From Bacilli bacterium (GTDB lineage: Bacteria; Bacillota_I; Bacilli_A; RFN20; DUOF01): DNA of 64,000 nucleotides. A program made the position numbers and the translations under genes. The notes under the pieces were generated by a model. The model made no database searches, had not been told where the DNA came from, and saw nothing but the letters and a program-made list of their open reading frames with translations. Shown here in pieces: positions 1 through 64,000 of this stretch (positions within the stretch are counted from its first letter, which is position 1; each line of letters opens with the position of its first letter). The stretch covers positions 496,001 through 560,000 of the forward strand of contig JAFWYE010000006.1 in assembly GCA_017517765.1 (NCBI GenBank), read 5' to 3'.

Positions 1-22
1 ATTCTACTATTATTAATTTCAA
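1..22 (-). CDS. topA: DNA topoisomerase I, first codons only (partial, runs off the left edge)
   Basis: Reading leftwards from a TTG codon at 22, the sequence encodes (M)KLIIVE, which matches the start of bacterial topoisomerase I (typically MKLIIVESP.KAKTI). An AGGAG ribosome binding site lies 9 bases before the TTG. topA follows dprA in many Bacillota, and here it lies 62 bases downstream of dprA on the same strand, which supports the call. Only seven codons are visible, so the identification rests on this short match plus context. Confidence 0.68.
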
Positions 23-83
23 TGTCTTCTTCTCCTTTTCTTATAGATATTATTTCATATATTTTGTTAAGTCAATAAAAATA

Positions 84-839
84 TCATAACTCATTTAAAA
101 TGTCATTAGCATTTTCAACTAACTTAGCGCCCTCTTTTATAAGAGTATTACACCCACTCTCATCATAAAGATTATTTGGCACGCAAAATACTTCTTTTCC
201 CATTTCTAGTGCTCTAGCCACCGTTATCATAGTTCCACTTTTCTTTTTAGCTTCAGTTACAAGAACTCCACTACTAAGACCCGCAACTATTCTATTTCGT
301 ATAGGAAAATTCTCCTTATTAGGTTGCACTTTATTAGGATATTCACTTATTACTAATCCTTTTAATTCTATTTCTTTTTGCAATTCCTTATTACAATTTG
401 GATAAAACACATCTAACCCATTTCCTAAAACAGCAATAGTTTTACCATTTTTTTCTAAAGCCGTTTTGTGAGCTATTGCATCTATCCCTTGAGCCAGTCC
501 ACTTATTATTGAACATTTTTTGTCTACTAATTGGGCAGTTAAATCCTTAGTAACTTTTTCTCCATACTCACTATTTTCTCTGCTTCCAATAACTGCAATA
601 GACATCTCTTCAAGCAATGATTCATCGCCTCTATAAAAGAGAACAAAAGGCGGCTTATAAATGTTCTTTAACTTACTAGGATAATTATCGCTTATTAAAG
701 TAATATACTTTTCATTATGGTTTTCTAACATACTGTCCATCTCATCGCTATCAACTTTTTCTTTCATATTAATAGCCTTATAAATCCTATCCCAATCTCC
801 TTCATATTTAATTGCAAAATAAACTAAAATTTTTTCCAT
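84..839 (-). CDS. dprA: DNA-processing protein DprA/Smf
   Basis: DprA binds incoming single-stranded DNA in the cytoplasm during natural transformation and loads RecA on it. The 251-residue protein carries the DprA Rossmann-like fold: VIGSRENSEYG near residue 83, SGLAQGIDAIAH near 113, AVLGNGLDVFYP near 136, FPIRNRIVAGLS near 178 and TEAKKKSGTMITV near 195. It is shorter than many homologs (about 280-360 residues) and ends right after the Rossmann domain, so the C-terminal winged-helix domain seen in many DprA proteins is absent. An AGGAGGG ribosome binding site precedes the ATG. It lies between tex and topA on the same strand. The family call is secure; whether the cell is naturally competent cannot be judged from here. 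Confidence 0.95.
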   Translation of the reverse strand: MEKILVYFAIKYEGDWDRIYKAINMKEKVDSDEMDSMLENHNEKYITLISDNYPSKLKNIYKPPFVLFYRGDESLLEEMSIAVIGSRENSEYGEKVTKDLTAQLVDKKCSIISGLAQGIDAIAHKTALEKNGKTIAVLGNGLDVFYPNCNKELQKEIELKGLVISEYPNKVQPNKENFPIRNRIVAGLSSGVLVTEAKKKSGTMITVARALEMGKEVFCVPNNLYDESGCNTLIKEGAKLVENANDILNEL

Positions 840-891
840 TTTTCTTCCCTCCTAATAATAATCATTACTTGGAGGGAGGAAAATTTTCCCT

Positions 892-3051
892 TTAATCTTT
901 AAAAAGAGATAAACCAACTCTGTTTTTCTTTAAATCAACATCAATAACGTATACTTTTACAATGTCACCAACGCTTACAATATCAAGAGGGTGGTTGACT
1001 TTATTTCTAGACATCTTAGACTTATGAACTAGACCATCATCATGTAATCCAATATCTACAAATGCTCCAAAATCAACTACGCTTCTAACACTACCTTCCA
1101 ACTCCATGCCAACTTTCAAATCTTCAATATGTAAAACATCACTTTTTAATACAGGAGTAGGATAGTCATCTCTAATATCTCTTAATGGCTTTGTAAGTTC
1201 TTCAACAATATCATTTAGAGTATATTCACCAAGCGAAGACACATTAGATAATGTTTTACTTGTTAAAACCTCATTGAACTTATCACTACCAATATCTTTT
1301 GCATCTAAGTTAAGTGATGTTAAGATTTTTTCAACTTCACCATAACTTTCAGGGTGAATAAAAGTTTTATCAAGAGGATTATTGCTTTCATATATCTTTA
1401 AGAAACCTATAGCTTGAGTATAAGTTTTTTCACCTATACCTTTAATTTTAGCTATTTCTTCTCTATTTTTTATAAGCCCTTGCTTACTTCTATAATCAAT
1501 TAAACTCTTAGCACTTTTCTTATTTAATCCAGAGACATAGCTAAGAAGCTCTAAAGAAGCAGTGTTAACATTAACACCAACATTATTTACAACCTTAGAG
1601 ATAGTAAAATCTAAAGCTTCAGATAATTTTGATTGATTAACATCATGTTGATATTGCCCTACCCCAATAGACTTTGGATCTATTTTGATAAGTTCACTTA
1701 AAGGGTCAAGTACACGTCTAGCAATAGAAATAGCACTTCTTTCCTCTACATGAAGATCTGGGAATTCATCTATAGCAAGCTTACTAGCACTATAAACACT
1801 AGCTCCAGCTTCACTTACTGTTACATATGCACAATCTAAATTGTACTTTTTAATAACATTAGCTATAAACTCTTGGCTTTCTCTAGAAGCAGTACCATTT
1901 CCTATTGCAATTAATTCAACATTAAACTTTTTAACTAAATTAACAACCTTAGTTTCACTTGCAGTAATTCTTTCTTCACTAACGACTTCATTTTCATTTT
2001 TCTTATGAGGATATATTACATCTTTATAGACAAAATCTCCATTAACTCCAATAACAGCTAATTTACATCCAGTTCTATATGCAGGGTCAAATCCTAGTAT
2101 AACTCTGTTTTTTAATGGAGGAGTTAATAACAATTGTTCTAAATTAAGTTGGAATACATTAATAGCTTGCTCTCCTGCCTTTTCAGTTAAGTTACTTCTT
2201 GTTTCTCTTTCAATGCTTGGAAACAACAATCTTGAATATCCATCATCAATTGCTTCTTTTAAATATGGAGCTTCTGTAGCATTAATATTTTTAATCACTT
2301 TTTTATAAATATTATAGCTTAAGAATTTTTCTATATCATGCTCTAACTTTATCTTTAAAATTCCTTCGTTTTCTCCTCTGTTCATTGCTAAAATTCTATG
2401 ACTTGGAGCATACTTAATCATTTCTCTTTTATCATAATATAGAGCATATAGTTGCTTTTCATCCACTGCATTCTTTTTAATCGAAGAAACAATAAATCCA
2501 TACTTATCTAAATTATCTCTTAAAGCTTGTCTGAAATCTTTTTCTTCACTTATTCTTTCAGCGATAATATCTTTAGCACCGTTTAATGCGGCTTCAACAG
2601 TTTCCACATTCTCATTTAGATATTTACTGGCTTCTGCCTCTACATCTTTGTTTTTACACTCTAATAAGAAATCCGCTAAAGGTTCTAAACCATAGCTAAT
2701 TGCAGTGGTAGCCCTTGTCTTTTTCTTTTCTTTGTATGGCAAATAAATATCTTCAACTTCACTCAAAATCTTACATGCATCAATTGCAGTTTCAATTTCA
2801 GGCGTTAGTTTATCTTTTTCTTTTATAAGTCTTTTTACTTCTTCTTTTCTTGTTTTTAGTTTCAATTGATAAGTATAAATAGTTTCAATTTCTCTTATTT
2901 GTTCTTCATCTAGATTACCTGTAACTTCTTTTCTATATCTGGCAATAAATGGGATAGTAGCTCCCTCTTCTAATAACTCTAAAGTAGCTTTAACTTGACT
3001 ACTTTTTATATTCAAATTCTCCGCTGTTAATTCAATTAATGTCTCATCCAT
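892..3051 (-). CDS. tex: Tex family S1 RNA-binding protein (transcription accessory protein)
   Basis: Tex is a cytoplasmic nucleic-acid-binding protein associated with transcription. The 719-residue protein has the full Tex order: N-terminal helical region with the family hallmark ATIPFIARYRKEVTGNLDEE (residues 31-50), a YqgF/RNase H-like domain starting near ILGFDPAYRTGCKLAV (about 319), helix-hairpin-helix motifs (NVNTASLELLSYVSGL and a second near IAKIKGIGEKTYTQAIGFL), and a C-terminal S1 domain (VGMELEGSVRSVVDFGAFVDIG, about 645-710). Length is normal for the family. A strong AAGGAGG site sits immediately downstream of a terminator hairpin that ends the previous gene, so tex expression must either read through that hairpin or start inside it. 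Confidence 0.96.
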   Translation of the reverse strand: MDETLIELTAENLNIKSSQVKATLELLEEGATIPFIARYRKEVTGNLDEEQIREIETIYTYQLKLKTRKEEVKRLIKEKDKLTPEIETAIDACKILSEVEDIYLPYKEKKKTRATTAISYGLEPLADFLLECKNKDVEAEASKYLNENVETVEAALNGAKDIIAERISEEKDFRQALRDNLDKYGFIVSSIKKNAVDEKQLYALYYDKREMIKYAPSHRILAMNRGENEGILKIKLEHDIEKFLSYNIYKKVIKNINATEAPYLKEAIDDGYSRLLFPSIERETRSNLTEKAGEQAINVFQLNLEQLLLTPPLKNRVILGFDPAYRTGCKLAVIGVNGDFVYKDVIYPHKKNENEVVSEERITASETKVVNLVKKFNVELIAIGNGTASRESQEFIANVIKKYNLDCAYVTVSEAGASVYSASKLAIDEFPDLHVEERSAISIARRVLDPLSELIKIDPKSIGVGQYQHDVNQSKLSEALDFTISKVVNNVGVNVNTASLELLSYVSGLNKKSAKSLIDYRSKQGLIKNREEIAKIKGIGEKTYTQAIGFLKIYESNNPLDKTFIHPESYGEVEKILTSLNLDAKDIGSDKFNEVLTSKTLSNVSSLGEYTLNDIVEELTKPLRDIRDDYPTPVLKSDVLHIEDLKVGMELEGSVRSVVDFGAFVDIGLHDDGLVHKSKMSRNKVNHPLDIVSVGDIVKVYVIDVDLKKNRVGLSLFKD

Positions 3052-3065
3052 AATTTTTCCTCCTT

Positions 3066-3087
3066 AAAAAAAAGCCCTAAGGCTTTT
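3066..3087 (-). terminator. Intrinsic terminator of the DUF308-like gene, directly before the tex ribosome binding site
   Basis: The 7-bp stem AAAAGCC/GGCTTTT (3070-3076 and 3081-3087) with a four-base loop is followed on the minus strand by eight T residues. The hairpin contains the stop codon of the upstream gene (3086-3088), and the T-run leads straight into the AAGGAGG site of tex. Confidence 0.75.
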
Positions 3088-3607
3088 ATTTTATAATTTT
3101 AACTTTATTCTTTTTGTACAAATAATAATTATATGCAAAATATGCAACACTCGCCAAAATCAAAATCACGCCAATAATCTTAAATACTAATTCCACAACT
3201 GAAAATCCACCAAACAACAATATCACACCTAAAGCAATTGTAGGAATTTGTTTCATGACAACATTTTTATTTCCCTTAGATAGAACAATCTTTACAACTG
3301 GTTCAATAAACAAATAGATAGCAATAAGTATTGTAACCACTTGATTTCTCACCACTAAAAGAATAAATCCAAGCAAAATTCCAATAACATCTAATAACGT
3401 TTGATTTGTTGTATCTTTCTTGTTAGAAAAGTCTTTATATACAGCATATCCGTTTACTGCAATCATGGTTAAGCCAACTATAATTATGATTAGACTAACC
3501 AAACTTGAAAGTGGAACAAGAGCTAAAATAAGACCCATTGCAATTCCACACAAAGCATAAGTGCCTACACTTTTCAAATTTACTGCTCGCAATACCTCAT
3601 TTGACAT
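3086..3607 (-). CDS. Multi-pass membrane protein, probably DUF308/HdeD-like
   Basis: A 173-residue integral membrane protein with about six hydrophobic segments arranged in pairs (for example GIAMGLILALVPLSSLVSLI, LIGILLGFILLV-type and TIALGVILLFGGFSVVELVF), a short polar linker (KDFSNKKDTTNQ) after the second and a basic C-terminal tail (YLYKKNKVKIIK). The size and pattern of repeated two-helix units resemble DUF308/HdeD-like proteins, whose function in Gram-positive bacteria is not established. The ATG at 3607 is preferred over the one two codons upstream because a GAGGG site lies six bases before it. It appears to be monocistronic, ending in its own terminator before tex. Confidence 0.6.
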   Translation of the reverse strand: MSNEVLRAVNLKSVGTYALCGIAMGLILALVPLSSLVSLIIIIVGLTMIAVNGYAVYKDFSNKKDTTNQTLLDVIGILLGFILLVVRNQVVTILIAIYLFIEPVVKIVLSKGNKNVVMKQIPTIALGVILLFGGFSVVELVFKIIGVILILASVAYFAYNYYLYKKNKVKIIK

Positions 3608-3672
3608 ATTCATCCCTCATTATCTTTGTATACCTAGTTATGTTAACACATTTAATATAATTTTTGAATATA

Positions 3673-4461
3673 TCACTTACTATAAATCTTTCTTATTTGA
3701 TTTTCTAACAAGTTAGTCACTAAATACATTAAATACGCAACTATCGCAAGAACAAAAACCCCCATCATTACAAGGTCTAGCCTAAATACTTGTGAACCAT
3801 ACGTTAATAAATAACCTATACCTTCTCTAGAAACGATAAATTCTCCCACTATTACCCCAATCCAACTCATACCTATATTTATTTTTATTATTCCTATAAT
3901 ATTTGCCAAGTTAGACGGCAACACCAATTTGGTTAATATTTGCCACTTACTTGCTCCATAACTATTTAGCATTTTGATTTTATTTTTATCAACGCTATAA
4001 AAATAACTATATGCAGATAAGATAGTAACTACAAGAGAAATTGAAACAGCAACCACAACAATCCCCTTAACTCCCGTTCCTGCCCATATAATAAATATCG
4101 GTGCCAAAGCAGTTTTTGGCAATGCATTTAATACCACCAAAAAAGGATCAAAAATTTTTGCTATAAAATCATTAAGCCACAATAGTATTGCGATTATTAA
4201 CCCTAATACTGTACCTATTACAAGTCCTAATATTGTTTCATATAGTGATATCGCTAAATGAGAGAAAAGTTCTCCTGAAGCAATATAAGAACTTAATAAT
4301 TCAAAAATAGCACTAGGTGAAGAAAAAAGAAATTCATTTATGATACCCCACCTTGATAAAAATTCCCACAGTAAAACAAAAGAACTTATAATGAATATTT
4401 GCAATAAATGAGTTGTCATCTTTCTTATCATAACTTTTCTTTTATATTCTTTAACTTTCAT
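3673..4461 (-). CDS. ABC transporter permease, nitrate/sulfonate/taurine-type (SsuC/TauC-like)
   Basis: A 262-residue binding-protein-dependent permease with about six transmembrane helices. The EAA-type cytoplasmic loop that contacts the ATPase is visible as NSYGASKWQILTKLVLPSN followed by an IIGIIKINIGMSWIGVIVGEF segment, which is typical of the NitT/TauT family. The N-terminus is long and basic. The gene overlaps the upstream ATPase gene by 11 bases, so the two are translationally coupled. No periplasmic-type substrate-binding protein gene is present in the window, so the substrate (sulfonate, nitrate, thiamine precursor or other) cannot be named. Confidence 0.87.
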   Translation of the reverse strand: MKVKEYKRKVMIRKMTTHLLQIFIISSFVLLWEFLSRWGIINEFLFSSPSAIFELLSSYIASGELFSHLAISLYETILGLVIGTVLGLIIAILLWLNDFIAKIFDPFLVVLNALPKTALAPIFIIWAGTGVKGIVVVAVSISLVVTILSAYSYFYSVDKNKIKMLNSYGASKWQILTKLVLPSNLANIIGIIKINIGMSWIGVIVGEFIVSREGIGYLLTYGSQVFRLDLVMMGVFVLAIVAYLMYLVTNLLENQIRKIYSK

Positions 4462-5191
4462 TCAAATCCCTCCATATCGCATCAAAATATCCCTTAAATT
4501 CTTTTTGACTTCTAGCCTTTAATGGAGTTCTATTTTTTAATTCTTGAAAATCTATATTATATATTTTTTTAATCGTAGCAGGTCTTTTGCTAAGTACAAT
4601 AACCCTATTTGAAAACGCTATAGCTTCTGCTATATCGTGTGTTACCATTATTACACTCTTTTTAGAATCATCCACAATTTTATAGATATCATCATTCACC
4701 AATATTTTAGTTTGAGCATCTAAAGCACTAAATGGTTCGTCCAAAAGTAAAATATCCGGGTCTAGAATCAAAGTTCTAATAAGAGCGACTCTTTGCCTCA
4801 TTCCCCCGCTTAACTCACTTGGATATTTATCTTTAAATTCCCATAAATCATATTTTTTTAATAGTTGCTCTATTTGTTCTTTGTAATCTTCAATATTCTT
4901 CTTTTTTATTTCTAACCCTAATACAATGTTTTTATAAACACTTCTCCATTCAAATAAATTATCAGTTTGAAACATATAACCAACATTTCCTTTTATAACC
5001 ACTTTACCTTCATCTTCTTTTAAAAGACCACTTATAATATTTAATAAAGTAGATTTGCCACACCCACTAGGACCAACTATAGCTATTTTTTCATTTCCTT
5101 TTAAATCAAAATTTAAATTTTTAAGAACTTCTATTTCTTCTTTTGTGTTGCAAAATGATTTTGAAACTCCTTCAAATTCTACTAATTTCAT
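4451..5191 (-). CDS. ABC transporter ATP-binding protein, SsuB/TauB-like
   Basis: A 246-residue ATPase with Walker A GPSGCGKST, Q-loop MFQTDNLFEW, signature LSGGMRQRVALIRTL, Walker B ILLLDEPFSALDAQT and the switch histidine in VTHDIAEAIA, all in the order and spacing of the NitT/TauT ATPases. It would power the membrane permease encoded immediately downstream. The start at 5191 is preferred because GGGGTG lies six bases upstream; an ATG one codon before it is too close to this site, and a 13-codon longer reading is possible but has no ribosome binding site. The pair forms a two-gene operon without a substrate-binding protein. Confidence 0.88.
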   Translation of the reverse strand: MKLVEFEGVSKSFCNTKEEIEVLKNLNFDLKGNEKIAIVGPSGCGKSTLLNIISGLLKEDEGKVVIKGNVGYMFQTDNLFEWRSVYKNIVLGLEIKKKNIEDYKEQIEQLLKKYDLWEFKDKYPSELSGGMRQRVALIRTLILDPDILLLDEPFSALDAQTKILVNDDIYKIVDDSKKSVIMVTHDIAEAIAFSNRVIVLSKRPATIKKIYNIDFQELKNRTPLKARSQKEFKGYFDAIWRDLNES

Positions 5192-5278
5192 CATTAACAC
5201 CCCATCACTATATTGTAATAACCATTCCAAATTAAGATTGTGCTTATGTCACTTTTATAACAACAGCTGGTTAGTTAA

Positions 5279-5307
5279 TTGCAAATAACTCCTACTTTTG
5301 ATAATAT
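5279..5307 (+). promoter_or_regulatory. Predicted promoter for the small membrane protein at 5316
   Basis: TTGCAA (5279-5284) and TAATAT (5302-5307) are separated by exactly 17 bases. TTGCAA is its own reverse complement, so it could also act as the -35 of a leftward promoter for the ABC genes (TTATAA at 5255-5260, 18-base spacer). The predicted transcription start is only a few bases before the first possible start codon. Confidence 0.45.
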
Positions 5308-5315
5308 TTTTATAA

Positions 5316-5735
5316 GTGAGCGTGATTTATATGATATCTTTTCTACTTTTATTAATTGAACTTAGTGTGATTGGAGCAATTGCAGCGGGTATATATTTTA
5401 TGCCTAATATTGAAGCTGCAATGCCAGGTGGGGAATTATACACAATTATGGTTATAATTGCTCTAGGATTCTTAGAGCTTTTCCTATTTTATTATCATCT
5501 AAAAAGAATTGCTGATAAAAATAATCCTCAAACTGAATTATCATACACAGTCGGCGATGGAGAAGGAAGCTTTTTTTGGGGATTCATTATTGGATTTATC
5601 TTTAACATTCTTGGCGTTATAATTCTAGCCTTCACTAAAAAAAGCGACACAAAAAGAGGTTCGCTTGTTGGATTAGTAGTTTTATTTGGATTAGTAGTCT
5701 TTACAGCATTAACTTATTCGATATTATATTCATAA
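5316..5735 (+). CDS. Small four-helix membrane protein of unknown function
   Basis: A protein of about 139 residues with four hydrophobic segments: an N-terminal helix ending near the AGIYFMPNIEAAMPGG loop, a second at YTIMVIIALGFLELFLFYY, then a polar stretch (KRIADKNNPQTELSYTVGDGEGS), and two C-terminal helices separated by KKSDTKRG. I do not recognise the family. The start is uncertain: GTG at 5316 has no ribosome binding site and would be nearly leaderless, while ATG at 5331 is preceded by AGTGAG. It is a single plus-strand gene between leftward genes and ends in a bidirectional terminator. Confidence 0.7.
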   Translation: MSVIYMISFLLLLIELSVIGAIAAGIYFMPNIEAAMPGGELYTIMVIIALGFLELFLFYYHLKRIADKNNPQTELSYTVGDGEGSFFWGFIIGFIFNILGVIILAFTKKSDTKRGSLVGLVVLFGLVVFTALTYSILYS

Positions 5736-5767
5736 AAAAAGAAGCAATTATTTTTGCTTCTTTTTAT
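5734..5767. terminator. Bidirectional intrinsic terminator
   Basis: GAAGCAA (5741-5747) pairs with TTGCTTC (5754-5760), flanked by a run of A on the left and T on the right, so the hairpin works for the plus-strand gene ending at 5735 and the minus-strand gene ending at 5748. The stop codon of the latter lies in the loop. Confidence 0.8.
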
Positions 5768-6773
5768 TTTTCTTTTCTTTCTTGCCTGAAAAAAGGATTC
5801 TATTCCAAAATTCATCTATCTTCATTTGTTTAATAGTCTCTTTAACCTCTTTATTTCTGGCATCTATTATTTTTTCTTTGCACCAACTAGGGCAATCACT
5901 AATTCTTACATATAAATGTGCAAGAAACTCATCACTTTCCCCATCTAATCTCTTTAATACATCCTCTCTATTAGATGTTTTTTCAAAAGCAAATGGCTCA
6001 ACTGGAGCAATAAATTCTAAGTTGGCAGTTCTATCTTGATATGCCACTCTAACTCCACCCTTACTTATATCACAACTAAATCCATCCATTTGAGTTTGAA
6101 TCTTAGCGGTCATTTCAGTTTCATAAGGCTTGTGTTCCATACAATAATCATAATATGCTGTTAAGCTCTTTTCTGCTGCTCTTAATACGTCATCAGCATC
6201 ATCAATTTCAGATCTAACAACTTTTAGCTTTCCCTTTTCCTTAGTAAATACTACAGGTTTAGGTTCACCTTTTTTATCTTTTTTTATCATCATAGTTATT
6301 GTATTGTCAATATAGTTCATCTCAGATAATGATGCTCTAGAATAATAACCATATCTAACATCTAGCTCCATTTCAACATCATACTTTAATCCATTAATGT
6401 GAGTTTTTTTAGCATCCGCCATATTTCTAACTACAAATAATACACTATATATAGATACTAATTCGGTATCTAATTTATCTTCATATTTTAATATTTCATC
6501 TATTTTCTTAGCTATATCTTTTTCAATTACTCTTTTATTATAATTTTCTTCTGGAAGAGCAATAGGCTTATCTGTATAAAAGAAAACTCTATTATCATCT
6601 CTAGAATATTGGATTACATTAAAAGTTACTTCAGGGTTTTTAGCCATGATTTCTTTAATACACTCTTGAAGTTCCCATTCTCCAACTCCAACATAAGAAG
6701 CCACACATTTACTTTCATTAGTTTCCTTAAAAGGAATAATATTATCGGAATAAACAATACTTATATTTTCCAT
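5748..6773 (-). CDS. Unknown cytoplasmic protein, paralog A of a tandem pair (CPxWC motif)
   Basis: A 341-residue soluble protein with no signal peptide or membrane segment. It is clearly homologous to the next gene upstream (6856-7896): both begin with an IVY.D...P.KE block, share NPxVTFNxIQYS followed by VxFYTDKPI near residues 45-75, have a YYDYC motif in the middle, and end with DCPxWC (here CPSWC at 294-298), a helical segment with FWN and a lysine-rich tail. I do not recognise the family. The start at 6773 is chosen because AAGGAGATG precedes it and because the longer reading would begin inside the -35 box of a well-formed promoter. The conserved Cys/Trp motif could bind a metal or be redox-active, which is inference only. 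Confidence 0.75.
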   Translation of the reverse strand: MENISIVYSDNIIPFKETNESKCVASYVGVGEWELQECIKEIMAKNPEVTFNVIQYSRDDNRVFFYTDKPIALPEENYNKRVIEKDIAKKIDEILKYEDKLDTELVSIYSVLFVVRNMADAKKTHINGLKYDVEMELDVRYGYYSRASLSEMNYIDNTITMMIKKDKKGEPKPVVFTKEKGKLKVVRSEIDDADDVLRAAEKSLTAYYDYCMEHKPYETEMTAKIQTQMDGFSCDISKGGVRVAYQDRTANLEFIAPVEPFAFEKTSNREDVLKRLDGESDEFLAHLYVRISDCPSWCKEKIIDARNKEVKETIKQMKIDEFWNRILFSGKKEKKNKKKQK

Positions 6774-6798
6774 ATTTTCATCTCCTTGCGACACGTAT

Positions 6799-6827
6799 AT
6801 TTTAATATATACTCTTATTTCTTTCAA
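6799..6827 (-). promoter_or_regulatory. Promoter of paralog A
   Basis: On the minus strand TTGAAA and TAAAAT are separated by 17 bases. The -35 region is embedded in a 15-base block (TCAATGATTATTTTT on the plus strand, 6824-6838) that recurs exactly at the promoter of paralog B. Confidence 0.65.
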
Positions 6828-6844
6828 TGATTATTTTTTAAAGC

Positions 6845-6871
6845 AAAAAAGAAGCTTACCTGCTTCTTTTC
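6845..6871 (-). terminator. Intrinsic terminator of paralog B
   Basis: GAAGC (6851-6855) pairs with GCTTC (6862-6866), extended by A/T pairs, with a T-run on the minus strand. The stop codon of the upstream gene (6856-6858) sits in the loop. It separates the two paralogs into individual transcripts. Confidence 0.7.
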
Positions 6872-7896
6872 TTTTTAAATGGATTTAACTTATTCCAAAA
6901 TGCTTGTTTTCTTAATCTTTTTATTTCTGATTTTACTTGTTCAATTCTAAAATCTAGCACTCTTTGTTTGCACCACTCTGGACAATCTTCAATCTTAATA
7001 TAGACTTTTTTAAATAGATTATTCTTATTGTTATTTAGAGCCTCTAAAACTTTAGATGAATTACATTCAACACTATATTTACTAGAATAACTCGGACTAT
7101 TTATTTCTAATTTTGATGATACATATGTGTTATCCCTTATAGTTACTCCTGTATGACTAGCAGTAACTCTCATATTTCCGTCTAAACTTCTTACATTATG
7201 TGACCAAGCTTTTTTATAATCCTTAATAGACAAGCAATAATCATAATAATCAGACAAATCTTTATGACATGAAGATAAAACTTCCTTAGCATAAATAGAT
7301 TCTGCCTCTACAATTCTAAGATCTCCATGTTTTTTACTAAAAGTTATATCTTCCCATTTTGAAGTTCTATATCTTTTAAACCCTACTTTTAATAAATTAT
7401 TTTCATAATCAAAATCATAAATAACGATTGAAGCACTATCATCTATATTATATTCAATATCAGCTTCAATTTTATATTTGAAACTTCTTTCTTTAGCACG
7501 TTCTTCATGGTTGATTGTAGTTATAATCGCAGCCAAATCATAAGCGCTAATATAACCTGTATTTAAATTTTCTTCACTTTCCAACACTTGATTAATTGAA
7601 GCAATAATTCTATCAATCCCAGTAACCTCATCATACTTACGAATATTACTTTCTCTCCATGCCCCAACAAGGATAGGCTTATCTGTATAAAAATAAACTT
7701 TCTTATCGTTTTGAGAATATTGAATAGTATTAAAAGTTACATTTGGATTAGCTTTTGTAATAACTTCAATACATCTATCTAAATCAATTGGACCAATATC
7801 AGCTAAAGAAGCAACATGGATATTGTCACCTTTTTCTTTTAATGGTAAAACTGTATCTGCATATACAATGTGATAATGTTTATGAGTAATAATCAT
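6856..7896 (-). CDS. Unknown cytoplasmic protein, paralog B of a tandem pair (CPxWC motif)
   Basis: A 346-residue soluble protein homologous over its whole length to the downstream gene at 5748-6773; similarity is strongest in the first 75 residues (NPNVTFNTIQYSQ, VYFYTDKPI) and in the C-terminal region (DCPEWC at 304-309, then FWN and a basic tail ending KKKRSR). The family is not recognised. AGAAGG lies nine bases before the ATG. It has its own promoter and terminator, so the two copies are independent units but probably co-regulated through their shared promoter block. Divergence between the copies is high, which points to an old duplication rather than a recent one. Confidence 0.75.
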   Translation of the reverse strand: MIITHKHYHIVYADTVLPLKEKGDNIHVASLADIGPIDLDRCIEVITKANPNVTFNTIQYSQNDKKVYFYTDKPILVGAWRESNIRKYDEVTGIDRIIASINQVLESEENLNTGYISAYDLAAIITTINHEERAKERSFKYKIEADIEYNIDDSASIVIYDFDYENNLLKVGFKRYRTSKWEDITFSKKHGDLRIVEAESIYAKEVLSSCHKDLSDYYDYCLSIKDYKKAWSHNVRSLDGNMRVTASHTGVTIRDNTYVSSKLEINSPSYSSKYSVECNSSKVLEALNNNKNNLFKKVYIKIEDCPEWCKQRVLDFRIEQVKSEIKRLRKQAFWNKLNPFKKKRSR

Positions 7897-7921
7897 TTAT
7901 AAAACCTTCTTTCCAGGGAAT

Positions 7922-7950
7922 ATTTTAATACAATTAAAAGTAAGTATCAA
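7922..7950 (-). promoter_or_regulatory. Promoter of paralog B
   Basis: On the minus strand TTGATA and TAAAAT are separated by 17 bases. The plus-strand block TCAATGATTATTTTT (7947-7961) overlaps the -35 box in the same register as in the promoter of paralog A. Confidence 0.65.
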
Positions 7951-7972
7951 TGATTATTTTTGTCACAACTAT

Positions 7973-8001
7973 TTGGGATATCACCAGTTATAATTTATAA
8001 T
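7973..8001 (+). promoter_or_regulatory. Promoter of the Ig-like/metallo-beta-lactamase cassette
   Basis: TTGGGA (7973-7978) and a perfect TATAAT (7996-8001) with a 17-base spacer, 19 bases before the predicted start codon. It is divergent from the promoter of paralog B, with about 22 bases between the two -35 boxes. Confidence 0.65.
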
Positions 8002-8020
8002 ACAATTAAAGGTGGTTAGT

Positions 8021-8416
8021 ATGGGTAGAAGAACTAAAAATGTTGTAAAAAAAGCAGCAATCAAAACTATTAAAAAGACACATAAATCTATCATTATTTG
8101 CTTTATATCTTTTCTTATTTTAGGCATTGGTGGTGGGTTTGCTACAATAGGTGTATTAACAAGCAATGATACATTTGAAATTATTGGCGAACAAACAATA
8201 ACATTAAATCTTGATGACACTTATAGTGATGCTGGATTTAAAGCAATAGAATTTAATAAAGATGTTTCTAGCAAAGTTGTTGTAGAAGGCCTTGATAGTG
8301 TTGATACTTCAACTGAAGGGGTATACACAATAAGTTACACACTAAATTCAAGTTTATATAAAAATGTTAAGCTATATAGATATATAGTTGTTGAAAGTGG
8401 TGAGAATAATGAATAA
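8021..8416 (+). CDS. Membrane-anchored protein with a DUF5011-type Ig-like domain
   Basis: A 131-residue protein with a basic N-terminus (GRRTKNVVKKAAIKTIKKTHK), one transmembrane segment near residues 25-47 (IIICFISFLILGIGGGFATI) and an extracellular part resembling the bacterial Ig-like DUF5011 fold: EIIGEQTITLNLDDTYSDAG, then VDTSTEGVYTISYT, the usual signature of that fold. ATG at 8021 is chosen because AAAGGTGG precedes it; the longer GTG reading overlaps that site. Its stop codon overlaps the start of the next gene (ATGAATAA), indicating translational coupling. The likely role is a surface partner for the metallo-beta-lactamase protein, inferred from the coupling alone. Confidence 0.8.
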   Translation: MGRRTKNVVKKAAIKTIKKTHKSIIICFISFLILGIGGGFATIGVLTSNDTFEIIGEQTITLNLDDTYSDAGFKAIEFNKDVSSKVVVEGLDSVDTSTEGVYTISYTLNSSLYKNVKLYRYIVVESGENNE

Positions 8417-9545
8417 GCCAGTAAGTAAACTATTATTAGTATTTATATCATTATTTTCACTTGTTATTGGATTTTTATCTGGTGCTGTTGCAAGTTTGTA
8501 TTTTTCTTATCCTTTAAGTGATGAATTTGACCCGCCATCTATAATAACTGGTGAATTAGAAATCCACTTTATGGAACTAGGGAATGATAACTCTGGAGAC
8601 TCAATCCTTATTCAAATTGGAAATTATGATATCTTAGTAGATGCAGGAAGTAAAAAAAGTAGTTACTCTACAATTAAGTCTTACATAGATTCTCACATTG
8701 AAGATACTACACTAGAATATGTTATAGTAACTCATGCTCATGAAGACCACTATGCAAACTTTGCAGGTGATGGAACTACAAGTCTATTAACAGACTATAC
8801 AATTACAAACCTTATTCAATTTTCAAACACAAACCAAACAACAGGGAAAATGTATAACAACTATTTAGCTATGGTTGATAAAATTGAGCAAACTGGAACA
8901 AAAGTATGTAATGCCTTAGAAGCATATAATAATGAAAATGGATGCAGCAAAAATATTGATTTAGGATTTGATACAGAAATAGAAATCTTGTATCAAACTT
9001 ACTATGAGAATAAATCTGGTAGTGAAAATAATTATTCTGTATGTTTTATGATTAATCAAGGAGATAATCATTTCTTATTTACTGGAGATCTTGAAGAAGA
9101 TGGCGAAGAAAGTTTAGTTGCAAATAATACTCTTCCTAGAGTAACTTTATATAAAGCTGGTCACCATGGTTCTAATACTTCTTCACATGATGCATTATTA
9201 GATGTCATTCAACCAGAAATTGTAGTAATAACATGTGTAGCAGGAAACTTTGAATATGCAAAAAACGAAGTAGGAAATGTAAATATTGATGGAACATTCC
9301 CAACAACTCCTACACTAACTAGAATAGCAAAACACACAAGTAAAGTGTATGTAACAACATTAGGTATTACTAGTCAAAATCCTGATGGAACTTATGAAGA
9401 TATAGGTCACACATCTATGAATGGAGACATCCTTGTATTATCAAATAGATCTGGAGTTAGTGTAACTGGAAGTAATAATAACACTTTATTAAAAGATACA
9501 ACTTGGGCTAATACTTATAGATCAAGTGTAAACTGGACTAAATAA
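8409..9545 (+). CDS. Membrane-anchored metallo-beta-lactamase-fold protein, ComEC C-terminal-domain type
   Basis: A 378-residue protein with an N-terminal transmembrane anchor (LLLVFISLFSLVIGFLSGAVASLYF) and an extracellular metallo-beta-lactamase domain. The metal-binding motif HAHEDH (VTHAHEDHYAN) follows a DILVDAG strand; a second metal ligand region is FTGDLEEDGEE, and KAGHHGSNTSS matches the conserved C-terminal motif of the ComEC/Rec2 hydrolase domain. The channel (Competence) domain of ComEC is absent, so this is a stand-alone hydrolase of that family. ATG at 8409 is chosen from GTGGTGAG upstream; the reading overlaps the preceding gene by eight bases. The substrate is probably nucleic acid or another phosphoester, which is inference from the family. 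Confidence 0.86.
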   Translation: MNKPVSKLLLVFISLFSLVIGFLSGAVASLYFSYPLSDEFDPPSIITGELEIHFMELGNDNSGDSILIQIGNYDILVDAGSKKSSYSTIKSYIDSHIEDTTLEYVIVTHAHEDHYANFAGDGTTSLLTDYTITNLIQFSNTNQTTGKMYNNYLAMVDKIEQTGTKVCNALEAYNNENGCSKNIDLGFDTEIEILYQTYYENKSGSENNYSVCFMINQGDNHFLFTGDLEEDGEESLVANNTLPRVTLYKAGHHGSNTSSHDALLDVIQPEIVVITCVAGNFEYAKNEVGNVNIDGTFPTTPTLTRIAKHTSKVYVTTLGITSQNPDGTYEDIGHTSMNGDILVLSNRSGVSVTGSNNNTLLKDTTWANTYRSSVNWTK

Positions 9546-9554
9546 GAGGTCCTT

Positions 9555-9788
9555 ATGTTAGATGATATACTAGAGTTTGTCTTAGAAGTAATTATTTGTA
9601 GTTTACCAGCCAAAATAGTATTTTGGCTAGCAGCAATTGTACTCACAGGTGCTGGAATAATAACTTATGAAAGCGAACCAGATTTAGCAATAATATTCCT
9701 AATCATTGGAGTATCTTGTGCAATTATCGCATTACTTATAACTCTCTTTTCTAGAAAAAAAGGAGAGATTATTAAAAAAAGGAATTAA
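9555..9788 (+). CDS. Small two-helix membrane protein of unknown function
   Basis: A 77-residue protein with hydrophobic segments at about 20-37 (IVFWLAAIVLTGAGII) and 45-66 (LAIIFLIIGVSCAIIALLITLF) and a basic C-terminus (SRKKGEIIKKRN). AAGAGG lies shortly before the ATG. It is nine bases downstream of the metallo-beta-lactamase gene and is the last gene of that three-gene plus-strand unit. The family is not recognised. Confidence 0.65.
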   Translation: MLDDILEFVLEVIICSLPAKIVFWLAAIVLTGAGIITYESEPDLAIIFLIIGVSCAIIALLITLFSRKKGEIIKKRN

Positions 9789-9808
9789 CTAATTAATTCC
9801 TTTTTTCT
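9773..9808. terminator. Bidirectional intrinsic terminator
   Basis: A perfect 8-bp stem GGAATTAA/TTAATTCC (9781-9788 and 9793-9800) with loop CTAA is flanked by A-runs on the left and T-runs on the right. It contains the stop codons of both converging genes (9788 on plus, 9785 on minus). Confidence 0.85.
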
Positions 9809-10480
9809 TTTCCTTATAATTTCTACACCAAGTAAAATGAGTGAGTAAACCACAACATAAATTGGAATAAGTACCCATACTGTAAATGGTGTATTATCAA
9901 TTGCTGGTTCTACCATATAAAATGGATTTCCAATATCTAACACGCACATCAAAAATGCACCATATGAAAGATAACTAGTGAATCCCCACAAAGTATAATA
10001 CCATTTTTTATAACTGATATTTACGTATTTTAAAATCAACATTAATATTACAATAATCGCTGAAACTGTATGATGCATCATTCCAAGTATGGTAGGTAAA
10101 TAAAGAAATGATGGGTGTTGACCAATAAAGTTAGAATAGAAAGTTGTAATTGTTCCTCCTGCAAGAGATATAAACCAAACAAAATGTAATATACAATTAT
10201 CTTTCTTTCCAAAAAGAAGCGCTAAGCCCAATACATAACTAGATGTACTACAAATACTATCAGTTAATAACTCCTTCCAATCTATATCTCCATATTCAAA
10301 CACAAGAGCTATACGATTAAGCAATATTATTAAAAATAATATTCCCCCTGCACATCTCATAAATATACCTTTACTTCTATCTGTCTTTATAAAAAGTTTT
10401 GCACACACACAACTTATAATAGCCACTAAAACACTAACTATGACATATATTGTATGTTCTGGTCCATATAATCTAGGCAC
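9785..10480 (-). CDS. TIGR02206/YwaF-like integral membrane protein
   Basis: A 231-residue protein with six or seven hydrophobic helices. The N-terminal RLYGPEHTIYVIVS and the central HFVWFISLAGGTITTFYSNFIGQHPSFLYLPTILGMMHH pattern (histidines in helices and a GG pair) are features I associate with the TIGR02206/YwaF family; function is unknown. Translation probably starts at GTG 10480, preceded by AAAGGAGAG. The gene sits 15 bases downstream of the DUF951 gene, at the end of the fhs transcription unit, and stops inside a bidirectional terminator. Confidence 0.7.
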   Translation of the reverse strand: MPRLYGPEHTIYVIVSVLVAIISCVCAKLFIKTDRSKGIFMRCAGGILFLIILLNRIALVFEYGDIDWKELLTDSICSTSSYVLGLALLFGKKDNCILHFVWFISLAGGTITTFYSNFIGQHPSFLYLPTILGMMHHTVSAIIVILMLILKYVNISYKKWYYTLWGFTSYLSYGAFLMCVLDIGNPFYMVEPAIDNTPFTVWVLIPIYVVVYSLILLGVEIIRKRKKELIS

Positions 10481-10495
10481 TACAATCTCTCCTTT

Positions 10496-10684
10496 TTACT
10501 CTTTAGGTATTATAGATTTTACACTCTTTTCAAATTTATATCTTGAAAGCATTATAATATTTCCACACCCTTGGCACTTTATTTTAATATCTGCTCCCAC
10601 TCTTATAATTTCCCACTCATTACATCTTTTCTCACATGGATGAGCCTTTTTAGTAATTGCTTTATCTCCTAATTTGTATTCCAT
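10496..10684 (-). CDS. DUF951 family small zinc-ribbon-like protein
   Basis: A 62-residue protein with the family pattern GD.A..KKAHPC...C.EWEI.RVGADIKIKCQGCG..IMLSR.KFEKSVK. The cysteines at HPC, KRC and CQGC could form a metal site; one is in an insertion (EKRC) that most relatives seem to lack. DUF951 genes are common and short in Bacillota and their role is not established. Its ATG overlaps the fhs stop codon (TAATG), so it is translationally coupled to fhs. Confidence 0.85.
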   Translation of the reverse strand: MEYKLGDKAITKKAHPCEKRCNEWEIIRVGADIKIKCQGCGNIIMLSRYKFEKSVKSIIPKE

Positions 10685-12345
10685 TAAAATAATCCCTCAA
10701 TCTTTCCATTTTCATCCATTTTAATCTTATGAGCAGCACAATCCTTGCTTAATCCTGGCATAGTTAAAACATTACCAGTAAGTACCACTAGAAACTTAAC
10801 ACTATTTGAAATTCTAACTTCCTTGACATTAATATTAAATCCTGTTGGTCTTCCTATTAACTTATCATTATCAGATAATGACATAGGTGTTTTAGCCATA
10901 CAAATAAGCAAGTCTTTATCCAATCCATTCTTTCTGATTTTATCAATATCATCTAATGCCTTATCAGAATAATTTACCCCATCTGCTCCATATATTTCTT
11001 TAGCAATCTTTTCAATTTTATTTTCTAAAGTATCACTAGTATCATAAATATATTTAAAATCAGATTTTTCAGAAGTTAATTCTATAACTTTATTAGCTAA
11101 ACTTATAGCGCCTTTACCACCTTTAGCAAAGCTTTCATTTAATTCCACTGGATATCCTTTTTTATTACAATAATCCATTAATAAATTAATTTCTTTTTTA
11201 GTATCTGAATGAAATTTATTAATACCTACAACAAAAGGAACTCCATACTTTTTCACATTTTCAACATGTTTATCTAGATTCGCAAAACCTTTTTCTAAAC
11301 TAATTAAATCTTCTTTAGTAATATCATTGCATCCGCCATGATGTTTAAGTGCTCTAATTGTAGCAACCACTACTACTGCACTTGGCTTTAATTTTCCTTT
11401 TCTACACTTTATATCAAAGAATTTTTCTCCACCTAAATCACATCCAAATCCAGCTTCAGTGACACAATAATCTGCTAATTTAAGACCTAATTTAGTAGCA
11501 ATAAGTGAGTTACAACCATGAGCTATGTTAGCAAATGGTCCTCCATGAATCAAAACAGGAGCATGATTTAAAGTTTGAACTAGATTAGGTTTTATAGCAT
11601 CCTTAGCTAAAACCTTAATACTACCTTTAATATTTAAATCTTTTACTCTTACAACTTTATCATCATAGGTATAAGCCACTATAGCCTCATCTAACATACA
11701 AGCAAAATCTTCTAGTGACTCACAAAGACAAAAGGCTGCCATAACTTCACTTGCAACAGTAATGTTAAATCCATCATCTCTTTTAACACCGCTTTTAGCA
11801 TCATCACCCACAGTAACTTTTCTAAGACATCTATCATTTAAATCTAAACATCTTTTCCACACTATCTTACTTGGGTCAATATTTAATTCATTTCCCCAAT
11901 ATAATTCATTATCTATGCAAGCACTAATTAAATTATTAATTGTAGTTAATGCATGGAAGTCACCAGTAAAATGAAGATTTATGTCTTCCATTGGTAATAC
12001 TTGAGCGTAGCCCCCACCTGCAGCTCCTCCTTTTATACCAAATACAGGTCCCAAAGAAGGTTCTCTTAAAGCAAGTATTGCATTTACTCCCATTACTTTA
12101 AATGCCTCAGCAAGTCCTATTGTAGTAGTAGTTTTACCTTCTCCATACTTAGTGGGATTAATCGCAGTAACTAATATCAATTTGCCATCTTTTTTATTTT
12201 CAAGTTCATCATAAATATCCAAATTAATTTTAGCCTTATATTTACCATATTGCTCTAAATATTTATTACCTATGTTAGCCTTTTTAGCAACACTTGTAAT
12301 ACTTGCCATTTTTGTACTAGTTGCTATCTCTATATCAGTCTTCAT
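10684..12345 (-). CDS. fhs: Formate--tetrahydrofolate ligase
   Basis: This cytoplasmic enzyme joins formate to tetrahydrofolate using ATP to give 10-formyl-THF for purine and formyl-methionine synthesis. The 553-residue protein has the family P-loop TKYGEGKTTTTIGLAEA near residue 65, REPSLGPVFGIKGGAAGGGYAQV, HFTGDFHA, a PVLIHGGPFANIAHGCNS segment and TEAGFGCDLGGEKF, all highly conserved in Fhs. Length is normal. ATG at 12345 is chosen because GGGAGG is seven bases upstream; the other ATG two codons earlier is too close. A terminator hairpin of the preceding gene lies immediately upstream of this ribosome binding site, with no room for a separate promoter after it. Confidence 0.97.
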   Translation of the reverse strand: MKTDIEIATSTKMASITSVAKKANIGNKYLEQYGKYKAKINLDIYDELENKKDGKLILVTAINPTKYGEGKTTTTIGLAEAFKVMGVNAILALREPSLGPVFGIKGGAAGGGYAQVLPMEDINLHFTGDFHALTTINNLISACIDNELYWGNELNIDPSKIVWKRCLDLNDRCLRKVTVGDDAKSGVKRDDGFNITVASEVMAAFCLCESLEDFACMLDEAIVAYTYDDKVVRVKDLNIKGSIKVLAKDAIKPNLVQTLNHAPVLIHGGPFANIAHGCNSLIATKLGLKLADYCVTEAGFGCDLGGEKFFDIKCRKGKLKPSAVVVVATIRALKHHGGCNDITKEDLISLEKGFANLDKHVENVKKYGVPFVVGINKFHSDTKKEINLLMDYCNKKGYPVELNESFAKGGKGAISLANKVIELTSEKSDFKYIYDTSDTLENKIEKIAKEIYGADGVNYSDKALDDIDKIRKNGLDKDLLICMAKTPMSLSDNDKLIGRPTGFNINVKEVRISNSVKFLVVLTGNVLTMPGLSKDCAAHKIKMDENGKIEGLF

Positions 12346-12360
12346 TTGCATTCCTCCCTT

Positions 12361-12386
12361 AGAAAAAAAGTAAGCATTTGCTTACC
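12361..12386 (-). terminator. Intrinsic terminator directly upstream of fhs
   Basis: GTAAGC (12370-12375) and GCTTAC (12380-12385) with loop ATTT form the stem, followed on the minus strand by seven T residues. The upstream gene's stop codon (12382-12384) lies within the stem and the fhs ribosome binding site begins just after the T-run. Confidence 0.75.
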
Positions 12387-12792
12387 CTTTATTCACTAAT
12401 AATTTTCCTTTTTCAACGTTTTCGATGATAGTCTCTACAAGTGCTATTGAATCAATACTTGTACCATCATCAAAACAAATATCCACAATTACTTTACCAT
12501 TTAATTGTTTACTCTTAACTGGTTTAAATTCTCTGATTCTTTGAACTGTTTTATCTTTATTCTTAATAGAGGTATAACCAAAAGATCTACACTTATCTGC
12601 CAAAATAACATTACAAATACAACAAGTATATCCTCTAGCATCCATAGTTATTCCATAATAAGTATTAATAAACTCATCAACTTTTTTAATTCTTTGATCA
12701 TCTTTTGCCATACAAATAGCGAATGGAACTATATGTTTTTCAATACAAGCTTCCATATTATCATACTTAACAACATTCATCCAAATTTCCAT
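12382..12792 (-). CDS. Unknown small cytoplasmic protein
   Basis: A 136-residue soluble protein that I do not recognise. It begins MEIWMNVVKYDNMEAC, has a cysteine cluster in the middle (RGYTCCICNVILADKC) that could bind a metal, and ends VEKGKLLVNKG. ATG at 12792 is chosen because AGGTG lies six bases upstream, overlapping an in-frame GTG that would add three codons. It is 32 bases downstream of miaA and may be the last gene of the mutS-mutL-miaA transcript, since it ends in a terminator before fhs. Confidence 0.65.
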   Translation of the reverse strand: MEIWMNVVKYDNMEACIEKHIVPFAICMAKDDQRIKKVDEFINTYYGITMDARGYTCCICNVILADKCRSFGYTSIKNKDKTVQRIREFKPVKSKQLNGKVIVDICFDDGTSIDSIALVETIIENVEKGKLLVNKG

Positions 12793-12824
12793 ATTTATCA
12801 CCTATATTTATCTTATCATAGTAA

Positions 12825-13739
12825 TTAATCTTTATTAAGAGATTTAATAAAATCTATAACTAAATTAACTGTATTACTAAAATTATTAAAATCAGTTTCA
12901 AACCAATTAACATCAAATTGATTATTAAACCATGTATATTGTCTTTTAGCGTAATTTCTACTTTTCTTTTTTATAAGTTCAATAGATTCCTCTAAAGATA
13001 TTTCACCATTAAAATAAGCAAATAACTCTTTATAGCCAATAGCCTTCATACTAGAATAGTTTTTATCTTTACATTCTTTATATAATTCTCCAACTTCTTC
13101 TAATAAGCCATTTTCTATCATTTTATCTACTCGTTTATTTATTCTTTCATAAACATTTTTTCTATCACTAGTAAGCCCAATAAACACAACATCATATAAT
13201 AACTTGTGATCTTGTTTTTCTAATAATTCAGTTTTAGACATATTATTATTTTTAATAATGTTTAATGCCCTAACAACTCTTACTCGATTATTTTCATGTA
13301 ACTTACTTGCTTCTTTAGGATCTAACTCCTTAAGCATTTCATATACTTCTTTATTAGATAATTTTTCATATTTATTAAAGTCAATATTATCTTCTTTATT
13401 AAACTCATAATCATATAAAGCCGCCTTTAGATAAAGGCCTGTTCCTCCTGCTAAAATAGGAGTTTTTCCTTTACTTTGAATTAACTTTATCTTCTCTCTA
13501 ACTTCTTGTTGAAATTCATATACACTATATTCTTCATCAATATCTTTAATGTCTATTAGATAATGTTCAATTCCTTCTTTTTCTTCTTCAGTTACCTTAG
13601 CACTACCAATATCCATTCTTTTATAAACTTGAACGCTATCTCCACTTATAATTTCTCCATTGAGTTTTTTAGCAAGTTCTACGCTTAATTTGGTTTTTCC
13701 AACCCCTGTTGGTCCTACAATAACAATAACCTTCTCCAT
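12825..13739 (-). CDS. miaA: tRNA dimethylallyltransferase
   Basis: MiaA transfers a dimethylallyl group to A37 of tRNAs that read codons beginning with U. The 304-residue protein starts with the P-loop VGPTGVGKTKLSVELAKKL, has SGDSVQVYKRMDIGSAKV, HYLIDIKDIDEEYSVYEFQ and AGGTGLYLKAALYDYEF, and ends with the tRNA-binding KKKSRNYAKRQYTWFNNQ segment. Length is typical. The ATG lies one base after the mutL stop codon, with AAAAGGAG inside the end of mutL, so it is translationally coupled in a mutS-mutL-miaA operon. Confidence 0.97.
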   Translation of the reverse strand: MEKVIVIVGPTGVGKTKLSVELAKKLNGEIISGDSVQVYKRMDIGSAKVTEEEKEGIEHYLIDIKDIDEEYSVYEFQQEVREKIKLIQSKGKTPILAGGTGLYLKAALYDYEFNKEDNIDFNKYEKLSNKEVYEMLKELDPKEASKLHENNRVRVVRALNIIKNNNMSKTELLEKQDHKLLYDVVFIGLTSDRKNVYERINKRVDKMIENGLLEEVGELYKECKDKNYSSMKAIGYKELFAYFNGEISLEESIELIKKKSRNYAKRQYTWFNNQFDVNWFETDFNNFSNTVNLVIDFIKSLNKD

Positions 13740-13740
13740 A

Positions 13741-15477
13741 CTAGCTCCTTTTAAATAACTTATCTAAATCACTAGTAGAGTAAATAATTGTAGTAGGTCT
13801 ACCATGAGGACACGTATATGGATTATCACACTTAAGCAAATTATCTAATAGAGTTTGCATTTCAATATATGAAAGGACTTTGTTAGCCTTTAAAGATGCT
13901 TTACATGCCATTGTAGAAATAACATGTATTCTAAGTGTTTGTAAATCTATTCTTTTATTACCACTAACTACTTGCTCAACAATTTCATCCAAATAATTAT
14001 TACTATCTACCTCTTTCATCCAAGTAGGTATACTAGTAACTCTAAATGAGTTTTCCCCAAACTCTTCAATTGCAATACCAACATCTTTTAAAACATCTAA
14101 ATTTTCCATTAGTATAGCACTCTCTTTTTTAGTTAAGGTAATAACACTTGGTATTAATAAATCTGTATATGTCCAATTGTTAAAGTCATTAAATTTTTTA
14201 GAAAACAATTCATAATTAATTCTTTCAGCAGCAGCGTGTTGATCAACTATATATAAACTTTCTCCATCACTAGCTAAAATATACTTTGCTATATATTGCC
14301 CTATTGGAGTAAGCCTTGTTTTACTAATACTTTCATCTGTGTTTTCATAATTAACTTTATTTTCGCTAATTAGAGTTTCATTGATGCTTAATGAAGGAGT
14401 ATAGTTATTATTTCCTATATTTAAATCATCAATACTTAAAACAGTTTGTTCTTTTATTTCTTTTTCTTTAACACTTACTTTTGGAGCAATATTTTTAACC
14501 ATAAATACATCTTTTATACTATCAAATATTAGCTCTTTAAGCTCTAGCTCTTTTGATAATCTTACTTCTTGTTTAGATGGATGTACATTTACATCTACCA
14601 AACTATAATCAGTCTCAATATTAATTATTGTAATTGGATATCTGTCATCACTTAAATAAGTTTTATAAGATTCTATAATCGCATTAATTGCTCCAGTTAA
14701 CCTTACACATCTACCATTTAAAATAGTAATAATCCCATATTTATTACTTCTACTTACCCCAAGAGATGAAGTATATCCACTAATTGTAAAATCATCATTA
14801 CTTCCTTCAAATTTATTCATGTTTTTAGCAACATCTAATCCATATAAAGAAGAAACAATCTCAAGTACATTTCCTTTTCCTGAACTATAAAAACTAATCT
14901 TGTCTTCATTATAAAGAGTAAAGCTAACATGAGGATATGCAAGTGCTAGTTTCATAACTATATCACTAATATGGGAAAATTCCACATTATCACTTTTCAA
15001 AAACTTTAATCTAGCAGGTGTATTATAAAATAAATTTCTAATATAAATAGTGGTACCCTTATTACTTTTACTAGGTTCAACACTTTCAACCTTACCATTA
15101 ACTAGTTCAACTCTAGTACCAACTTCATTTTCCTTACATGTTTCTAAAACAATATTACTAACTGAAGCAATTGAAGCTAATGCTTCTCCTCTAAATCCTA
15201 AAGTAGAAATTTTAAACAAATCCCTTTCGTTTTTAAGTTTACTAGTAGCATGTCTAGAAAATGCTAAAACAGCATCTTCTTTATCCATGCCAATACCATT
15301 ATCACTTATCATTATTTCATTTTTGCCAGCACCTTTTATTTTAATAATAATTTGTGTGGCTTTAGCATCAAGAGAATTTTCTAAAACCTCTTTTACAACT
15401 GAGGCAGGTCTTTCTACTACTTCACCAGCAGCAATTTTATTTGAAAGTGTAGAATCTAATACTTTAATTACACTCAT
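13741..15477 (-). CDS. mutL: DNA mismatch repair protein MutL
   Basis: MutL links mismatch recognition by MutS to strand removal. The 578-residue protein has the GHKL ATPase motifs ENSLDA (33-38), DNGIGMD (59-65) and GFRGEAL (94-100). In the C-terminal domain the endonuclease motif DQHAAAERINYE (412-423, matching DQHAxxExxxxE) is present, together with ACKASLKAN and CPHGRPT near the C-terminus, so this MutL is predicted to be a nicking nuclease, as expected where MutH is absent. It has an AGGAGG site seven bases before the ATG, which overlaps the end of mutS. Confidence 0.97.
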   Translation of the reverse strand: MSVIKVLDSTLSNKIAAGEVVERPASVVKEVLENSLDAKATQIIIKIKGAGKNEIMISDNGIGMDKEDAVLAFSRHATSKLKNERDLFKISTLGFRGEALASIASVSNIVLETCKENEVGTRVELVNGKVESVEPSKSNKGTTIYIRNLFYNTPARLKFLKSDNVEFSHISDIVMKLALAYPHVSFTLYNEDKISFYSSGKGNVLEIVSSLYGLDVAKNMNKFEGSNDDFTISGYTSSLGVSRSNKYGIITILNGRCVRLTGAINAIIESYKTYLSDDRYPITIINIETDYSLVDVNVHPSKQEVRLSKELELKELIFDSIKDVFMVKNIAPKVSVKEKEIKEQTVLSIDDLNIGNNNYTPSLSINETLISENKVNYENTDESISKTRLTPIGQYIAKYILASDGESLYIVDQHAAAERINYELFSKKFNDFNNWTYTDLLIPSVITLTKKESAILMENLDVLKDVGIAIEEFGENSFRVTSIPTWMKEVDSNNYLDEIVEQVVSGNKRIDLQTLRIHVISTMACKASLKANKVLSYIEMQTLLDNLLKCDNPYTCPHGRPTTIIYSTSDLDKLFKRS

Positions 15478-15489
15478 ACCTCTACCTCC

Positions 15490-18012
15490 TTACTTAACTT
15501 TATCTTTTAATTCTATCAAATATTGAAGAGCCTCTATTGGAGTCATGTTATAAGGATCTATATTTTTAATTTCCTTAACATACTCTGGAGTTACTTCTTT
15601 TATAATAATTTGCGTATTTTCACTATCAATATTATTAACAGTTTCCAAATGATTCAAAATGTCTTTAGCTCTATCAAGTAGCATATCAGGTAATGAAGCA
15701 AGTCTAGCAACATTAATACCATATGATTTATTAGCTTTTCCATCTATCAGTTTATAAAGGAAAGTAACTTTATCATTTTCTTCATATACACTAACATTTT
15801 TATTAACAATACCCTCGATTTTACCTTCTAGCAAAGTTAATTCATGATAGTGAGTAGAGAATAAAGTTTTAGCCTTTATATTAAGAGCGATATATTCAAT
15901 TATTGCTTGAGCAAGAGCCATACCATCATAAGTTGATGTTCCCCTACCTAATTCGTCAAATAAGATAAGTGACTTATCTGTAGCATTTCTCAAAGCATTA
16001 TTTGCCTCATTCATCTCTACCATAAATGTAGATTTACCACTAACTAAATCATCACTTGCACCAATACGAGTAAATATCTTATCAAATACAGTTAAATTTG
16101 CACTCTCACAAGGTACATAGCAACCAATTTGTCCCATTATAGCAACTATAGCTATTTGCCTTAATATCGTAGATTTACCACCCATATTAGGTCCTGTAAT
16201 AATTTGCAAGAAATTATCATTATCAATATAATAATTATTTTTAACAAAGTTTTCTTTACCAATTAATTTTTCAATAACTGGATGTCTAAGTTCAGTTAAG
16301 TTAACTACTCCATCTTCATTAAAAATAGGTCTACAATAATTATTTTCACTAGCAACTAAAGCAAAGTTAGAAAGCACATCAATATATGCGATTGTTTCTG
16401 CTAATTCTTGAATATCACTTGTTCTTTCTTTTACCTTTTCTTTTATTTCTACAAATAAGTTGTATTCTAATTTAACAATTTCATTTTCTGCTTTATAGAT
16501 CATATCTTCTTTTTCTTTTAACTCGGGAGTGATAAATCTTTCTGCTCCAGTTAAAGTTTGTTTTCTAATCCAACCAAACTCATCTTTAACTAAATTAAGA
16601 TATGAGTTAGTTACTTCCAAATAATATCCAAATACTTTGTTATAACCTATCTTAAGTCCTTTAATACCCGTTCTTTCTCTTTCAATGTTTTCAATTTCAC
16701 TAATATATTTTTTACCATTCTTAGAAATATATCTATACTCATCCAACTCTTTGTGATATCCATCTTTTATTACTCCACCCTCTTTTACCGTAATAGGAGC
16801 GTCTTCACTTATAGAAGATTCTATAAGTTCAACTAAATCAGTAAAATCTTTAAGAGATTGAGATAAAACAAACAAATCCATTTCTCCACTATTTTTTAAA
16901 GCCTCTTTTAATGAAGGCAAAATTGTTAAACTTCTTTTAAGTTGAAGTAAATCTCTACCATTAGCACTTCCATAACAAATTCTTGCTATTAACCTTTCTA
17001 AATCATATACCTCTTTTAATAAGTTAATAACTTCTTGTCTTGCTATAAATGCTGAAGTAAATCCATCTACAATTCTAAGTCTTTCTTCAATTTTATTAAC
17101 ATTAGAAAGTGGAGATACTAGCCAGTTCTTTAATAATCTAGAACCCAATGCTGTTTTACATTTATCTAAAACCCAAAGTAAACTACCATATCTATTTTCA
17201 TTTTTGATTGTTCTAACAAGTTCTAAGTTTACTCTAGAATAGTTATCCATTTGTAAGTAATCATCCCTAACAACTACTTTTACTTCCTTTAGATAATCTA
17301 AACTTCTTTTTTGTGTTTCAAGTAAATATGCTATTAAGTATCTAACTGCTTTTATTTGTTTATTATCCTTAACTTTATTAAATAAAGCATCATATTTACT
17401 ATCTTCATTCATTGTCTCTTGATAAGAAATAACAACTCTACAATTTTCCTTAATACTTAGTAGTAAATCATAGTCAAACTTACTATTAATAACAATCTCT
17501 TTAACTTCTAAAGAATCAAGTTCATTTTTTAAGGTCATAAAATCTTTTTTAATATTCAAAGCATATAATTCACCTATAGAAATATCCACATATGAAATAA
17601 CAATTTCATTTGCATAGCTCTCTAAATAACACAAGAAGTTATTATTAGTATCCTTTAAACCTAAATCTACTAAAGTACCAGGAGTTACCACTTGAACTAC
17701 ATCTCTTTTAACAATACCTTTAGCAGTCGCCGGATCTTCAACTTGCTCTACTATTGCAACTTTATACCCTTTTTCTACTAGTTTTTCTAAATATCCTTTT
17801 ACTGCATGATGAGGAACTCCACACATCGCAACCCTTTCCTCAACCCCTGCATCTTTACCTGTTAATACAAGTTCTAACTCTCTAGAAGCAATTTTGGCAT
17901 CATCAAAAAATAACTCATAAAAATCTCCCACTCTATAAAAAAGCAAAGTATCTTTATAGTTATTTTTAACAGACAAATATTGCTCAATCATTGGCGAATA
18001 TTTCTTTTCCAT
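15490..18012 (-). CDS. mutS: DNA mismatch recognition protein MutS
   Basis: MutS recognises mismatches and small loops in newly replicated DNA. The 840-residue protein has the N-terminal mismatch-binding motif FYRVGDFYELFFDDA (the Phe-x-Glu motif is FYE at residues 32-34), the lever and clamp regions, Walker A GPNMGGKST, DELGRGTSTYDG (Walker B) and FSTHYHELT near the C-terminus, followed by the helix-turn-helix dimerisation tail. Length is normal for MutS1. GGGGTGAT precedes the ATG. A promoter with an extended -10 (TGGTATAAT) and an inverted repeat lies just upstream, so mutS, mutL and miaA probably form one unit. Confidence 0.97.
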   Translation of the reverse strand: MEKKYSPMIEQYLSVKNNYKDTLLFYRVGDFYELFFDDAKIASRELELVLTGKDAGVEERVAMCGVPHHAVKGYLEKLVEKGYKVAIVEQVEDPATAKGIVKRDVVQVVTPGTLVDLGLKDTNNNFLCYLESYANEIVISYVDISIGELYALNIKKDFMTLKNELDSLEVKEIVINSKFDYDLLLSIKENCRVVISYQETMNEDSKYDALFNKVKDNKQIKAVRYLIAYLLETQKRSLDYLKEVKVVVRDDYLQMDNYSRVNLELVRTIKNENRYGSLLWVLDKCKTALGSRLLKNWLVSPLSNVNKIEERLRIVDGFTSAFIARQEVINLLKEVYDLERLIARICYGSANGRDLLQLKRSLTILPSLKEALKNSGEMDLFVLSQSLKDFTDLVELIESSISEDAPITVKEGGVIKDGYHKELDEYRYISKNGKKYISEIENIERERTGIKGLKIGYNKVFGYYLEVTNSYLNLVKDEFGWIRKQTLTGAERFITPELKEKEDMIYKAENEIVKLEYNLFVEIKEKVKERTSDIQELAETIAYIDVLSNFALVASENNYCRPIFNEDGVVNLTELRHPVIEKLIGKENFVKNNYYIDNDNFLQIITGPNMGGKSTILRQIAIVAIMGQIGCYVPCESANLTVFDKIFTRIGASDDLVSGKSTFMVEMNEANNALRNATDKSLILFDELGRGTSTYDGMALAQAIIEYIALNIKAKTLFSTHYHELTLLEGKIEGIVNKNVSVYEENDKVTFLYKLIDGKANKSYGINVARLASLPDMLLDRAKDILNHLETVNNIDSENTQIIIKEVTPEYVKEIKNIDPYNMTPIEALQYLIELKDKVK

Positions 18013-18036
18013 TTTATCACCCCAAAAACCTTAATA

Positions 18037-18065
18037 ATTATACCATTTTCTTTATATATTATAAA
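18037..18065 (-). promoter_or_regulatory. Predicted mutS operon promoter with overlapping inverted repeat
   Basis: On the minus strand TTTATA and TATAAT are 17 bases apart, and the -10 has the extended form TGGTATAAT. A perfect 10-bp inverted repeat, TTTCTTTATA and TATAAAGAAA with a 3-base centre (18047-18069), covers the -35 box and most of the spacer, and also covers the stop codon of the upstream methyltransferase gene. Confidence 0.5.
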
Positions 18066-18661
18066 GAAACTTTTTTAGCCATAAGAATAAAAAATCCTTT
18101 GTCTTTATTCACTACTTCACAATTTTTAAATACCTCAGCAACATCTCTTTTTGCACTTGGCGCTCCTTGATCTTTTCTTATAACAAACCATAGTTCACCA
18201 TTCTCATTTAAATGATTATATGACTCTAAAAGTATTCTATAAACAACCTTTTTCCCCGCTCTAATTGGTGGATTAGTAATTATATAGTCATATGTTTTAC
18301 TCACATTAGAATAGCAATCGCTTTCAAATACATTCATCTCACTTGTTAACGTGTTTAATTTTATATTTTTGTTAGCCAAACCTAAAGCTCTTAAGTTTAC
18401 ATCCACCATATCAACATCAGCATGTAAAAGTCTAGATAAAGATACACCAATTACACCAATTCCACATCCCACATCTAATACTTTTCCATCTTTATAATTC
18501 TTGATAAATTCTTCAATTAAAAGTCTTGATCCATAGTCTATACCACTTTTGTTAAATACTCCATTATCACTATAAAAATTAAGATTTGCTCCACATATAT
18601 TTGCAGCAAATATCCTCTCTTCACTTTTAACATTACTATCATTTTCAAAATAATGAGACAT
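18059..18661 (-). CDS. Class I SAM-dependent methyltransferase, RsmC/YbxB-like
   Basis: A 200-residue methyltransferase resembling the C-terminal half of RsmC, which methylates G1207 of 16S rRNA. It has the SAM-binding motif VLDVGCGIGVIGVSLSR, an acidic motif VDMVDVNLRALGLA and the catalytic IITNPPIRAG motif of N-methylating enzymes. In Bacillus the equivalent gene ybxB sits between rplL and rpoB; here it also follows rplL but leads into mutS instead of rpoB. The start at 18661 is chosen because AGGTG is six bases upstream. Confidence 0.85.
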   Translation of the reverse strand: MSHYFENDSNVKSEERIFAANICGANLNFYSDNGVFNKSGIDYGSRLLIEEFIKNYKDGKVLDVGCGIGVIGVSLSRLLHADVDMVDVNLRALGLANKNIKLNTLTSEMNVFESDCYSNVSKTYDYIITNPPIRAGKKVVYRILLESYNHLNENGELWFVIRKDQGAPSAKRDVAEVFKNCEVVNKDKGFFILMAKKVSL

Positions 18662-18683
18662 ATATATCACCTACCCAAATTAT

Positions 18684-18713
18684 ACAAAAAAAGCCCGTTA
18701 TATACACGGGCTT
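18684..18713 (-). terminator. Intrinsic terminator of rplJ-rplL
   Basis: An 8-bp GC-rich stem, AAGCCCGT/ACGGGCTT (18691-18698 and 18706-18713), with a 7-base loop is followed by seven or eight T residues on the minus strand. It lies about 43 bases after the rplL stop codon. Confidence 0.85.
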
Positions 18714-18755
18714 ATTTAATTTATTTTAATCTTCTATAGTTTATTAGAAATTTAA

Positions 18756-19130
18756 TTACTTAACTTCTACTTCAGCACCAGCTTCAACAAGCTTAGCTTT
18801 GATATCTTCAGCAGCAGCTGGAGAAATCTTTTCCTTAATAACTGAAGGAACAACGTCAGTTAATTTCTTAGCATCTCCTAAACCTAAACCTGTGATAGCT
18901 TGAACAGCCTTAACAACTTGAAGCTTGCTAGCTCCAACACTCTTTAAGTAAACTGTTACTTCAGCTGGTCCCTTAGCTACTTCTTCTTCAACTGGAGCTG
19001 CAGCAGCAGCTACAGGAGCAGCAGCAGTTACTCCAAATGCTTCCTCGATTGCTTTAACAACTTCGTTTAATTCTAAAATTGTCATTTCTTTTAAACTATT
19101 GATTAATTCTTCTGTATTAATTTTTGCCAT
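18756..19130 (-). CDS. rplL: 50S ribosomal protein L7/L12
   Basis: L7/L12 forms the flexible stalk that recruits translation factors. The 124-residue protein has the N-terminal dimerisation helices (INTEELINSLKEMTILELNEVVKAIEE), an alanine-rich hinge (GVTAAAPVAAAAAPVEEE) and the globular C-terminal domain with EVTVYLKSVGASKLQVVKAVQ and GLGDAKKLTD. The ATG at 19130, preceded by GAGAGGAAAA, gives the normal N-terminus; a longer reading lies in the rplJ-rplL gap. It is cotranscribed with rplJ. Confidence 0.97.
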   Translation of the reverse strand: MAKINTEELINSLKEMTILELNEVVKAIEEAFGVTAAAPVAAAAAPVEEEVAKGPAEVTVYLKSVGASKLQVVKAVQAITGLGLGDAKKLTDVVPSVIKEKISPAAAEDIKAKLVEAGAEVEVK

Positions 19131-19187
19131 TTTAATTTTCCTCTCTTTCCTATATATATTTTGTTTTAATGTCAAATTTTAATTTAA

Positions 19188-19682
19188 TTATTCAGCCTTA
19201 CTATCAGCTACAGCCTTAATTGCACAAGCAAAGTTTCTAACACTAGCTTGTAAGCATCCAAGGAACATAGAGATAAGACCTTCTTTGTTAGGTAATTTAG
19301 ATACAGTTACTACATCTGCAGCAGTTACTACTTTACCATCAATTACTGCACCTTTAATAACTAATTCTTCATTTCTCTTAGCGAACTTAGTTAAGATTTT
19401 TGCAGTAGCACTAGGATCTTTGCTAGCTAAAACTAAAGCGTTAGGTCCTGTTAATTCTTTATTTAAATCTTCATAACCAGCTTTTTCAGCAGCTCTAGAT
19501 ACTAAACTGTTCTTTAATACTGTTAAAGTAGCTTCCTCTTTTCTTAGAAGTTTTCTAAGTTCAGATAACTTAGCAACACTAAGACCTCTGTATTCAACTA
19601 CGATAGCAGCTTGAGATTCAGTAAGGTTCTTGTAGATTTCCTCTACTAATTCAGCTTTTTGTGCAACAACGTCTTTATTCAT
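19188..19682 (-). CDS. rplJ: 50S ribosomal protein L10
   Basis: L10 anchors L7/L12 dimers at the base of the stalk. The 164-residue protein has the family start MNKDVVAQKAELVEEIYKNL, EYRGLSVAKLSELRKLLRKE and the C-terminal helix that binds L7/L12. GGAGGT precedes two adjacent ATG codons; the second (19682) has the better spacing. The longer open reading frame upstream lies inside the L10 leader and is not coding. Expression is likely autoregulated by L10 or the L10-L12 complex through that leader. Confidence 0.96.
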   Translation of the reverse strand: MNKDVVAQKAELVEEIYKNLTESQAAIVVEYRGLSVAKLSELRKLLRKEEATLTVLKNSLVSRAAEKAGYEDLNKELTGPNALVLASKDPSATAKILTKFAKRNEELVIKGAVIDGKVVTAADVVTVSKLPNKEGLISMFLGCLQASVRNFACAIKAVADSKAE

Positions 19683-19733
19683 CATTTCACCTCCGATATT
19701 AATTTTTTTATAATAAGCTTTAATTATCCAAAT

Positions 19734-19836
19734 AAAAACCCACACCTTACAAAGACGTGGGCAAAATAACACATTCGTATTTTCACCTCGGCAACCTTAT
19801 TAAGTTTACACCGTTGCTGTCTTTGGTAATTTAAGC
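19734..19836 (-). ncRNA. L10 leader (ribosomal protein autoregulatory 5' leader with terminator)
   Basis: The transcribed region before rplJ matches the L10 leader: conserved helices around GGTTGCCGAGGTGAAAATAC and a final hairpin CCCACGTC...GGTGTGGG (19739-19746 and 19754-19761) followed by a T-run. In this family, L10 (with L12) binds the leader and favours the terminator, reducing rplJ-rplL expression when the protein is in excess. A promoter lies immediately upstream (19843-19871). Confidence 0.8.
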
Positions 19837-19842
19837 ATAATT

Positions 19843-19871
19843 ATTGTAATGATTTTTTATTAACTTGTCAA
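19843..19871 (-). promoter_or_regulatory. rplJ-rplL promoter
   Basis: On the minus strand a perfect TTGACA and TACAAT are 17 bases apart, starting just after the rplA stop codon. Transcription would begin at about 19836, at the first bases of the L10 leader. Confidence 0.75.
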
Positions 19872-19874
19872 CTA

Positions 19875-20555
19875 TTAGAAATTAACATCAACTTTAATGC
19901 TAGGTCCCATTGTAGTAGTAATAGTTAAGTTCTTCATATAAACACCTTTAACAGTGCTTGGCTTAGCTTTTACGATTACATTGTAAATAGTTTCGAAGTT
20001 CTCATATAACTTGTCTGTATCGAAAGATACTCTACCAATACTAACATTGATATTTCCTTCTTTATCAGCTCTATATTCAACTTTACCAGCTTTAATATCT
20101 TTTACTGCTTTAGCAATATCAGGGCTAACTGTTCCAGTTTTAGGGTTAGGCATTAATCCTTTAGGTCCTAAAATTCTACCAGCTTTACCAAGTTCACCCA
20201 TCATGTCTGGAGTTGCAACAATTACGTCAAATCCAAACCAGTTTTCCTTAGTAATTTTTTCGATCATTTCTTTTCCACCAACGAAATCTGCTCCAGCTTC
20301 CTTAGCCTCTTCAGTCTTATTAGTGATTGCTAAAACTCTCTTAGTTTTTCCTGTACCATTAGGTAATACTACAGCACCTCTAATTTGTTGCTCAGCGTAA
20401 CGAGTATCAATGTTTAAATTGAAAGCTACATCAACAGAAGCATCAAACTTAGTAGTACTAGTTTTCTTAACTAATTCACAAGCTTCTTTAGCGCTATATA
20501 CTTTATTTGTTTCGATTAAAGTAGCAGCTTGATTATATTTCTTTCCTCTTTTCAT
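19875..20555 (-). CDS. rplA: 50S ribosomal protein L1
   Basis: L1 forms the mobile stalk next to the E site and in many bacteria represses its own operon. The 226-residue protein has the family signature [31 protein letters not shown] in its centre and [18 protein letters not shown] near the C-terminus. Length is normal (about 225-235). It follows rplK by 76 bases on the same strand and is preceded by AAGGAGGAAAG. Confidence 0.97.
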
Positions 20556-20631
20556 TCTTTCTTTCCTCCTTGTGGTTCTAACGGACGAGTTAATCCTTCC
20601 ACTTTTATTTTTTATAATTTAACTCTTTTTC

Positions 20632-21051
20632 TTATTTCTTTTCTTCAACGTTTACGCCCATGCTTCTAGCACTACCAGCAACAATCTTAATTGCAGCATC
20701 TAGGTCGTTAGCATTTAAATCAGGCATTTTATACTCAGCAATCTTCTTTGCATCTTCATAAGATAAAGTTGCAACTTTAGTAGTCTTAGGATTGCTAGAA
20801 CCACTCTTAATGTTACAAGCATCTTTGATTAAGTTTGTAACTGGAGTAGTCTTGATAACAAAATCAAATGATTTGTCTTCATAAGCAGTAATAATTACTG
20901 GAACTGTTTTACCTTTTTGATCAGCTGTCTTCTCGTTGAATTCAGTACAGAACTTAGGCATAACAATACCAGCACTTGCTAATGCAGCACCTGGTTTTGC
21001 TTCTCCACCTGGAAGTTGAATTTTAACAACTTTTGCGATTTTCTTAGACAT
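20632..21051 (-). CDS. rplK: 50S ribosomal protein L11
   Basis: L11 binds the GTPase-associated region of 23S rRNA. The 139-residue protein begins MSKKIAKVVKIQLPGGEAKPGAALASAGI; the KIQLPGG.A.P and ALA..GI pattern, KTPPA-like segment (here KTTPVTNLIKDA) and C-terminal DLNANDLDAAIKIVAGSARSMGV all fit. AGGAGG precedes the ATG. It has its own promoter and a structured leader and is cotranscribed with rplA. Confidence 0.97.
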   Translation of the reverse strand: MSKKIAKVVKIQLPGGEAKPGAALASAGIVMPKFCTEFNEKTADQKGKTVPVIITAYEDKSFDFVIKTTPVTNLIKDACNIKSGSSNPKTTKVATLSYEDAKKIAEYKMPDLNANDLDAAIKIVAGSARSMGVNVEEKK

Positions 21052-21059
21052 ATTTTTAC

Positions 21060-21137
21060 CTCCTATATTCTTTAAGGCCGTGGTACTAACAGAATTACAT
21101 TCTTCCCACTGCGCAAAAGTGCATTTCTATACACCGT
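21060..21137 (-). ncRNA. Candidate rplK leader, possibly an L1-binding autoregulatory site
   Basis: Between the promoter and rplK the minus strand forms a nested structure: GTGG and CCAC arms enclose AGAAT/ATTCT, with an adjacent small GCACTTTTGC hairpin. A GTGGGA ... TACCACG arrangement upstream of rplK is what I would expect for an L1-binding leader, and it precedes the two genes L1 would regulate. This is a structural reading without alignment. Confidence 0.45.
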
Positions 21138-21142
21138 ACACT

Positions 21143-21171
21143 ATAATATACTAAGAGACAAAAAAAAGCAA
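21143..21171 (-). promoter_or_regulatory. rplK-rplA promoter
   Basis: On the minus strand TTGCTT and TATTAT have a 17-base spacer. The -35 box overlaps the descending arm and T-run of the terminator of the upstream gene. Confidence 0.6.
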
Positions 21172-21192
21172 GAAGAAATATTCTATCTTGCT
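21160..21192 (-). terminator. Intrinsic terminator of the unknown gene at 21222
   Basis: AGCAAGA (21167-21173) pairs with TCTTGCT (21186-21192), followed by eight T residues on the minus strand. Its 3' arm and T-run provide the -35 region of the rplK promoter. Confidence 0.7.
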
Positions 21193-21221
21193 CATTTTTT
21201 TATAAATTGTAAATTTATAAA

Positions 21222-21839
21222 TTATCTAGTCATTTTTGTAGGTTTTACTATACCTTTATTAACAGCATATTTATGTGCTTCTTTGTAGGTATAATTGTTT
21301 AAATATAAGCCCCTACTTCTTATAATATCATATATTTTTTCTTCCTCTTCTTTAGTAATATTTATGTGCTTGGTTGTTAAAACAATGTTAGGATTATCAT
21401 ATAAAGAATTGTTATCAACATATGCAGTATTAGATGAGAAAATAGAAGCACCAATAGTGCCATATTTGAATCTTAGTTGCTTAACCATCAAAGCATATCT
21501 TGGCAAACTTCCTGCTGCATCTACAATTTCAATTAACCCAGCCTTTCCTAGATTAACTTGCTTAGCCAATTCAGCGATTTCTTTTCTTTTTTCTTCTACT
21601 TCTTCTTGAGTATGCTTTTTATTTGCCTCTAAAGGTAAAACCTTTTCAGCAAACTCCTCATACACATCTTCGCTCATGTTTTCCTTAATGAAAGCTAGCG
21701 CTTCATCAACTTTTTTAATAGATGGTGCATCTTGTAATTTAGCATATTTTTCATAATCAAATACATTTGGCTTAGATAAAAATCTAATAATAAACTCCTT
21801 ATATGCCTTATTCTTTTCTTCAATTGTTAATCTTGCCAT
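21222..21839 (-). CDS. Unknown helical cytoplasmic protein
   Basis: A 205-residue soluble protein, rich in charged helices (residues 70-95 include THTQEEVEEKRKEIAELAKQ-like coiled-coil sequence), with a central segment VDAAGSLPRYALMVKQLRFKYG. I do not recognise the family. It has its own promoter and terminator and lies between tuf and rplK, so it is an insertion in a block that is otherwise translation genes. A role in translation is suggested only by location. Confidence 0.65.
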   Translation of the reverse strand: MARLTIEEKNKAYKEFIIRFLSKPNVFDYEKYAKLQDAPSIKKVDEALAFIKENMSEDVYEEFAEKVLPLEANKKHTQEEVEEKRKEIAELAKQVNLGKAGLIEIVDAAGSLPRYALMVKQLRFKYGTIGASIFSSNTAYVDNNSLYDNPNIVLTTKHINITKEEEEKIYDIIRSRGLYLNNYTYKEAHKYAVNKGIVKPTKMTR

Positions 21840-21861
21840 AAAAACACCTCATTCCGTTTAT

Positions 21862-21890
21862 ATTCTATCAATGATAAAAACCAAATGCAA
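21862..21890 (-). promoter_or_regulatory. Predicted promoter of the unknown gene at 21222
   Basis: On the minus strand TTGCAT and TAGAAT are separated by 17 bases. The predicted transcript starts close to the GAGG site (ATGAGGTGT) before the ATG. Confidence 0.5.
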
Positions 21891-21923
21891 ACAATAAGAA
21901 CAATTCTCCACATTATTGACTAA

Positions 21924-21960
21924 CAAAAAAAGGATTGGAGAATCCCAACCCTTTTTTTAA
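21924..21960 (-). terminator. Intrinsic terminator of tuf
   Basis: On the minus strand an AAAAAAAGGGTTGG arm pairs with CCAATCCTTTTTTT around a short loop, ending in seven T residues. It lies about 55 bases after the tuf stop codon. Confidence 0.8.
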
Positions 21961-22013
21961 ATTAATTTAAATATCTACTAAAAATTTGTTATTTATAACT
22001 TAAGTTTAAGTTA

Positions 22014-23198
22014 TTAGTCTTGGATAGCAACTACGCTACCAGCACCAACAGTTTTTCCACCTTCACGGATAGAGAACTTAGTACCGTTTTCAACAGCTAC
22101 TGGGTGAATTAATTCAACGTCCATTTCAACGTTGTCACCAGGCATAACCATATCTACTCCCTCAGGAAGTTTGATAGCACCTGTAATATCAGTAGTTCTG
22201 AAATAGAATTGTGGTCTATAGTTAGCAACGAATGGCTTATGTCTTCCACCCTCTTCTTTGCTTAGTACATATACTTGAGCTTTGAATTTAGTGTGAGGTT
22301 TAACTGAACCAGTCTTAGCTAATACTTGACCTCTTACAACTTCGTCTCTGTTAACACCACGAAGTAAAGCTCCGATGTTGTCTCCAGCTTGAGCGAAGTC
22401 TAATAGTTTTCTGAACATTTCGATACCAGTAACAACAGTTTTCTTAGTTTCTCTGATACCAACGATTTCAACTTCATCATTAAGTTTTAGAGTTCCTCTT
22501 TCTACTCTACCTGTAGCAACTGTACCACGACCAGTGATTGTGAATACGTCTTCAACTGGCATTAAGAATGGTTTATCAGTATCTCTTTCAGGGTTAGGAA
22601 TGTAGCTATCTACAGCTGCCATTAATTCATCGATAGCAGCTTCCCATTTAGCATCTCCTTCAAGAGCCTTTAATGCAGAACCTCTGATGATTGGAGTGTC
22701 ATCTCCAGGGAAGTTATAACCGTTTAAGATATCTCTGATATCCATTTCAGCTAATTCGATTAATTCTTCGTCATCAACCATATCACATTTGTTTAAGAAT
22801 ACTACGATGTAAGGAACACCAACTTGTCTAGCAAGTAGGATATGCTCTTTAGTTTGAGGCATTGGTCCGTCAGTAGCAGCTACAACTAGGATAGCTCCAT
22901 CCATTTGAGCAGCACCAGTGATCATGTTCTTGATATAGTCTGCGTGGCCTGGACAGTCTACGTGAGCGTAGTGTCTAGTTGCTGTTTCATATTCGATATG
23001 AGCTGTGTTAATTGTGATTCCACGTGCTTTTTCTTCTGGTGCTGAGTCAATTTCAGCATAGCTCTTAGCAGCTCCACCAGTTACTTTTGCAAGTCTTGTT
23101 GCGATTGCAGCAGTTAATGTTGTCTTACCATGGTCAACGTGTCCAATAGTACCAATATTAACGTGCGGTTTACTTCTGTCAAATTTTTGTTTTGCCAT
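22014..23198 (-). CDS. tuf: Elongation factor Tu
   Basis: EF-Tu brings aminoacyl-tRNA to the ribosome using GTP. The 394-residue protein has the G-motifs GHVDHGKT (19-26), [12 protein letters not shown] and SALK, the effector region [18 protein letters not shown], and the usual domain 2 and 3 sequence ending [14 protein letters not shown]. Length is normal. Although it lies in the str order rpsL-rpsG-fusA-tuf, it has a promoter of its own in the fusA-tuf gap and a strong terminator, so it can be expressed above the rest of the operon. Confidence 0.99.
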
Positions 23199-23240
23199 AT
23201 TTAATTTTCCCCCTTAATATGTATCATTTTAGACATTACT

Positions 23241-23269
23241 ATAATAAAGCAATTGTGCTTTAAAATCAA
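23241..23269 (-). promoter_or_regulatory. Internal promoter for tuf
   Basis: On the minus strand TTGATT and TATTAT are 17 bases apart within the 80-base fusA-tuf gap. The spacer contains an inverted repeat AAAGCA/TGCTTT (23246-23261). Confidence 0.6.
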
Positions 23270-23278
23270 TATAGATAA

Positions 23279-25354
23279 TTAATTATTTACTGCGTTCTTC
23301 TTAATTACAGCTTCAGTAACATTCTTTGGTGCTTCTTCATATCTGTAGAATACCATTGTATAGTTACCTCTACCTTGAGTGAATGAACGTAAGTCAGTTG
23401 CGTAACCAAACATTTCTGCTAGTGGCACATAAGCATCGATAACGATAGAGTTACCTCTACTACGAGTATCTTCAATTCTACCTCTTCTACTACTTACATC
23501 TCCCATAGCATCACCTTGGTACTCAAGTGGTACTACTATTTCAACCTTCATAACAGGTTCTAGTAATACTGGTTTACACTTAACTGCAGCTTCTCTTAAT
23601 GCCATACTAGCAGCAACTTTGAAGGCCATTTCAGATGAGTCAACATCATGGTATGATCCATCAAATAAAGTAGCCTTTACATCGATTACTGGATAGCCAG
23701 CCAAGATACCCTTGCTTAGTGCATCCTTCAAACCTTCATCAGTTGGTTTAATATATTCTCTTGGAACAGCTCCACCAACGATTGCATCAACGAATTCATA
23801 ACCTTTACCAACATTTGGTTCAAGTTTAATTTTAACGTGACCATATTGTCCTCTACCACCAGATTGACGGATATATTTACCTTCACATTCAGCTTCTTGT
23901 TTAATAGTTTCACGATATGCAACTTGAGGTGCACCAACATTAGCTTCAACTTTGAATTCTCTCTTTAATCTATCAACAATGATATCAAGGTGAAGTTCAC
24001 CCATACCAGCGATGATAGTTTGCCCTGTTTCTTGGTTTGTATAAGCCTTGAAAGTAGGGTCTTCTTCTGCTAATTTACCTAGAGCAATACCAAGTTTTTC
24101 TTGGTCACTCTTAGTTTTTGGTTCAATAGCAAGTTGGATAACTGGTTCAGCGAATTCCATTTTTTCTAGAATTACTTCATGATTTTCATCACATAATGTA
24201 TCTCCAGTAACAGTATTCTTTAAACCAACAGCAGCAGCTATATCACCAGCATAAACTGCAGGAATTTCTTTTCTTGCATTAGCATGCATTTGAACGATTC
24301 TTCCGAATCTTTCTTTTGTTTCTTTAGTTGAGTTATAAACATAACTTCCAGCTTCTGCCTTACCAGCATATACTCTAAAGAAAGTTAACTTTCCAACGAA
24401 TGGGTCAGTTGCAACTTTGAAAGCCAAAGCAGCAAATGGAGCATCATCAGAAACAGGTAATTCTACATCATTACCATTTGCATCTACACCTTTAGCAGGT
24501 GGGATATCAAGTGGAGATGGCAAGTATTCGATGATTGCATCGATTAAAGGTTGAACACCTTTCTTCTTATATGCACTACCACCTAATACTGGGTAGAATT
24601 GGCAAGATAAAACAGCTTTACGGATAACTGATTTAATTTCCTCAACTGTTACTTCTTCACCTTCAAGCACCTTCATCATGAAGTCATCATCATAGTTAGC
24701 TAAAGCTTCAACTAACTCTGCTCTATATGCTTCACACTCATCTACTAAATCAGCAGGTACTTCTTTTTCAACTACTTTTTCACCATTAGCACCCTCAAAA
24801 TAGATTGCTTTACGGTTAATAACATCAACAACACCAGCTAAAGAGCTTTCGCATCCAATTGGGAAGTTGATAGGATGAGCATCAGCGCCTAATTTAGAGT
24901 GAAGAGATTCAACACTCATCTTAAAGTCAGCACCAATTGCATCCATCTTGTTTACAAAAACGATACGTGGAACACCATATTTAACACCTTGGTTCCATAC
25001 AGTTTCAGTTTGTGGTTCTACTCCGTTTTTTCCATCTAATAGTGTAACAGCACCATCAAGTACTCTTAGTGATCTTTCAACTTCTACTGTGAAGTCTACG
25101 TGACCAGGAGTATCGATAATGTTAATTCTGTTTTCACCCCAGTGAACTGTTGTAGCAGCAGAAGTAATTGTAATACCTCTTTCTTGCTCTTGAACCATCC
25201 AGTCCATTGTAGCTGTACCATCATGAGTATCACCAATCTTATGGTTAACACCAGTGTAGAAAAGAATTCTTTCAGACATAGTAGTCTTTCCAGCATCGAT
25301 GTGAGCCATAATTCCAATATTTCTTGTTTTTTCTAGTGAACAATCACGAGCCAT
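23279..25354 (-). CDS. fusA: Elongation factor G
   Basis: EF-G drives translocation of tRNA and mRNA through the ribosome. The 691-residue protein has AHIDAGKTT (17-25), [21 protein letters not shown] and [10 protein letters not shown]-domain motifs, then domains II-V with [13 protein letters not shown] and the C-terminal [15 protein letters not shown] motif of domain V. Length is normal. It is preceded by AAAAGGAGAAA and lies 43 bases downstream of rpsG in the str operon. Confidence 0.99.
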
Positions 25355-25397
25355 ATTTTTTCTCCTTTTATATTTTTAATGAATTTTAGTAATCAAA

Positions 25398-25868
25398 TTA
25401 CCAACTATAGTGTGCGAACGCTTTGTTAGCCTCAGCCATTCTATGAGTATCATCACGTTTCTTAACTGCAGCACCTGTACCATTGCTAGCATCAATAATT
25501 TCAGCAGCTAATTTTTCTTCCATACTCTTTTCGTTTCTTAATCTAGCATAGTTAATTAACCATCTAATACCTAATGTTCTCTTTCTTTCTTCGCTAGTTT
25601 CTACTGGTACTTGGTAGTTAGCACCACCAACACGTCTAACTTTAAGTTCAAGAATAGGCATAATGTTTTCCATAGCTTGATCTAAAACTTCCATAGCAGG
25701 TTTTCCTGTTTTAGCTTCAACAATCTCAAATGCACCATATAGAATAGATTGAGCCTTACCTCTTTTTCCATCTAACATGATTTTATTAATTAAACGAGTA
25801 ACTAATTTACTATTGTAAATTGGATCTGCTAATACATCTCTTTTTGCTATATATCCCTTACGTGGCAT
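25398..25868 (-). CDS. rpsG: 30S ribosomal protein S7
   Basis: S7 nucleates assembly of the 30S head and contacts the E site. The 156-residue protein has [28 protein letters not shown] at the start, [14 protein letters not shown] and [17 protein letters not shown], and ends [13 protein letters not shown], all family typical. A GGGAGGGAAA site precedes the ATG. It is 37 bases downstream of rpsL. Confidence 0.98.
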
Positions 25869-25905
25869 ATATTTCCCTCCCTTCGATAAATATTTAAAAT
25901 TTTAA

Positions 25906-26325
25906 TTACTTACTTTCTTTAGGTTTCTTAGTACCGTATAAAGATCTTCCTTGTTTTCTGTCATTAACACCAGCACAGTCTAATGTACCTCTTACGATGT
26001 GATAACGAATACCTGGTAAATCCTTAACACGACCACCACGGATTAATACAACACTGTGTTCTTGAAGGTTATGACCTTCTCCACCAATGTAAGCATTAAC
26101 TTCCATACCATTACTCAATCTAACACGAGCATATTTTCTTAAAGCTGAGTTAGGCTTCTTAGGAGTCATTGTACCAACACGAGTACAAACGCCTCTTTTT
26201 TGTGGGCTCTTAGTCTCAGTAGTTTTCTTTAATAAAGAGTTTCTTCCTCTTCTAAGAGCAGGAGCCTTAGACTTTTCTGTAAGTCTTACTCTACTTTTAC
26301 GAACTAATTGGTTCTTTGTAGGCAT
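25906..26325 (-). CDS. rpsL: 30S ribosomal protein S12
   Basis: S12 sits at the decoding centre. The 139-residue protein contains [17 protein letters not shown] and [20 protein letters not shown], the loops that include the lysines altered in streptomycin resistance; both lysines are present (wild-type form). ATG at 26325 is chosen because the family starts MPT.NQL.R..R; AAAGGAG lies ten bases upstream. It is the first gene of the str operon. Confidence 0.98.
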
Positions 26326-26349
26326 GTTTTCATTTCTCCTTTCTAACAC

Positions 26350-26410
26350 ACAATCCCGGGTGTGTCAACATTGATTGTTTTAAAAAGCCAAACAGTTGGC
26401 TAATCACAAC
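26350..26410 (-). promoter_or_regulatory. str operon 5' leader with a terminator-like hairpin
   Basis: Between the promoter and rpsL the minus strand has AGCCAA and TTGGCT (26386-26391 and 26396-26401) around a 4-base loop, followed by TTTTT, which has the form of a leader terminator. A second hairpin, ACACA/TGTGT, lies closer to rpsL. The leader could attenuate str expression, but no known element was recognised. Confidence 0.45.
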
Positions 26411-26416
26411 GCTATA

Positions 26417-26445
26417 ATAATATACGTTTCCAAATCATTAGTCAA
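26417..26445 (-). promoter_or_regulatory. str operon promoter (rpsL-rpsG-fusA)
   Basis: On the minus strand TTGACT and TATTAT are separated by 17 bases, about 90 bases upstream of rpsL. Confidence 0.7.
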
Positions 26446-26480
26446 CAATTATTTGTTTCAAATCAAAAATTTTTTTCAAA

Positions 26481-26505
26481 TAAAAAAAGCGAGCTTTAGC
26501 CCGCT
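26481..26505 (-). terminator. Intrinsic terminator of the lipoprotein operon
   Basis: AGCGAGC (26488-26494) and GCCCGCT (26499-26505) pair with one G-U, loop TTTA, followed by seven T residues on the minus strand. It ends the four-gene lipoprotein transcript just upstream of the str promoter. Confidence 0.85.
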
Positions 26506-26512
26506 TAATATC

Positions 26513-27820
26513 TTATTTAAAAATACCTTTATATGCTTCCTTTAAAGTTTCCTCTAAAAGTTCAACATTCATATCATCAACATAGTGTAATAATACACTT
26601 GTATCACTAACTTTTGAATGAAGCTTTTCTAGAGCCATTTGCTTATCGTCGATATTTTCAGTAGAAGAATCAACAACTTTTACAAGAACTATATAGCAAG
26701 TAGAATCAGGCCCTGAAGCATGAATTATATCTTTTGGATCAAATGAATTTAAATCTGCAGTTCTTGTAACTACAAAATTTCCTAATTCCTCATATTTATT
26801 TCCAAATATATCTTCCATCTTTTGGTTGCCTACAAGCATATCTTTAATATCATCTCTAAGAAGTTGATTTAAAAGATTTTCGTATAATACTTCCGTTGTA
26901 TCTTTATTAATAAGTTGCTTATCTAAATATTCCGTTTCATTAGCAAGCTTAATTTGATAGTCAAAACCATCTTTTAAACTACACATAGTAGAGTTAGCAC
27001 ATGTTGTAAATTTAGATAGAGCAGAATCATAACTACTCTTAGTAGGACTACAACTTTCAATCATATCTCCATTTTCATCAAGATAATATTCGTTAGGCAA
27101 CCCTAAGTTTTCGCAATATTGTCTCCCTAGTTCTTTTCTAGCTTCAGCTCTTTTTGTTTCTTCTAAATCTTCTAGACTATCATATTCTCCAGAAAAAATA
27201 TCTTGAACAAGCTCTTCCATATCTTCTAAATTTTCAGCTGAATATACAGTAATAATTCTAGACTTACTCTTGTTTAAAATAGTGCTCTTATTATTAGAAA
27301 TATAGTCTTCTTTTAATAATTCTATATATATATCATAATCTAAATTATTAGCTATATATTTAGAGTAATCATATTTAAGGCCTAAGTCATAAGTCACCCC
27401 TGTTGCACCTGTTATAGGATCTCCAATTTGGGCCATTTGACTTCTTAGTGTTGCAACCAAAAGTTCTTCATCAAATTCACCATTTACCTTGTAACTATTA
27501 TCATTGATGAAATTATCCTCAAAATATTTCTTCAATTTATAATTATAAGTGGATGTTAACTCACCAGACTTATAGCCACTTTTTTCTTTAAGAATGATTT
27601 TAACTAATTCTAGTATAAACGCCTTATTTTTAGGCGAAGTACTAGCTTGAGAAATATAATCATATATATCTTGAGTAGTAATTGTTTCGTTCAACTTGCT
27701 ACCACTTACTACTTCCTTGCTTTCTGTTAATTTCACATTATAGCCTTTATCACAACTACATCCAACCAAAGTTAGAGCAAGTAATGCAGAAAAAATTAAT
27801 TTAAAACCTTTTTTCATCAT
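26513..27820 (-). CDS. Lipoprotein, diverged SurA/PrsA-like N-terminal-domain protein (fourth of four)
   Basis: A 435-residue exported lipoprotein: signal peptide with lipobox LTLVGC, lipidated Cys21, mature start CSCDKG. The N-terminal part has a helical region with VNGEFDEELLVATLRSQM near residues 115-132, closely matching VNGKFDEELFVLAMKK in the third lipoprotein gene (29551-30864), so the two are paralogs. No clear parvulin active-site segment was recognised. Several cysteines in the middle (YCENLGLP, ESCSP, TTCANSTMCSL) could form disulfides. Its ATG overlaps the stop codon of the gene before it (TAATG). It is last in the operon. Confidence 0.75.
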   Translation of the reverse strand: MMKKGFKLIFSALLALTLVGCSCDKGYNVKLTESKEVVSGSKLNETITTQDIYDYISQASTSPKNKAFILELVKIILKEKSGYKSGELTSTYNYKLKKYFEDNFINDNSYKVNGEFDEELLVATLRSQMAQIGDPITGATGVTYDLGLKYDYSKYIANNLDYDIYIELLKEDYISNNKSTILNKSKSRIITVYSAENLEDMEELVQDIFSGEYDSLEDLEETKRAEARKELGRQYCENLGLPNEYYLDENGDMIESCSPTKSSYDSALSKFTTCANSTMCSLKDGFDYQIKLANETEYLDKQLINKDTTEVLYENLLNQLLRDDIKDMLVGNQKMEDIFGNKYEELGNFVVTRTADLNSFDPKDIIHASGPDSTCYIVLVKVVDSSTENIDDKQMALEKLHSKVSDTSVLLHYVDDMNVELLEETLKEAYKGIFK

Positions 27821-29517
27821 TAATTACCTCCTTGAGTATCTGTTGTGTAATAAGAGAAACCTTCGCCATACTTATATGTACATTTGTTATTTCCTTTTTT
27901 GTCTTCTTGTAAACAAGATAGTAAAGGTATTTCTTTAGCTACAACATTATTTTTATACCATAAAGTATTAGTATAAGAATCATAATAAGAATCAGTGTCA
28001 ACTTGTTTTTTGAATTCAGCAAGTTCTTTTGAGGCATTCATATATTGTTTAATCATTTTTTCAATATCCTTATTTAGAATTTTGAAGTTACCATTTTTTG
28101 TTGATTGACCCATGTAATATTCAAATATAGCATAGTCAACCAATTTTTCGCTTTCGCTAGCATTTTTTATAAACTTTTCTGCAAATGACTTTATTTCTTC
28201 TACGCGAGTCTCTGTATCATCGCCTTGCTCTGCGTAAATTAAATCATTGTCATTTTCATTAACTTCATCACTAAAATATTTCTCATAGCCTGTAGTGAAT
28301 GGTGTCATATGAATTGTCATAATGTGTAAACCATTATTATCTCTATAAACAACATATGGTTTATTTTCCTCATTAACAAGCACATATTGTTCTTCTCCTG
28401 CTGGAGCAGTTTGATATCCACCTTTAATTTCGTTTGGAACCAAAACATCTAATCCTAATTCAGTAGCACTAATAACTCTATCTTGAGCACCATACTTAGC
28501 AACTTCTTCAGCAGTAAGTGTAATGAACTTAGGTGTTCTAGTATTTAATAGTGCATTAAATAATATGTTTCTATAATATACTTTTGAATTTGTATATACA
28601 GTGTCTTCTTCATCACTATAACATTCAGTCTTTTCATAATTTCCTTCCATTCCTAAAATGTATGACAAAGGAATAGATTCAAGCCCCTCACTATAGAACG
28701 TGTCTAAAGTTGCAGTATAGTTGTTAGTTTTTAAACCTAATTTAGTTTTTAATTCATTATATTTTCCTTCAATAATGCTGCTATATCCAATAAGAGCATA
28801 TCTAAGTTCATTAGTAATTTTAGAATCATTTAAAGTTACAATGCCAACTTCTCCACCACTAGCTTTAGTATCGCCTTTAGAATAAGCCATGGCCACATTG
28901 TAATATTGCTCTCCTTCTACAAGTTCCAAAATTGCATCATGTATACTTTCTGCTTCACTACTTGAAATAGTTAATGCATATAAATCAGTTGCAGTAGATG
29001 AACTTCCACTAACAGATAAATTTATATCTCCTACATGATATAGTTGATTAGAGTTAACATATTCAGTTATATATGAAGCGCTTTTTGCCTCTAAAAAGAT
29101 TGTCTTAGCAGCTTCTTTTTGTCTTTCATATAGTTTTTGAGCTTTTAATTCCTCTAAGCTTTCAACCTCTGCTTCTTCTAAAGCCTTAGTTAAATCCTCT
29201 TTATAATCCGTTCCGTTTAGCTCAGCATCTGCTTTAATTTTATTAACAAAAGCGTTAATTTCATTTTCCACAACAGCCTTCATAGCATCTGTCACAGGAA
29301 TAGAGCTCTCTATAAGAGCTTTTTCTAGCAACTCATATATATGCTTTGCAACAGTAGTATCATATAATGAATAATCATATACGTGTTCAGCTGTTATTTT
29401 CTTTCCATTAACAATAGCAAGAACATTAGTATCAGAAGGTTTGTTACAAGAACATGCGCCCAAACACAAACTACAAAGCAGCAATGTCGATAATGGTATC
29501 AATTTTCTTTTTTGCAT
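27820..29517 (-). CDS. Lipoprotein with PrsA/SurA-like fold and probable degenerate parvulin domain (third of four)
   Basis: A 565-residue exported lipoprotein: lipobox LCLGAC, lipidated Cys22, mature start CSCNKP. The N-terminal SurA/PrsA-like chaperone region is indicated by VLAIVNGKKITAEHVYDY followed by a long amphipathic helical stretch and SLEELKAQKLYERQKEAA. A parvulin-like segment follows (GEQYYNVAMAYSKGDTKASGGEVGIV, about residues 200-225). The C-terminal part has a further mixed domain with HIMTIHMTPF. It is expected to work on the outer face of the membrane in protein folding. AGGAGGG precedes the ATG. Confidence 0.75.
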   Translation of the reverse strand: MQKRKLIPLSTLLLCSLCLGACSCNKPSDTNVLAIVNGKKITAEHVYDYSLYDTTVAKHIYELLEKALIESSIPVTDAMKAVVENEINAFVNKIKADAELNGTDYKEDLTKALEEAEVESLEELKAQKLYERQKEAAKTIFLEAKSASYITEYVNSNQLYHVGDINLSVSGSSSTATDLYALTISSSEAESIHDAILELVEGEQYYNVAMAYSKGDTKASGGEVGIVTLNDSKITNELRYALIGYSSIIEGKYNELKTKLGLKTNNYTATLDTFYSEGLESIPLSYILGMEGNYEKTECYSDEEDTVYTNSKVYYRNILFNALLNTRTPKFITLTAEEVAKYGAQDRVISATELGLDVLVPNEIKGGYQTAPAGEEQYVLVNEENKPYVVYRDNNGLHIMTIHMTPFTTGYEKYFSDEVNENDNDLIYAEQGDDTETRVEEIKSFAEKFIKNASESEKLVDYAIFEYYMGQSTKNGNFKILNKDIEKMIKQYMNASKELAEFKKQVDTDSYYDSYTNTLWYKNNVVAKEIPLLSCLQEDKKGNNKCTYKYGEGFSYYTTDTQGGN

Positions 29518-29550
29518 TTTTTTCCCTCCTTATTTCCCTTTTATACAATA

Positions 29551-30864
29551 TTAATCAGTAAATACATCAGGATATAATTTTTTCAAATACTCATTAACAG
29601 CATCATCGTGAATTGTAATTGTATTCTTATATTGCTCTAAATAATGTGATACAGCACCAGTTGCCAAAGTTGATGAACCTGCTAATATTTCTATTACGTC
29701 ATTTTCATTTGCACTGTAATTATCTGCATTAATAACTTTAAATCTAACTATACTATAAGTATATGACCCACTATCACTTGTTTCTGTCAATAAAACATCA
29801 TTAGCGTCTACAGTAGCTCCTGCATTGGCACTAACTAAATAGTACCAATCGCCGATTTTAATTGCACGTTTTGTTTCATTTTCAGGATTGCTTAGATTTA
29901 GCAATCTGTTAGTAATAGTAGTACTTACAACTGAAGCGTTCTCACTATCAGAACTTATAACTTTATCAAAATTAAATTCCAAATCCTCAACCGCTTTAAT
30001 TTTTTCTTTTAGCCCTTCTTCCAAAGTGCGAGTATAGTTTGCTGTATACTCTGCCGCTAATTCTTGGCTATAGTCTTTAGCTCCATCAATAATTTTTTGA
30101 TATTCACCATTTACTGCTGCTTTTAATTCTTCTTTTAATCTATCTGCATAATCAGTAAAGTCAATATCCTCTATAGTGCTATTAGTAACCGCAGCAGCTA
30201 TTTCATCTCTTATGCCACGCATAAAATTTCTTACATTTATTTCTACTTTTTCTTCTTCACCATTATTATCTACAGTGTAATCATCATAATCAGATTCAAT
30301 TGACGAGCTTACTGTTAAATATTCTACATCTCTAATTTTCTTAGTATTAACAACATTTTTACTATCTTTTAAAGTTACATCTTTGATATATTTTTGTTTT
30401 AACAATGTAGATATTATTTCCACTTTAAATTTTCTATTTATAAGATCAGAATAATCATCTTTTGTAACGTTATATCCATCTTTTTTCATTGCTAGCACAA
30501 ATAATTCTTCATCAAATTTTCCATTTACTTGATATTCATCAGAATTCTTTAGTTCTTCTAATTTTTCTTCAACCATAGTATTATATTTTGTTTTCCATGG
30601 ATCTTTTTCAAGATCCAATACAGTTGAACCAACTATATCAACCAATTTATCAGCAGCAGCCTTACTTCCAACGTCATTAGCAATCATTGCATTGTAAATA
30701 TCTAATAAAGATAAATCGCTTGCATCATCTGTTAATCCAGAAAGAATGTCTGCATCTGTTATTTCTGCTACATTAGGTTTTCCATTATCACAAGAACATC
30801 CAGCAATACATAAAGTAGAAAGTAATATTGATAATGATAAAACTTTTAATCCATTTTTCTTCAT
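29551..30864 (-). CDS. Lipoprotein, diverged SurA/PrsA-like paralog (second of four)
   Basis: A 437-residue exported lipoprotein: lipobox LCIAGC, lipidated Cys23, mature start CSCDNG, the same pattern as its neighbours. It is similar to the last gene of the operon in the region VNGKFDEELFVLAMKKDGY and in an early LSLLDIYNAMIAND helix. The central 200 residues are helical and charged; no cysteine besides those at the N-terminus stands out. No clear catalytic motif was seen, so a chaperone-like rather than isomerase role is inferred. AAGGAGGGAG precedes the ATG. Confidence 0.7.
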   Translation of the reverse strand: MKKNGLKVLSLSILLSTLCIAGCSCDNGKPNVAEITDADILSGLTDDASDLSLLDIYNAMIANDVGSKAAADKLVDIVGSTVLDLEKDPWKTKYNTMVEEKLEELKNSDEYQVNGKFDEELFVLAMKKDGYNVTKDDYSDLINRKFKVEIISTLLKQKYIKDVTLKDSKNVVNTKKIRDVEYLTVSSSIESDYDDYTVDNNGEEEKVEINVRNFMRGIRDEIAAAVTNSTIEDIDFTDYADRLKEELKAAVNGEYQKIIDGAKDYSQELAAEYTANYTRTLEEGLKEKIKAVEDLEFNFDKVISSDSENASVVSTTITNRLLNLSNPENETKRAIKIGDWYYLVSANAGATVDANDVLLTETSDSGSYTYSIVRFKVINADNYSANENDVIEILAGSSTLATGAVSHYLEQYKNTITIHDDAVNEYLKKLYPDVFTD

Positions 30865-30879
30865 CTTCTAACTCCCTCC

Positions 30880-33609
30880 TTATGCACTCTTAACAACAAC
30901 GTATATTTTTATTGTTGTTCCACAATCTGTTTCTGTAATGGTTAATGTATTAACAGCGTCGGCATATGTTCCGCTTCTTCCATATTTTAATGAATCTATA
31001 ACATAACCTGTTTCAACCTCTAATTTACTTGTATCAATGTTAACTATATTTTCATCATCGTCAGCAGGATTATAAGTATATTCACTTTGAGCTTCTTGAG
31101 AATCGCTACTTATTTCCCCATCAAGTGGTTCTCCATTTTCATCTACAAATACATATTCGAAGTTAGTAGCCTTAGGCCTTACATAAACTGTAATCGTAAC
31201 TCCTTGAGAAACATTAATACCATCAAGAGTAAATGTGTATTCATCCTCATATGTTCCATTAGTGTCCGCATCAAATCCTAAAATATCAAATGCTTCAGAT
31301 GTGATTTTATCTTTTTCCACAGTATAAGTATTAGAAGCTCCTCCAGTAGAACTATAATCAGCATATTGCTCGTTAGTGTTAGCAACTAGTGATGAACTAG
31401 CCACTGCATCTGTACCTTCATACTTATAAGTGAATTTAAGTTGATATCTTCCTGACTCAGACTTAGTAACAATTTTAGCATAGAACAATGTGTGATTATA
31501 GATGCTAGAATTAGTTAAGTCAGCTTCTACAACTTCTGTTCCAGGTTGGAAATCTTTAGTTGTATACCAGCCTTGGAACTCATAACCTTCTTTTAGTTCC
31601 ATATCATCTTTAGTAGGTAAAGTTACAGGTTCACCAATATAAGCCCATTGAGCAAAACCGCCAGCAATATTGTCATCTTTCTTGAATTTTACAACATCAG
31701 TAGATGTAGTAATCTTTGTATATGACGTACCACTTGCTAACAAATCAGTATGGTAATAATAAGATAATTTAACTTGATATCCCTTACCATAAACATATCT
31801 ACACAAATTACCTGTAGATGTTGAGTTATTAATTGGGGCATATGCTTCTGAAGGAAGTACTACTGCACACTCATATGGTTTAATACCCATTTGTACAAGC
31901 TTTGTTTGCGAAACACTTAATTTATCAGCATGCTTATTGAAAGCTGTTAACAATTTATTATCATGAACTTTATTTAGATATTCTCTCTTTGAAGCGATAT
32001 ATGCTTCAATTGCTGTTTTAAGACCATTATTAGACCAAGATATATTACTATCTTCCATATAATCTTCTAACATCTTATAGCTTAATAAGCTTTCTTCTCC
32101 AACTTCTCCACCACTTCCAGCAGTAACGTAACTCTTTATATATCCTTCAATTTCAGATATTAACTTATTCTTAGATGCATTTGTATGCTCCACGTTAAAT
32201 GCAGGATCCTCTGCATAAGAAATGTCTTCATCTTCATCACTTGGATTAATAGTGAAATATTTTTTAGCCGCTTCTATATCTTGTAAAGCAGACACATCAA
32301 TAGTTAAGAAATGTAACCAAACATCATTACTACTACCTTTAGCAGCAACAAAGAATATTGGACTTCCTTTTTCATCAGTTAAAATCCACTTAGATGTGAA
32401 TGTATTTGCATCTGTATAAGTTCTAATTTCAACATAATTTTTAGCACCATCAGCAATAGCTTCGTCTTCAGTATTATAACCAATTACTGAAAGTCCTGGT
32501 TTATTAAATGCTCTGTTGAAAATTATTGATCTTGCATAAGCATTATAGTTTGAGTTTAGGTTATTCAAATTACTATCATATTCAGTTATACCACTGTTTG
32601 ATACATAGTCTTCACTACCAACATAACCAATATAATGGAAGTCTCCAGTACTAGTTTTATTTGCAACATCGCCTAATTTGTCAACCAAATCCATAGTCAC
32701 AAGATTCAAGCCATTTTTGTAATATTTAGCAATTTGGTCTTCTTGACCTTCGTAAACATCTTCATTTATAAAGCCAACACTCTTAAGTGTGTCATACTTA
32801 GTTGTTCTACCCCACTTATAGTAAGTAGTTTCATTTGCTTCTCCTGCGTTCTCAACAACCTTTTCTGTATATGCATCGAAAATGTATGTACCATATAAGA
32901 ACTCATCAACAAAACTTGTTGTAGTATCCATATAGTAAGCTCCACCACTAGCAGCGCTTCCTGTATCATCAGTCTCATGTTCAGCCACATATGAAAATCT
33001 ATCACCATTTTTAAATCTTGTGATAACATCAAAAATCTTTTCAGCCTCTGCTTGAGAAACATTTACGTTATTAGCAATTTTATTTCCATTTGTGTTATCG
33101 TCTAATTTAACCAAAACATGTCTAACAAGATATGGCAATCTATTTGCAATGTAATCATCATAAAATTCAGTTTTATGAGTTTCCCAATATTGCTCATTCA
33201 ATCTTGTTAATTTTTGCTCATAAATGATATTGGCCTTCATTTCATCAATAGACTTATATCCTTTATCTTCTAGCAATTTCTCTCTAGCATCTTTTACACT
33301 AATACCATTGCTTTGCGCATATGTCTCTACTTCTTCTTCAAAGGTTTCTTCAGCCATATCAGCAGCAGTTTGAATATTCTTAGTTGTTTCCATGCTTGAT
33401 TCAACAACTAATCTCAAAACTATAGAAAATGCTTCATTTGCGCCTGTACCTGTAGACAAAAGTTGATTATATAATTGTTCAGCAGTATACTTCTTATTTC
33501 CAACTTCTAAGACAGTATCTTTAACATTCTTGTCTCCATCGCCACAACCACCAAGTAGTGCAAGCGAAAGAGCAAGTAATGATACGAACGATAAATTCTT
33601 CTTATTCAC
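30880..33609 (-). CDS. PrsA-like parvulin foldase lipoprotein with C-terminal InlB-type repeat region (first of four)
   Basis: A 909-residue exported lipoprotein: lipobox ALLGGC, lipidated Cys22. The N-terminal chaperone region has VGNKKYTAEQLYNQL and a helical part; the parvulin domain begins RHVLVKLDD (163-171) and continues with FKNGDRFSYVAEHETDDTGSAASGG (199-223), close to PrsA. Unlike PrsA (about 300 residues) it is three times longer. After the middle region comes an InlB B-type repeat (EGYEFQGWYTTKDF...LFYAKI) and two related beta-rich repeats ending ITVYVRPK and IKIYVVVKSA. Translation starts at GTG 33609 after AGGGAGG. A promoter precedes it, so it leads the operon. Confidence 0.82.
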   Translation of the reverse strand: MNKKNLSFVSLLALSLALLGGCGDGDKNVKDTVLEVGNKKYTAEQLYNQLLSTGTGANEAFSIVLRLVVESSMETTKNIQTAADMAEETFEEEVETYAQSNGISVKDAREKLLEDKGYKSIDEMKANIIYEQKLTRLNEQYWETHKTEFYDDYIANRLPYLVRHVLVKLDDNTNGNKIANNVNVSQAEAEKIFDVITRFKNGDRFSYVAEHETDDTGSAASGGAYYMDTTTSFVDEFLYGTYIFDAYTEKVVENAGEANETTYYKWGRTTKYDTLKSVGFINEDVYEGQEDQIAKYYKNGLNLVTMDLVDKLGDVANKTSTGDFHYIGYVGSEDYVSNSGITEYDSNLNNLNSNYNAYARSIIFNRAFNKPGLSVIGYNTEDEAIADGAKNYVEIRTYTDANTFTSKWILTDEKGSPIFFVAAKGSSNDVWLHFLTIDVSALQDIEAAKKYFTINPSDEDEDISYAEDPAFNVEHTNASKNKLISEIEGYIKSYVTAGSGGEVGEESLLSYKMLEDYMEDSNISWSNNGLKTAIEAYIASKREYLNKVHDNKLLTAFNKHADKLSVSQTKLVQMGIKPYECAVVLPSEAYAPINNSTSTGNLCRYVYGKGYQVKLSYYYHTDLLASGTSYTKITTSTDVVKFKKDDNIAGGFAQWAYIGEPVTLPTKDDMELKEGYEFQGWYTTKDFQPGTEVVEADLTNSSIYNHTLFYAKIVTKSESGRYQLKFTYKYEGTDAVASSSLVANTNEQYADYSSTGGASNTYTVEKDKITSEAFDILGFDADTNGTYEDEYTFTLDGINVSQGVTITVYVRPKATNFEYVFVDENGEPLDGEISSDSQEAQSEYTYNPADDDENIVNIDTSKLEVETGYVIDSLKYGRSGTYADAVNTLTITETDCGTTIKIYVVVKSA

Positions 33610-33640
33610 TATTATTCCTCCCTAAATTAACGCACACCTC

Positions 33641-33669
33641 ATTTTATATTAATTTTTATTCCATAGCAA
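33641..33669 (-). promoter_or_regulatory. Lipoprotein operon promoter
   Basis: On the minus strand TTGCTA and TAAAAT are separated by 17 bases, about 31 bases upstream of the GTG start of the first lipoprotein gene. It is divergent from the promoter at 33706. Confidence 0.6.
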
Positions 33670-33705
33670 TCATTTAGGCCTAATTTCATTAGGTTTTCCA
33701 TTTGT

Positions 33706-33732
33706 TTGACATTTAATATTAAATGTTATAGA
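33706..33732 (+). promoter_or_regulatory. Promoter with a perfect 18-bp palindrome in its spacer
   Basis: TTGACA (33706-33711) is followed by an extended -10 TGTTATAGA (TATAGA at 33727-33732). The perfect palindrome ACATTTAATATTAAATGT occupies 33709-33726, filling the spacer between the two boxes, as an operator would. The spacer is short (15 bases), which the extended -10 could offset. Confidence 0.5.
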
Positions 33733-33759
33733 CTAATTGTGTCTTTAGGAGTTGACGTT

Positions 33760-34215
33760 ATGAAATTTATATTTAAAAGAAAATACACACTTCCATTTAT
33801 GCTTTTTTTGGTTTTAGCAACACTTTGTTTTGCTTTTTATTATTTTGGTCCAAAATTCATTCACCAATCACCAGAATTTTATAGAAATGTTCTTATCATT
33901 TCTTTAATTGATTCTCTTCTTGTTGTTATGTTTGTAACGGGACTATATAGAGTAAATTATTTCTTGTATCACGATCATCTTGAAATAAAGCGTTCTTTAA
34001 GGAAACCAATAATCTTAAAATATGTACAAATAAAGCAAGTTAACGAAGTTAAAAACGACAAAGTCTTTCTAATCTTTGGAAAGCGTCCATCATTTAAATT
34101 AAAGTATGAGGAGAATGGAAGAATTAAGCATTACAGAATTAGATTGGCTAACCACGATTTGTTCAAACTTATACTTGAAAATGAAAAGAAAATCAGCGTG
34201 ACAACTAAATCATAA
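33760..34215 (+). CDS. Membrane protein with a PH-like cytoplasmic domain (bPH_2-type)
   Basis: A 151-residue protein with two transmembrane segments (LPFMLFLVLATLCFAFYYF and NVLIISLIDSLLVVMFVTGL) and a C-terminal soluble part of about 80 residues beginning FLYHDHLEIKRSLRKPIILKYVQIKQVNEV. A strand with an LEIKRSL start after paired helices is typical of bacterial PH-domain membrane proteins such as bPH_2. Function is unknown. ATG at 33760 is preceded by TTAGGAG with an 8-base gap; an 18-codon longer reading begins inside the promoter. It is the first gene of the plus-strand island and ends in its own terminator. Confidence 0.7.
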   Translation: MKFIFKRKYTLPFMLFLVLATLCFAFYYFGPKFIHQSPEFYRNVLIISLIDSLLVVMFVTGLYRVNYFLYHDHLEIKRSLRKPIILKYVQIKQVNEVKNDKVFLIFGKRPSFKLKYEENGRIKHYRIRLANHDLFKLILENEKKISVTTKS

Positions 34216-34227
34216 AAATCGAAAAAG

Positions 34228-34254
34228 ATCACATAATAAAAATGTGATTTTTTT
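34228..34254 (+). terminator. Intrinsic terminator after the PH-like membrane protein gene
   Basis: ATCACAT (34228-34234) and ATGTGAT (34242-34248) pair around an A-rich 7-base loop, followed by a T-run. The same arm sequences recur as a hairpin inside the next gene (34342-34360). Confidence 0.75.
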
Positions 34255-34270
34255 ATTTTATGGAGATACT

Positions 34271-34948
34271 ATGAACAAATTGATTGTTAAAAATATTTTT
34301 GCGGATTTTTTTAGTCAAAAATCCAGATTATTGATAGGTGCAATCACATATTATGTGATTTTATCTTTTGTTCCCGCTTTGATAGTTGCAAACAAGTTTT
34401 TCTTGCTCATAAATTGTGACTTTTCTAACACTTTAATTTCGAAAACGGGGAATTTGGAAACACCATTATCGCTACTTATAATATTATTTGTAACAATCTA
34501 TTTAACCTCTAAAATTTTCAACCTTTTTTCAAATAAAAATAACCGTTTTCTAGCCACTATAAAATCGTTTTTGTGGACTGCTTTATTTATCGTTGAATTA
34601 GTTATTTTTATCGCCTTATTTTCCATTGAAAATTTACTTCTTCAATTACTTTTTCAATCGATAATTTTATTACTTTTTTTATCAGAAATTTTAGCCATTA
34701 GATTCAAAAAAATTTCTTTTATTGGAATAGTTTCTTCTGCAATATTTTCAATAGTAATTTCCTGCTTTATATATACATTTGAGATAATCTCTCCACACAT
34801 TTTTGATTATGAAAATTATTATAGTTATCTTGCACCATTATTTCTAATAATATTAGAAATATATATTATTATAAATCTAATATATTTAAATTTAGTTTTT
34901 GTAAAAAATTTCCAATGCTTTTCCAGTATAAAAGTAATAAAAATGTAA
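34271..34948 (+). CDS. Compact YihY/BrkB-like multi-pass membrane protein
   Basis: A 225-residue protein with about six hydrophobic helices. The N-terminal RLLIGAITYYVILSFVPALIVA matches the start of the YihY/BrkB fold (AAALAYYTLLSLFP-type), and the C-terminal YYSYLAPLFLIILEIYIIINLIYLNLVF matches the family's YGSLAAVIVLLLWLY-type end. Members are usually 270-420 residues, so this one is short. The role of the family is unsettled (it was once thought to be ribonuclease BN). GGAGAT precedes the ATG. A terminator hairpin lies between it and the gene before it, so its promoter is unclear. Confidence 0.65.
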   Translation: MNKLIVKNIFADFFSQKSRLLIGAITYYVILSFVPALIVANKFFLLINCDFSNTLISKTGNLETPLSLLIILFVTIYLTSKIFNLFSNKNNRFLATIKSFLWTALFIVELVIFIALFSIENLLLQLLFQSIILLLFLSEILAIRFKKISFIGIVSSAIFSIVISCFIYTFEIISPHIFDYENYYSYLAPLFLIILEIYIIINLIYLNLVFVKNFQCFSSIKVIKM

Positions 34949-34956
34949 ATCATATT

Positions 34957-35047
34957 ATTGGCAAGATTACAAATGCCACGGATAGTAAAACACTATCTCC
35001 ATTCCCAGAGAGAAGAATATTTATAAATATTCTCTCTCTTTTTTTTA
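34957..35047 (+). ncRNA. Structured RNA region of three hairpins, of unknown class, ending in a terminator
   Basis: After the YihY-like gene stop codon three hairpins follow: TGGCA/TGCCA (34959-34978), GATAGT/ACTATC (34981-34997) and a long stem based on the palindrome AATATTTATAAATATT, extended by AGAGAG/CTCTCT and ending in T-run to 35047, which is the terminator. It may be a structured 3' untranslated region or a small RNA. It matches no riboswitch or RNA class that I recognise. It lies directly before the jetA promoter. Confidence 0.45.
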
Positions 35048-35054
35048 TCATTTC

Positions 35055-35083
35055 TTGAGTTTGAAGCCAGTATCTTTTATAAT
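35055..35083 (+). promoter_or_regulatory. jetABC promoter
   Basis: TTGAGT (35055-35060) and a perfect TATAAT (35078-35083) have a 17-base spacer. The predicted transcript begins about 16 bases before the jetA start codon and includes its GGGAG ribosome binding site. Confidence 0.7.
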
Positions 35084-35105
35084 TTCTTTGTCGGGAGTTG
35101 AGAAC

Positions 35106-36524
35106 ATGAATTTATTTGAAGCAATACCAAAAAATCTCTTCTCTATTTTCAATTCAAAAAATAGAGAGACATACGTAAATGCTTTATTTGCCTTAAGACA
35201 AAGTTTTAAGCAAGAATTAACAATTGAAAAAGAAAATCTAATTCGCCAACTTGCCAACAATCTTCACCAAGATTTATTAAATATGGACATGGAAGAAGCA
35301 GAAGAATTAAATGATGGCAAAAAGTTATCTAGAGATGCAATGTCTATGTCTAGATTCATGGTTAAAAGATTAGCGGAAACAGGTTGGATTGAATTTGAGT
35401 ATGGAGTTGACACGTCATTCAAGGAATATATAGCGCTTGCGCCATACTCTATCAAAATCATTAACACACTATACGCGATAGCGCTTGAAGATGAGCAAGG
35501 ATACAACACTTATATGTATTCTATATACTCTAACTTAGTTCAAGCTGATACAGAAAAGAAAGACTTCATGTATGCCGCATTGCTTAACGCATATGATAGA
35601 ACTGAGGAATTAGAAAACGAACTTAAAACTCTATATCATAACATAAGAAGAAAATATAATAAGTTAGGTTTCTTAATGAGTGTAAATGATGTTTTAGTGG
35701 ATCACTTTGATGATTATCAAAGAAAAATCATTACACAAATCTATATGCCATTAAAAACAAAAGACTCGCTTAATCGTTTCAAAGGTAACGTAGTAGAAAT
35801 TTTAATGCGTTGGCTTAGAACACCTGAATGCATTGATTCTTTAGAAAAGCAAGCAATGACATATCAAGCATTCAATTCATTTGACGATGTTAAAGATGCT
35901 ATCATAACTAAAATATACTTCATTGTCGATAAATTAAACGAACTTGAAGAAATGGTAGAAAAAATAGATATAAAGAACACTGAATACGTTAGTGCTACGG
36001 CAGAAAAAATGAGAACTCTATTAACAAATGACAAGAGCATAAAAGCCAAAATGTCTAGACTTATGGAAACATTAAAAGATTCTAATGCAGATGATACTCA
36101 AGATAAGATTTTAGAGTACTTCTACCCTAATATTGCCCTTGAATCTAGTGCTTATATGGATGATACAAGTTTATTTGTAAGAAGCTATAGTATCCAAGAA
36201 TTTAGTAGCGAACCATTATACATAGATGATGTATATGATGTGAGCATTGATACACAAGCTACTAGCTTTATTGAAAATATGAATAATAAATATTCAAACA
36301 AAAATGTAATTAACTTTGTAGAAGAAAAACTAGCAAACAAAAATGAACTTGATTCTAGCAAGTTTGCTATAAGTAGCGATGAAGAGTTAATATTAACCAT
36401 TCATTCAATGCTAAAAGGATGGGATAAAAATGTATTCTACAAAATTGATTTACAAGAAGGTAACGTTGGAGTAAATAGTTATTCAATACCTAGAATGACT
36501 TACTATAGAAGGAGGAAAATCTAA
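35106..36524 (+). CDS. jetA: Wadjet/MksF-like JetA family protein (kleisin subunit)
   Basis: JetA is the kleisin-like subunit that links the SMC arms in Wadjet/MksBEF complexes. The 472-residue protein starts MNLFEAIPKNLFSIFNSKNRETYVNALFAL and has the helical, charged sequence of the JetA family formerly called DUF5716, including WIEFEYGVDTSFKEYIALAPYSIKII. No catalytic motif is present, as expected. GGGAG precedes ATG 35106; the longer reading begins in the -35 box and is rejected. The stop codon overlaps the start of jetB (TAATG). Identity is strongly supported by the order JetA-JetB-JetC. Confidence 0.85.
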   Translation: MNLFEAIPKNLFSIFNSKNRETYVNALFALRQSFKQELTIEKENLIRQLANNLHQDLLNMDMEEAEELNDGKKLSRDAMSMSRFMVKRLAETGWIEFEYGVDTSFKEYIALAPYSIKIINTLYAIALEDEQGYNTYMYSIYSNLVQADTEKKDFMYAALLNAYDRTEELENELKTLYHNIRRKYNKLGFLMSVNDVLVDHFDDYQRKIITQIYMPLKTKDSLNRFKGNVVEILMRWLRTPECIDSLEKQAMTYQAFNSFDDVKDAIITKIYFIVDKLNELEEMVEKIDIKNTEYVSATAEKMRTLLTNDKSIKAKMSRLMETLKDSNADDTQDKILEYFYPNIALESSAYMDDTSLFVRSYSIQEFSSEPLYIDDVYDVSIDTQATSFIENMNNKYSNKNVINFVEEKLANKNELDSSKFAISSDEELILTIHSMLKGWDKNVFYKIDLQEGNVGVNSYSIPRMTYYRRRKI

Positions 36525-37189
36525 TGTGGCTAGATGAATATAATGAATTAAATAATGGTGAAAGAGAAAGATTTGCCAAACTAGTTAACTATCTATTAAA
36601 TAAGACTTATTTAACTAGAGAAATATATGAAGGAAAACAAGTAATTGGTAAAATTAATGCCGATTATAGATTTATCGAAAGATATATCACTTTATTTGAA
36701 GGTTATCTTAATGTTATAAATTATACATTAACAATTGATGAAGAACTTGGTGTAGTTTATCTAAGTAACGAATATGGATATAATAAAATGCATTTAGATA
36801 AACTTACCACTCTAGTATTATTTACACTTAGAACTATTTATGATGAAGAAAAAGAGAAGAATGCCTCTAAGAGCATTGTTTATATCAGCACAGCTTCTCT
36901 TATCTATAAACTATTAGAATTAAAGATAGTTAGTAAAAAGCCTACTATGAAAGATATCGTAGATAGTTTAAGATTACTTGTTAATCAAAATATATTAACT
37001 AAAATTGAAGGTTCTATTGATGAGTCAAGTTGTCAATTAGCTATACTTCCAACAATATTGCTTGCTGTAAGCAATGAAAAAGTTGATGCTATCTATTCAA
37101 TGGTATTCCAAAATGAACCAAATACAGATGAAGCGCCTAAATATGCAAATCAAGAAATTGATGAAAGTGTATTTAGCAACTTAGACTAG
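36524..37189 (+). CDS. jetB: Wadjet/MksE-like JetB protein (DUF4194)
   Basis: JetB is the KITE-type subunit that binds the kleisin in Wadjet/MksBEF complexes. The 221-residue protein has winged-helix-like features: LTREIYEGKQVIGKINADYRFIERYITLFEGYL, then DKLTTLVLFTLRTIYDEEKEK, a TMKDIVDSLRLLVNQNILTKIEG segment, and ends in an acidic tail. Size is normal for DUF4194. A GGAGG site in the end of jetA precedes its ATG, and the two genes overlap by one base. Confidence 0.88.
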   Translation: MWLDEYNELNNGERERFAKLVNYLLNKTYLTREIYEGKQVIGKINADYRFIERYITLFEGYLNVINYTLTIDEELGVVYLSNEYGYNKMHLDKLTTLVLFTLRTIYDEEKEKNASKSIVYISTASLIYKLLELKIVSKKPTMKDIVDSLRLLVNQNILTKIEGSIDESSCQLAILPTILLAVSNEKVDAIYSMVFQNEPNTDEAPKYANQEIDESVFSNLD

Positions 37190-37201
37190 GAGGTAGATTA
37201 A

Positions 37202-40200
37202 ATGAAAATTTTAAAGAGAATAGTTTTAATAAACTGGCACTATTTCACATTTGAAACATTAGAATTAGATACAATAAACTTCTTAACTGGAAAAAATGGT
37301 GCAGGTAAGACAACTGTAATTGACGCAATCCAATTATTGATGCTTGGAGATACAACTGGTCACTTCTTTAACAAGAGTGCAAGTGATAAATCATCTAGAA
37401 CTTTAAAGGGTTACTTGAGATGCGAAATCGGTGATGATGATAATGGAGACATGATTTATCTTAGAAAAGGTAGATTCACTTCATATGTTGCTGGCGAGTT
37501 TTACGATGATGTTAATAATGAATTTACTACAGTTGGTGTGGCATTTGATAACTTTGAAGATGGTAGTATGGATTACAAGTTCTTCAGTTATGAAGGCCCT
37601 TTCCCTGAAAATAAATTTGTTGAAAATAAACTTCCTCTATCTATAAAAGAGCTAAAAGTTTATTTATTAGACCACTACTATAAGAACCAAATAAACTTCT
37701 TTGAAACAAATAGTTCTTATAGGGAATTCTTAAAAGAAAAATTTGGTAGAATTTCTAATTCATTCTTTGGATTATTTAAAAAAGCAATTCCTTTCTCTCC
37801 AATTTCTAATATTGAAACATTTATTACTGAATATGTATGTGATGTTAATTCAACTATCGATATTGGAGCAATGCAAGAAAATATTAGAAACTATAAAAAA
37901 CTAGAAAGTGATAGCGAAACTTTATCAAGTAGAGTTGCTGCTTTACAAGAAATTAATGAAGCATATTTGTCTTGGAAAAACCAAGAAGACTCAATCCTTT
38001 CTCAAAAATACGTATTTGCTAGAAGTGATCTACAAATTAAAAATAAAAAATTATCTGATGCTAAAGACACTTTAGAAGAAGGTAAAAATGATTTAGGACA
38101 ATACGCGTTACTTATCAACAAATGCGAACAAGAAATAAGAAATCACATAACTGATAAAGAAAAATTATTACAAGAAAAATATTCTTTAGACATTTATCAA
38201 AAACAAGCTGCTATTGAAGAGAAAAAAGCAGAAGTTGAAGAAGAAATAAGGAAGCTACAAGAAAGTGTAGAATCTATTGTAATGAATATGGATAACTATC
38301 AATTACAATGGATGGGAACAATTAACAAAGTATTGAATGCAGATGAAATTCATGAATCTATTAGCGAATTAAAATCTCTTGCAAAAGGATATTATAAGAG
38401 AATTGAAAACTTCAACACTAACATTGATTTAGAAAACTTAGATTTATCTTATTTCACTGAAATGCAAGAAAACATCAATAATCTTAAATCTGAGATTAGT
38501 GGTGTATTACATGTATTAAAAGAAACATTAAGACAAAACGAAAAAAGAAAAAATGAATTAAGTTCTAACTTAGGTAATATTGAACGTGGTGTTAAAAACT
38601 ATGATTCTAGATTATTAACACTTAAAAATATTCTTGAAACTAGATTAAAAGAAAAATATCATCAAAATATTTCTGTTGATATTTTAGCTGATTTAATTGA
38701 GGTTAAAGACCCTGAGTGGAAAAATGCTATAGAAGGTTATTTATATGGCCAAAAATTCTATTTATTTGTAGATCCAGCATATTTTGAGGCTGCTTTAAAA
38801 ATCTATGATGAAGTTAAATTCGAATATAACCTATTTGACTTTGGTATTGTAGATTGTGAAAAAGTTTTACAATCTAATCCTAATATGATTAAAGGATCTC
38901 TTGCTGAAGAAATTTCTACAACAAATGAATATGCTAGAGCTTATATTAACTCTTTAATTGGTGCATTAATTAAATGTGACAGAGTTGAAGATTTAAGAAA
39001 ATATCCTAGATCAATTACAAAAACAGGTATGCTATATCAAGGCTATGTAGCAAGACAAATTAATAAAGAAAAATGGAGAAATCACTTTATTGGTGTTAAT
39101 TCATTCTCTAATGAAAAAGGTGTTCTTGCTGAAGAAATCACTTCATTAGAATATAATAATGCTCAAATTTATAAAGCTATCATTACATTTGAAGATGCTA
39201 GCAAAGTAGAAGTATTAAATACTAACGAATTAAAGTCTATGTCTGAAATTAGTAAGGTTTATAAACAAATGCCTTCACTAGTTGCTAAAAAAGATGAATA
39301 TGATGCTGAATTATCTAAGCTTGATCTTCAATACGTAGAAGTATTAGATGCAAGAATTGACAAAATGCAAACAAAGATTAGCGAATATGAAGCTCAAAAA
39401 GAAGAATTATTAACTAGCCAAGTAAAACAAAGAAGTGAATTAGACAGACTAGAAGAATATGATATTCCTCTATTCCAAGAAGAAGTTAAACTAGCTAAAG
39501 AAGTTATTTATAATAACTTTGAAAAATCTTGGATTATGTCTACTGGCGAACCATTCTTTATGGAAGAGCTAGACAGAGTTAAAAATATTGCTTCATTGTT
39601 AAGCCAATACAAAGTTAAATTAGATCACATCGATAGTCAAAATAAAGGATTAAGAGATAAGCTTATCATGCTTAGAACTCAATATAATTCTAAATATCAT
39701 ATCTCATACAATCCAAATGCTAATACAAATGAATTATATGATGATGAGCTAGCAGAATTATCAGGAAATAAATTAATTGATTACCAAGAAAAGATTGCCA
39801 TTGCTAAGGCTAATGCAATTGGACAATTTAAAGATGACTTCCTAGCTAAGTTAAAAGCTAACTTTGACAATGTAAGAATGCAAATAGAAGCATTAAATGA
39901 TGCATTAAGTGGTTCTACATTTGGTACTGACTCATATCACTTCACAATGAATCCTAGAACTGAATATAAGCAATACTATGAAATGATTACTGATCCATTA
40001 TTAATGGAAGGATATAGTGTTACTGAAGATGCATTCCAAGAAAAGTATAAAGATGCAATTGAAGATCTATTCAGACAAATAACTGTATCTGAAGATGCAG
40101 ATGTTCATGCTAGAACCGAGATTGAAAGAAATATTGCTAAATATACTGACTATCGTACATATTTGAAGTTTGACCTTATAGTTACTGACTTAGAGGGTAG

Positions 40201-40561
40201 AAAGCAACACTTATCTAAGACATTATTAAAGAAATCAGGAGGAGAAACTCAAACTCCATTCTATATTTCTGTTCTTGCTTCATTTGCTCAATTATATAGA
40301 ACAAATGATACAAGCAATACTAAGAATCAAACAATTCGTCTTATCGTATTTGATGAGGCCTTCTCTAAGATGGATAGCGAAAGAATTCAAGAGTCTGTTA
40401 AGTTGCTTAGAAACTATGGACTACAAGCAATTCTTAGTGCTCCACCTGAAAAGATGTCTGATATTGTACCTTTAGTAGATAATACTATTTGTATTGTACG
40501 TGATGACCAAAAATCTTATATAAGAAATTATGGCAACGATAAGCATAAAATCGTAGCTTAA
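37202..40561 (+). CDS. jetC: Wadjet/MksB-like JetC, SMC-like ATPase
   Basis: JetC is the SMC-like ATPase that extrudes DNA loops and, in Wadjet, detects small circular DNA. The 1119-residue protein has an N-terminal Walker A GKNGAGKTT (30-38), long coiled coils (about 240-480 and 680-930) around a hinge (DLIEVKDPEWKNAIEGYLYG), and a C-terminal signature SGGETQ (1012-1017) with Walker B LIVFDEAFSKMD (DE at 1051-1052). All key motifs are intact. AGGAGG precedes the ATG. It ends in a strong terminator and no JetD (TOPRIM nuclease) gene follows. Confidence 0.93.
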   Translation: MKILKRIVLINWHYFTFETLELDTINFLTGKNGAGKTTVIDAIQLLMLGDTTGHFFNKSASDKSSRTLKGYLRCEIGDDDNGDMIYLRKGRFTSYVAGEFYDDVNNEFTTVGVAFDNFEDGSMDYKFFSYEGPFPENKFVENKLPLSIKELKVYLLDHYYKNQINFFETNSSYREFLKEKFGRISNSFFGLFKKAIPFSPISNIETFITEYVCDVNSTIDIGAMQENIRNYKKLESDSETLSSRVAALQEINEAYLSWKNQEDSILSQKYVFARSDLQIKNKKLSDAKDTLEEGKNDLGQYALLINKCEQEIRNHITDKEKLLQEKYSLDIYQKQAAIEEKKAEVEEEIRKLQESVESIVMNMDNYQLQWMGTINKVLNADEIHESISELKSLAKGYYKRIENFNTNIDLENLDLSYFTEMQENINNLKSEISGVLHVLKETLRQNEKRKNELSSNLGNIERGVKNYDSRLLTLKNILETRLKEKYHQNISVDILADLIEVKDPEWKNAIEGYLYGQKFYLFVDPAYFEAALKIYDEVKFEYNLFDFGIVDCEKVLQSNPNMIKGSLAEEISTTNEYARAYINSLIGALIKCDRVEDLRKYPRSITKTGMLYQGYVARQINKEKWRNHFIGVNSFSNEKGVLAEEITSLEYNNAQIYKAIITFEDASKVEVLNTNELKSMSEISKVYKQMPSLVAKKDEYDAELSKLDLQYVEVLDARIDKMQTKISEYEAQKEELLTSQVKQRSELDRLEEYDIPLFQEEVKLAKEVIYNNFEKSWIMSTGEPFFMEELDRVKNIASLLSQYKVKLDHIDSQNKGLRDKLIMLRTQYNSKYHISYNPNANTNELYDDELAELSGNKLIDYQEKIAIAKANAIGQFKDDFLAKLKANFDNVRMQIEALNDALSGSTFGTDSYHFTMNPRTEYKQYYEMITDPLLMEGYSVTEDAFQEKYKDAIEDLFRQITVSEDADVHARTEIERNIAKYTDYRTYLKFDLIVTDLEGRKQHLSKTLLKKSGGETQTPFYISVLASFAQLYRTNDTSNTKNQTIRLIVFDEAFSKMDSERIQESVKLLRNYGLQAILSAPPEKMSDIVPLVDNTICIVRDDQKSYIRNYGNDKHKIVA

Positions 40562-40573
40562 TAACATAAAAAG

Positions 40574-40604
40574 GATAACTAGAAAAAATTAGTTATCTTT
40601 TTTT
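40574..40604 (+). terminator. Intrinsic terminator of jetABC
   Basis: GATAACTA (40574-40581) pairs with TAGTTATC (40590-40597), followed by seven T residues. It lies about 13 bases after the jetC stop codon and its T-run runs into the helD promoter. Confidence 0.85.
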
Positions 40605-40605
40605 G

Positions 40606-40634
40606 TTGACAAGCATATTTTTATCATATATACT
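40606..40634 (+). promoter_or_regulatory. helD promoter
   Basis: A perfect TTGACA (40606-40611) and TATACT (40629-40634) with a 17-base spacer, beginning right after the jetC terminator. Transcription would start near 40641, giving a leader of about 79 bases before helD. Confidence 0.8.
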
Positions 40635-40640
40635 TATTTG

Positions 40641-40719
40641 CGTTAATAAATCGGCTATATAAAAGATAACCTCCTGATGGAGGCCTAGGGGGACTTTAGG
40701 CCTAAAAGGGGGTTTTTTA
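40641..40719 (+). promoter_or_regulatory. Structured helD leader (possible attenuator or translational switch)
   Basis: Hairpin CCTCC-TGAT-GGAGG (40670-40683) shares three bases with a second hairpin AGGCCTA/TAGGCCT (40681-40687 and 40697-40703), so the two are mutually exclusive. An alternative pairs AACCTCC (40668-40674) with GGGGGTT (40708-40714), which includes the ribosome binding region just before the ATG and is followed by a T-run. The AACCTCC segment also resembles the anti-Shine-Dalgarno sequence. No known class was recognised. Confidence 0.5.
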
Positions 40720-42801
40720 ATGCTAAAAGAAGAAATTTTATACTTAGAAAGGGTCAATAATCTAATTGATAAACAGCTAGAACATGATAAGCTGCAATTA
40801 GAACATTACATGGAAGAAATAAAAATTATTCCAGATGATGATGAAAACAAATTCTCAATGACAGAAAAATGGATTGACCTATACCTTGCAAGTATTGCTT
40901 CACTAAAAAGACACAAAGATAAACCATACTTTGCTAGAATTGATTTCAAAGATGAAACAATGAAAAATAAAGATCAACTTTATATTGGCAAGCTATCAAT
41001 GATTGATGAAAACAATGATTGCGTAGTAATCGACTGGAGAACACCTATTGCCAACTTATATTACGATAGCAGCCTAGGTGATACTTCATACAAAACAAAT
41101 GATGGCAGTTACATCCATGGTAACCTATCATTGAAAAGAGTTTACACAATAGAAAACTCTAAGTTACTTGATTATATAGATGTTCATTCCACTAGTGACG
41201 ATGAACTATTAAAGCCATTCCTTGGAGTAAATGCAGATAATAAAATCAAAAACATAGTCTCATCTATTCAAAAAGAGCAAAACGAAATAATCCGTGACTC
41301 ACTATATAAAAATATTGTAGTGCAAGGAGTTGCAGGTAGTGGAAAAACAACAGTAATGCTTCATAGAATTGCCTACCTAGCATACAACTACCAAGACCTA
41401 TTTACTACAAATCAATATCTAGTACTAAGCCCTAACAACTTATTCACAGATTATATCTCAAGCATTCTCCCAGATTTAGAAGTTGATAAAGTAAAACAAG
41501 CAACTTTTGAAAACATCTTTAAAGAATATTTAAACTTCAAATTCAATCCTACATTCCTAACTAGAAATAAGTCTAATGATTATGACTATGTTAGTGAATA
41601 CAAATCAAATAAAGAGATGATAAATAAAATTGATAACTACTACAAAAAGTATGAATCAAAAATAATAGATAGAGATATCACTTATAAAGATATAGTAATA
41701 ATATCTAAAGAAGATGTTAGAAATACCTTTACAAAAAACAGTAATGATCCATTTGAAATTAAGATAAAAAAATTAATTAATGATCTATATTCATTAACCC
41801 AAGAAGATAGTTTTAGACTAATAGCAAATATAAATAAGCAAATTAATAATCTTACTATTCAAAACCCAAGTAAGAGAAAAGAATATTTAGACCTTGGATA
41901 TGAATCTAAACAACTATTTATAAAAGGTATGAAAGAGGTAATAAAGAATCATTTCAAAGTCTTTGATAACAATATATATAAACTATACGTAGAATTTATA
42001 TCAGACTTAGATAATAACTCAGTAAAAGAGGCAACACTAGCTAATATAGACAAAAAGAAATTTGATTACGATGATCTAGCTCTTCTAATATACTTAAAAT
42101 ACCTAATAAATGGTTCAAAGAATTATGATTCATATATCTCAATAAGCATAGATGAAGCTCAAGACTTAGGATACACACACTTTGTAGCCCTTAAGAAACT
42201 ATTCAGAAGAGCTTACTTTACAATAGTGGGTGACTTATCTCAATCAATATATGCATATCGAGGAATTAGACATTGGGACGACATAAATAACTTATTTAGC
42301 AATGATATCCTATATCTGTCTAAATCATACCGTAACACAATAGAAATTATGGAATACGCTAACAAAATATTGGAATACTTACAAGTAAGCAAAGCAACAC
42401 CAGTTATAAGACATGGCGATGAAGTAAATGAAATAAAATATTCTAATAAAGCAAAAACAATACTAGAAAGAATAAATAAATATAAAGAGAACCACAATTC
42501 TATAGCTATAATATGTAAAAGCAAAGACGAAGTAGATATACTATATAAAGAATTATCAAAGAGCATAAACCTAACTAAGTTAGATGAAACTACACTTAAA
42601 TATGAAGGTGGGTTATGCATCCTTCCTATATATTTATCTAAAGGATTAGAATTTGATTGTGTAATACTAACGGATGTAGATGATACAAATTACAATAAAG
42701 ATAACATATTAGATATGAAGCTACTATATGTAGGAATAACAAGAGCACTTCATAACCTTGATATCCTTTATAAAGAGTCTAAACAAGAATTATATAAATA
42801 A
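40720..42801 (+). CDS. helD: RNA polymerase recycling ATPase HelD (UvrD-like superfamily 1)
   Basis: HelD removes stalled or non-productive RNA polymerase from DNA using ATP. The 693-residue protein has the family pattern YFARIDF....DQLYIGKLSMID...CVVIDWRTPIANLYYDS (about 70-115), then the P-loop GVAGSGKTTVMLHRIAYLAY (203-222), SIDEAQDLGY (Walker B), GDLSQSIYAYRGI (motif III) and the C-terminal motifs LSKGLEFDCVILTD and YVGITRALHNLDILYK. The N-terminal segment has the short coiled coil that enters the polymerase secondary channel. It is somewhat short (usually about 700-770). It is alone on its transcript, downstream of jetABC. Confidence 0.92.
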   Translation: MLKEEILYLERVNNLIDKQLEHDKLQLEHYMEEIKIIPDDDENKFSMTEKWIDLYLASIASLKRHKDKPYFARIDFKDETMKNKDQLYIGKLSMIDENNDCVVIDWRTPIANLYYDSSLGDTSYKTNDGSYIHGNLSLKRVYTIENSKLLDYIDVHSTSDDELLKPFLGVNADNKIKNIVSSIQKEQNEIIRDSLYKNIVVQGVAGSGKTTVMLHRIAYLAYNYQDLFTTNQYLVLSPNNLFTDYISSILPDLEVDKVKQATFENIFKEYLNFKFNPTFLTRNKSNDYDYVSEYKSNKEMINKIDNYYKKYESKIIDRDITYKDIVIISKEDVRNTFTKNSNDPFEIKIKKLINDLYSLTQEDSFRLIANINKQINNLTIQNPSKRKEYLDLGYESKQLFIKGMKEVIKNHFKVFDNNIYKLYVEFISDLDNNSVKEATLANIDKKKFDYDDLALLIYLKYLINGSKNYDSYISISIDEAQDLGYTHFVALKKLFRRAYFTIVGDLSQSIYAYRGIRHWDDINNLFSNDILYLSKSYRNTIEIMEYANKILEYLQVSKATPVIRHGDEVNEIKYSNKAKTILERINKYKENHNSIAIICKSKDEVDILYKELSKSINLTKLDETTLKYEGGLCILPIYLSKGLEFDCVILTDVDDTNYNKDNILDMKLLYVGITRALHNLDILYKESKQELYK

Positions 42802-42826
42802 AAAAAGGCACTAATGCCTTTTTTTA
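42802..42826. terminator. Bidirectional intrinsic terminator
   Basis: AAAAAAAGGCA (to 42810) pairs with TGCCTTTTTTT (from 42815) around loop CTAA. It lies between the converging helD and EIIB-like genes. Confidence 0.85.
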
Positions 42827-43180
42827 TTATTCATTTATATCTATCGTTTTATTAATGTAATCACAAATCTTAATAGATTTATCATTACCCGCTACCATTG
42901 TTACCTTCTTACTAGAAACAACAATAGTATCAACCTCTTCTTTTAAACCTTCTTTATTTATAAGTTTCTTATCATTTACCTCAACATTGACTCTAGATCC
43001 TTTAAATGAAGCAGAAATTATGTTTTCTTTTCCACCTAAAGCCAATAATAATTGAGGAAATTCTTCAACTATATTATTAGCCTTTTTTCTTTTTATAAAA
43101 AATACTAATAATATTACAATTAGTGCTAAAACTACTACACTCACACTAACAATTAATAATATTTTTTGCCAAAGTTCCAT
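42827..43180 (-). CDS. Membrane-anchored EIIB(glucose)-like domain protein without the phosphorylated cysteine
   Basis: A 117-residue protein with one N-terminal transmembrane helix (residues 8-29, KIKRKK after it) and a soluble domain matching the fold of the PTS EIIB domain: LLLALGGKENIISASFKGSRVNVEVNDKKLINKEGL, then VDTIVVSSKKVTMVAG. In true EIIB the sequence is ALGG.ENI....NC.TRLR, with cysteine carrying phosphate; here the aligned residue is Lys60 (SFKGSR). It therefore cannot work as a classical phosphocarrier. ATG at 43180 is chosen to give the helix; the ribosome binding site is weak. Upstream lies a tiny membrane protein gene. Confidence 0.65.
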   Translation of the reverse strand: MELWQKILLIVSVSVVVLALIVILLVFFIKRKKANNIVEEFPQLLLALGGKENIISASFKGSRVNVEVNDKKLINKEGLKEEVDTIVVSSKKVTMVAGNDKSIKICDYINKTIDINE

Positions 43181-43193
43181 AATTATATTCTCA

Positions 43194-43376
43194 TTAAGAC
43201 AAAAGAATAACTGTATAAAGAAGAGAAACAACCATTACAAAGAAAACCACCATAACAGCAATTCTAGAAATTCTAGTTGCTAAACTTTCTTTTTCTGATT
43301 TTTTCTTTTCATCTAGTCTTTCTTGTTCTCTTTGACTTAACCCTGACTTTCTTTTTATTTTTCTTGATTGAGCCAT
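43194..43376 (-). CDS. Tiny basic single-helix membrane protein of unknown function
   Basis: A 60-residue protein with a highly charged N-terminal half (KIKRKSGLSQREQERLDEKKKSEK) and one C-terminal transmembrane helix (IAVMVVFFVMVVSLLYTVILL), so the N-terminus is likely cytoplasmic. It is smaller than DUF4044-type proteins it loosely resembles. It lacks the conserved WP region of SecE and is not called as that. GGAG precedes the ATG. It lies just after the rplQ terminator and 13 bases before the EIIB-like gene, so the two may be cotranscribed. Confidence 0.55.
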   Translation of the reverse strand: MAQSRKIKRKSGLSQREQERLDEKKKSEKESLATRISRIAVMVVFFVMVVSLLYTVILLS

Positions 43377-43393
43377 AATATTTTCTCCAATTG

Positions 43394-43419
43394 TAAAAAG
43401 GATAGTTTAATCTATCCTT
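43394..43419 (-). terminator. Intrinsic terminator of the alpha operon
   Basis: AAGGATAG (43398-43405) and CTATCCTT (43412-43419) pair around a 6-base loop, followed by a T-run on the minus strand. It overlaps the rplQ stop codon (43418-43420) and ends the long transcript begun before rpsJ. Confidence 0.8.
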
Positions 43420-43810
43420 ATACTAATTCAACAATAGCCATAGGTGCATTGTCACCACGTCTATTACCAGTTTTTAATATTCTAGCGTATCCACCATTTC
43501 TCTCTGTATACTTAGGTGCGATTTCGTCAAATAATTTTTGAAGAGCTGTTTGAGTTTGTTCTTTATTTGCATAAATATCTCTAACAACTGTAGCTGCTTG
43601 ACGACGAGCATGTAAGTCTCCTCTTTTTGCTAAAGTAACCATTTCATCTGCTAATGGAGCTAACTCTTTAGCAGTTGATAAAGTAACTTCAACTCTACCA
43701 TGAATAATTAAATCAGTTACAACGTTACGAAGCATTGATTTATTTTTACTTGTAGTATATGGAGCCTTAAATTTAACACCAACTTTTCCGTGATATGATT
43801 TACGTGCCAT
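43418..43810 (-). CDS. rplQ: 50S ribosomal protein L17
   Basis: L17 is a large-subunit protein near the exit tunnel. The 130-residue protein has the family pattern [47 protein letters not shown] and ends [20 protein letters not shown]. Length is slightly above the usual 120 because of an N-terminal [17 protein letters not shown] extension. It is 19 bases downstream of rpoA and is last in the alpha operon. Confidence 0.97.
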
Positions 43811-43829
43811 TTAATTCTTCCTCCTTTTA

Positions 43830-44780
43830 TTATTCAGCATCTTTGAAGCTAAGTCCTAAAGTAGCAACTTTATCTTTAACTTCTTTGATTGATTTTTTAC
43901 CCATATTACGAACTTTAGCTAAATCATCTTCAGTTCTTAATATAAGTTCTTGTACTGTTTGAATATTTGCTCTTTTTAGACAATTGTATGAACGAACTGA
44001 AAGATCTAATTCTTCAATTGTCATATCATTGAATTTATTAACAACAGGAGCAACTGTTTCTTGAAGTACTGTATCATACTTATCTAAATTACTTAATTCG
44101 CATAATAATGTGAAATAATCATTTAAGATTTTACTAGCTACTGCAACAGCTTCATTAGGAGTCATTCCACCATTAGTCCATACACTAACATTTAACTTTT
44201 CATAACTACCATTTTGAACCATTCTTGTAGGCTCTACATCATAAGCAACCTTAGTTACTGGTGAATAGTTAGAGTCTGTTGGGATGATACCAAAGTGAGT
44301 CTTTGCATCCTTGTTGTTCTCAGCTGTAACATATCCACGACCATTTTTAGCATAAATAGTCATATTTAAAGTTCCACCAGCACTTACTGTAGCAATGTAT
44401 AAGTCTTTATTAACAACTTCAACATCACCTGGACATACTATGTCAGCAGCAGTAACTACTTTAGGTCCTTTTACAGAAATTTTTAGTTCTTTCTTAACGT
44501 TATCATCATCATTAATTTTTAATATTAAACCCTTTAAATTTAATACGATTGAAGTAACATCTTCTCTTATACCTTCAAGAGCACTAAACTCATGTCTAGC
44601 ACCTTCTACCTCGATAGCATACATGCTAGCACCAGGTATTGAAGATAATAATACTCTTCTTAAGGCATTACCTAAAGTTGTACCAAACCCTTTTTCAAGT
44701 GGTTCAATACTAACTCTAATATAGTTTGGTTCCATTACTTCATTTGATTGATATATCTTAGGTTTTTCGAATTTTCTCAT
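43830..44780 (-). CDS. rpoA: DNA-directed RNA polymerase subunit alpha
   Basis: The alpha subunit dimerises to start polymerase assembly, and its C-terminal domain binds UP elements and activators. The 316-residue protein has EPLEKGFGTTLGNALRRVLLSSIPG in its N-terminal domain, a linker near residue 235 and the C-terminal domain beginning LDLSVRSYNCLKRANIQTVQELILRTEDDLAKVRNMG. Both domains are intact. A GGAGAGAG site precedes its ATG. It follows rpsK in the alpha operon, as usual. Confidence 0.99.
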   Translation of the reverse strand: MRKFEKPKIYQSNEVMEPNYIRVSIEPLEKGFGTTLGNALRRVLLSSIPGASMYAIEVEGARHEFSALEGIREDVTSIVLNLKGLILKINDDDNVKKELKISVKGPKVVTAADIVCPGDVEVVNKDLYIATVSAGGTLNMTIYAKNGRGYVTAENNKDAKTHFGIIPTDSNYSPVTKVAYDVEPTRMVQNGSYEKLNVSVWTNGGMTPNEAVAVASKILNDYFTLLCELSNLDKYDTVLQETVAPVVNKFNDMTIEELDLSVRSYNCLKRANIQTVQELILRTEDDLAKVRNMGKKSIKEVKDKVATLGLSFKDAE

Positions 44781-44828
44781 TTACTTGCTCTCTCCTTTTA
44801 ATAAATTGTTTGTATTTTGTCTTCCTTA

Positions 44829-45218
44829 TTATCCACGAGGACGTTTAGGTGGACGACAACCATTATGAGGAACAGGTGTAACATCTGTAATAGTTGAGAT
44901 GCTAAGTCCTGCTGCTTCAAGAGCTCTAACTGCTGATTCTCTACCAGCTCCAGGTCCTTTTACCTCTACATCAACTGTTGCAAGACCACTTAATCTAGCA
45001 GTCTCAGCAGCCTTAGTTGCTACAAGTTGAGCAACGAAAGGAGTTGACTTCTTAGAACCTTTATAACCTAAAGCACCAGCTGATGACCAAGAAATTACAT
45101 TTCCACCTTCATCAGTAATACTTACGATTGTATTATTGAAAGTAGCCTTAATGTGAGCTACACCTTTAGCTACTGATCTACGCTTTTTACGTGTTGTATC
45201 TTTTCTTACGTTAGCCAT
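44829..45218 (-). CDS. rpsK: 30S ribosomal protein S11
   Basis: S11 sits on the platform of the small subunit and lines the mRNA path. The 129-residue protein contains [46 protein letters not shown] and ends [15 protein letters not shown], matching the family. A AGGAGGTAG site precedes the ATG. It follows rpsM by 15 bases. Confidence 0.98.
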
Positions 45219-45232
45219 TATTTCCTACCTCC

Positions 45233-45607
45233 TTATTGTGTTGCTTTCTTCTTATTAGCGATAGTCTTTCTAGGACCCTTACGAGTTCTAGCATTAGTCT
45301 TAGAACTTTGACCTCTTACAGGTAATCCAGCTCTATGTCTTTTTCCTCTGTAACTACCGATTTCTGTTAATCTTTTAATGTTTAGAGAAACTTCTCTTCT
45401 TAAGTCTCCCTCTAATTTATATTTTGAAACTTCATTACGAATCTTTGTTAATTCTTCTTCTGTTAAATCTTTAACTCTTGTATCAACGCTAATGTTAACA
45501 TCAGCTAAGATTTTCTCAGCTAAAGAAGCTCCAATTCCATATATATAAGTTAATGATACTACCACTCTTTTATCGTTTGGTATATCTACTCCAGCAATAC
45601 GTGCCAT
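45233..45607 (-). CDS. rpsM: 30S ribosomal protein S13
   Basis: S13 forms bridges to the large subunit and contacts P-site tRNA. The 124-residue protein begins [26 protein letters not shown] and has the basic C-terminal [28 protein letters not shown] tail typical of the family. Length is normal. It is the first gene after rpmJ in this cluster, and AGGAGGAAA precedes its ATG. Confidence 0.98.
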
Positions 45608-45633
45608 TCAATTTTTCCTCCTTATTTAATTAA

Positions 45634-45747
45634 TTAACCTTGTCTTTGCTTATGCTTAGGATTTTCACAGATTACCATTACTCTTCCTTTTCTTTTAATT
45701 ACTCTACATTTGTCGCAAATTGGTTTTACTGAAGGTCTTACTTTCAT
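45634..45747 (-). CDS. rpmJ: 50S ribosomal protein L36
   Basis: A 37-residue ORF reads [20 protein letters not shown], then [17 protein letters not shown], the usual L36 sequence. The zinc-binding set is complete: Cys11, Cys14, Cys27 and His32. GGGAGGAAA precedes the ATG. It sits between infA and rpsM as in most bacteria. Because the zinc ligands are intact, this is the zinc-bound type rather than a zinc-free paralog. Confidence 0.97.
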
Positions 45748-45809
45748 TCTATTTTCCTCCCTTTTTCACTATCTTTTATTTTACAATATTTTCCCAAAAC
45801 TCACAAGCA

Positions 45810-46049
45810 TTAGTTTGCTGGTTTATAGTTAGTTGGGAAACGATATTTAATACGCCCACGTGTTAAATCATATGGGGAAATTTCTACTGTGACTCTGTCA
45901 CCTAGTAAGATTCGGATAGAGTTATTACGAATTTTACCAGAAACATGGGCAAGAATCACCATCCCGTTTTCTAATTTTACTTTGAAGTTTGCGTTTGGTA
46001 AAGTTTCAACAACAATTGCTTCTACCTCAATAACATCTTCTTTTGCCAT
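45810..46049 (-). CDS. infA: Translation initiation factor IF-1
   Basis: IF-1 binds the A site of the 30S subunit during initiation. The 79-residue protein has the S1/OB fold sequence [29 protein letters not shown], then [37 protein letters not shown]. It is a few residues longer than the usual 71-73 because of a C-terminal PTNYKPAN tail. It lies 19 bases downstream of map. Confidence 0.97.
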
Positions 46050-46068
46050 CTATAATTTTAACCTCCTA

Positions 46069-46818
46069 TTAAATTTTTGTTAAAATCTCATATCCATCAT
46101 CTGTAACTACAACTGTATGTTCATAGTGAGCAGTTATTTTGCCATCTATTGTCTTTACAGTCCAATCATCAAATAATGTTCTTGTATAATAGTCTCCTAA
46201 TGTAACCATTGGTTCAATCGCAAATACCATTCCTTTTGCAATTTTAGGCCCTCTATTAGGAATGCCATAATTAGGAATTATAGGATCTTCATGTATATCC
46301 TTTCCTACACCATGACCAGTATAATCTCTAGGAACACCATACCCATTACTCTCTAAATAAGTTTGAATAGCATGCCCTATATCAGAAATTCTATTACCTG
46401 GTTTTACTTGCTCAAGACCTATAAATAATGATTTCTCACTTATTTCCATAAGTCTTTTAGTTTCATCACTTACATTTCCCACAGCATATGTCCAAGCACT
46501 ATCTCCATGATACCCTTTAAAGCATGCACCTATATCAATAGAGATTATATCCCCATCTTTTAAGATTACATCTTTACTTGGTATACCATGAACTAAAACA
46601 TCATTTACTGATGTACATATAGTTCCTGGAAAACCTTGATATCCCTTAAAAGAACAAGTTGCATTTTGAGATAAGATAAACTTTTCCGCTAATTCATCTA
46701 ATTCTTTTGTAGAAATTCCTGGTTTTATGAATGGTTTAAGATATTGATGTGTTAAGGCAACTATTTTACCAGCTTGTCTTAACAATTCTATTTCTTCATC
46801 GCTCTTTCTAATAATCAT
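46069..46818 (-). CDS. map: Methionine aminopeptidase, type I
   Basis: MetAP removes the initiator methionine from new proteins. The 249-residue protein has all metal ligands: Asp95, Asp106, His169, Glu202 and Glu233, and catalytic His77 (VLVHGIPS). The sequence THGVG-type motif [13 protein letters not shown] and FAIEPMV are standard. Length is normal. Its ATG overlaps the adk stop codon by four bases, so it is coupled to adk. Confidence 0.98.
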
Positions 46819-47468
46819 TGTATGCCTCCCAAAATATCATCGATATTTTTAGCTATACTTTCAATATCTTGAGTAGCATCAATACCTATTAGTTTACCTT
46901 GTTCTTTATAGTAATTAATTAGCGGATGTGTTTGTGAGTAATATGTCTTTAGTCTTCCTTTAACACTTTCCTCATTATCATCTTCTCTAATTACTAATTT
47001 AGAACCACAATCATCACAAGTATCTTTTATTTTTGATGGATTAAATTTGATATGATAACTTTTTCCACAATTTGGGCAAAGTCTTCTACCATTAATTCTT
47101 TCCATGACTACTCTATCATCTAGTTCCATGTTAATAACACAATCTAATTTTTTGTTTAATTTTTCAAACAATTTATCAAGCAAGATAGCTTGCTCTACTG
47201 ATCGAGGAAACCCATCGAATAGGATTCCCTCATCACTAGACAAATTACTTATAAATGTTTCAATTATTCGCATAATTAAATCGTTATCAACTAATATCCC
47301 TTTATTTATTTTTTCTCTTATACTTTGACCCTCGGGATCATTAGGGTCATCAATTTTTTTTCTAAGTAGTTCACCGATTGAAAGATGAGCTAACTTATAC
47401 TTTTTTCTAACGAATTCTGCTTGAGTTCCTTTTCCTGAAGAAGGAACACCTAGAAACATTACATTCAT
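46815..47468 (-). CDS. adk: Adenylate kinase
   Basis: Adk interconverts AMP, ADP and ATP. The 217-residue protein has the P-loop GVPSSGKGT (7-15), [10 protein letters not shown] and the zinc-finger LID with Cys131, Cys134, Cys151 and Cys154, the Gram-positive type. The NMP-binding part [11 protein letters not shown] has a small acidic insertion. It follows secY by 5 bases. Confidence 0.98.
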
Positions 47469-47473
47469 AGTTA

Positions 47474-48805
47474 TTACCCCTGTATACGGCCTTTGTGTTC
47501 TTTACCTGCAAGCTTTGCATCAATTTGATCATTTGTCTCAACTGCAACACCCACAAGAATGATTACACTTGTTCCACCAAAAGCAAGAGTAGAACTTAAA
47601 TTGAACATAATAGTTAGTAACACTGGTACTATAGCAATCAATATAAGCAGAATAGCTCCACAAAAAGCAATTCTATTAATTACTCCAGAAACATACTTTT
47701 CAGTTTGTGTTCTAGATCTAATACCAGGAATAAATGAATTCTTTCTTGATAATTCTTCACTTAAATCTTTTGGATTCATTTGTAAATTAGTCCAGAAGAA
47801 TGTAAATGCAAATATCAATACTACATAAATAATTAATCCCCAATATACTCCTCCAACTTTAGTTGAATAGTTGAATACACTAGAAGCTGTATTTAAACCT
47901 TGTTGTACTTCAACATTGGTAATACTGGTACTAATTAAATTTAAGATAGTTACCACAGCCATCATAAATGATGAAGCAAAGATAACTGGCATAACCCCCG
48001 CTGGGTTAAGTTTAATTGGGAAGTGATTTACATCTCCACCCATTTTAACTGTATTTTGAGAATGTTGTAATGGTACTTTTCTTACACTCTTTTCTATCAT
48101 TACAACAAAAATTATCATTGCAATATACATAAGAACATATAAGCCCATCTTACAAATTCCTGTAAATATTTCATCACTTGTTCCATTGAATGAAACAAAT
48201 GTATTATACGCTGTTTGGAATTGGTTTGGTATACTTGCAGCAATACCTGTAAAGATAATCATTGAAGTACCATTTCCAATACCACTTTGAGTGATCTTAT
48301 CTGCTAACCACATAACAAACATTGAACCCGCAACTAGTGCTGTTGTTATAAATATATAATTCCAAGTTGTAAACTTTTCTTGTCCATATGGTAATAATCC
48401 ATAACTTGTTTCCATAGTTTTAATTATTCCATATCCTTGAATAGCCGCTAGTAAAATAGCAACATATCTAGTAGCTTGATCTAACTTCTTTCTTCCTTTT
48501 TCTCCTTGTTCATTTAATTCTTTAAGGTTATTTAATATACCCATAGATAATAATTGAACAATGATTGATGCTGTGATATATGGAGATATACCTAAAGCAA
48601 ATAGTGAGAATGAAGATAAACTTCCACCACCTAGCACGTTCATTAGAGTAAACAAGTCATTACCTTGGAAGGTAATTGAACTTGAGTCTACTCCAGGAAC
48701 AACTATAGTACAACCTATTCTATATATTAAGATAATTACTAGTGTGAATAAAATGCGTCCTCTTAATTCTTTATTTTTAAAGATAGAGACAAGTTTGCGA
48801 AGCAT
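47474..48805 (-). CDS. secY: Protein translocase subunit SecY
   Basis: SecY forms the channel for protein export and membrane insertion. The 443-residue protein has ten transmembrane helices, with the plug/lateral-gate region FTLMNVLGGGSLSSFSLFALGISPYITASIIVQLL near residues 50-85 and the conserved cytoplasmic loop QSGIGNGTSMIIFTGI near 170-190. It is adjacent to rplO and precedes adk, as usual in the spc operon. It would export the lipoproteins encoded elsewhere in this window. Confidence 0.98.
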   Translation of the reverse strand: MLRKLVSIFKNKELRGRILFTLVIILIYRIGCTIVVPGVDSSSITFQGNDLFTLMNVLGGGSLSSFSLFALGISPYITASIIVQLLSMGILNNLKELNEQGEKGRKKLDQATRYVAILLAAIQGYGIIKTMETSYGLLPYGQEKFTTWNYIFITTALVAGSMFVMWLADKITQSGIGNGTSMIIFTGIAASIPNQFQTAYNTFVSFNGTSDEIFTGICKMGLYVLMYIAMIIFVVMIEKSVRKVPLQHSQNTVKMGGDVNHFPIKLNPAGVMPVIFASSFMMAVVTILNLISTSITNVEVQQGLNTASSVFNYSTKVGGVYWGLIIYVVLIFAFTFFWTNLQMNPKDLSEELSRKNSFIPGIRSRTQTEKYVSGVINRIAFCGAILLILIAIVPVLLTIMFNLSSTLAFGGTSVIILVGVAVETNDQIDAKLAGKEHKGRIQG

Positions 48806-48806
48806 C

Positions 48807-49244
48807 TTAGATCACCTCTATTTTTCCACCTGCGTCTTCAATAGCCTTTTGAGCAGATTTAGAGAACTTGTTAGCAACTACTGTGAATTTCTTAGTTACT
48901 GTACCACTACCTAAAACTTTTAATGCTGTTAAGTTAGTTTTAACAATACCAGCTTCCTTTAAAGTTTCTAATGTAACTTTACCAGCCTTTAAAGACTCTA
49001 AATCGCTAACATTAACGATTGCATATTCTTTAGATGTATAGTTAGTAAATCCTCTCTTAGGAGTTCTTCTGAAGATAGGAGTTTGTCCTCCTTCAAAACC
49101 GATACTAACTCCACCACCTGAACGTGATCTTTGTCCTTTATGTCCAGTTCCACAGTTTTTACCTAAACCTGAACCATAACCTCTACCTACTCTTTTCTCA
49201 GTTTTTCTTGATCCTTCTGCACTTTTAAGTTCATTTAATTTCAC
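48807..49244 (-). CDS. rplO: 50S ribosomal protein L15
   Basis: L15 is a large-subunit core protein. The 145-residue protein has [56 protein letters not shown] and a C-terminal [20 protein letters not shown]. The start is chosen as GTG 49244, giving the family start [17 protein letters not shown] 49256 overlaps the AGGAGG site and would be too close. It follows rpsE by 34 bases, with no rpmD gene between them. Confidence 0.94.
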
Positions 49245-49278
49245 TTTAATTTGCACCTCCTTGTTATATTTTTATAGT

Positions 49279-49896
49279 TTAAGCTAAAATTTCTTTTGGT
49301 TCTTTACCACGTAATGTAGCAACCTTAGATACTGTTTTCATATTTTCAATACCATTAATTGTAGCTCTTACTATATTAATTGGAGCTCTTGAACCATAAA
49401 CTTTTGAACGAATATTTCTAACACCTGCAAGTTCTAGAACAGCACGAACTGGTCCTCCAGCGATAATTCCAGTACCTTCATTAGCAGGTCCTAAAAATAC
49501 TTTACTACTTCCAAATTCACCATAGATTTCATGAGGAATTGTATCTCCTTTAATCATAGGAACTTTGAATAGATTTTTCTTAGCAGCTTCTAATGCTTTT
49601 TTAATTGCATCAGGTACTTCAGCAGCTTTTCCAGTTCCAAATCCTACATAACCTTTTTTGTCTCCAACAACAACTAAAGCTGAGAATCTTAACTTTCTAC
49701 CACCTTTAACAGTTTTACATACCTTATTAATAGAAACTACTCTTTCTTCAAATCTGTTATCTTTTTCTTTTCTAGGAGCTCTATTTCCTCTAGCTCCCTT
49801 TTTATCGTTCTTATTGAACTTTGCTTTTCTTTCAGTTGTTTTTTCTGTTTTTTCTTCAGTAACTACAACTTCTTCTACTTTTGTTTCTTCAGCCAT
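49279..49896 (-). CDS. rpsE: 30S ribosomal protein S5 with N-terminal extension
   Basis: S5 lies at the mRNA entry channel and affects decoding fidelity. The 205-residue protein has the S5 core [43 protein letters not shown] with ARAAVRAV-type and [22 protein letters not shown] segments. It is longer than the usual 165-170 residues because of an N-terminal extension of about 45 residues, first acidic ([15 protein letters not shown]) and then basic ([21 protein letters not shown]). It lies between rplR and rplO. Confidence 0.97.
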
Positions 49897-49911
49897 TACT
49901 TAGTCCTCCTC

Positions 49912-50268
49912 TTAAAACTTTAAGCCTTCAGCTCTTGCAGCTTCTGCTAAAGCCTTAACTCTACCATGATATACATATCCGCCTCTGTCGAATACTACTG
50001 TTGTAATATTGCTAGCTAATGCTTTCTTTGCGATATCAGCACCAACTTTGCTAGCTGCATCAATGTTTGATCCATTTTCTAATTTTAAATTTGTAGATGA
50101 TGAACTAACTAATGTTGTTCCATTTGTATCATCAATAATTTGAGCAGAAATATTAGCATTTGAACGGAATACACTCAAACGAGGACAAGTAGAAGTTCCA
50201 GATATCTTTGCTCTTACTCTTGCATGACGTTTTGCTCTTGCTACACTACGAGATTTCTTATTTATCAT
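49912..50268 (-). CDS. rplR: 50S ribosomal protein L18
   Basis: L18 binds 5S rRNA with L5. The 118-residue protein has [49 protein letters not shown], then [28 protein letters not shown], as expected. Length is normal. It is in the spc operon between rplF and rpsE. Confidence 0.97.
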
Positions 50269-50283
50269 ATACTTTTACCCTCC

Positions 50284-50826
50284 TTATTTCTTACCAGCTT
50301 TTTTACCAATCTTACGACGAACTCTTTCGCCTTTGTACATGATACCTTTTCCACCATATGGTTCAGGTTCTCTTACACTTCTGATAACGGCAGCCATTTG
50401 ACCTACTTTTTGTTTATCAATTCCACTTACAACGATTTCTGTAGCAGAAGGAACCTCTAATTTAACTCCTTCAACAGCTGAAATTGTTACAGGGTGAGAA
50501 TAACCAACGTTTAATACTACGTCAGTACCCTTTAATGCAGCACGGTAACCAATACCTTTGATTTCAAGATTCTTTACAAAACCTTGGCTTACACCTTCAA
50601 CCATACCATTTAATAATGCTCTAGTTGTACCATGTAATTGTTTTGTGTGCTTTTCATCATTAGCTCTTGTTACAGTAACTGTAGAACCGTCTACATTGAT
50701 TGTAATTAAATTTGAGAAAGTTCTAGTTAAAGTACCTTTGCTACCTGTTACAGTAACTGTAGAACCATTAACATCAATTTTAACTCCCTCAGGTAGATTA
50801 ATAACTTTATTTCCTATACGTGACAT
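50284..50826 (-). CDS. rplF: 50S ribosomal protein L6
   Basis: L6 supports the sarcin-ricin region near the factor-binding site. The 180-residue protein begins MSRIGNKVINLPEGVKIDVNG and has the C-terminal GIDKQKVGQMAAVIRSVREPEPYGGKGIMYKGE signature. Length is normal. It follows rpsH by 10 bases. Confidence 0.98.
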   Translation of the reverse strand: MSRIGNKVINLPEGVKIDVNGSTVTVTGSKGTLTRTFSNLITINVDGSTVTVTRANDEKHTKQLHGTTRALLNGMVEGVSQGFVKNLEIKGIGYRAALKGTDVVLNVGYSHPVTISAVEGVKLEVPSATEIVVSGIDKQKVGQMAAVIRSVREPEPYGGKGIMYKGERVRRKIGKKAGKK

Positions 50827-50836
50827 AAGTTACCTC

Positions 50837-51229
50837 CTACCATACATAAGCAAGCACTTCTCCGCCTGCTCCTAATTTTCTTGCATCTTTATCGCACATT
50901 AAACCTTTTGAAGTAGAAATAATTGCAATTCCTAATCCGTTTAATACCTTAGGTAATTCTGCAGCTTGTGCATATACTCTAAGACCAGGTTTAGATATAC
51001 GTTTGATTCCAGAAATTACTCTTTCTGTTCCACTATATTTTAAAGTTATAGTTAAAACTTTTTTATCTTCATTACTTACTGAGTAATCTGCGATATAACC
51101 TTCTTCTTTTAAAATCTTAGCGATTTCAACTTTAATTTTGCTTGAAGGCATTTCAACTAATTCGTTACGCATTTGGTTAGCATTACGAATTCTTGTAAGC
51201 ATATCTGCTATTGGATCTGTCATAACCAT
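50837..51229 (-). CDS. rpsH: 30S ribosomal protein S8
   Basis: S8 organises the central domain of 16S rRNA. The 130-residue protein begins [22 protein letters not shown] and ends with the conserved [31 protein letters not shown]. The ATG at 51229 gives the family N-terminus. It lies between rpsN and rplF. Confidence 0.98.
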
Positions 51230-51248
51230 ATTACACTATTCCTCCTTC

Positions 51249-51434
51249 TTACCAACTTGACTTCTTTAGTCCAGGAATTTCACCTTTGTAAGCTAATTCT
51301 CTTAGACAAATACGGCAAAGTTTAAATTTACGAATTACAGCATGAGGACGTCCACAACGTTCGCATCTAGTATATTCTCTAACTTTAAATTTCTTAGGGC
51401 GGTTGTATTTAACAACCATAGATTTCTTAGCCAT
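51249..51434 (-). CDS. rpsN: 30S ribosomal protein S14, type Z (zinc-binding)
   Basis: S14 is a small 30S head protein. This 61-residue form has zinc ligands Cys24, Cys27, Cys40 and Cys43 (RCERC and LCRIC) and ends [17 protein letters not shown]. The short, zinc-binding type inside the spc operon is usual in Bacillota. It lies 14 bases downstream of rplE. Confidence 0.98.
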
Positions 51435-51448
51435 CGTTTCTTATCCTC

Positions 51449-52000
51449 CTACTTCTCAAACGGCATACCTAGACCTTCAAGTAAGCTATATGCTTCCTTG
51501 TTAGTATTAGCCGTTGTTACTATTACTACATCCATTCCTCTTACAACATTAACTTCATCATAGTTAATTTCAGGGAAGATGATTTGTTCTTTAACACCTA
51601 AAGTGTAGTTTCCTTTTCCATCGAAAGCAGTCTTGCTTACACCACGGAAGTCTCTTACACGAGGAAGAGATATGTTGAATAACTTATCTAAGAATTCATA
51701 CATTCTTTCTCCTCTAAGTGTTACTTTACAACCAATCTCAGCACCTTCTCTTAATTTGAAAGTAGCGATTGATTTTTTAGCTTTTGTGATTACTGGTTTT
51801 TGACCAGTGATTGCAGTAAGTTCTCTTACTGATTCTTCTAATAACTTAGAATTCTTTGTTGCGTCACCAACACCGATGTTGATAACTACTTTTTCAATTT
51901 TTGGTGTTTGCATAACTGAAGTATATCCATACTCTTTGATTAAAGCAGGAACTACTGTTTCTTTATACAAACTTTTTAATCTTGTTGAATTATTAGCCAT
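51449..52000 (-). CDS. rplE: 50S ribosomal protein L5
   Basis: L5 binds 5S rRNA and forms part of the central protuberance. The 183-residue protein has [38 protein letters not shown] near its start, [28 protein letters not shown] in the middle and ends [17 protein letters not shown], with typical length. It is in the spc operon after rplX. Confidence 0.98.
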
Positions 52001-52012
52001 ACTTTAACCTCC

Positions 52013-52321
52013 TTATGCAATTACAGTAGATGACTTCTTAGCCACTCTAACTTTTTTACCATTTTCAACTTTATATCCAACCTTTGTTGGCTTGTTAGTT
52101 TTAGGATCTACAAGAGCAACATTTGATACGTGGATTGGAGCTTCTTTTTCAACAATTTTACCTTCAGGATTTGTTTGGCTAGGTTTAACATGCTTTTTGA
52201 TCATGTTAACTCCACCAACTACTACCTTATTCTCTTTTGCTAATACAGAAGTTACAGTTCCTTCTTTACCTTTGTTACTTCCTGCGATTACAACAACTTT
52301 ATCACCTTTTTTAATTCTCAT
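52013..52321 (-). CDS. rplX: 50S ribosomal protein L24
   Basis: L24 helps begin assembly of the large subunit. The 102-residue protein starts with the KOW-type [23 protein letters not shown] and continues [36 protein letters not shown], as in other bacteria. It lies between rplN and rplE. Confidence 0.98.
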
Positions 52322-52333
52322 TGTTTGTTCCTC

Positions 52334-52708
52334 CTATAATACCTCAGGTGCAAGAGATACGATCTTCATGCATCCAGGTCCTTTCTCACGTAATTCTCTA
52401 GCTACAGGGCCAAATACACGTGTTCCTCTAGGCATACCATCATCTTTGATTAATACAACAGCGTTGTCATCAAATTTAATGTGAGATCCGTCAGGTCTAT
52501 TAACACCATACTTAGTACGAACGATAATACCCTTAACTACATCTCCTTTTTTAACAGGAGCGTTAGGAATTGCATCCTTAACTGCACAAATAACGATATC
52601 ACCAATATTAGCGCTCTTTCTAAAAGAACCACCTAATAATCTAAATACTCTTACACTACGAGCACCTGAGTTATCAGCTACAACTAGATTTGTTTCATTA
52701 TGTATCAT
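52334..52708 (-). CDS. rplN: 50S ribosomal protein L14
   Basis: L14 contacts the small subunit. The 124-residue protein starts [27 protein letters not shown] and has the signature [39 protein letters not shown]. It is the first gene of the spc part of the cluster. Confidence 0.98.
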
Positions 52709-52719
52709 ATTGTTACCTC

Positions 52720-52983
52720 CTACTCAGAAATACTAGCCTTTTTAACTACTTCTACTAAACGGAAATATTTAGTAGCAGATAAAGGTCTAGTTTCTTGAAT
52801 TTTTACTGTGTCACCCATTGAAGCAACACCATTTTCATCATGAGCTTTATATTTCTTAGAGCTTTTTACTCTTTTGTGATACAAAGAATGATTCTTATAA
52901 GTTTCTACTAAAACTACGATTGTTTTATCCATTTTATCTGACACAACAGTACCAGTTAAAATTCTTCTATTAGTATTTTCCAT
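52720..52983 (-). CDS. rpsQ: 30S ribosomal protein S17
   Basis: S17 binds the lower body of 16S rRNA. The 87-residue protein has [45 protein letters not shown] and the motif [24 protein letters not shown]. Length is normal. It follows rpmC by 20 bases. Confidence 0.98.
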
Positions 52984-53003
52984 AATCTATTTTATCCTCC
53001 CTA

Positions 53004-53195
53004 CTATTGTGCCTTTCTTTCTTCAAGAACTGTTAACATACGAGCAATAGTTCTACGTATATTTTTTAATTCATTAGGATTCTCTAATTGTCCAGTAGCA
53101 TGTTGGAATCTTAATGCACATAAATCTTGCTTTAATTCTCTTACCTTGTTTTCAATTTCAGATGTTTCTAATTCCTTAATTTCCTTTACGTTCAT
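53004..53195 (-). CDS. rpmC: 50S ribosomal protein L29
   Basis: L29 lies at the tunnel exit. The 63-residue protein has the two-helix pattern MNVKEIKELETSEIENKVRELKQDLCALRFQHATGQLENPNELKNIRRTIARMLT. A small cysteine in helix 1 is unusual but not diagnostic. It follows rplP by 2 bases in the S10 cluster. Confidence 0.96.
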   Translation of the reverse strand: MNVKEIKELETSEIENKVRELKQDLCALRFQHATGQLENPNELKNIRRTIARMLTVLEERKAQ

Positions 53196-53197
53196 TA

Positions 53198-53614
53198 TTA
53201 CTCACCAGCCTTTCTTGTTACGATTTTACATTTAATTGGTAATTTGTGAGAAGCTAATCTTAATGCCTCTCTTGCTAATTCTTCATTAATTCCATCCATT
53301 TCGAATAAAATTGTTCCAGTCTTAACAACTGCTACCCACTTATCAGGAGCACCTTTTCCAGATCCCATACGAACTTGTAAAGGCTTCTTACTCTTTGATA
53401 GATGAGGGAATACTCTGATCCAGATTTTTCCTTGTCTTTTTGTATATCTTGCTAAGCAAATACGAGCAGCTTCAATTTGGTGATTGTCAATCCAAGCTCC
53501 TTCAGCAGCTTGTAAACCATAAGTTCCAAATGATAACTCAGAATTTCCTTTTGCCTTACCTTCATAAGATACTTTATGAGGTCTTCTATATTTAACTCTC
53601 TTTGGCATTAACAT
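53198..53614 (-). CDS. rplP: 50S ribosomal protein L16
   Basis: L16 organises the A-site region of the large subunit. The 138-residue protein begins [36 protein letters not shown] and contains the conserved KMGSGKG-like [27 protein letters not shown]. The first ATG has the better GGAG spacing and matches the [11 protein letters not shown]-type family N-terminus. It follows rpsC by 5 bases. Confidence 0.97.
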
Positions 53615-53619
53615 ATAGA

Positions 53620-54294
53620 TTACTCTCCTTTCTCTTCAGCTTTAGCTGATTTCTTTTCAGGAAGGATTTCACCACGACAAATCCATACTTTAACACCTAA
53701 TTTACCATATGTAGTAGCAGCTTCGCTATTAGCATAATCGATATCAGCTCTTATTGTATGTAGTGGTACTACACCTTCACTATAACCTTCACTTCTTGCG
53801 ATATCAGCACCACCTAGACGTCCAGAAACGCTAGTTTTGATACCTTTAGCTCCAGCCTTCATAACTCTTTGAATAGCCTTCTTTTGAACTGTTCTGAATG
53901 AAGCACGGTTTTCTAATTGCTCAGCAATCCATTTTGCGATAACTGTAGCATCTAAATCTGGATTACTAACTTCTTTAACATTGATTTTTACATTTTTACC
54001 ATGAGCAATTTTAGCAATCTTCTTTGATAATGCTTTAACATCATTACCATCTTGACCTAAAATTACAGCAGGTTTTAAAGCAGAAACGTTAACTGTTACG
54101 CTATCTTTTGTTTTTTCGATTTCAACCTTAGATACTACAGCATCCTTGAATTTAGGAGTATTGCTGATTAATTCTCTAATTTTGATATCTTCGTGTAAAT
54201 ATGTAGCATAGTCTTGCTTACTAGCAAACCATTTTGAATCCCAGTCTTTATTAACACCTATACGTAATCCAACTGGACTAACCTTTTGACCCAT
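53620..54294 (-). CDS. rpsC: 30S ribosomal protein S3
   Basis: S3 is at the mRNA entry tunnel with helicase activity. The 224-residue protein begins [23 protein letters not shown], has a KH-type domain near residues 60-115 and the C-terminal [54 protein letters not shown]. It lies between rplV and rplP. Confidence 0.98.
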
Positions 54295-54308
54295 CTTTAA
54301 CGTTCCTC

Positions 54309-54653
54309 CTATCTTTCTGCAACTACCACATTGATGTGGCTAGTTCTTCTTACTAAACCAGAAGCTCTTCCTTTAGCTCTTGGCATATATCTTTTCATCT
54401 TAATACCTTCATCAGCATAGATTTCTTTGATATATAATTTATCTTTATTCATACCATGGTTATTTACAGCATTGCTTGCAGCACTGTGAACTAACTTTAA
54501 TACGATTGGGCATGCAGCCTTATTAACATTTTTTAAAATTGCTTCAGCTTCTTCAACTGATTTTCCTCTAACTAGATCGATAACTAATCTAGCTTTTCTA
54601 GGAGTTACACCAACACTTCTTACTGATGCTCTTGCTTCAATTACGTTTTCCAT
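54309..54653 (-). CDS. rplV: 50S ribosomal protein L22
   Basis: L22 lines the exit tunnel. The 114-residue protein has [56 protein letters not shown] and the beta-hairpin region ending [22 protein letters not shown]. It follows rpsS by 12 bases. Confidence 0.98.
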
Positions 54654-54664
54654 CGTGCTACCTC

Positions 54665-54961
54665 CTACTTCTTGTTAGCATATGCAGCCTTATCTTCTGC
54701 AGTATGTCCTTTATGACCTGTATATTTTCTTGTTTGTGAGAACTCACCAAGTTTGTGTCCTACCATATCTTCAGTAACATATACTGGAACGAAATCCTTA
54801 CCATTATGTACAGCGAATGTTTTTCCAATAAAGTTAGGGAAAATTGTAGATCTTCTTGACCAAGTTTTAATAACCTCATTCTTGTTAGCAGCGTCTAATG
54901 CTTCAACTTTCTTCATTAAACTAGCTTCACAATAAGGTCCTTTCTTTAAGCTACGTGACAT
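54665..54961 (-). CDS. rpsS: 30S ribosomal protein S19
   Basis: S19 is in the 30S head next to S13. The 98-residue protein has [83 protein letters not shown], the usual sequence. It is slightly longer than the standard 92 residues at the C-terminus. It follows rplB by 15 bases. Confidence 0.98.
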
Positions 54962-54975
54962 TTCTTCTTTCCCCC

Positions 54976-55809
54976 TTACTTACTATTTCTGCTCTTCATA
55001 ATTAATTTAGAAGAAGCTTTCTTACTATTTCTTGTCTTAACTCCAAGAGCACGTTTACCCCAAGGAGTTCTTGGTGCATCATGTCCTACTGGGTTCTTAC
55101 CTTCTCCACCACCATGAGGGTGATCGTTAGGGTTCATAACTGCTCCACGAACTGTAGGTCTGATACCTTTCCATCTGTTACGTCCAGCTTTACCATAGTT
55201 TACTAATTCGTAATCTTCGTTTCCTACAACTCCTACAGTAGCTCTACATTCACCTAAGAATTTTCTTACTTCTTTAGAAGTTAATCTTACGATTACGTAT
55301 TTTCCTTCTTTACCAAGGATTTGAGCGCTTGTACCAGCAGCTCTTACAAGTTGTCCACCCTTACCAGGAGTTAACTCGATATTGTGGATAAATGTACCTT
55401 CAGGTATGTTCTTTAAGCACATAGCATTTCCTATTTGAACGTCTGTGCTTTCTCCTGAAACAACTTTATCTCCTACATTTAAGTTTTGAGGAGCTAAGAT
55501 ATATCTCTTTTCTCCATCAACATAGTTGATTAATGCAATGTTTGCACTTCTGTTTGGATCGTATTCGATTGAAGCAACTCTTCCTTCGATATTATCCTTA
55601 TTTCTTTTGAAATCGATTAAACGATACTTTCTTTTAGCACCACCACCGATATGGCGACAAGTGATAACCCCTTGATTATTTCTTCCACCAGTTTTCTTTA
55701 CAGAAACTGTTAATGATTTTTCAGGAGTTGATTTTGTGATTTCACTATTTGTTAAAGTAGTCATATCACGACGGCCATTTGTTATTGGCTTATATACTTT
55801 AATTCCCAT
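54976..55809 (-). CDS. rplB: 50S ribosomal protein L2
   Basis: L2 is needed for subunit association and peptidyl transfer. The 277-residue protein begins [27 protein letters not shown] and has the signature [52 protein letters not shown], which includes the essential histidine. Length is normal. It lies after rplW. Confidence 0.99.
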
Positions 55810-55846
55810 TTTATTTCCTCCTATATTTATATATACCTTATATTAA

Positions 55847-56182
55847 TTATTGATTATCTTTTAATAAATCAAGAGATTGTCCTTCAGCTAAAGTAATGAT
55901 AGCTTTCTTGTAAGAACTAGTTGTACCGCTATATCTTCCAACTCTCTTGCTTCTTCCACGAACGTGAGAAGTGTTTACTTGCTTAACTTTTACACCAAAT
56001 AAAGATTCGAATGCATTTTTGATTTCAACTTTATTTGAATTTTTAGATACTTCAACAGTAATCTTGTTTAAGTTTTGCATATTAGACATTGTTTCTTCAG
56101 TTAAGATTGGTCTAATAATGCAATCACTACTCTTAATTGTTGCTGCCTTTACAACTTTTGCAGCTTCCTTTTTCTTTGCCAT
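55847..56182 (-). CDS. rplW: 50S ribosomal protein L23
   Basis: L23 is at the tunnel exit, where trigger factor and SRP bind. The 111-residue protein has IIRPILTEETMSNMQNLNKITVEVSKNSNKVEIKNAFESLFGVKVKQVNTSHVRGRSKRVGRYSGTTSSYKKAIITL and a basic N-terminal extension of about 20 residues. Its ATG overlaps the rplD stop codon by one base. Confidence 0.97.
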   Translation of the reverse strand: MAKKKEAAKVVKAATIKSSDCIIRPILTEETMSNMQNLNKITVEVSKNSNKVEIKNAFESLFGVKVKQVNTSHVRGRSKRVGRYSGTTSSYKKAIITLAEGQSLDLLKDNQ

Positions 56183-56814
56183 TATGCTAATACCTCCTCG
56201 ATTGTCTTAACAGCATCAACTGTCATAACAATTGAATCGCTATTAACTACATCATAAACATTAATTTCATCTGTAAATAAAACCATAACATTTTGTAAGT
56301 TTGCAACTGACATTAATGCTTCATAGTTAACACTGTTTTCGCTTACTACAAATAATGTTTTATTAGTAGTCTTTAAATTGCTTAACATTTCAACAGCAGC
56401 CTTAGTCTTAGCAGCTTCATATTTGATTTCATCTACTAGAATAATACTCTTAGATTTAGCTTTAGCGCTTAGAGCAGACTTAAGAGCTAATCTATATTCT
56501 TTTTTGTTTTGTTTAATTTTATAGTTTTCTTCACCTGTAGGGCCAAATACAACTCCTCCACCTCTCCATTGTGGTGAACGTGTAGATCCTTGTCTAGCTC
56601 TTCCAGTTCCTTTTTGTCTCCATGGCTTTCTACCACCGCCGCTAACTTCGTCTCTCTTCTTTGTTTTAGCAGTTGCTTGACGTGTGTTTGATAGATATAC
56701 TTGAACAGCATCATAAACTACAGCTTCATTTGGTTCAACACCAAATACTTTTTTACTCAATGTATACTCTTCAACTTTTGAACCACTTAGATTTAAAACA
56801 TCTATTGCCTTCAT
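56182..56814 (-). CDS. rplD: 50S ribosomal protein L4
   Basis: L4 lines the tunnel and, in some bacteria, regulates the S10 operon. The 210-residue protein has KVFGVEPNEAVVYDAVQVYLSNTRQATAKTKKRDEVSGGGRKPWRQKGTGRARQGSTRSPQWRGGGVVFGP and a C-terminal helical domain. Length is normal. It lies between rplC and rplW. Confidence 0.98.
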   Translation of the reverse strand: MKAIDVLNLSGSKVEEYTLSKKVFGVEPNEAVVYDAVQVYLSNTRQATAKTKKRDEVSGGGRKPWRQKGTGRARQGSTRSPQWRGGGVVFGPTGEENYKIKQNKKEYRLALKSALSAKAKSKSIILVDEIKYEAAKTKAAVEMLSNLKTTNKTLFVVSENSVNYEALMSVANLQNVMVLFTDEINVYDVVNSDSIVMTVDAVKTIEEVLA

Positions 56815-56831
56815 CTTTCAGTTCCTCCTTC

Positions 56832-57524
56832 TTATTCGCTAACTGTAGACTCAGCAGTATAGTTTACCAATGTTTTAGCAGTTGGCATTTTGCTTTGAGC
56901 CTTAACAGCAGTTCTTACAGTAACTAAGCTCTTCTTAGGTCCTGGGATACAACCCTTAACTAAGATAGCATTTCTTGTTTCATCAACTGATACAACTTCT
57001 AAGTTAAGAACTGTAACTTGTTGATTTCCATAATGTCCTGGCATTTTCTTACCTGGGTGAATTCTGTTGTTTGTTCTACCAACAGTAGCCATTGATCCAA
57101 CACCTCTGTGGTATCCAGAACCATGTCCCTTAGGTCCGATTGAATAACCAAACTTCTTAATACTTCCAGAGAAACCTTTTCCCTTTGAAGTTCCAATTAC
57201 ATCTACAACGTCTCCTGCTTTGAAGATTCCAACTTTAACTTCATCGCCAACATTGTAAGAATTCATTTCATCTCCGCTAATTTCCTTAACAAACTTCTTA
57301 GGAGTTGTATTTGCCTTATCAAATATTCCTTTAGAAGGTTTATTAGTAATATTAGCTCTTTGTTCTTCATAACCCACTTGTAAAGCTTCATAACCATCGT
57401 TTTCTACAGTTTTCTTTTGTAATACAACGTTAGGTAAAACTTCAATAACAGTTACTGGCACCATAACTCCGTCAGTAGTGAATACTTGAGTCATACCAGC
57501 TTTTCTTCCTAATATAGATTTCAT
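56832..57524 (-). CDS. rplC: 50S ribosomal protein L3
   Basis: L3 starts assembly of the large subunit. The 230-residue protein begins [29 protein letters not shown] and has the signature [60 protein letters not shown], which includes the glutamine normally methylated. It follows rpsJ by 18 bases. Confidence 0.98.
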
Positions 57525-57542
57525 TCTTCATTACCTCCTTAA

Positions 57543-57854
57543 TTATAGTTTGATTTCGATATCAACACCGCTTGGTAGATCTAATCTTGTAAGAGTATCT
57601 ACTGTCTTAGCAGTTGGGTTAACGATATCGATCAATCTCTTGTGAGTCTTCATTTCGAATTGCTCGCGTGAATCCTTATACTTGTGTACAGCTCTTAGGA
57701 TAGTGTAAACTTGTTTCTCTGTTGGTAGAGGTACAGGTCCTACAACCTTTGCTCCTGTAGCTTTTGCTGCTTCAATAATTCTTAAAGATGAAGCATCTAA
57801 AATTTTGTGATCGTATGCCTTAAGCTTTATACGAATCTTGTTTTCTTTTGCCAT
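57543..57854 (-). CDS. rpsJ: 30S ribosomal protein S10
   Basis: S10 is in the 30S head and also binds NusB in antitermination. The 103-residue protein begins [103 protein letters not shown], of standard length and sequence. It is the first gene of the S10 cluster; GAGGAGG precedes the ATG. Confidence 0.98.
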
Positions 57855-57869
57855 TGTTCATTCCTCCTC

Positions 57870-57968
57870 GTCTAAAATCTGGCTTAGACAGTGCTCAATG
57901 TGAATTACCCGACAACCCATGACAACTCTTCTCGGTGTGTCGGCAACCTCCCAAATCATCGCACATGC
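57870..57968 (-). promoter_or_regulatory. S10 operon 5' leader with hairpin
   Basis: The leader between promoter and rpsJ forms a stem CCGACA/TGTCGG around a 23-base loop containing AAGAGTTGTC, which can pair internally. It may be a protein-binding regulatory leader, but it matches no class that I recognise. The whole gene-free stretch 57855-58254 holds this leader, the S10 promoter and the long terminator of the preceding gene; nothing else was seen. Confidence 0.4.
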
Positions 57969-57975
57969 GACTAAG

Positions 57976-58004
57976 ATTATATAATAGGGGTATTGCATTG
58001 TCAA
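57976..58004 (-). promoter_or_regulatory. S10 operon promoter (perfect consensus)
   Basis: On the minus strand a perfect TTGACA and a perfect TATAAT with a 17-base spacer, the strongest promoter in the window. No other convincing promoter was seen from here to the terminator at 43394. Confidence 0.85.
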
Positions 58005-58137
58005 GTACTTTTTCAAAAAAATAAAAATTATTTTTTTATATATTATTTACAATAATATATAACTTTACTATATTTAACCGTTTTAAAATCAAATCAGTTT
58101 CATTTCGATCTTCTTTTTGCTCACCTATTAACTAAAC

Positions 58138-58208
58138 AAAAAAGCATTCATTCGAGTTGAATCACGTGGCATTTTATGCCGTTTTTCAAACTTTTTTGAA
58201 TGCTTTTT
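58138..58208 (-). terminator. Long, three-tier hairpin, probable terminator of the P-type ATPase gene
   Basis: An outer 13-bp stem (AAAAAAGCATTCA with TGAATGCTTTTTT), a middle partial stem (AGTTTGAA with TTCAACT, one bulge) and an inner GGCAT/ATGCC hairpin with AAA-type loop, about 70 bases in all, followed by a T-run. It lies 45 bases after the ATPase stop codon. Longer and more layered than an ordinary terminator. Confidence 0.65.
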
Positions 58209-58254
58209 TTACTTTTTTTATATGTTTCAAGCTAACTTGTTTGGTAATTATTTT

Positions 58255-60882
58255 TTATTTATTCGGCTTTCTTTGTTTCATGTGAAACCCCATCAGCACT
58301 AGTTCATGCATCGCTAACACACATAAAGATATCAAAATCAAAAAGCCAAACTCTCCAACACTCAATTTACTAAATTTCAACACAGATGAAGCAGGAGTGA
58401 AAATTAACACCATTGTTACAAGGACACCCAAAACAATGGCCCAGTTCATGTATTTGTTATTTAGAATATCTCGCCTGTAAACACTTCTGTTTAAATCTCT
58501 AGCTGCAAGTGCGCAAAATAACTCACTAAGGCTTAGAACCACAAAAGCATATGTTTGTGATTTTAGTAATACACTTTCATTCGTTGAAATGATATCTATT
58601 CCACTAACCCCTAATTTAACACCCTCACTTAACGGAGGAATTAAGTACGCGACAAACGTAAGCAAGGCAATTATTACTCCATATATAAAAATTCTAATTA
58701 TCCCGCCATTTGAAAATAAACCCTCTTTTTTGTTATTTGGCTTTCTTTCCATTATGTGATCATTTACCGAATCGATTCCTAAACACAATGCAGGTATAGA
58801 GTCAGTTAAAAGGTTCACTATTAAAATATGAATAGCTAGCAAAGGAAGAGGAAACGATAAAACAATGCCCACAACCATTACTATTATCTCCGCAAAATTG
58901 CTTGATAGCAAAAACAAAATGGTTTTCCTTAAGTTCTCATATATTTTTCTTCCTTCTTTTATTGCGACTTTGATCGTGGAAAAATCATCATCTAGTAATA
59001 TTATATCACTAGCCTCTTTAGCCACATCGCTACCATTTATTCCCATAGATATTCCAATGTCTGCTTTCTTTAAACTTGGTGCATCGTTCACTCCATCTCC
59101 TGTCATCGCCACCACATTGCCAGCAGCCTTTAAAGATTCTACAATCTTGGTTTTATGCTCTGGACTAACTCTTGCAAATACCTTTTTGCTAGCAATTGTT
59201 CTATCAAGCTCTACTCCCTCTAAATTGTTCAATTCTTCTCCTGATACACACTCATCAATCTCGCTTACTATTCCCACACTTTTTGCAATCGAATATGCAG
59301 TTTGTAAGTAATCACCAGTGATCATTCTAGTTTCTATACCTGCTTTTTTAAATGTAGCTACCGATTCCTTTACACCTTCTCTAGGAGGGTCAAAAAAGGT
59401 CAAAAACCCCAGAAAAACCATATTTTCTTCCACAATTTTATTGACATCATCCTTTTTAGCAAAAGCCAATATTCGCTTGCCTTCTAACGATTTTTGATCG
59501 ATTATTTTTTTGATTTCCAATTTTATTTTCTCTGTCAATAATTCCTTTTTTCCATTGATTAATTGATAGTCACATTTATCTATAATTCTGTCAAAAGCAC
59601 CTTTTGTATATTGCTTCTTTCTACCATCAATCACATTAAGAGTTGACATCATTTTTCTACTAGAATTAAATTCTTTTTCCTCTAACCTTTCATACATATT
59701 AATGTTTATATTTAACGAAGACGTTATCCTTTTTAATTCGCATTCTATTGAACTCCCTTGCCACTTATTACCATCTAAATATGAATTGTTACACAAAAAT
59801 GAAGCAAGCGACAACTCGGACAATTTAATTTCACTAGCATTTAGTAAAACGCCATTTTCATATATAGATTCACACTTAAGCTTATTTTCTGTTATAGTTC
59901 CAGTTTTATCACTACAAATAATATTTACAGAGCCTAAAGATTCAACACTATGTAACCTCTTAACAAGCGCATTCATCTTAGACATTTTTTGGACTCCTAA
60001 AGCAAGTACAATTGTAACTACTGTAGGTAGTCCTTCTGGAATTGCAGCAACAGCAAGAGATATCGAACTAAGGAGCATATCTAAAACATCTCTTTTCTCT
60101 AAAAGAGCAACAAAAAACAAAAGAAGGCAAACCCCAACCACTAATAGTCCCAACAATTTTCCCAAACGAGCCAATTTAGTTTGCAAGGGAGATAATTCTG
60201 TTTTCTTTTCTTTTAGTAGTTTAGCAATTCTTCCTATTTCACTTTTCATACCTGTAGCAATGACAATGCCCTTACCTTTTCCCGACACCACCAATGTAGA
60301 CATATATGCTAAATTTGTTTTATCTCCTATAGTAGTTATTTCCTCACTTAATAATTCACTACTTTTATTAACGGCCTTTGATTCTCCTGTAAGAGATGAC
60401 TCATCAATTTTTAGCCCCTCAGAATGAATAATTCTCAAATCTGCCCCAACACTATTACCAGCCTCTAAAACAACCAAGTCCCCTACTACTAGTTCCTTTG
60501 CATCAATAAGATGTCTTTGCCCATCCCTTACAACACAAATCTTGTTCGAGGAAATTTTCTTTAGCATTTCTAGCGATTTTTCTGTTTTAACTTCTTGAAA
60601 CATACCAATCAAAGCATTTAATAAGACAACAACAATTATTACTATACAATCGCTAAATTCCTTTAAAAAAGCAGATATGGCAATACCCACTAAAAGAATA
60701 TAAATCATCGGATCTTTTAATTGATTTATAAATATCTTAAAATAGTTTTGCTTATGACTGTCTTCTAAAACATTTTCTCCATAAACTTTCAATCTGCTCT
60801 CTGCTTCTTTTTGGTTCAATCCTTTTTTCAAATCCGTCTTAACGTCGTTTTTTATATAATTTAAATCTTTATATTCGTACAT
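58255..60882 (-). CDS. Cation-transporting P-type ATPase, Ca2+-type (P2)
   Basis: This membrane pump exports or imports cations, most likely Ca2+, using ATP. The 875-residue protein has ten helices in the P2 pattern, TGES (165-168), the ion-binding motif IPEGLP (281-286) in helix 4, the phosphorylated DKTGT (325-329), GDGVNDAPSLKKADIGISMG and a C-terminal set of four helices including LLTDSIPALCLGID. All catalytic residues are intact. Length is normal. AGGTGATG precedes the ATG. It has its own promoter and terminator. Confidence 0.93.
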   Translation of the reverse strand: MYEYKDLNYIKNDVKTDLKKGLNQKEAESRLKVYGENVLEDSHKQNYFKIFINQLKDPMIYILLVGIAISAFLKEFSDCIVIIVVVLLNALIGMFQEVKTEKSLEMLKKISSNKICVVRDGQRHLIDAKELVVGDLVVLEAGNSVGADLRIIHSEGLKIDESSLTGESKAVNKSSELLSEEITTIGDKTNLAYMSTLVVSGKGKGIVIATGMKSEIGRIAKLLKEKKTELSPLQTKLARLGKLLGLLVVGVCLLLFFVALLEKRDVLDMLLSSISLAVAAIPEGLPTVVTIVLALGVQKMSKMNALVKRLHSVESLGSVNIICSDKTGTITENKLKCESIYENGVLLNASEIKLSELSLASFLCNNSYLDGNKWQGSSIECELKRITSSLNININMYERLEEKEFNSSRKMMSTLNVIDGRKKQYTKGAFDRIIDKCDYQLINGKKELLTEKIKLEIKKIIDQKSLEGKRILAFAKKDDVNKIVEENMVFLGFLTFFDPPREGVKESVATFKKAGIETRMITGDYLQTAYSIAKSVGIVSEIDECVSGEELNNLEGVELDRTIASKKVFARVSPEHKTKIVESLKAAGNVVAMTGDGVNDAPSLKKADIGISMGINGSDVAKEASDIILLDDDFSTIKVAIKEGRKIYENLRKTILFLLSSNFAEIIVMVVGIVLSFPLPLLAIHILIVNLLTDSIPALCLGIDSVNDHIMERKPNNKKEGLFSNGGIIRIFIYGVIIALLTFVAYLIPPLSEGVKLGVSGIDIISTNESVLLKSQTYAFVVLSLSELFCALAARDLNRSVYRRDILNNKYMNWAIVLGVLVTMVLIFTPASSVLKFSKLSVGEFGFLILISLCVLAMHELVLMGFHMKQRKPNK

Positions 60883-60900
60883 TTCATCACCTATTAAAAT

Positions 60901-60929
60901 GTATTAAAATATCTGATTTTTAATAACAA
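60901..60929 (-). promoter_or_regulatory. P-type ATPase promoter
   Basis: On the minus strand TTGTTA and TAATAC have a 17-base spacer. The -35 box abuts the T-run of the trxB terminator. Confidence 0.55.
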
Positions 60930-60952
60930 AAAAAGGATACTTAGTATCCTCA
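60930..60952 (-). terminator. Intrinsic terminator of uvrA-lgt-trxB
   Basis: AGGATAC (60934-60940) and GTATCCT (60944-60950) pair around TTA, followed by seven T residues. The hairpin ends at the TGA stop codon of trxB. Confidence 0.8.
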
Positions 60953-61810
60953 TTTATTCTGATTTACATATTTGATAGCATTTATTGCAGCAATTGCACC
61001 TTGTGAGGCTGCGACCACAACTTGTTTAACACTTTTATAAACTATATCTCCACATGCAAATATTCCTTCTATATTTGTCTGCATATTTTCATCCACTTTT
61101 ATGTAGCCATTTTCTGTAGTTATTTCATTGATAAACCCACTAAAGTTATTACTATCAACTTCATAAAAAACGCCATCTACATCCAGTATTTTTTCACCTA
61201 TTTTGATATATTTAACAACATCTTTTCCACCTATTTCATAATCAGTAACTTTAGTAAAGTTTTCCACATTTTCCCTTGTGGATTCTTTATCCTCAATATT
61301 TATAAAATAAATATTATCTGCTATATTAGCCAAATAATCCACAGAGTTTTCCACAGCGTCATTATCCCCTATAACAGCCACTGTTTTTCCTTTATAAAAA
61401 CTTCCATCGCAAATAGCACAATATGAAAGACCTTTATTAAGATAATAGTCATACTTAAAGTTGTTTTGACCAACTTTTCCACCTATTGCAAATATAACAC
61501 TTTTCCCGTTATATTCTTTGCCATCAGATAAAATAACTTTTTTAATTTTATTTTCTAATTTAATTGAGATGACATTGCCAGTAACATATTTTGCTCCAGC
61601 TTTACTGACTTGAGAAAACATGTTAGATGCCAATTTGAAAGGATCGCTTTCTGATCCTATGTAGTTATCTATTTTCTTAGCTTTAATCATCTTTCCACCA
61701 GGGCATTCTTTTTCTATAACAAGAGTTTTCAAATTAGCTCTAGATGTATATAAAGCAGCACTCATTCCAGCGGGTCCTGCTCCAACAACAATAACATCAT
61801 AAATTTCCAT
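60950..61810 (-). CDS. trxB: Thioredoxin-reductase-like flavoprotein with degenerate NADPH-binding motifs
   Basis: Thioredoxin reductase passes electrons through FAD and a redox-active disulfide to thioredoxin. The 286-residue protein has the FAD motif VVGAGPAGMSAALYTSRA (9-26), CPGGKM, the active-site CAICDG (131-136) and FACGDI (251-256). The NADPH-domain motif is VIGDNDAVENS (147-157) instead of the usual GGGDSAVEEA, and the HRRxxxR motif that binds the 2' phosphate is absent (INIEDKESTREN). It is shorter than usual (305-320). The electron donor may not be NADPH. It uses a TGA stop and overlaps lgt by one base. Confidence 0.88.
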   Translation of the reverse strand: MEIYDVIVVGAGPAGMSAALYTSRANLKTLVIEKECPGGKMIKAKKIDNYIGSESDPFKLASNMFSQVSKAGAKYVTGNVISIKLENKIKKVILSDGKEYNGKSVIFAIGGKVGQNNFKYDYYLNKGLSYCAICDGSFYKGKTVAVIGDNDAVENSVDYLANIADNIYFINIEDKESTRENVENFTKVTDYEIGGKDVVKYIKIGEKILDVDGVFYEVDSNNFSGFINEITTENGYIKVDENMQTNIEGIFACGDIVYKSVKQVVVAASQGAIAAINAIKYVNQNK

Positions 61811-62844
61811 TACTTATCTTCCTTTTTTACAATTTTTCTATTAACTCTTTTTTTAGGCTTTTCTTCTACTTGAACATCCTCTTGCTTGGCCTCATTAGTT
61901 TCAACTTCCACTGGAGAGTCTACTATTGAATCATTAACATATGTTTCGGTCTTTAACCTTTTTAATCCAAAATTAATCTTCTTATCGTTTAAATATTTGA
62001 TGATATATAATGCGCCAATGAATGCTACACCTAAGACAATATAGATAATTGAAGTTAACTCAGATTGACTGATTTCCCCCCAACGCATTATAAATCTTTC
62101 ATTTCTAAACCCTTCTAAACACGCTCTTACAGCACCATACCAAATAAGATATGCCGCACTCAATGTTCCATCTATTCTCTTAGTGAAATATTTTCGTAAA
62201 ATAACAGTAATTAAAATGAATCCAATGAAATTTAATATTCCTTCATACAAAAACAAAGGTTGAGCATATTGACTTGAAGAACAAGCAACATATACTCCTC
62301 CAGAAAATCCACCTTTCATATTTTCCACTAACCAATTAGGAAGCATCCACCAATTCTTTAAAGCATATTGGCGATCAACGCAAGCTCCATAAACTTCTCT
62401 ATTAAAGAAATTACCCCATCTTCCTAATACTTGGGCAACCAAAATGTTTGGTATTATCATATCCATTAATGTAGTTATTTTAAGCTTCATTCCATGCTTC
62501 TTTAAAGAATGCATAGCATACCAAATTCCACATGCTGCTCCTAAAATTACTCCACCCTGTATAGCAAGACCGCCTTCCCATACCATTAAGATTTCTATTG
62601 GATTAGACAAATACCATTCAAGTTCACTCAATACAAACCAAATTCTAGCACCTACTAGCCCCATAGGAAATCCAACTAAAAAAGTATTAAATATTAAATC
62701 CGGACACTTCTTGCTTTCTGGATCTTTCTTATATAAATAATTAGAAATTATTAATGTTAAAATAGCACCCGCTAAAACAAATACCGAATACCAAGTTAAC
62801 CCACTTTCGCCTAAAACATATGGACTTATTTCAAGAAAATTCAT
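61810..62844 (-). CDS. lgt: Prolipoprotein diacylglyceryl transferase with a charged C-terminal tail
   Basis: Lgt adds diacylglycerol to the lipobox cysteine of prolipoproteins at the membrane. The 344-residue protein has about seven helices, WEGGLAIQGGVILG and the family signature VLGRWGNFFNREVYG, then a normal C-terminal core ending near residue 290. An extra polar tail of about 55 residues (LKTETYVNDSIVDSPVEVE..., ending KKRVNRKIVKKEDK) is unusual. It would modify the four lipoproteins at 26.5-33.6 kb. Confidence 0.96.
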   Translation of the reverse strand: MNFLEISPYVLGESGLTWYSVFVLAGAILTLIISNYLYKKDPESKKCPDLIFNTFLVGFPMGLVGARIWFVLSELEWYLSNPIEILMVWEGGLAIQGGVILGAACGIWYAMHSLKKHGMKLKITTLMDMIIPNILVAQVLGRWGNFFNREVYGACVDRQYALKNWWMLPNWLVENMKGGFSGGVYVACSSSQYAQPLFLYEGILNFIGFILITVILRKYFTKRIDGTLSAAYLIWYGAVRACLEGFRNERFIMRWGEISQSELTSIIYIVLGVAFIGALYIIKYLNDKKINFGLKRLKTETYVNDSIVDSPVEVETNEAKQEDVQVEEKPKKRVNRKIVKKEDK

Positions 62845-62855
62845 AAATTCACCTT

Positions 62856-64000
62856 CTATCCTTTCTTATTCAATATCTTATTTAAATATTGACCAGTATA
62901 ACTTTTTTCAACCTTACTAACTTGTTCAGGAGTTCCTTTTGCTACAACCATACCACCATTATCGCCTCCATCAGGTCCTAAATCAATAATATAGTCAGCT
63001 AATTTTATAACATCTAAATTATGTTCGATGATAACAACACTATCTCCATTGTCCACAATTCTTGATATTACCGCCATTAACCTTTTTACATCGTCAATAT
63101 GAAGTCCTGTAGTAGGCTCATCTAAAACATATAAAGTTTGTCCTGTACTTCTTCTTTGAAGTTCATTAGCAAGTTTTACTCTTTGCGCTTCTCCTCCTGA
63201 TAAAGTCAAAGCACTTTGTCCAACTTTCACATACCCTAATCCAACATCAATTAAAGCTTTTATTTTTCTTTTTATGCTAGGAATGTTTTCAAAAAATAAA
63301 TATGCATCTTCAATAGTCATATCTAAAATATCATATATACTTTTATCTTTATATTTAACTTCTAGGGTTTGTTCATTGTAGCGTCTTCCATGACACTCTT
63401 CGCACTCCACATACACATCTGGCAAGAAATGCATAGGGACTCTTATAACTCCATCCCCTTGACATTTTTCACATCTTCCTCCAGCAACATTAAAAGAGAA
63501 TCTTCCTTTTAGATATCCTCTTTCTTTAGCTAAAGGAGTTTGCGTAAATAAATCTCTTATATCATCGAATACCCCAATATACGTAGCAGGGTTACTTCGA
63601 GGAGTTCTTCCAATAGGTTCTTGACTAACGTTTATAACTTTATCTATATTTTCTAGCCCTATAACTTCATCGCATTTTGCACTTCTAATTCGTGTATTAG
63701 GGTTGATATGTTTATATGCACTTTTATATAACGTTTCGTTTATAAGAGAAGACTTTCCACTTCCACTAACCCCAGTTACCACAACTAGACATCCTAATGG
63801 AATTTTTACATTTAAATTTTTTAAATTATTTTCTTTTGCACCTTTAATTTCAATAAATTTCCCATTTCCTTTTCTTCTGGTTTTAGGAACTTCAATTTTT
63901 AGCTTTTTACTCAAATATTGACCTGTCAAAGATTTCTCATTTTTCATAACATCTTGTGGAGTTCCAATAGCAACTACTTCTCCACCATGTATACCAGCTT
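62856..64000 (-). CDS. uvrA: UvrABC system protein A, C-terminal part (partial, runs off the right edge)
   Basis: UvrA recognises damaged DNA in nucleotide excision repair. The visible 381 or so residues cover the second ATPase half: Walker [12 protein letters not shown], the zinc finger [27 protein letters not shown], signature [17 protein letters not shown], Walker [12 protein letters not shown] and the end [13 protein letters not shown]. The reading frame continues without a stop to base 64000, where [17 protein letters not shown] is still UvrA sequence. uvrA, lgt and trxB are on one transcript, with 11 bases between uvrA and lgt. Confidence 0.96.

Follow-up and report, generated by a model that had tools for sequence, protein, structure and literature searches.

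The window, i.e. the whole stretch of 64,000 nucleotides analysed here, carries four consecutive lipoprotein genes. The question raised by this locus is whether the row is an export-folding system dedicated to a particular cell-surface load, as a sequence-only reading had proposed, or a foldase system of more general use. That reading took one or two PrsA proteins to be usual in Bacillota, which is roughly right by the table in a review, where one copy is given for several species, two for L. monocytogenes and S. pyogenes, and three for B. anthracis (PMC12445088). The four open reading frames fill positions 26513-33609, all on the minus strand, and are transcribed in the order P1, P2, P3, P4:

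30880-33609, minus strand: P1 (A1), PrsA-like parvulin foldase lipoprotein and predicted catalytic member, 909 aa (Rotamase_3 match, PrsA-matching model, catalytic positions).
29551-30864, minus strand: P2 (B1), second PrsA-fold lipoprotein without recognisable parvulin sequence, 437 aa (model).
27820-29517, minus strand: P3 (A2), PrsA-like, with catalytic His replaced by Asp and Phe by Leu, 565 aa (A profile, E 2.6e-98).
26513-27820, minus strand: P4 (B2), second B copy, 435 aa (B profile, E 9.9e-39).
26487-26506, minus strand: terminator-like hairpin 3' of P4 and before rpsL (terminator scan).

The claim of four lipoprotein genes in a row is borne out by a close-packed cluster with a terminator-like 3' end. 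P1 and P2 are separated by 15 bases and P2 and P3 by 33, P3 and P4 overlap by 1 base, and a GGAGG-type site is seen by eye ahead of all four starts. It is plausible that the hairpin acts as the terminator of the cluster; the scan returned 3 such sites against 1.7 expected by chance. The hairpin lies about 140 bases short of the rpsL reading frame, the first of a row that we take, from the sequences, to be rpsL-rpsG-fusA-tuf. This row flanks the cluster on one side, and a JetABC set lies on the other, beyond two reading frames without a Pfam match. All four proteins begin with a lipobox-like leader, as expected of PrsA and as judged by reading the sequence and by pattern, and the mature N-termini are those previously listed (P1 CGDGDK, P2 CSCDNG, P3 CSCNKP, P4 CSCDKG). 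The VNGxFDEEL motif is likewise present in both proteins for which it had been described, as VNGKFDEEL in P2 and VNGEFDEEL in P4.

Sequence comparison resolves the row into two families. P1 and P3 are homologous (phmmer 1.7e-17), and so are P2 and P4 (3e-6), in agreement with the paralogy already proposed for the latter two; P1 and P2 give no phmmer match at 0.01. Consequently, the row reads A1-B1-A2-B2, and the four genes are better described as a tandem doubling of a conserved two-gene PrsA-type module, A-B. The identity between the copies is low (21% for P1-P3, 22% for P2-P4). A profile search of the window's genome finds A twice and B twice, with no further full copies; a match at 1e-4 on contig C5 spans only the first 97 profile positions. 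Motifs had been suggested to be common to all four proteins, which holds within each family but not between them: an A-B profile match of 98.6% probability rested on the leader peptides and was rejected, since with the leaders removed there is no direct match (6% probability). The relationship between A and B is visible by fold and through shorter relatives, not by direct sequence comparison. Weak Pfam matches such as FliL and MTHFR_C occurred in single members only and were rejected as chance.

At least two parvulin segments had been claimed, and this stands in part. P1 is the only protein passing the Pfam cut-off (Rotamase_3, residues 162-237, 22.7 bits against 22.5), whereas P3 has no parvulin Pfam match of its own and is linked to the domain through the A family. 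Rotamase_3 at E 0.01 is found in 71 of 81 A rows, and thus constitutes a parvulin sequence signature of the family; in addition, the A-family profile matches S. aureus PrsA 2jzv in the PDB at 7.8e-8. A PF00639 search of the window's own genome returned nothing at 0.001; the family is too diverged for this profile, and the empty search is therefore no evidence of parvulin absence. Within P1, the following parts are distinguished:

32860-33138, minus strand: first part of the parvulin domain, about residues 158-250 (Pfam, PDB profile match, model).
32362-32859, minus strand: insert within the parvulin domain, about residues 251-416 (structure alignment; boundaries approximate).
32287-32361, minus strand: last strands of the parvulin domain, including H433, about residues 417-441 (model, residues).
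30883-31857, minus strand: C-terminal extension, about residues 585-909 (beyond the A profile; pLDDT mostly below 50).

The modelled segment 158-441 superimposes on the first parvulin domain of SurA (residues 172-274) with 101 aligned residues and an rmsd of 2.8, which indicates an insertion of about 165 residues in this domain. The inserted part carries a PRN-FN-FN motif conserved in the family, and the R360 of this motif is invariant in the 81 rows of the A-family alignment (alignment A2). In the extension, residues 656-699 resemble a Listeria-Bacteroides repeat (PF09479, E 2.5e-4), below the cut-off when the protein is searched and just over it, at 27.2 bits, in the genome search.

The structure models place both families in the PrsA fold. 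The P2 model, obtained from a 78-row alignment, reaches a pLDDT of 80.3 and a pTM of 0.73 and shows, over its whole length, an N-C foldase domain with an inserted parvulin-fold domain. Foldseek ranks 1-15 are all PrsA chains, counting the E. faecium PPIase 9ibn (best 5tvl, E 1.5e-5), and superposition by VIA on S. pneumoniae PrsA gives Z 10.5 over 241 aligned residues (P2 residues 51-432) with an rmsd of 6.9, a large value that would fit a hinge between the domains. The P1 model has a good core; its mean pLDDT is only 61.1 because the residues from about 579 onward are unmodelled. The best matches of this core are again PrsA, at a weaker level (Z 9.4, 266 aligned, residues 30-539; Foldseek 1.9e-3, with no match under 0.001), and the resemblance to SurA by fold stands at Z 5-7. 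Absences from the fold-match lists were given no weight as evidence. A PrsA/SurA fold had been anticipated for the second and fourth proteins as well, with its absence to count as refutation; the expectation holds for P2, which is modelled with the whole PrsA fold, and P4 is a homologue of P2. Accordingly, the PrsA fold is assigned to P4 through P2 and to P3 through the P1 family, in both cases as a prediction by homology. With respect to parvulin sequence, no parvulin Pfam family is found at E 0.01 in any of the 78 B rows, and a profile search of B against the PDB yields no parvulin. On the evidence of the model, B is filed as a predicted PrsA-fold partner and not as a parvulin.

The catalytic residues of PrsA are given as His, Asp, Met, Phe and His in PMC11853100. 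P1 keeps H164, D215, F237 and H433, with F233 at the Met position as judged by spacing. H164, D215 and F237 are each conserved in 80 of the 81 rows of the A alignment; at the H433 position, 74 rows have H and 7 have F. P3 deviates at the first His, which is replaced by D, and at the Phe, which is replaced by L; its residue at the D215 position is unsure, reading as D or as G depending on the alignment. In a 23-row alignment, the first catalytic His reads D, E and Q in the A2 proteins of G000, G001 and G002, and H in all three A1 proteins; the single A of G003 also has it. The B proteins cannot be aligned to these positions. Judged by residues, A2 is probably non-catalytic, and A1 is the only one of the four proteins in which a recognisable catalytic set is predicted to be kept, a kept His being by itself no proof of PPIase activity. 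As seen by eye, the first His is also lost in several A' proteins, the shorter A relatives of other families, which suggests that loss of catalysis is not rare.

The pair itself is not peculiar to this locus. Within the order, the A profile at 1e-5 is found in 93 of 98 genomes, including the window's own, and the B profile in 95 of 98; both are missing in G062, G075 and G094, and only A in G004 and G055. The A-B module is thus present in almost the whole order. Multiple A loci occur in only three of the 98 genomes, G000, G001 and G002, the window's genome among them; double A matches in G033, G068 and G072 are two pieces of one gene. G002, of the same family and another genus, has the same four genes in the same order. 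In G001, the cluster runs off a contig within A2, and the remainder of A2, followed by B2 and hit, lies at the end of another contig. G003 has one A-B pair adjoining suf genes. A scan of public genomes with P3 alone as query found no relative. The synteny counts are based on a scan that returned 184 A relatives; these were ranked by similarity to a single A protein, and the best 80 were retained. Synteny in relatives, one of the checks suggested at the outset, is clear: B lies directly behind A on the same strand in 77 of these best 80 of 184 loci, and in the remaining L064, L094 and L100 the contig breaks off. In the same best 80 of 184 loci, the gene downstream of B is hit in 69 (contig end in 8, other in 3), and upstream of A lies a divergent sufC in 68 (contig end in 5, other in 7). 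Alignment A2 holds 79 of the 80 locus A rows, L087 being left out for its open 5' end, and alignment A3 holds 76 of the 77 B rows, L068 being left out as split. The public loci carry labels such as Erysipelotrichaceae or Bacillales bacterium MAGs; a named genus among them is Candidatus Onthovivens, which NCBI places in Bacilli, Caryophanales incertae sedis, and whose order we take, with some uncertainty, to be GTDB RFN20. A single pair in nearly all genomes of the order, usually at a suf-hit locus, looks like general housekeeping. The cluster in the window stands away from this place, and the hit-like genes of its genome lie elsewhere.

Beyond the order, a profile of short B relatives (alignment A4) matched 43 genomes at 1e-35 or better, counted by hand, in a 346-genome sample of the class, all within two families (28 in f25, 15 in f20). 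In the loci read, this B' protein of about 290 aa sits behind A', a parvulin protein about 330 aa long. The pair is flanked by suf and hit in L130, L132, L134, L135, L136, L137 and L140, and has only part of these neighbours in L129 and L131. Three loci were excluded from alignment A4: L139 (254 aa), with no parvulin-like partner and no suf neighbours, and L133 and L138, with just an A'-like protein each. A parvulin match over the cut-off is found in five of five A' tested and in none of five B'. With leaders removed, the A' and B' profiles match at E 3.1e-24 (259 columns), A and A' match at 5.9e-28, and the match of B to B' (5.1e-9) covers 74 columns at the C-terminal end. The simplest reading is that an old PrsA duplication gave A and B, that both grew in the order, and that the tandem doubling took place in the family.

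Trees made by a quick method (43 A rows, 41 B rows) group the A2 proteins of the three genera as a clade (99), the A1 proteins as a weaker clade (87) and the B2 proteins as a clade (97). Conflicts are present, on long branches: two f2 rows join A1 (91), and G001_B1 joins B2 (85). These trees indicate a doubling common to the three genera, without giving a clean single duplication. The distances of A and B correlate (r 0.87) over 54 loci, left after removal of near-copies from the 61 that contained all nine genes; after removal of the SufB, MnmG, SufS and SufC background the partial r is 0.80, while nine other pairs tested on the 54 loci range from -0.26 to 0.46. This covariation may come from a shared fast rate of surface proteins alone; SufD, equally fast, is without such covariation, as one control only.

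Three observations speak for a joint function: A and B are almost invariably encoded as a pair, they were doubled together, and their distances covary. The two probably act together. With a rough probability of 0.65, we read the doubled pair as a general post-translocational foldase system with one catalytic and three scaffold-like subunits. What the data show directly is the genes and their homology, the folds of P2 and of the P1 core, the conservation and doubling of the pair, and the absence of catalytic residues from A2. The products of A and B would be attached by lipid anchors to the external face of the membrane, where polypeptides leaving the Sec channel would be received in a cradle of N- and C-terminal helical domains, formed by A and B jointly and possibly as a heteromer. 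A1 would supply prolyl isomerisation, and A2, B1 and B2 a holdase or scaffold surface; B would be a PrsA-fold partner whose parvulin part has lost recognisable sequence. More tentatively, A and B could depend on each other as the two dissimilar halves of a single heteromeric PrsA, a catalytic and a pseudo-parvulin half that build the cradle. Such a unit would be fixed across the order and, as a shorter version, in further families of the class; within this family it would have been doubled into a four-subunit cradle with a single catalytic member. The review describes PrsA as a bowl-shaped dimer whose N-C domain has been suggested to provide the essential chaperone function; mutating the PPIase site changes secretion and growth little (PMC12445088). 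For Listeria PrsA2, dimerisation is described as creating the foldase pocket and as most important for the part of the protein in virulence and toxin secretion (PMC12826049).

A system dedicated to one cell-surface load, with the extra pair and the P1 extension tailored to it, is an unlikely explanation. The doubling and divergence are confined to three genera, and the P1-type repeat recurs four times in a 1217-aa reading frame just outside the window (G000:C1:487288-488562), both of which would suit it; nevertheless, no surface gene is recognised among the neighbours adjoining the cluster, and nearly every genome of the order has a single pair at a housekeeping locus, so that the dedication originally proposed is not upheld for the pair. 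What sets this locus apart is not the pair itself but its tandem doubling and the catalytic residues missing from A2. Simple dosage, in which a redundant second pair is kept for extra foldase, appears distinctly improbable: the copies share cluster, spacing and presumably transcript, but are only about 20% identical, and the catalytic His is gone from all three A2 proteins.

Least probable of all is a PrsA fold kept for another job, such as that of surface lipoproteins or assembly factors. The large conserved insert and the extension of P1 could be taken in its favour, as could the weak resemblance in fold between P2 and Mpn444, an essential lipoprotein of Mycoplasma (9gn0, Z 4.5, 240 aligned); the PrsA matches, however, lie far above it (Z 9-10.5), and the catalytic residues are conserved in 80 of 81 A rows. 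The general foldase reading gives a likely function to the B family, which is without any Pfam name. Moreover, work on PrsA has dealt with a homodimer that can often do without its isomerase activity, and a catalytic and a non-catalytic PrsA-fold protein encoded side by side, with a doubled set in one family in which catalysis is further reduced, would allow a direct test of cradle against isomerase roles. No paper on the A-B pair was found in an open-licence library; subscription journals are mostly outside its scope, and one may be in print.

Among known systems, SurA is a soluble periplasmic protein with two parvulin domains. Membership of that group is rejected for the present proteins, all four of which carry lipobox leaders, with a single parvulin domain in the P1 model. 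PrsA (5tvl, 9ibn, 5htf, 4wo7) shares the lipid anchor and the N-C helical foldase domain with an inserted parvulin domain. It differs in that here two dissimilar members are nearly always adjacent and are doubled in tandem, with a large insert in the parvulin domain of A and no parvulin sequence in B. The presence of several PrsA proteins per cell is shared with L. monocytogenes PrsA1/2, S. pyogenes PrsA1/2 and B. anthracis PrsAA/AB/AC; in the accessible part of the review these sets are not described as an adjacent A-B unit, and they are set apart by description only (PMC12445088). The loss of catalytic residues in A2 has its counterpart in S. pneumoniae PrsA, a natural protein retaining only the catalytic Asp, which the available text does not describe as clustered with a catalytic paralogue (PMC11853100). 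As a unit, the pair recalls E. coli PpiD-YfgM, in which a PpiD-type NC-domain protein and its partner work together at the Sec translocon (PMC9643414). Unlike B, YfgM is a TPR protein of the Gram-negative inner-membrane system and not a second PrsA fold.

Across the order, the parvulin domain of the A family (PrsA-like parvulin foldases) carries a large insert, corresponding to about residues 251-416 of P1, the A protein encoded first in the cluster, and an arginine within this insert is invariant. P1 of the window's own genome also bears a long C-terminal extension (residues 585-909, window 30883-31857), which includes a Listeria-Bacteroides repeat-like stretch. Four repeats of this kind are present in one 1217-aa ORF located outside the window in the same genome (G000:C1:487288-488562).

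Elsewhere in the window, two adjoining ORFs have similar beginnings, IVYSDNIIPFKE and IVYADTVLPLKE, respectively:

5748-6827, minus strand, ORF
6856-7896, minus strand, ORF

Judged from these beginnings, the two ORFs apparently constitute a further tandem duplication.

Beside the PrsA-like cluster, the following features are found:

33706-34215, plus strand, first of two ORFs that separate the cluster from JetA; no Pfam match
34244-34948, plus strand, second of these two ORFs; likewise no Pfam match
35055-40561, plus strand, JetA, JetB and JetC (Wadjet-type SMC system; PADLOC E-values 1.4e-124, 1.5e-64 and 0, respectively)
40720-42801, UvrD-like helicase, next after JetABC

In G001 and G002, the genomes with the same doubled A-B pair, JetABC likewise lies near the cluster and the ORF at 33706-34215 is kept. 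JetD_C (PF09983) was matched in none of the four family genomes and, in the control rings, in 1 of 14; in the window, the UvrD-like helicase stands in place of JetD.

What the first reader, a model, noticed from the sequence alone, without database searches (positions are those of the whole stretch)
35106..40561. JetABC (Wadjet/MksBEF-like) operon without the JetD nuclease
JetA, JetB and an intact JetC SMC-like ATPase form one operon with its own promoter and terminator, but no JetD (TOPRIM nuclease) gene is present on either side. In established Wadjet systems JetD cleaves plasmids; the three-subunit form resembles MksBEF condensins that organise chromosomes. This could be a nuclease-free Wadjet-derived complex, a condensin, or one relying on an unlinked nuclease.
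Basis: partly seen in the sequence, partly recalled or inferred. Interest (0 to 1): 0.75.

Follow-up and report, generated by a model that had tools for sequence, protein, structure and literature searches.

The report
Nuclease-free Wadjet as only condensin
Gut-type Bacilli with small genomes carry an intact DNA-looping motor derived from an anti-plasmid defence system that has lost its DNA-cutting subunit; no normal chromosome-organising motor (Smc-ScpAB) was found in their genomes, which suggests the defence machine was converted, more than once, into their chromosome organiser.

Summary
jetA (35106-36524), jetB (36524-37189) and jetC (37202-40561) are intact, type I Wadjet genes with a complete SMC ATPase, in the middle of an 862-kb contig. 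JetD is absent next to them, from the whole genome and from all four sampled genomes of the family. The gap is not a local deletion. Across 196 genomes of the order, 82 JetC proteins form one fully supported clade with no JetD beside any of them; it spans seven families, often keeps the same neighbours (upstream of glgC in 53 of 79 loci) and is under strong purifying selection (dN/dS about 0.003-0.10). No canonical Smc or ScpA was found in the order. In the wider class, 78 of 159 genomes lack both Smc and ScpA; 36 of these carry JetABC, and 35 of the 36 have a copy without JetD. The JetD-less copies are not one clade (AU test, p about 1e-43), so the nuclease was lost repeatedly. Best reading: a Wadjet-derived, nuclease-free condensin (MksBEF-like) that is the only SMC-kleisin complex detected in these bacteria. 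Condensin function is inferred, not shown. The main weakness is that many genomes of one family have neither Smc nor JetABC.

The parts
35008..35048 (+). hairpin plus T run: likely terminator of the upstream gene, separating it from jetABC
   Evidence: fold -13.2 kcal/mol; sequence
35055..35083 (+). candidate sigma-70-type promoter of jetABC (TTGAGT-17-TATAAT)
   Evidence: region not enriched over shuffles, so plausible only
35106..36524 (+). jetA (MukF-like kleisin), 472 aa
   Evidence: PADLOC JetA1 1.2e-124; Pfam PF18982 4.3e-84
36524..37189 (+). jetB (MukE/KITE-like), 221 aa; carries the 7-residue insert seen in the order's JetD-less clade
   Evidence: PADLOC JetB1 1.5e-64; PF13835 5.9e-22
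37202..40561 (+). jetC (SMC/MukB-like ATPase), 1119 aa: head, long coiled coil, hinge, coiled coil, head
   Evidence: PADLOC JetC1 1158 bits; AlphaFold layout, mean pLDDT 84.7; Foldseek to Wadjet JetC and MukB
37289..37315 (+). JetC Walker A (GKNGAGKTT, residues 30-38)
   Evidence: invariant residues G30, N32, G35, K36 in alignment of 20
38669..39100 (+). JetC hinge region (about residues 490-633), between the two coiled-coil halves
   Evidence: AlphaFold secondary structure
40235..40252 (+). JetC ABC signature motif (SGGETQ, residues 1012-1017)
   Evidence: invariant S1012, G1013, E1015, Q1017
40340..40363 (+). JetC Walker B (LIVFDEAF, D1051 E1052)
   Evidence: invariant D1051, E1052; PF13558 2.9e-25
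40570..40606 (+). AT-rich hairpin plus T run: likely intrinsic terminator of jetABC; the next gene (HelD-like) has its own promoter
   Evidence: fold -10.4 kcal/mol; sequence; promoter 40606-40634

Best explanation
JetABC here is a Wadjet type I-derived SMC complex that has permanently lost the JetD nuclease and works as the cell's condensin. JetC dimers are bridged by the JetA kleisin and JetB. They load on DNA, extrude loops with ATP, and compact and help separate the chromosome. Without JetD, full extrusion of a circle no longer leads to cutting. In this order, and separately in other Bacilli families, it stands in place of Smc-ScpAB. Shown: intact genes and ATPase motifs, no JetD, no detectable Smc or ScpA, vertical inheritance at a fixed locus, strong purifying selection, several independent JetD losses. 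Inferred: loop extrusion (from E. coli Wadjet and MukBEF work) and the condensin role (from P. aeruginosa MksBEF).
For: No JetD in the genome or the family, with positive controls: 16 genomes of the same order score above the cut-off and 14 in the class sample. One 82-member JetC clade, 0 with JetD, laid out by family. No ScpA over cut-off in 196 genomes. The few weak SMC-hinge hits in the order have E 2.6e-7 to 4.5e-4 and lie at jet loci, against E below 1e-20 for real Smc elsewhere in the class. In the class, 78 of 159 genomes lack both Smc and ScpA; 36 of them have JetC, 35 with a JetD-less copy, against 7 JetD-less copies in 81 Smc-positive genomes (Fisher p 2e-7, not corrected for kinship). 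Fixed neighbourhood: glgC downstream in 53 of 79 loci versus 0 of 30 Wadjet-side loci. dN/dS 0.003-0.10. One-clade models for the JetD-less copies rejected. Precedents: P. [quoted passage not shown]
Against: No functional data. In one large family (f4), 87 of 141 genomes have no JetA (my count), and none of the order has Smc, so life without any SMC complex seems possible there. Families f12 and f19 also show neither. The JetD-less form also coexists with Smc in family f14, so it is not strictly a replacement. The suggested JetB marker of JetD binding could not separate the groups.
Confidence: 0.62

Rival explanations
1. It is still an anti-plasmid or anti-phage system that works without JetD: JetABC extrudes and sequesters or silences small circles, or hands them to an unlinked nuclease.
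For: Sequence class is Wadjet type I. In C. glutamicum, MksB affects plasmid copy number and not chromosome folding (PMC7083940). An unlinked, unrelated nuclease cannot be excluded by profile search.
Against: All four subunits are needed for plasmid restriction in B. subtilis (PMC10586767). Defence systems are patchy and mobile; this one is vertical, nearly always single-copy and in a fixed core-gene neighbourhood. At least 10 genomes carry a separate full JetABCD or its remnant besides it.
Confidence: 0.2
2. It is an SMC complex for another chromosomal job (repair, replication-fork or terminus handling), not the general condensin.
For: Loss in most of family f4 without any visible substitute suggests a dispensable role.
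Against: Co-distribution with loss of Smc-ScpAB in the class points to the general role.
Confidence: 0.13
3. It is a decaying remnant of a Wadjet system that lost its nuclease.
For: JetD is missing; a truly decayed second Wadjet exists in one relative (L115).
Against: Three intact ORFs with catalytic motifs across seven families and dN/dS 0.003-0.10.
Confidence: 0.02
4. Artefact: JetD or Smc-ScpAB is missed because of assembly gaps or divergence.
For: All genomes in this order are draft or MAG-like; the window's genome shows 6.9% contamination.
Against: Window is mid-contig; the same absence in 196 genomes, 142 of them at least 90% complete and at most 5% contaminated; JetD, Smc and ScpA are found readily in other genomes of the class with the same profiles.
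Confidence: 0.03

Closest known systems
Wadjet type I (JetABCD / MksBEFG / EptABCD)
   Same: JetA, JetB and JetC are full-length type I homologues in the same gene order; SMC fold closest to Wadjet and MukB
   Different: JetD nuclease absent; vertically inherited at a fixed locus; no Smc-ScpAB in the host order
MksBEF of Pseudomonas aeruginosa
   Different: P. aeruginosa also has Smc-ScpAB, and MksBEF is described as typically occurring together with SMC or MukBEF (PMC7485682); here no Smc or ScpA was found
MukBEF of enterobacteria
   Same: an SMC-kleisin-KITE complex that replaced Smc-ScpAB in a whole lineage
   Different: distant sequence (Pfam MukB N-terminal hit only 1e-6); different phylum; shorter arms
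Smc-ScpAB
   Same: proposed role
   Different: not the same family: no ScpA, no canonical hinge in the order

Membership tests
Wadjet type I defence system | JetA, JetB, JetC type I homologues in one operon | tested here: met
Wadjet type I defence system | JetD (CAP-TOPRIM nuclease) present | tested here: not met
   0 in genome and family; none in window
Wadjet type I defence system | patchy, horizontally moving distribution | tested here: not met
   82-member clade follows families; glgC synteny 53/79
Wadjet type I defence system | blocks plasmid transformation | not testable with these tools
   needs an assay
MksBEF-type condensin | SMC ATPase with intact Walker A, signature, Walker B | tested here: met
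MksBEF-type condensin | head-coil-hinge-coil-head SMC architecture | tested here: met
   AlphaFold layout, Foldseek to Wadjet/MukBEF; global TM-scores are low (about 0.3-0.36 over the query), as expected for long flexible arms
MksBEF-type condensin | kleisin and KITE partners, no nuclease | tested here: met
MksBEF-type condensin | organises or segregates the chromosome | not testable with these tools
   needs depletion and Hi-C
Smc-ScpAB | canonical SMC hinge and ScpA in genome | tested here: not met

The most novel reading that the evidence does not exclude
Anti-plasmid Wadjet systems have been turned into chromosome condensins several times in the class Bacilli by dropping JetD, each time in lineages that have lost Smc-ScpAB. 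Whole orders of gut bacteria now depend on a tamed defence machine to fold their chromosomes. Families such as f14, with Smc, JetABCD and JetD-less JetABC side by side, would be intermediate stages.
Probability: 0.45. Interest if true: 0.82.

Novelty: new variant of a known kind. Interest (0 to 1): 0.62.

Why it matters
How condensins and SMC-based immunity relate by descent is an open question, and the review consulted only speculates that MksBEF came from JetABCD by nuclease loss (PMC10586767). Here are several independent cases, with JetD-bearing sisters and an apparent loss of Smc-ScpAB in the same class, so the conversion can be studied step by step. It also warns that defence-system finders may count these loci as (incomplete) Wadjet immunity when they are probably housekeeping genes.

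Tried and rejected
JetB N-terminus as a JetD-binding marker: PMC10586767 reports JetD contacts at an IFDR motif at the JetB N-terminus. The N-termini of JetD-bearing f14 JetBs look like those of the JetD-less clade, so the test was inconclusive. SMC-hinge hits in the order: they lie at jet loci, so not Smc. Four weak JetD_C hits in the order (E 1e-4 to 8e-4, below cut-off) sit in short frames of 177-190 aa and were not counted as JetD; their identity was not checked. Exact sister of the 82-member clade: FastTree and IQ-TREE disagree, so not claimed. The GTDB name of the order was not established: the nearest named record is only 'uncultured Bacilli bacterium'. RF39, RFN20 or ML615J-28 is a guess from the small genomes and the class.

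Full report
What is there. The window holds three intact, tightly packed genes: jetA 35106-36524, jetB 36524-37189 and jetC 37202-40561. PADLOC type I models cover each over its full length and Pfam agrees. JetC has an invariant Walker A, SGGE signature and Walker B in an alignment of 20 relatives. AlphaFold gives the layout head, long coil, hinge, long coil, head (mean pLDDT 84.7, pTM 0.45), and Foldseek ranks Wadjet JetC and MukB first. The stretch lies inside an 862-kb contig. The upstream gene ends with a hairpin and T run, a plausible promoter precedes jetA, and an AT-rich hairpin plus T run follows jetC. The next gene, HelD-like, has its own promoter. These signals are consistent with one operon but were not enriched over shuffles.

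JetD is absent. PF09983 finds none in the genome and none in the four sampled genomes of the family. The same search finds JetD above the cut-off in 16 genomes of the order and 14 of the class sample, so the test works in these bacteria. A JetD profile from the order's own JetDs finds nothing in the window.

The three-gene form is old and vertical. JetA is present in 107 of 196 genomes of the order: in all four of this family, and by my count in 53 of 55 genomes outside the large family f4 and in 54 of 141 inside it. I fetched 120 regions and typed their genes. In a tree of 107 JetC proteins, 82 form one clade with full support. None has JetD beside it, and its branches follow the families f1, f2, f3, f4, f5, f6 and f8. 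The other 25 JetC are patchy, nearly all in f4; 13 of them are followed directly by JetD. At least ten genomes carry both kinds. The clade often sits in a stable neighbourhood: the ADP-glucose pyrophosphorylase-type gene glgC lies downstream in 53 of 79 loci, all in f3, f4 and f5, but in none of 30 loci of the other kind (Pfam check of neighbours). In family f1 the upstream genes are shared by three of four members. dN/dS between pairs is 0.003-0.10 for all three genes.

The usual condensin is missing. ScpA has no match over the cut-off in 196 genomes of the order. SMC-hinge hits there are few and weak (E 2.6e-7 to 4.5e-4) and lie at jet loci, as comparison with the fetched regions shows. Elsewhere in the class the same profiles find ScpA in 80 and a true hinge in 79 of 159 genomes; 81 genomes have one or the other. 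Of the 78 without either, 36 carry JetC, and in 35 of these at least one copy lacks JetD; the exception, G317, has JetABCD. Of the 81 Smc-positive genomes, 10 have JetC and 7 of those have a JetD-less copy. Fisher p is 2e-7, but genomes are related, so this number overstates the evidence.

The loss of JetD was repeated. JetD-less copies occur in this order, in f16, in f26+f27+f28, in f10, in f14 and in several f4 subclades, interspersed with JetD-bearing copies. Holding all JetD-less copies together as one clade is rejected (p-AU 1.4e-43), as is holding together only those of Smc-negative lineages (p-AU 1.8e-128). Long branches are present, so exact sister relations are unsure, but at least eight changes of state are forced by well-supported branches. 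Loss is more likely than gain because JetD is part of type I systems across phyla (general knowledge; PMC10586767).

How it most likely works. Wadjet JetABC is a loop-extrusion motor, and JetD is thought to cut when extrusion of a small circle is complete (review PMC10586767). Remove JetD and the motor remains. The same review states that P. [quoted passage not shown] I infer the same for this complex. I have not shown any activity.

What speaks against. Most of family f4 has neither Smc nor JetABC, and families f12 and f19 also show none, so these bacteria may live without any SMC complex, or have one I cannot see. In f14 the JetD-less form coexists with Smc. A JetB marker for JetD binding was inconclusive. 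Genome incompleteness alone is unlikely to explain the pattern (142 of 196 genomes of the order are at least 90% complete and at most 5% contaminated), but closed genomes would help.

Known versus new. Nuclease-free MksBEF is known, and bacteria with only a distant MksBEF homologue have been noted (B. longum, T. muris; PMC10197239). MksBEF is described as typically occurring together with SMC or MukBEF (PMC7485682). I found no report, in the open library searched, of a type I Wadjet core as the only SMC complex of a whole order, or of repeated JetD loss alongside Smc-ScpAB loss. The library lacks most subscription papers. I file this as a new variant of a known kind.

Noticed in passing
window 40664-40720: Strong hairpin (-26.2 kcal/mol) ending in GGGGGTTTTTT right before the ATG of a HelD-like RNA polymerase recycling gene (40720-42801), downstream of a near-consensus promoter; looks like an attenuator leader.
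   Followed up: partly
family f4 of the order (e.g. G006, G013, G023); G199 (f12); G206 (f19): High-completeness genomes with no detectable SMC hinge, ScpA, JetA or JetC: possibly bacteria without any SMC-kleisin complex.
   Followed up: partly
L212-L221 (family f14): Genomes with Smc-ScpAB, a full JetABCD and a separate JetD-less JetABC, a possible intermediate stage.
   Followed up: partly
L115 (G030:C32): Second Wadjet locus in decay (broken jetA and jetD) in a genome whose JetD-less jetABC (L114) is intact.
   Followed up: partly
L063-L174, jetB: JetB of the order's JetD-less clade has a shared 7-residue insert absent from JetD-linked JetB.
   Followed up: partly
L117, L121, L123, L124, L125, L137 and L116, L153, L180: f4 genomes in which only a Wadjet-side JetABC without JetD was found, instead of the ancestral JetD-less copy, as if the ancestral copy was swapped.
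   Followed up: partly
window 30880-33609 (-) and 29551-30864 (-): Two large lipoproteins next to each other; the first has a borderline PpiC-type rotamase match and a Listeria-Bacteroides repeat match and is shared with two relatives in family f1.
   Followed up: no
window 19724-19844 (-): L10 ribosomal leader (RF00557), the only Rfam hit in the window.
   Followed up: no
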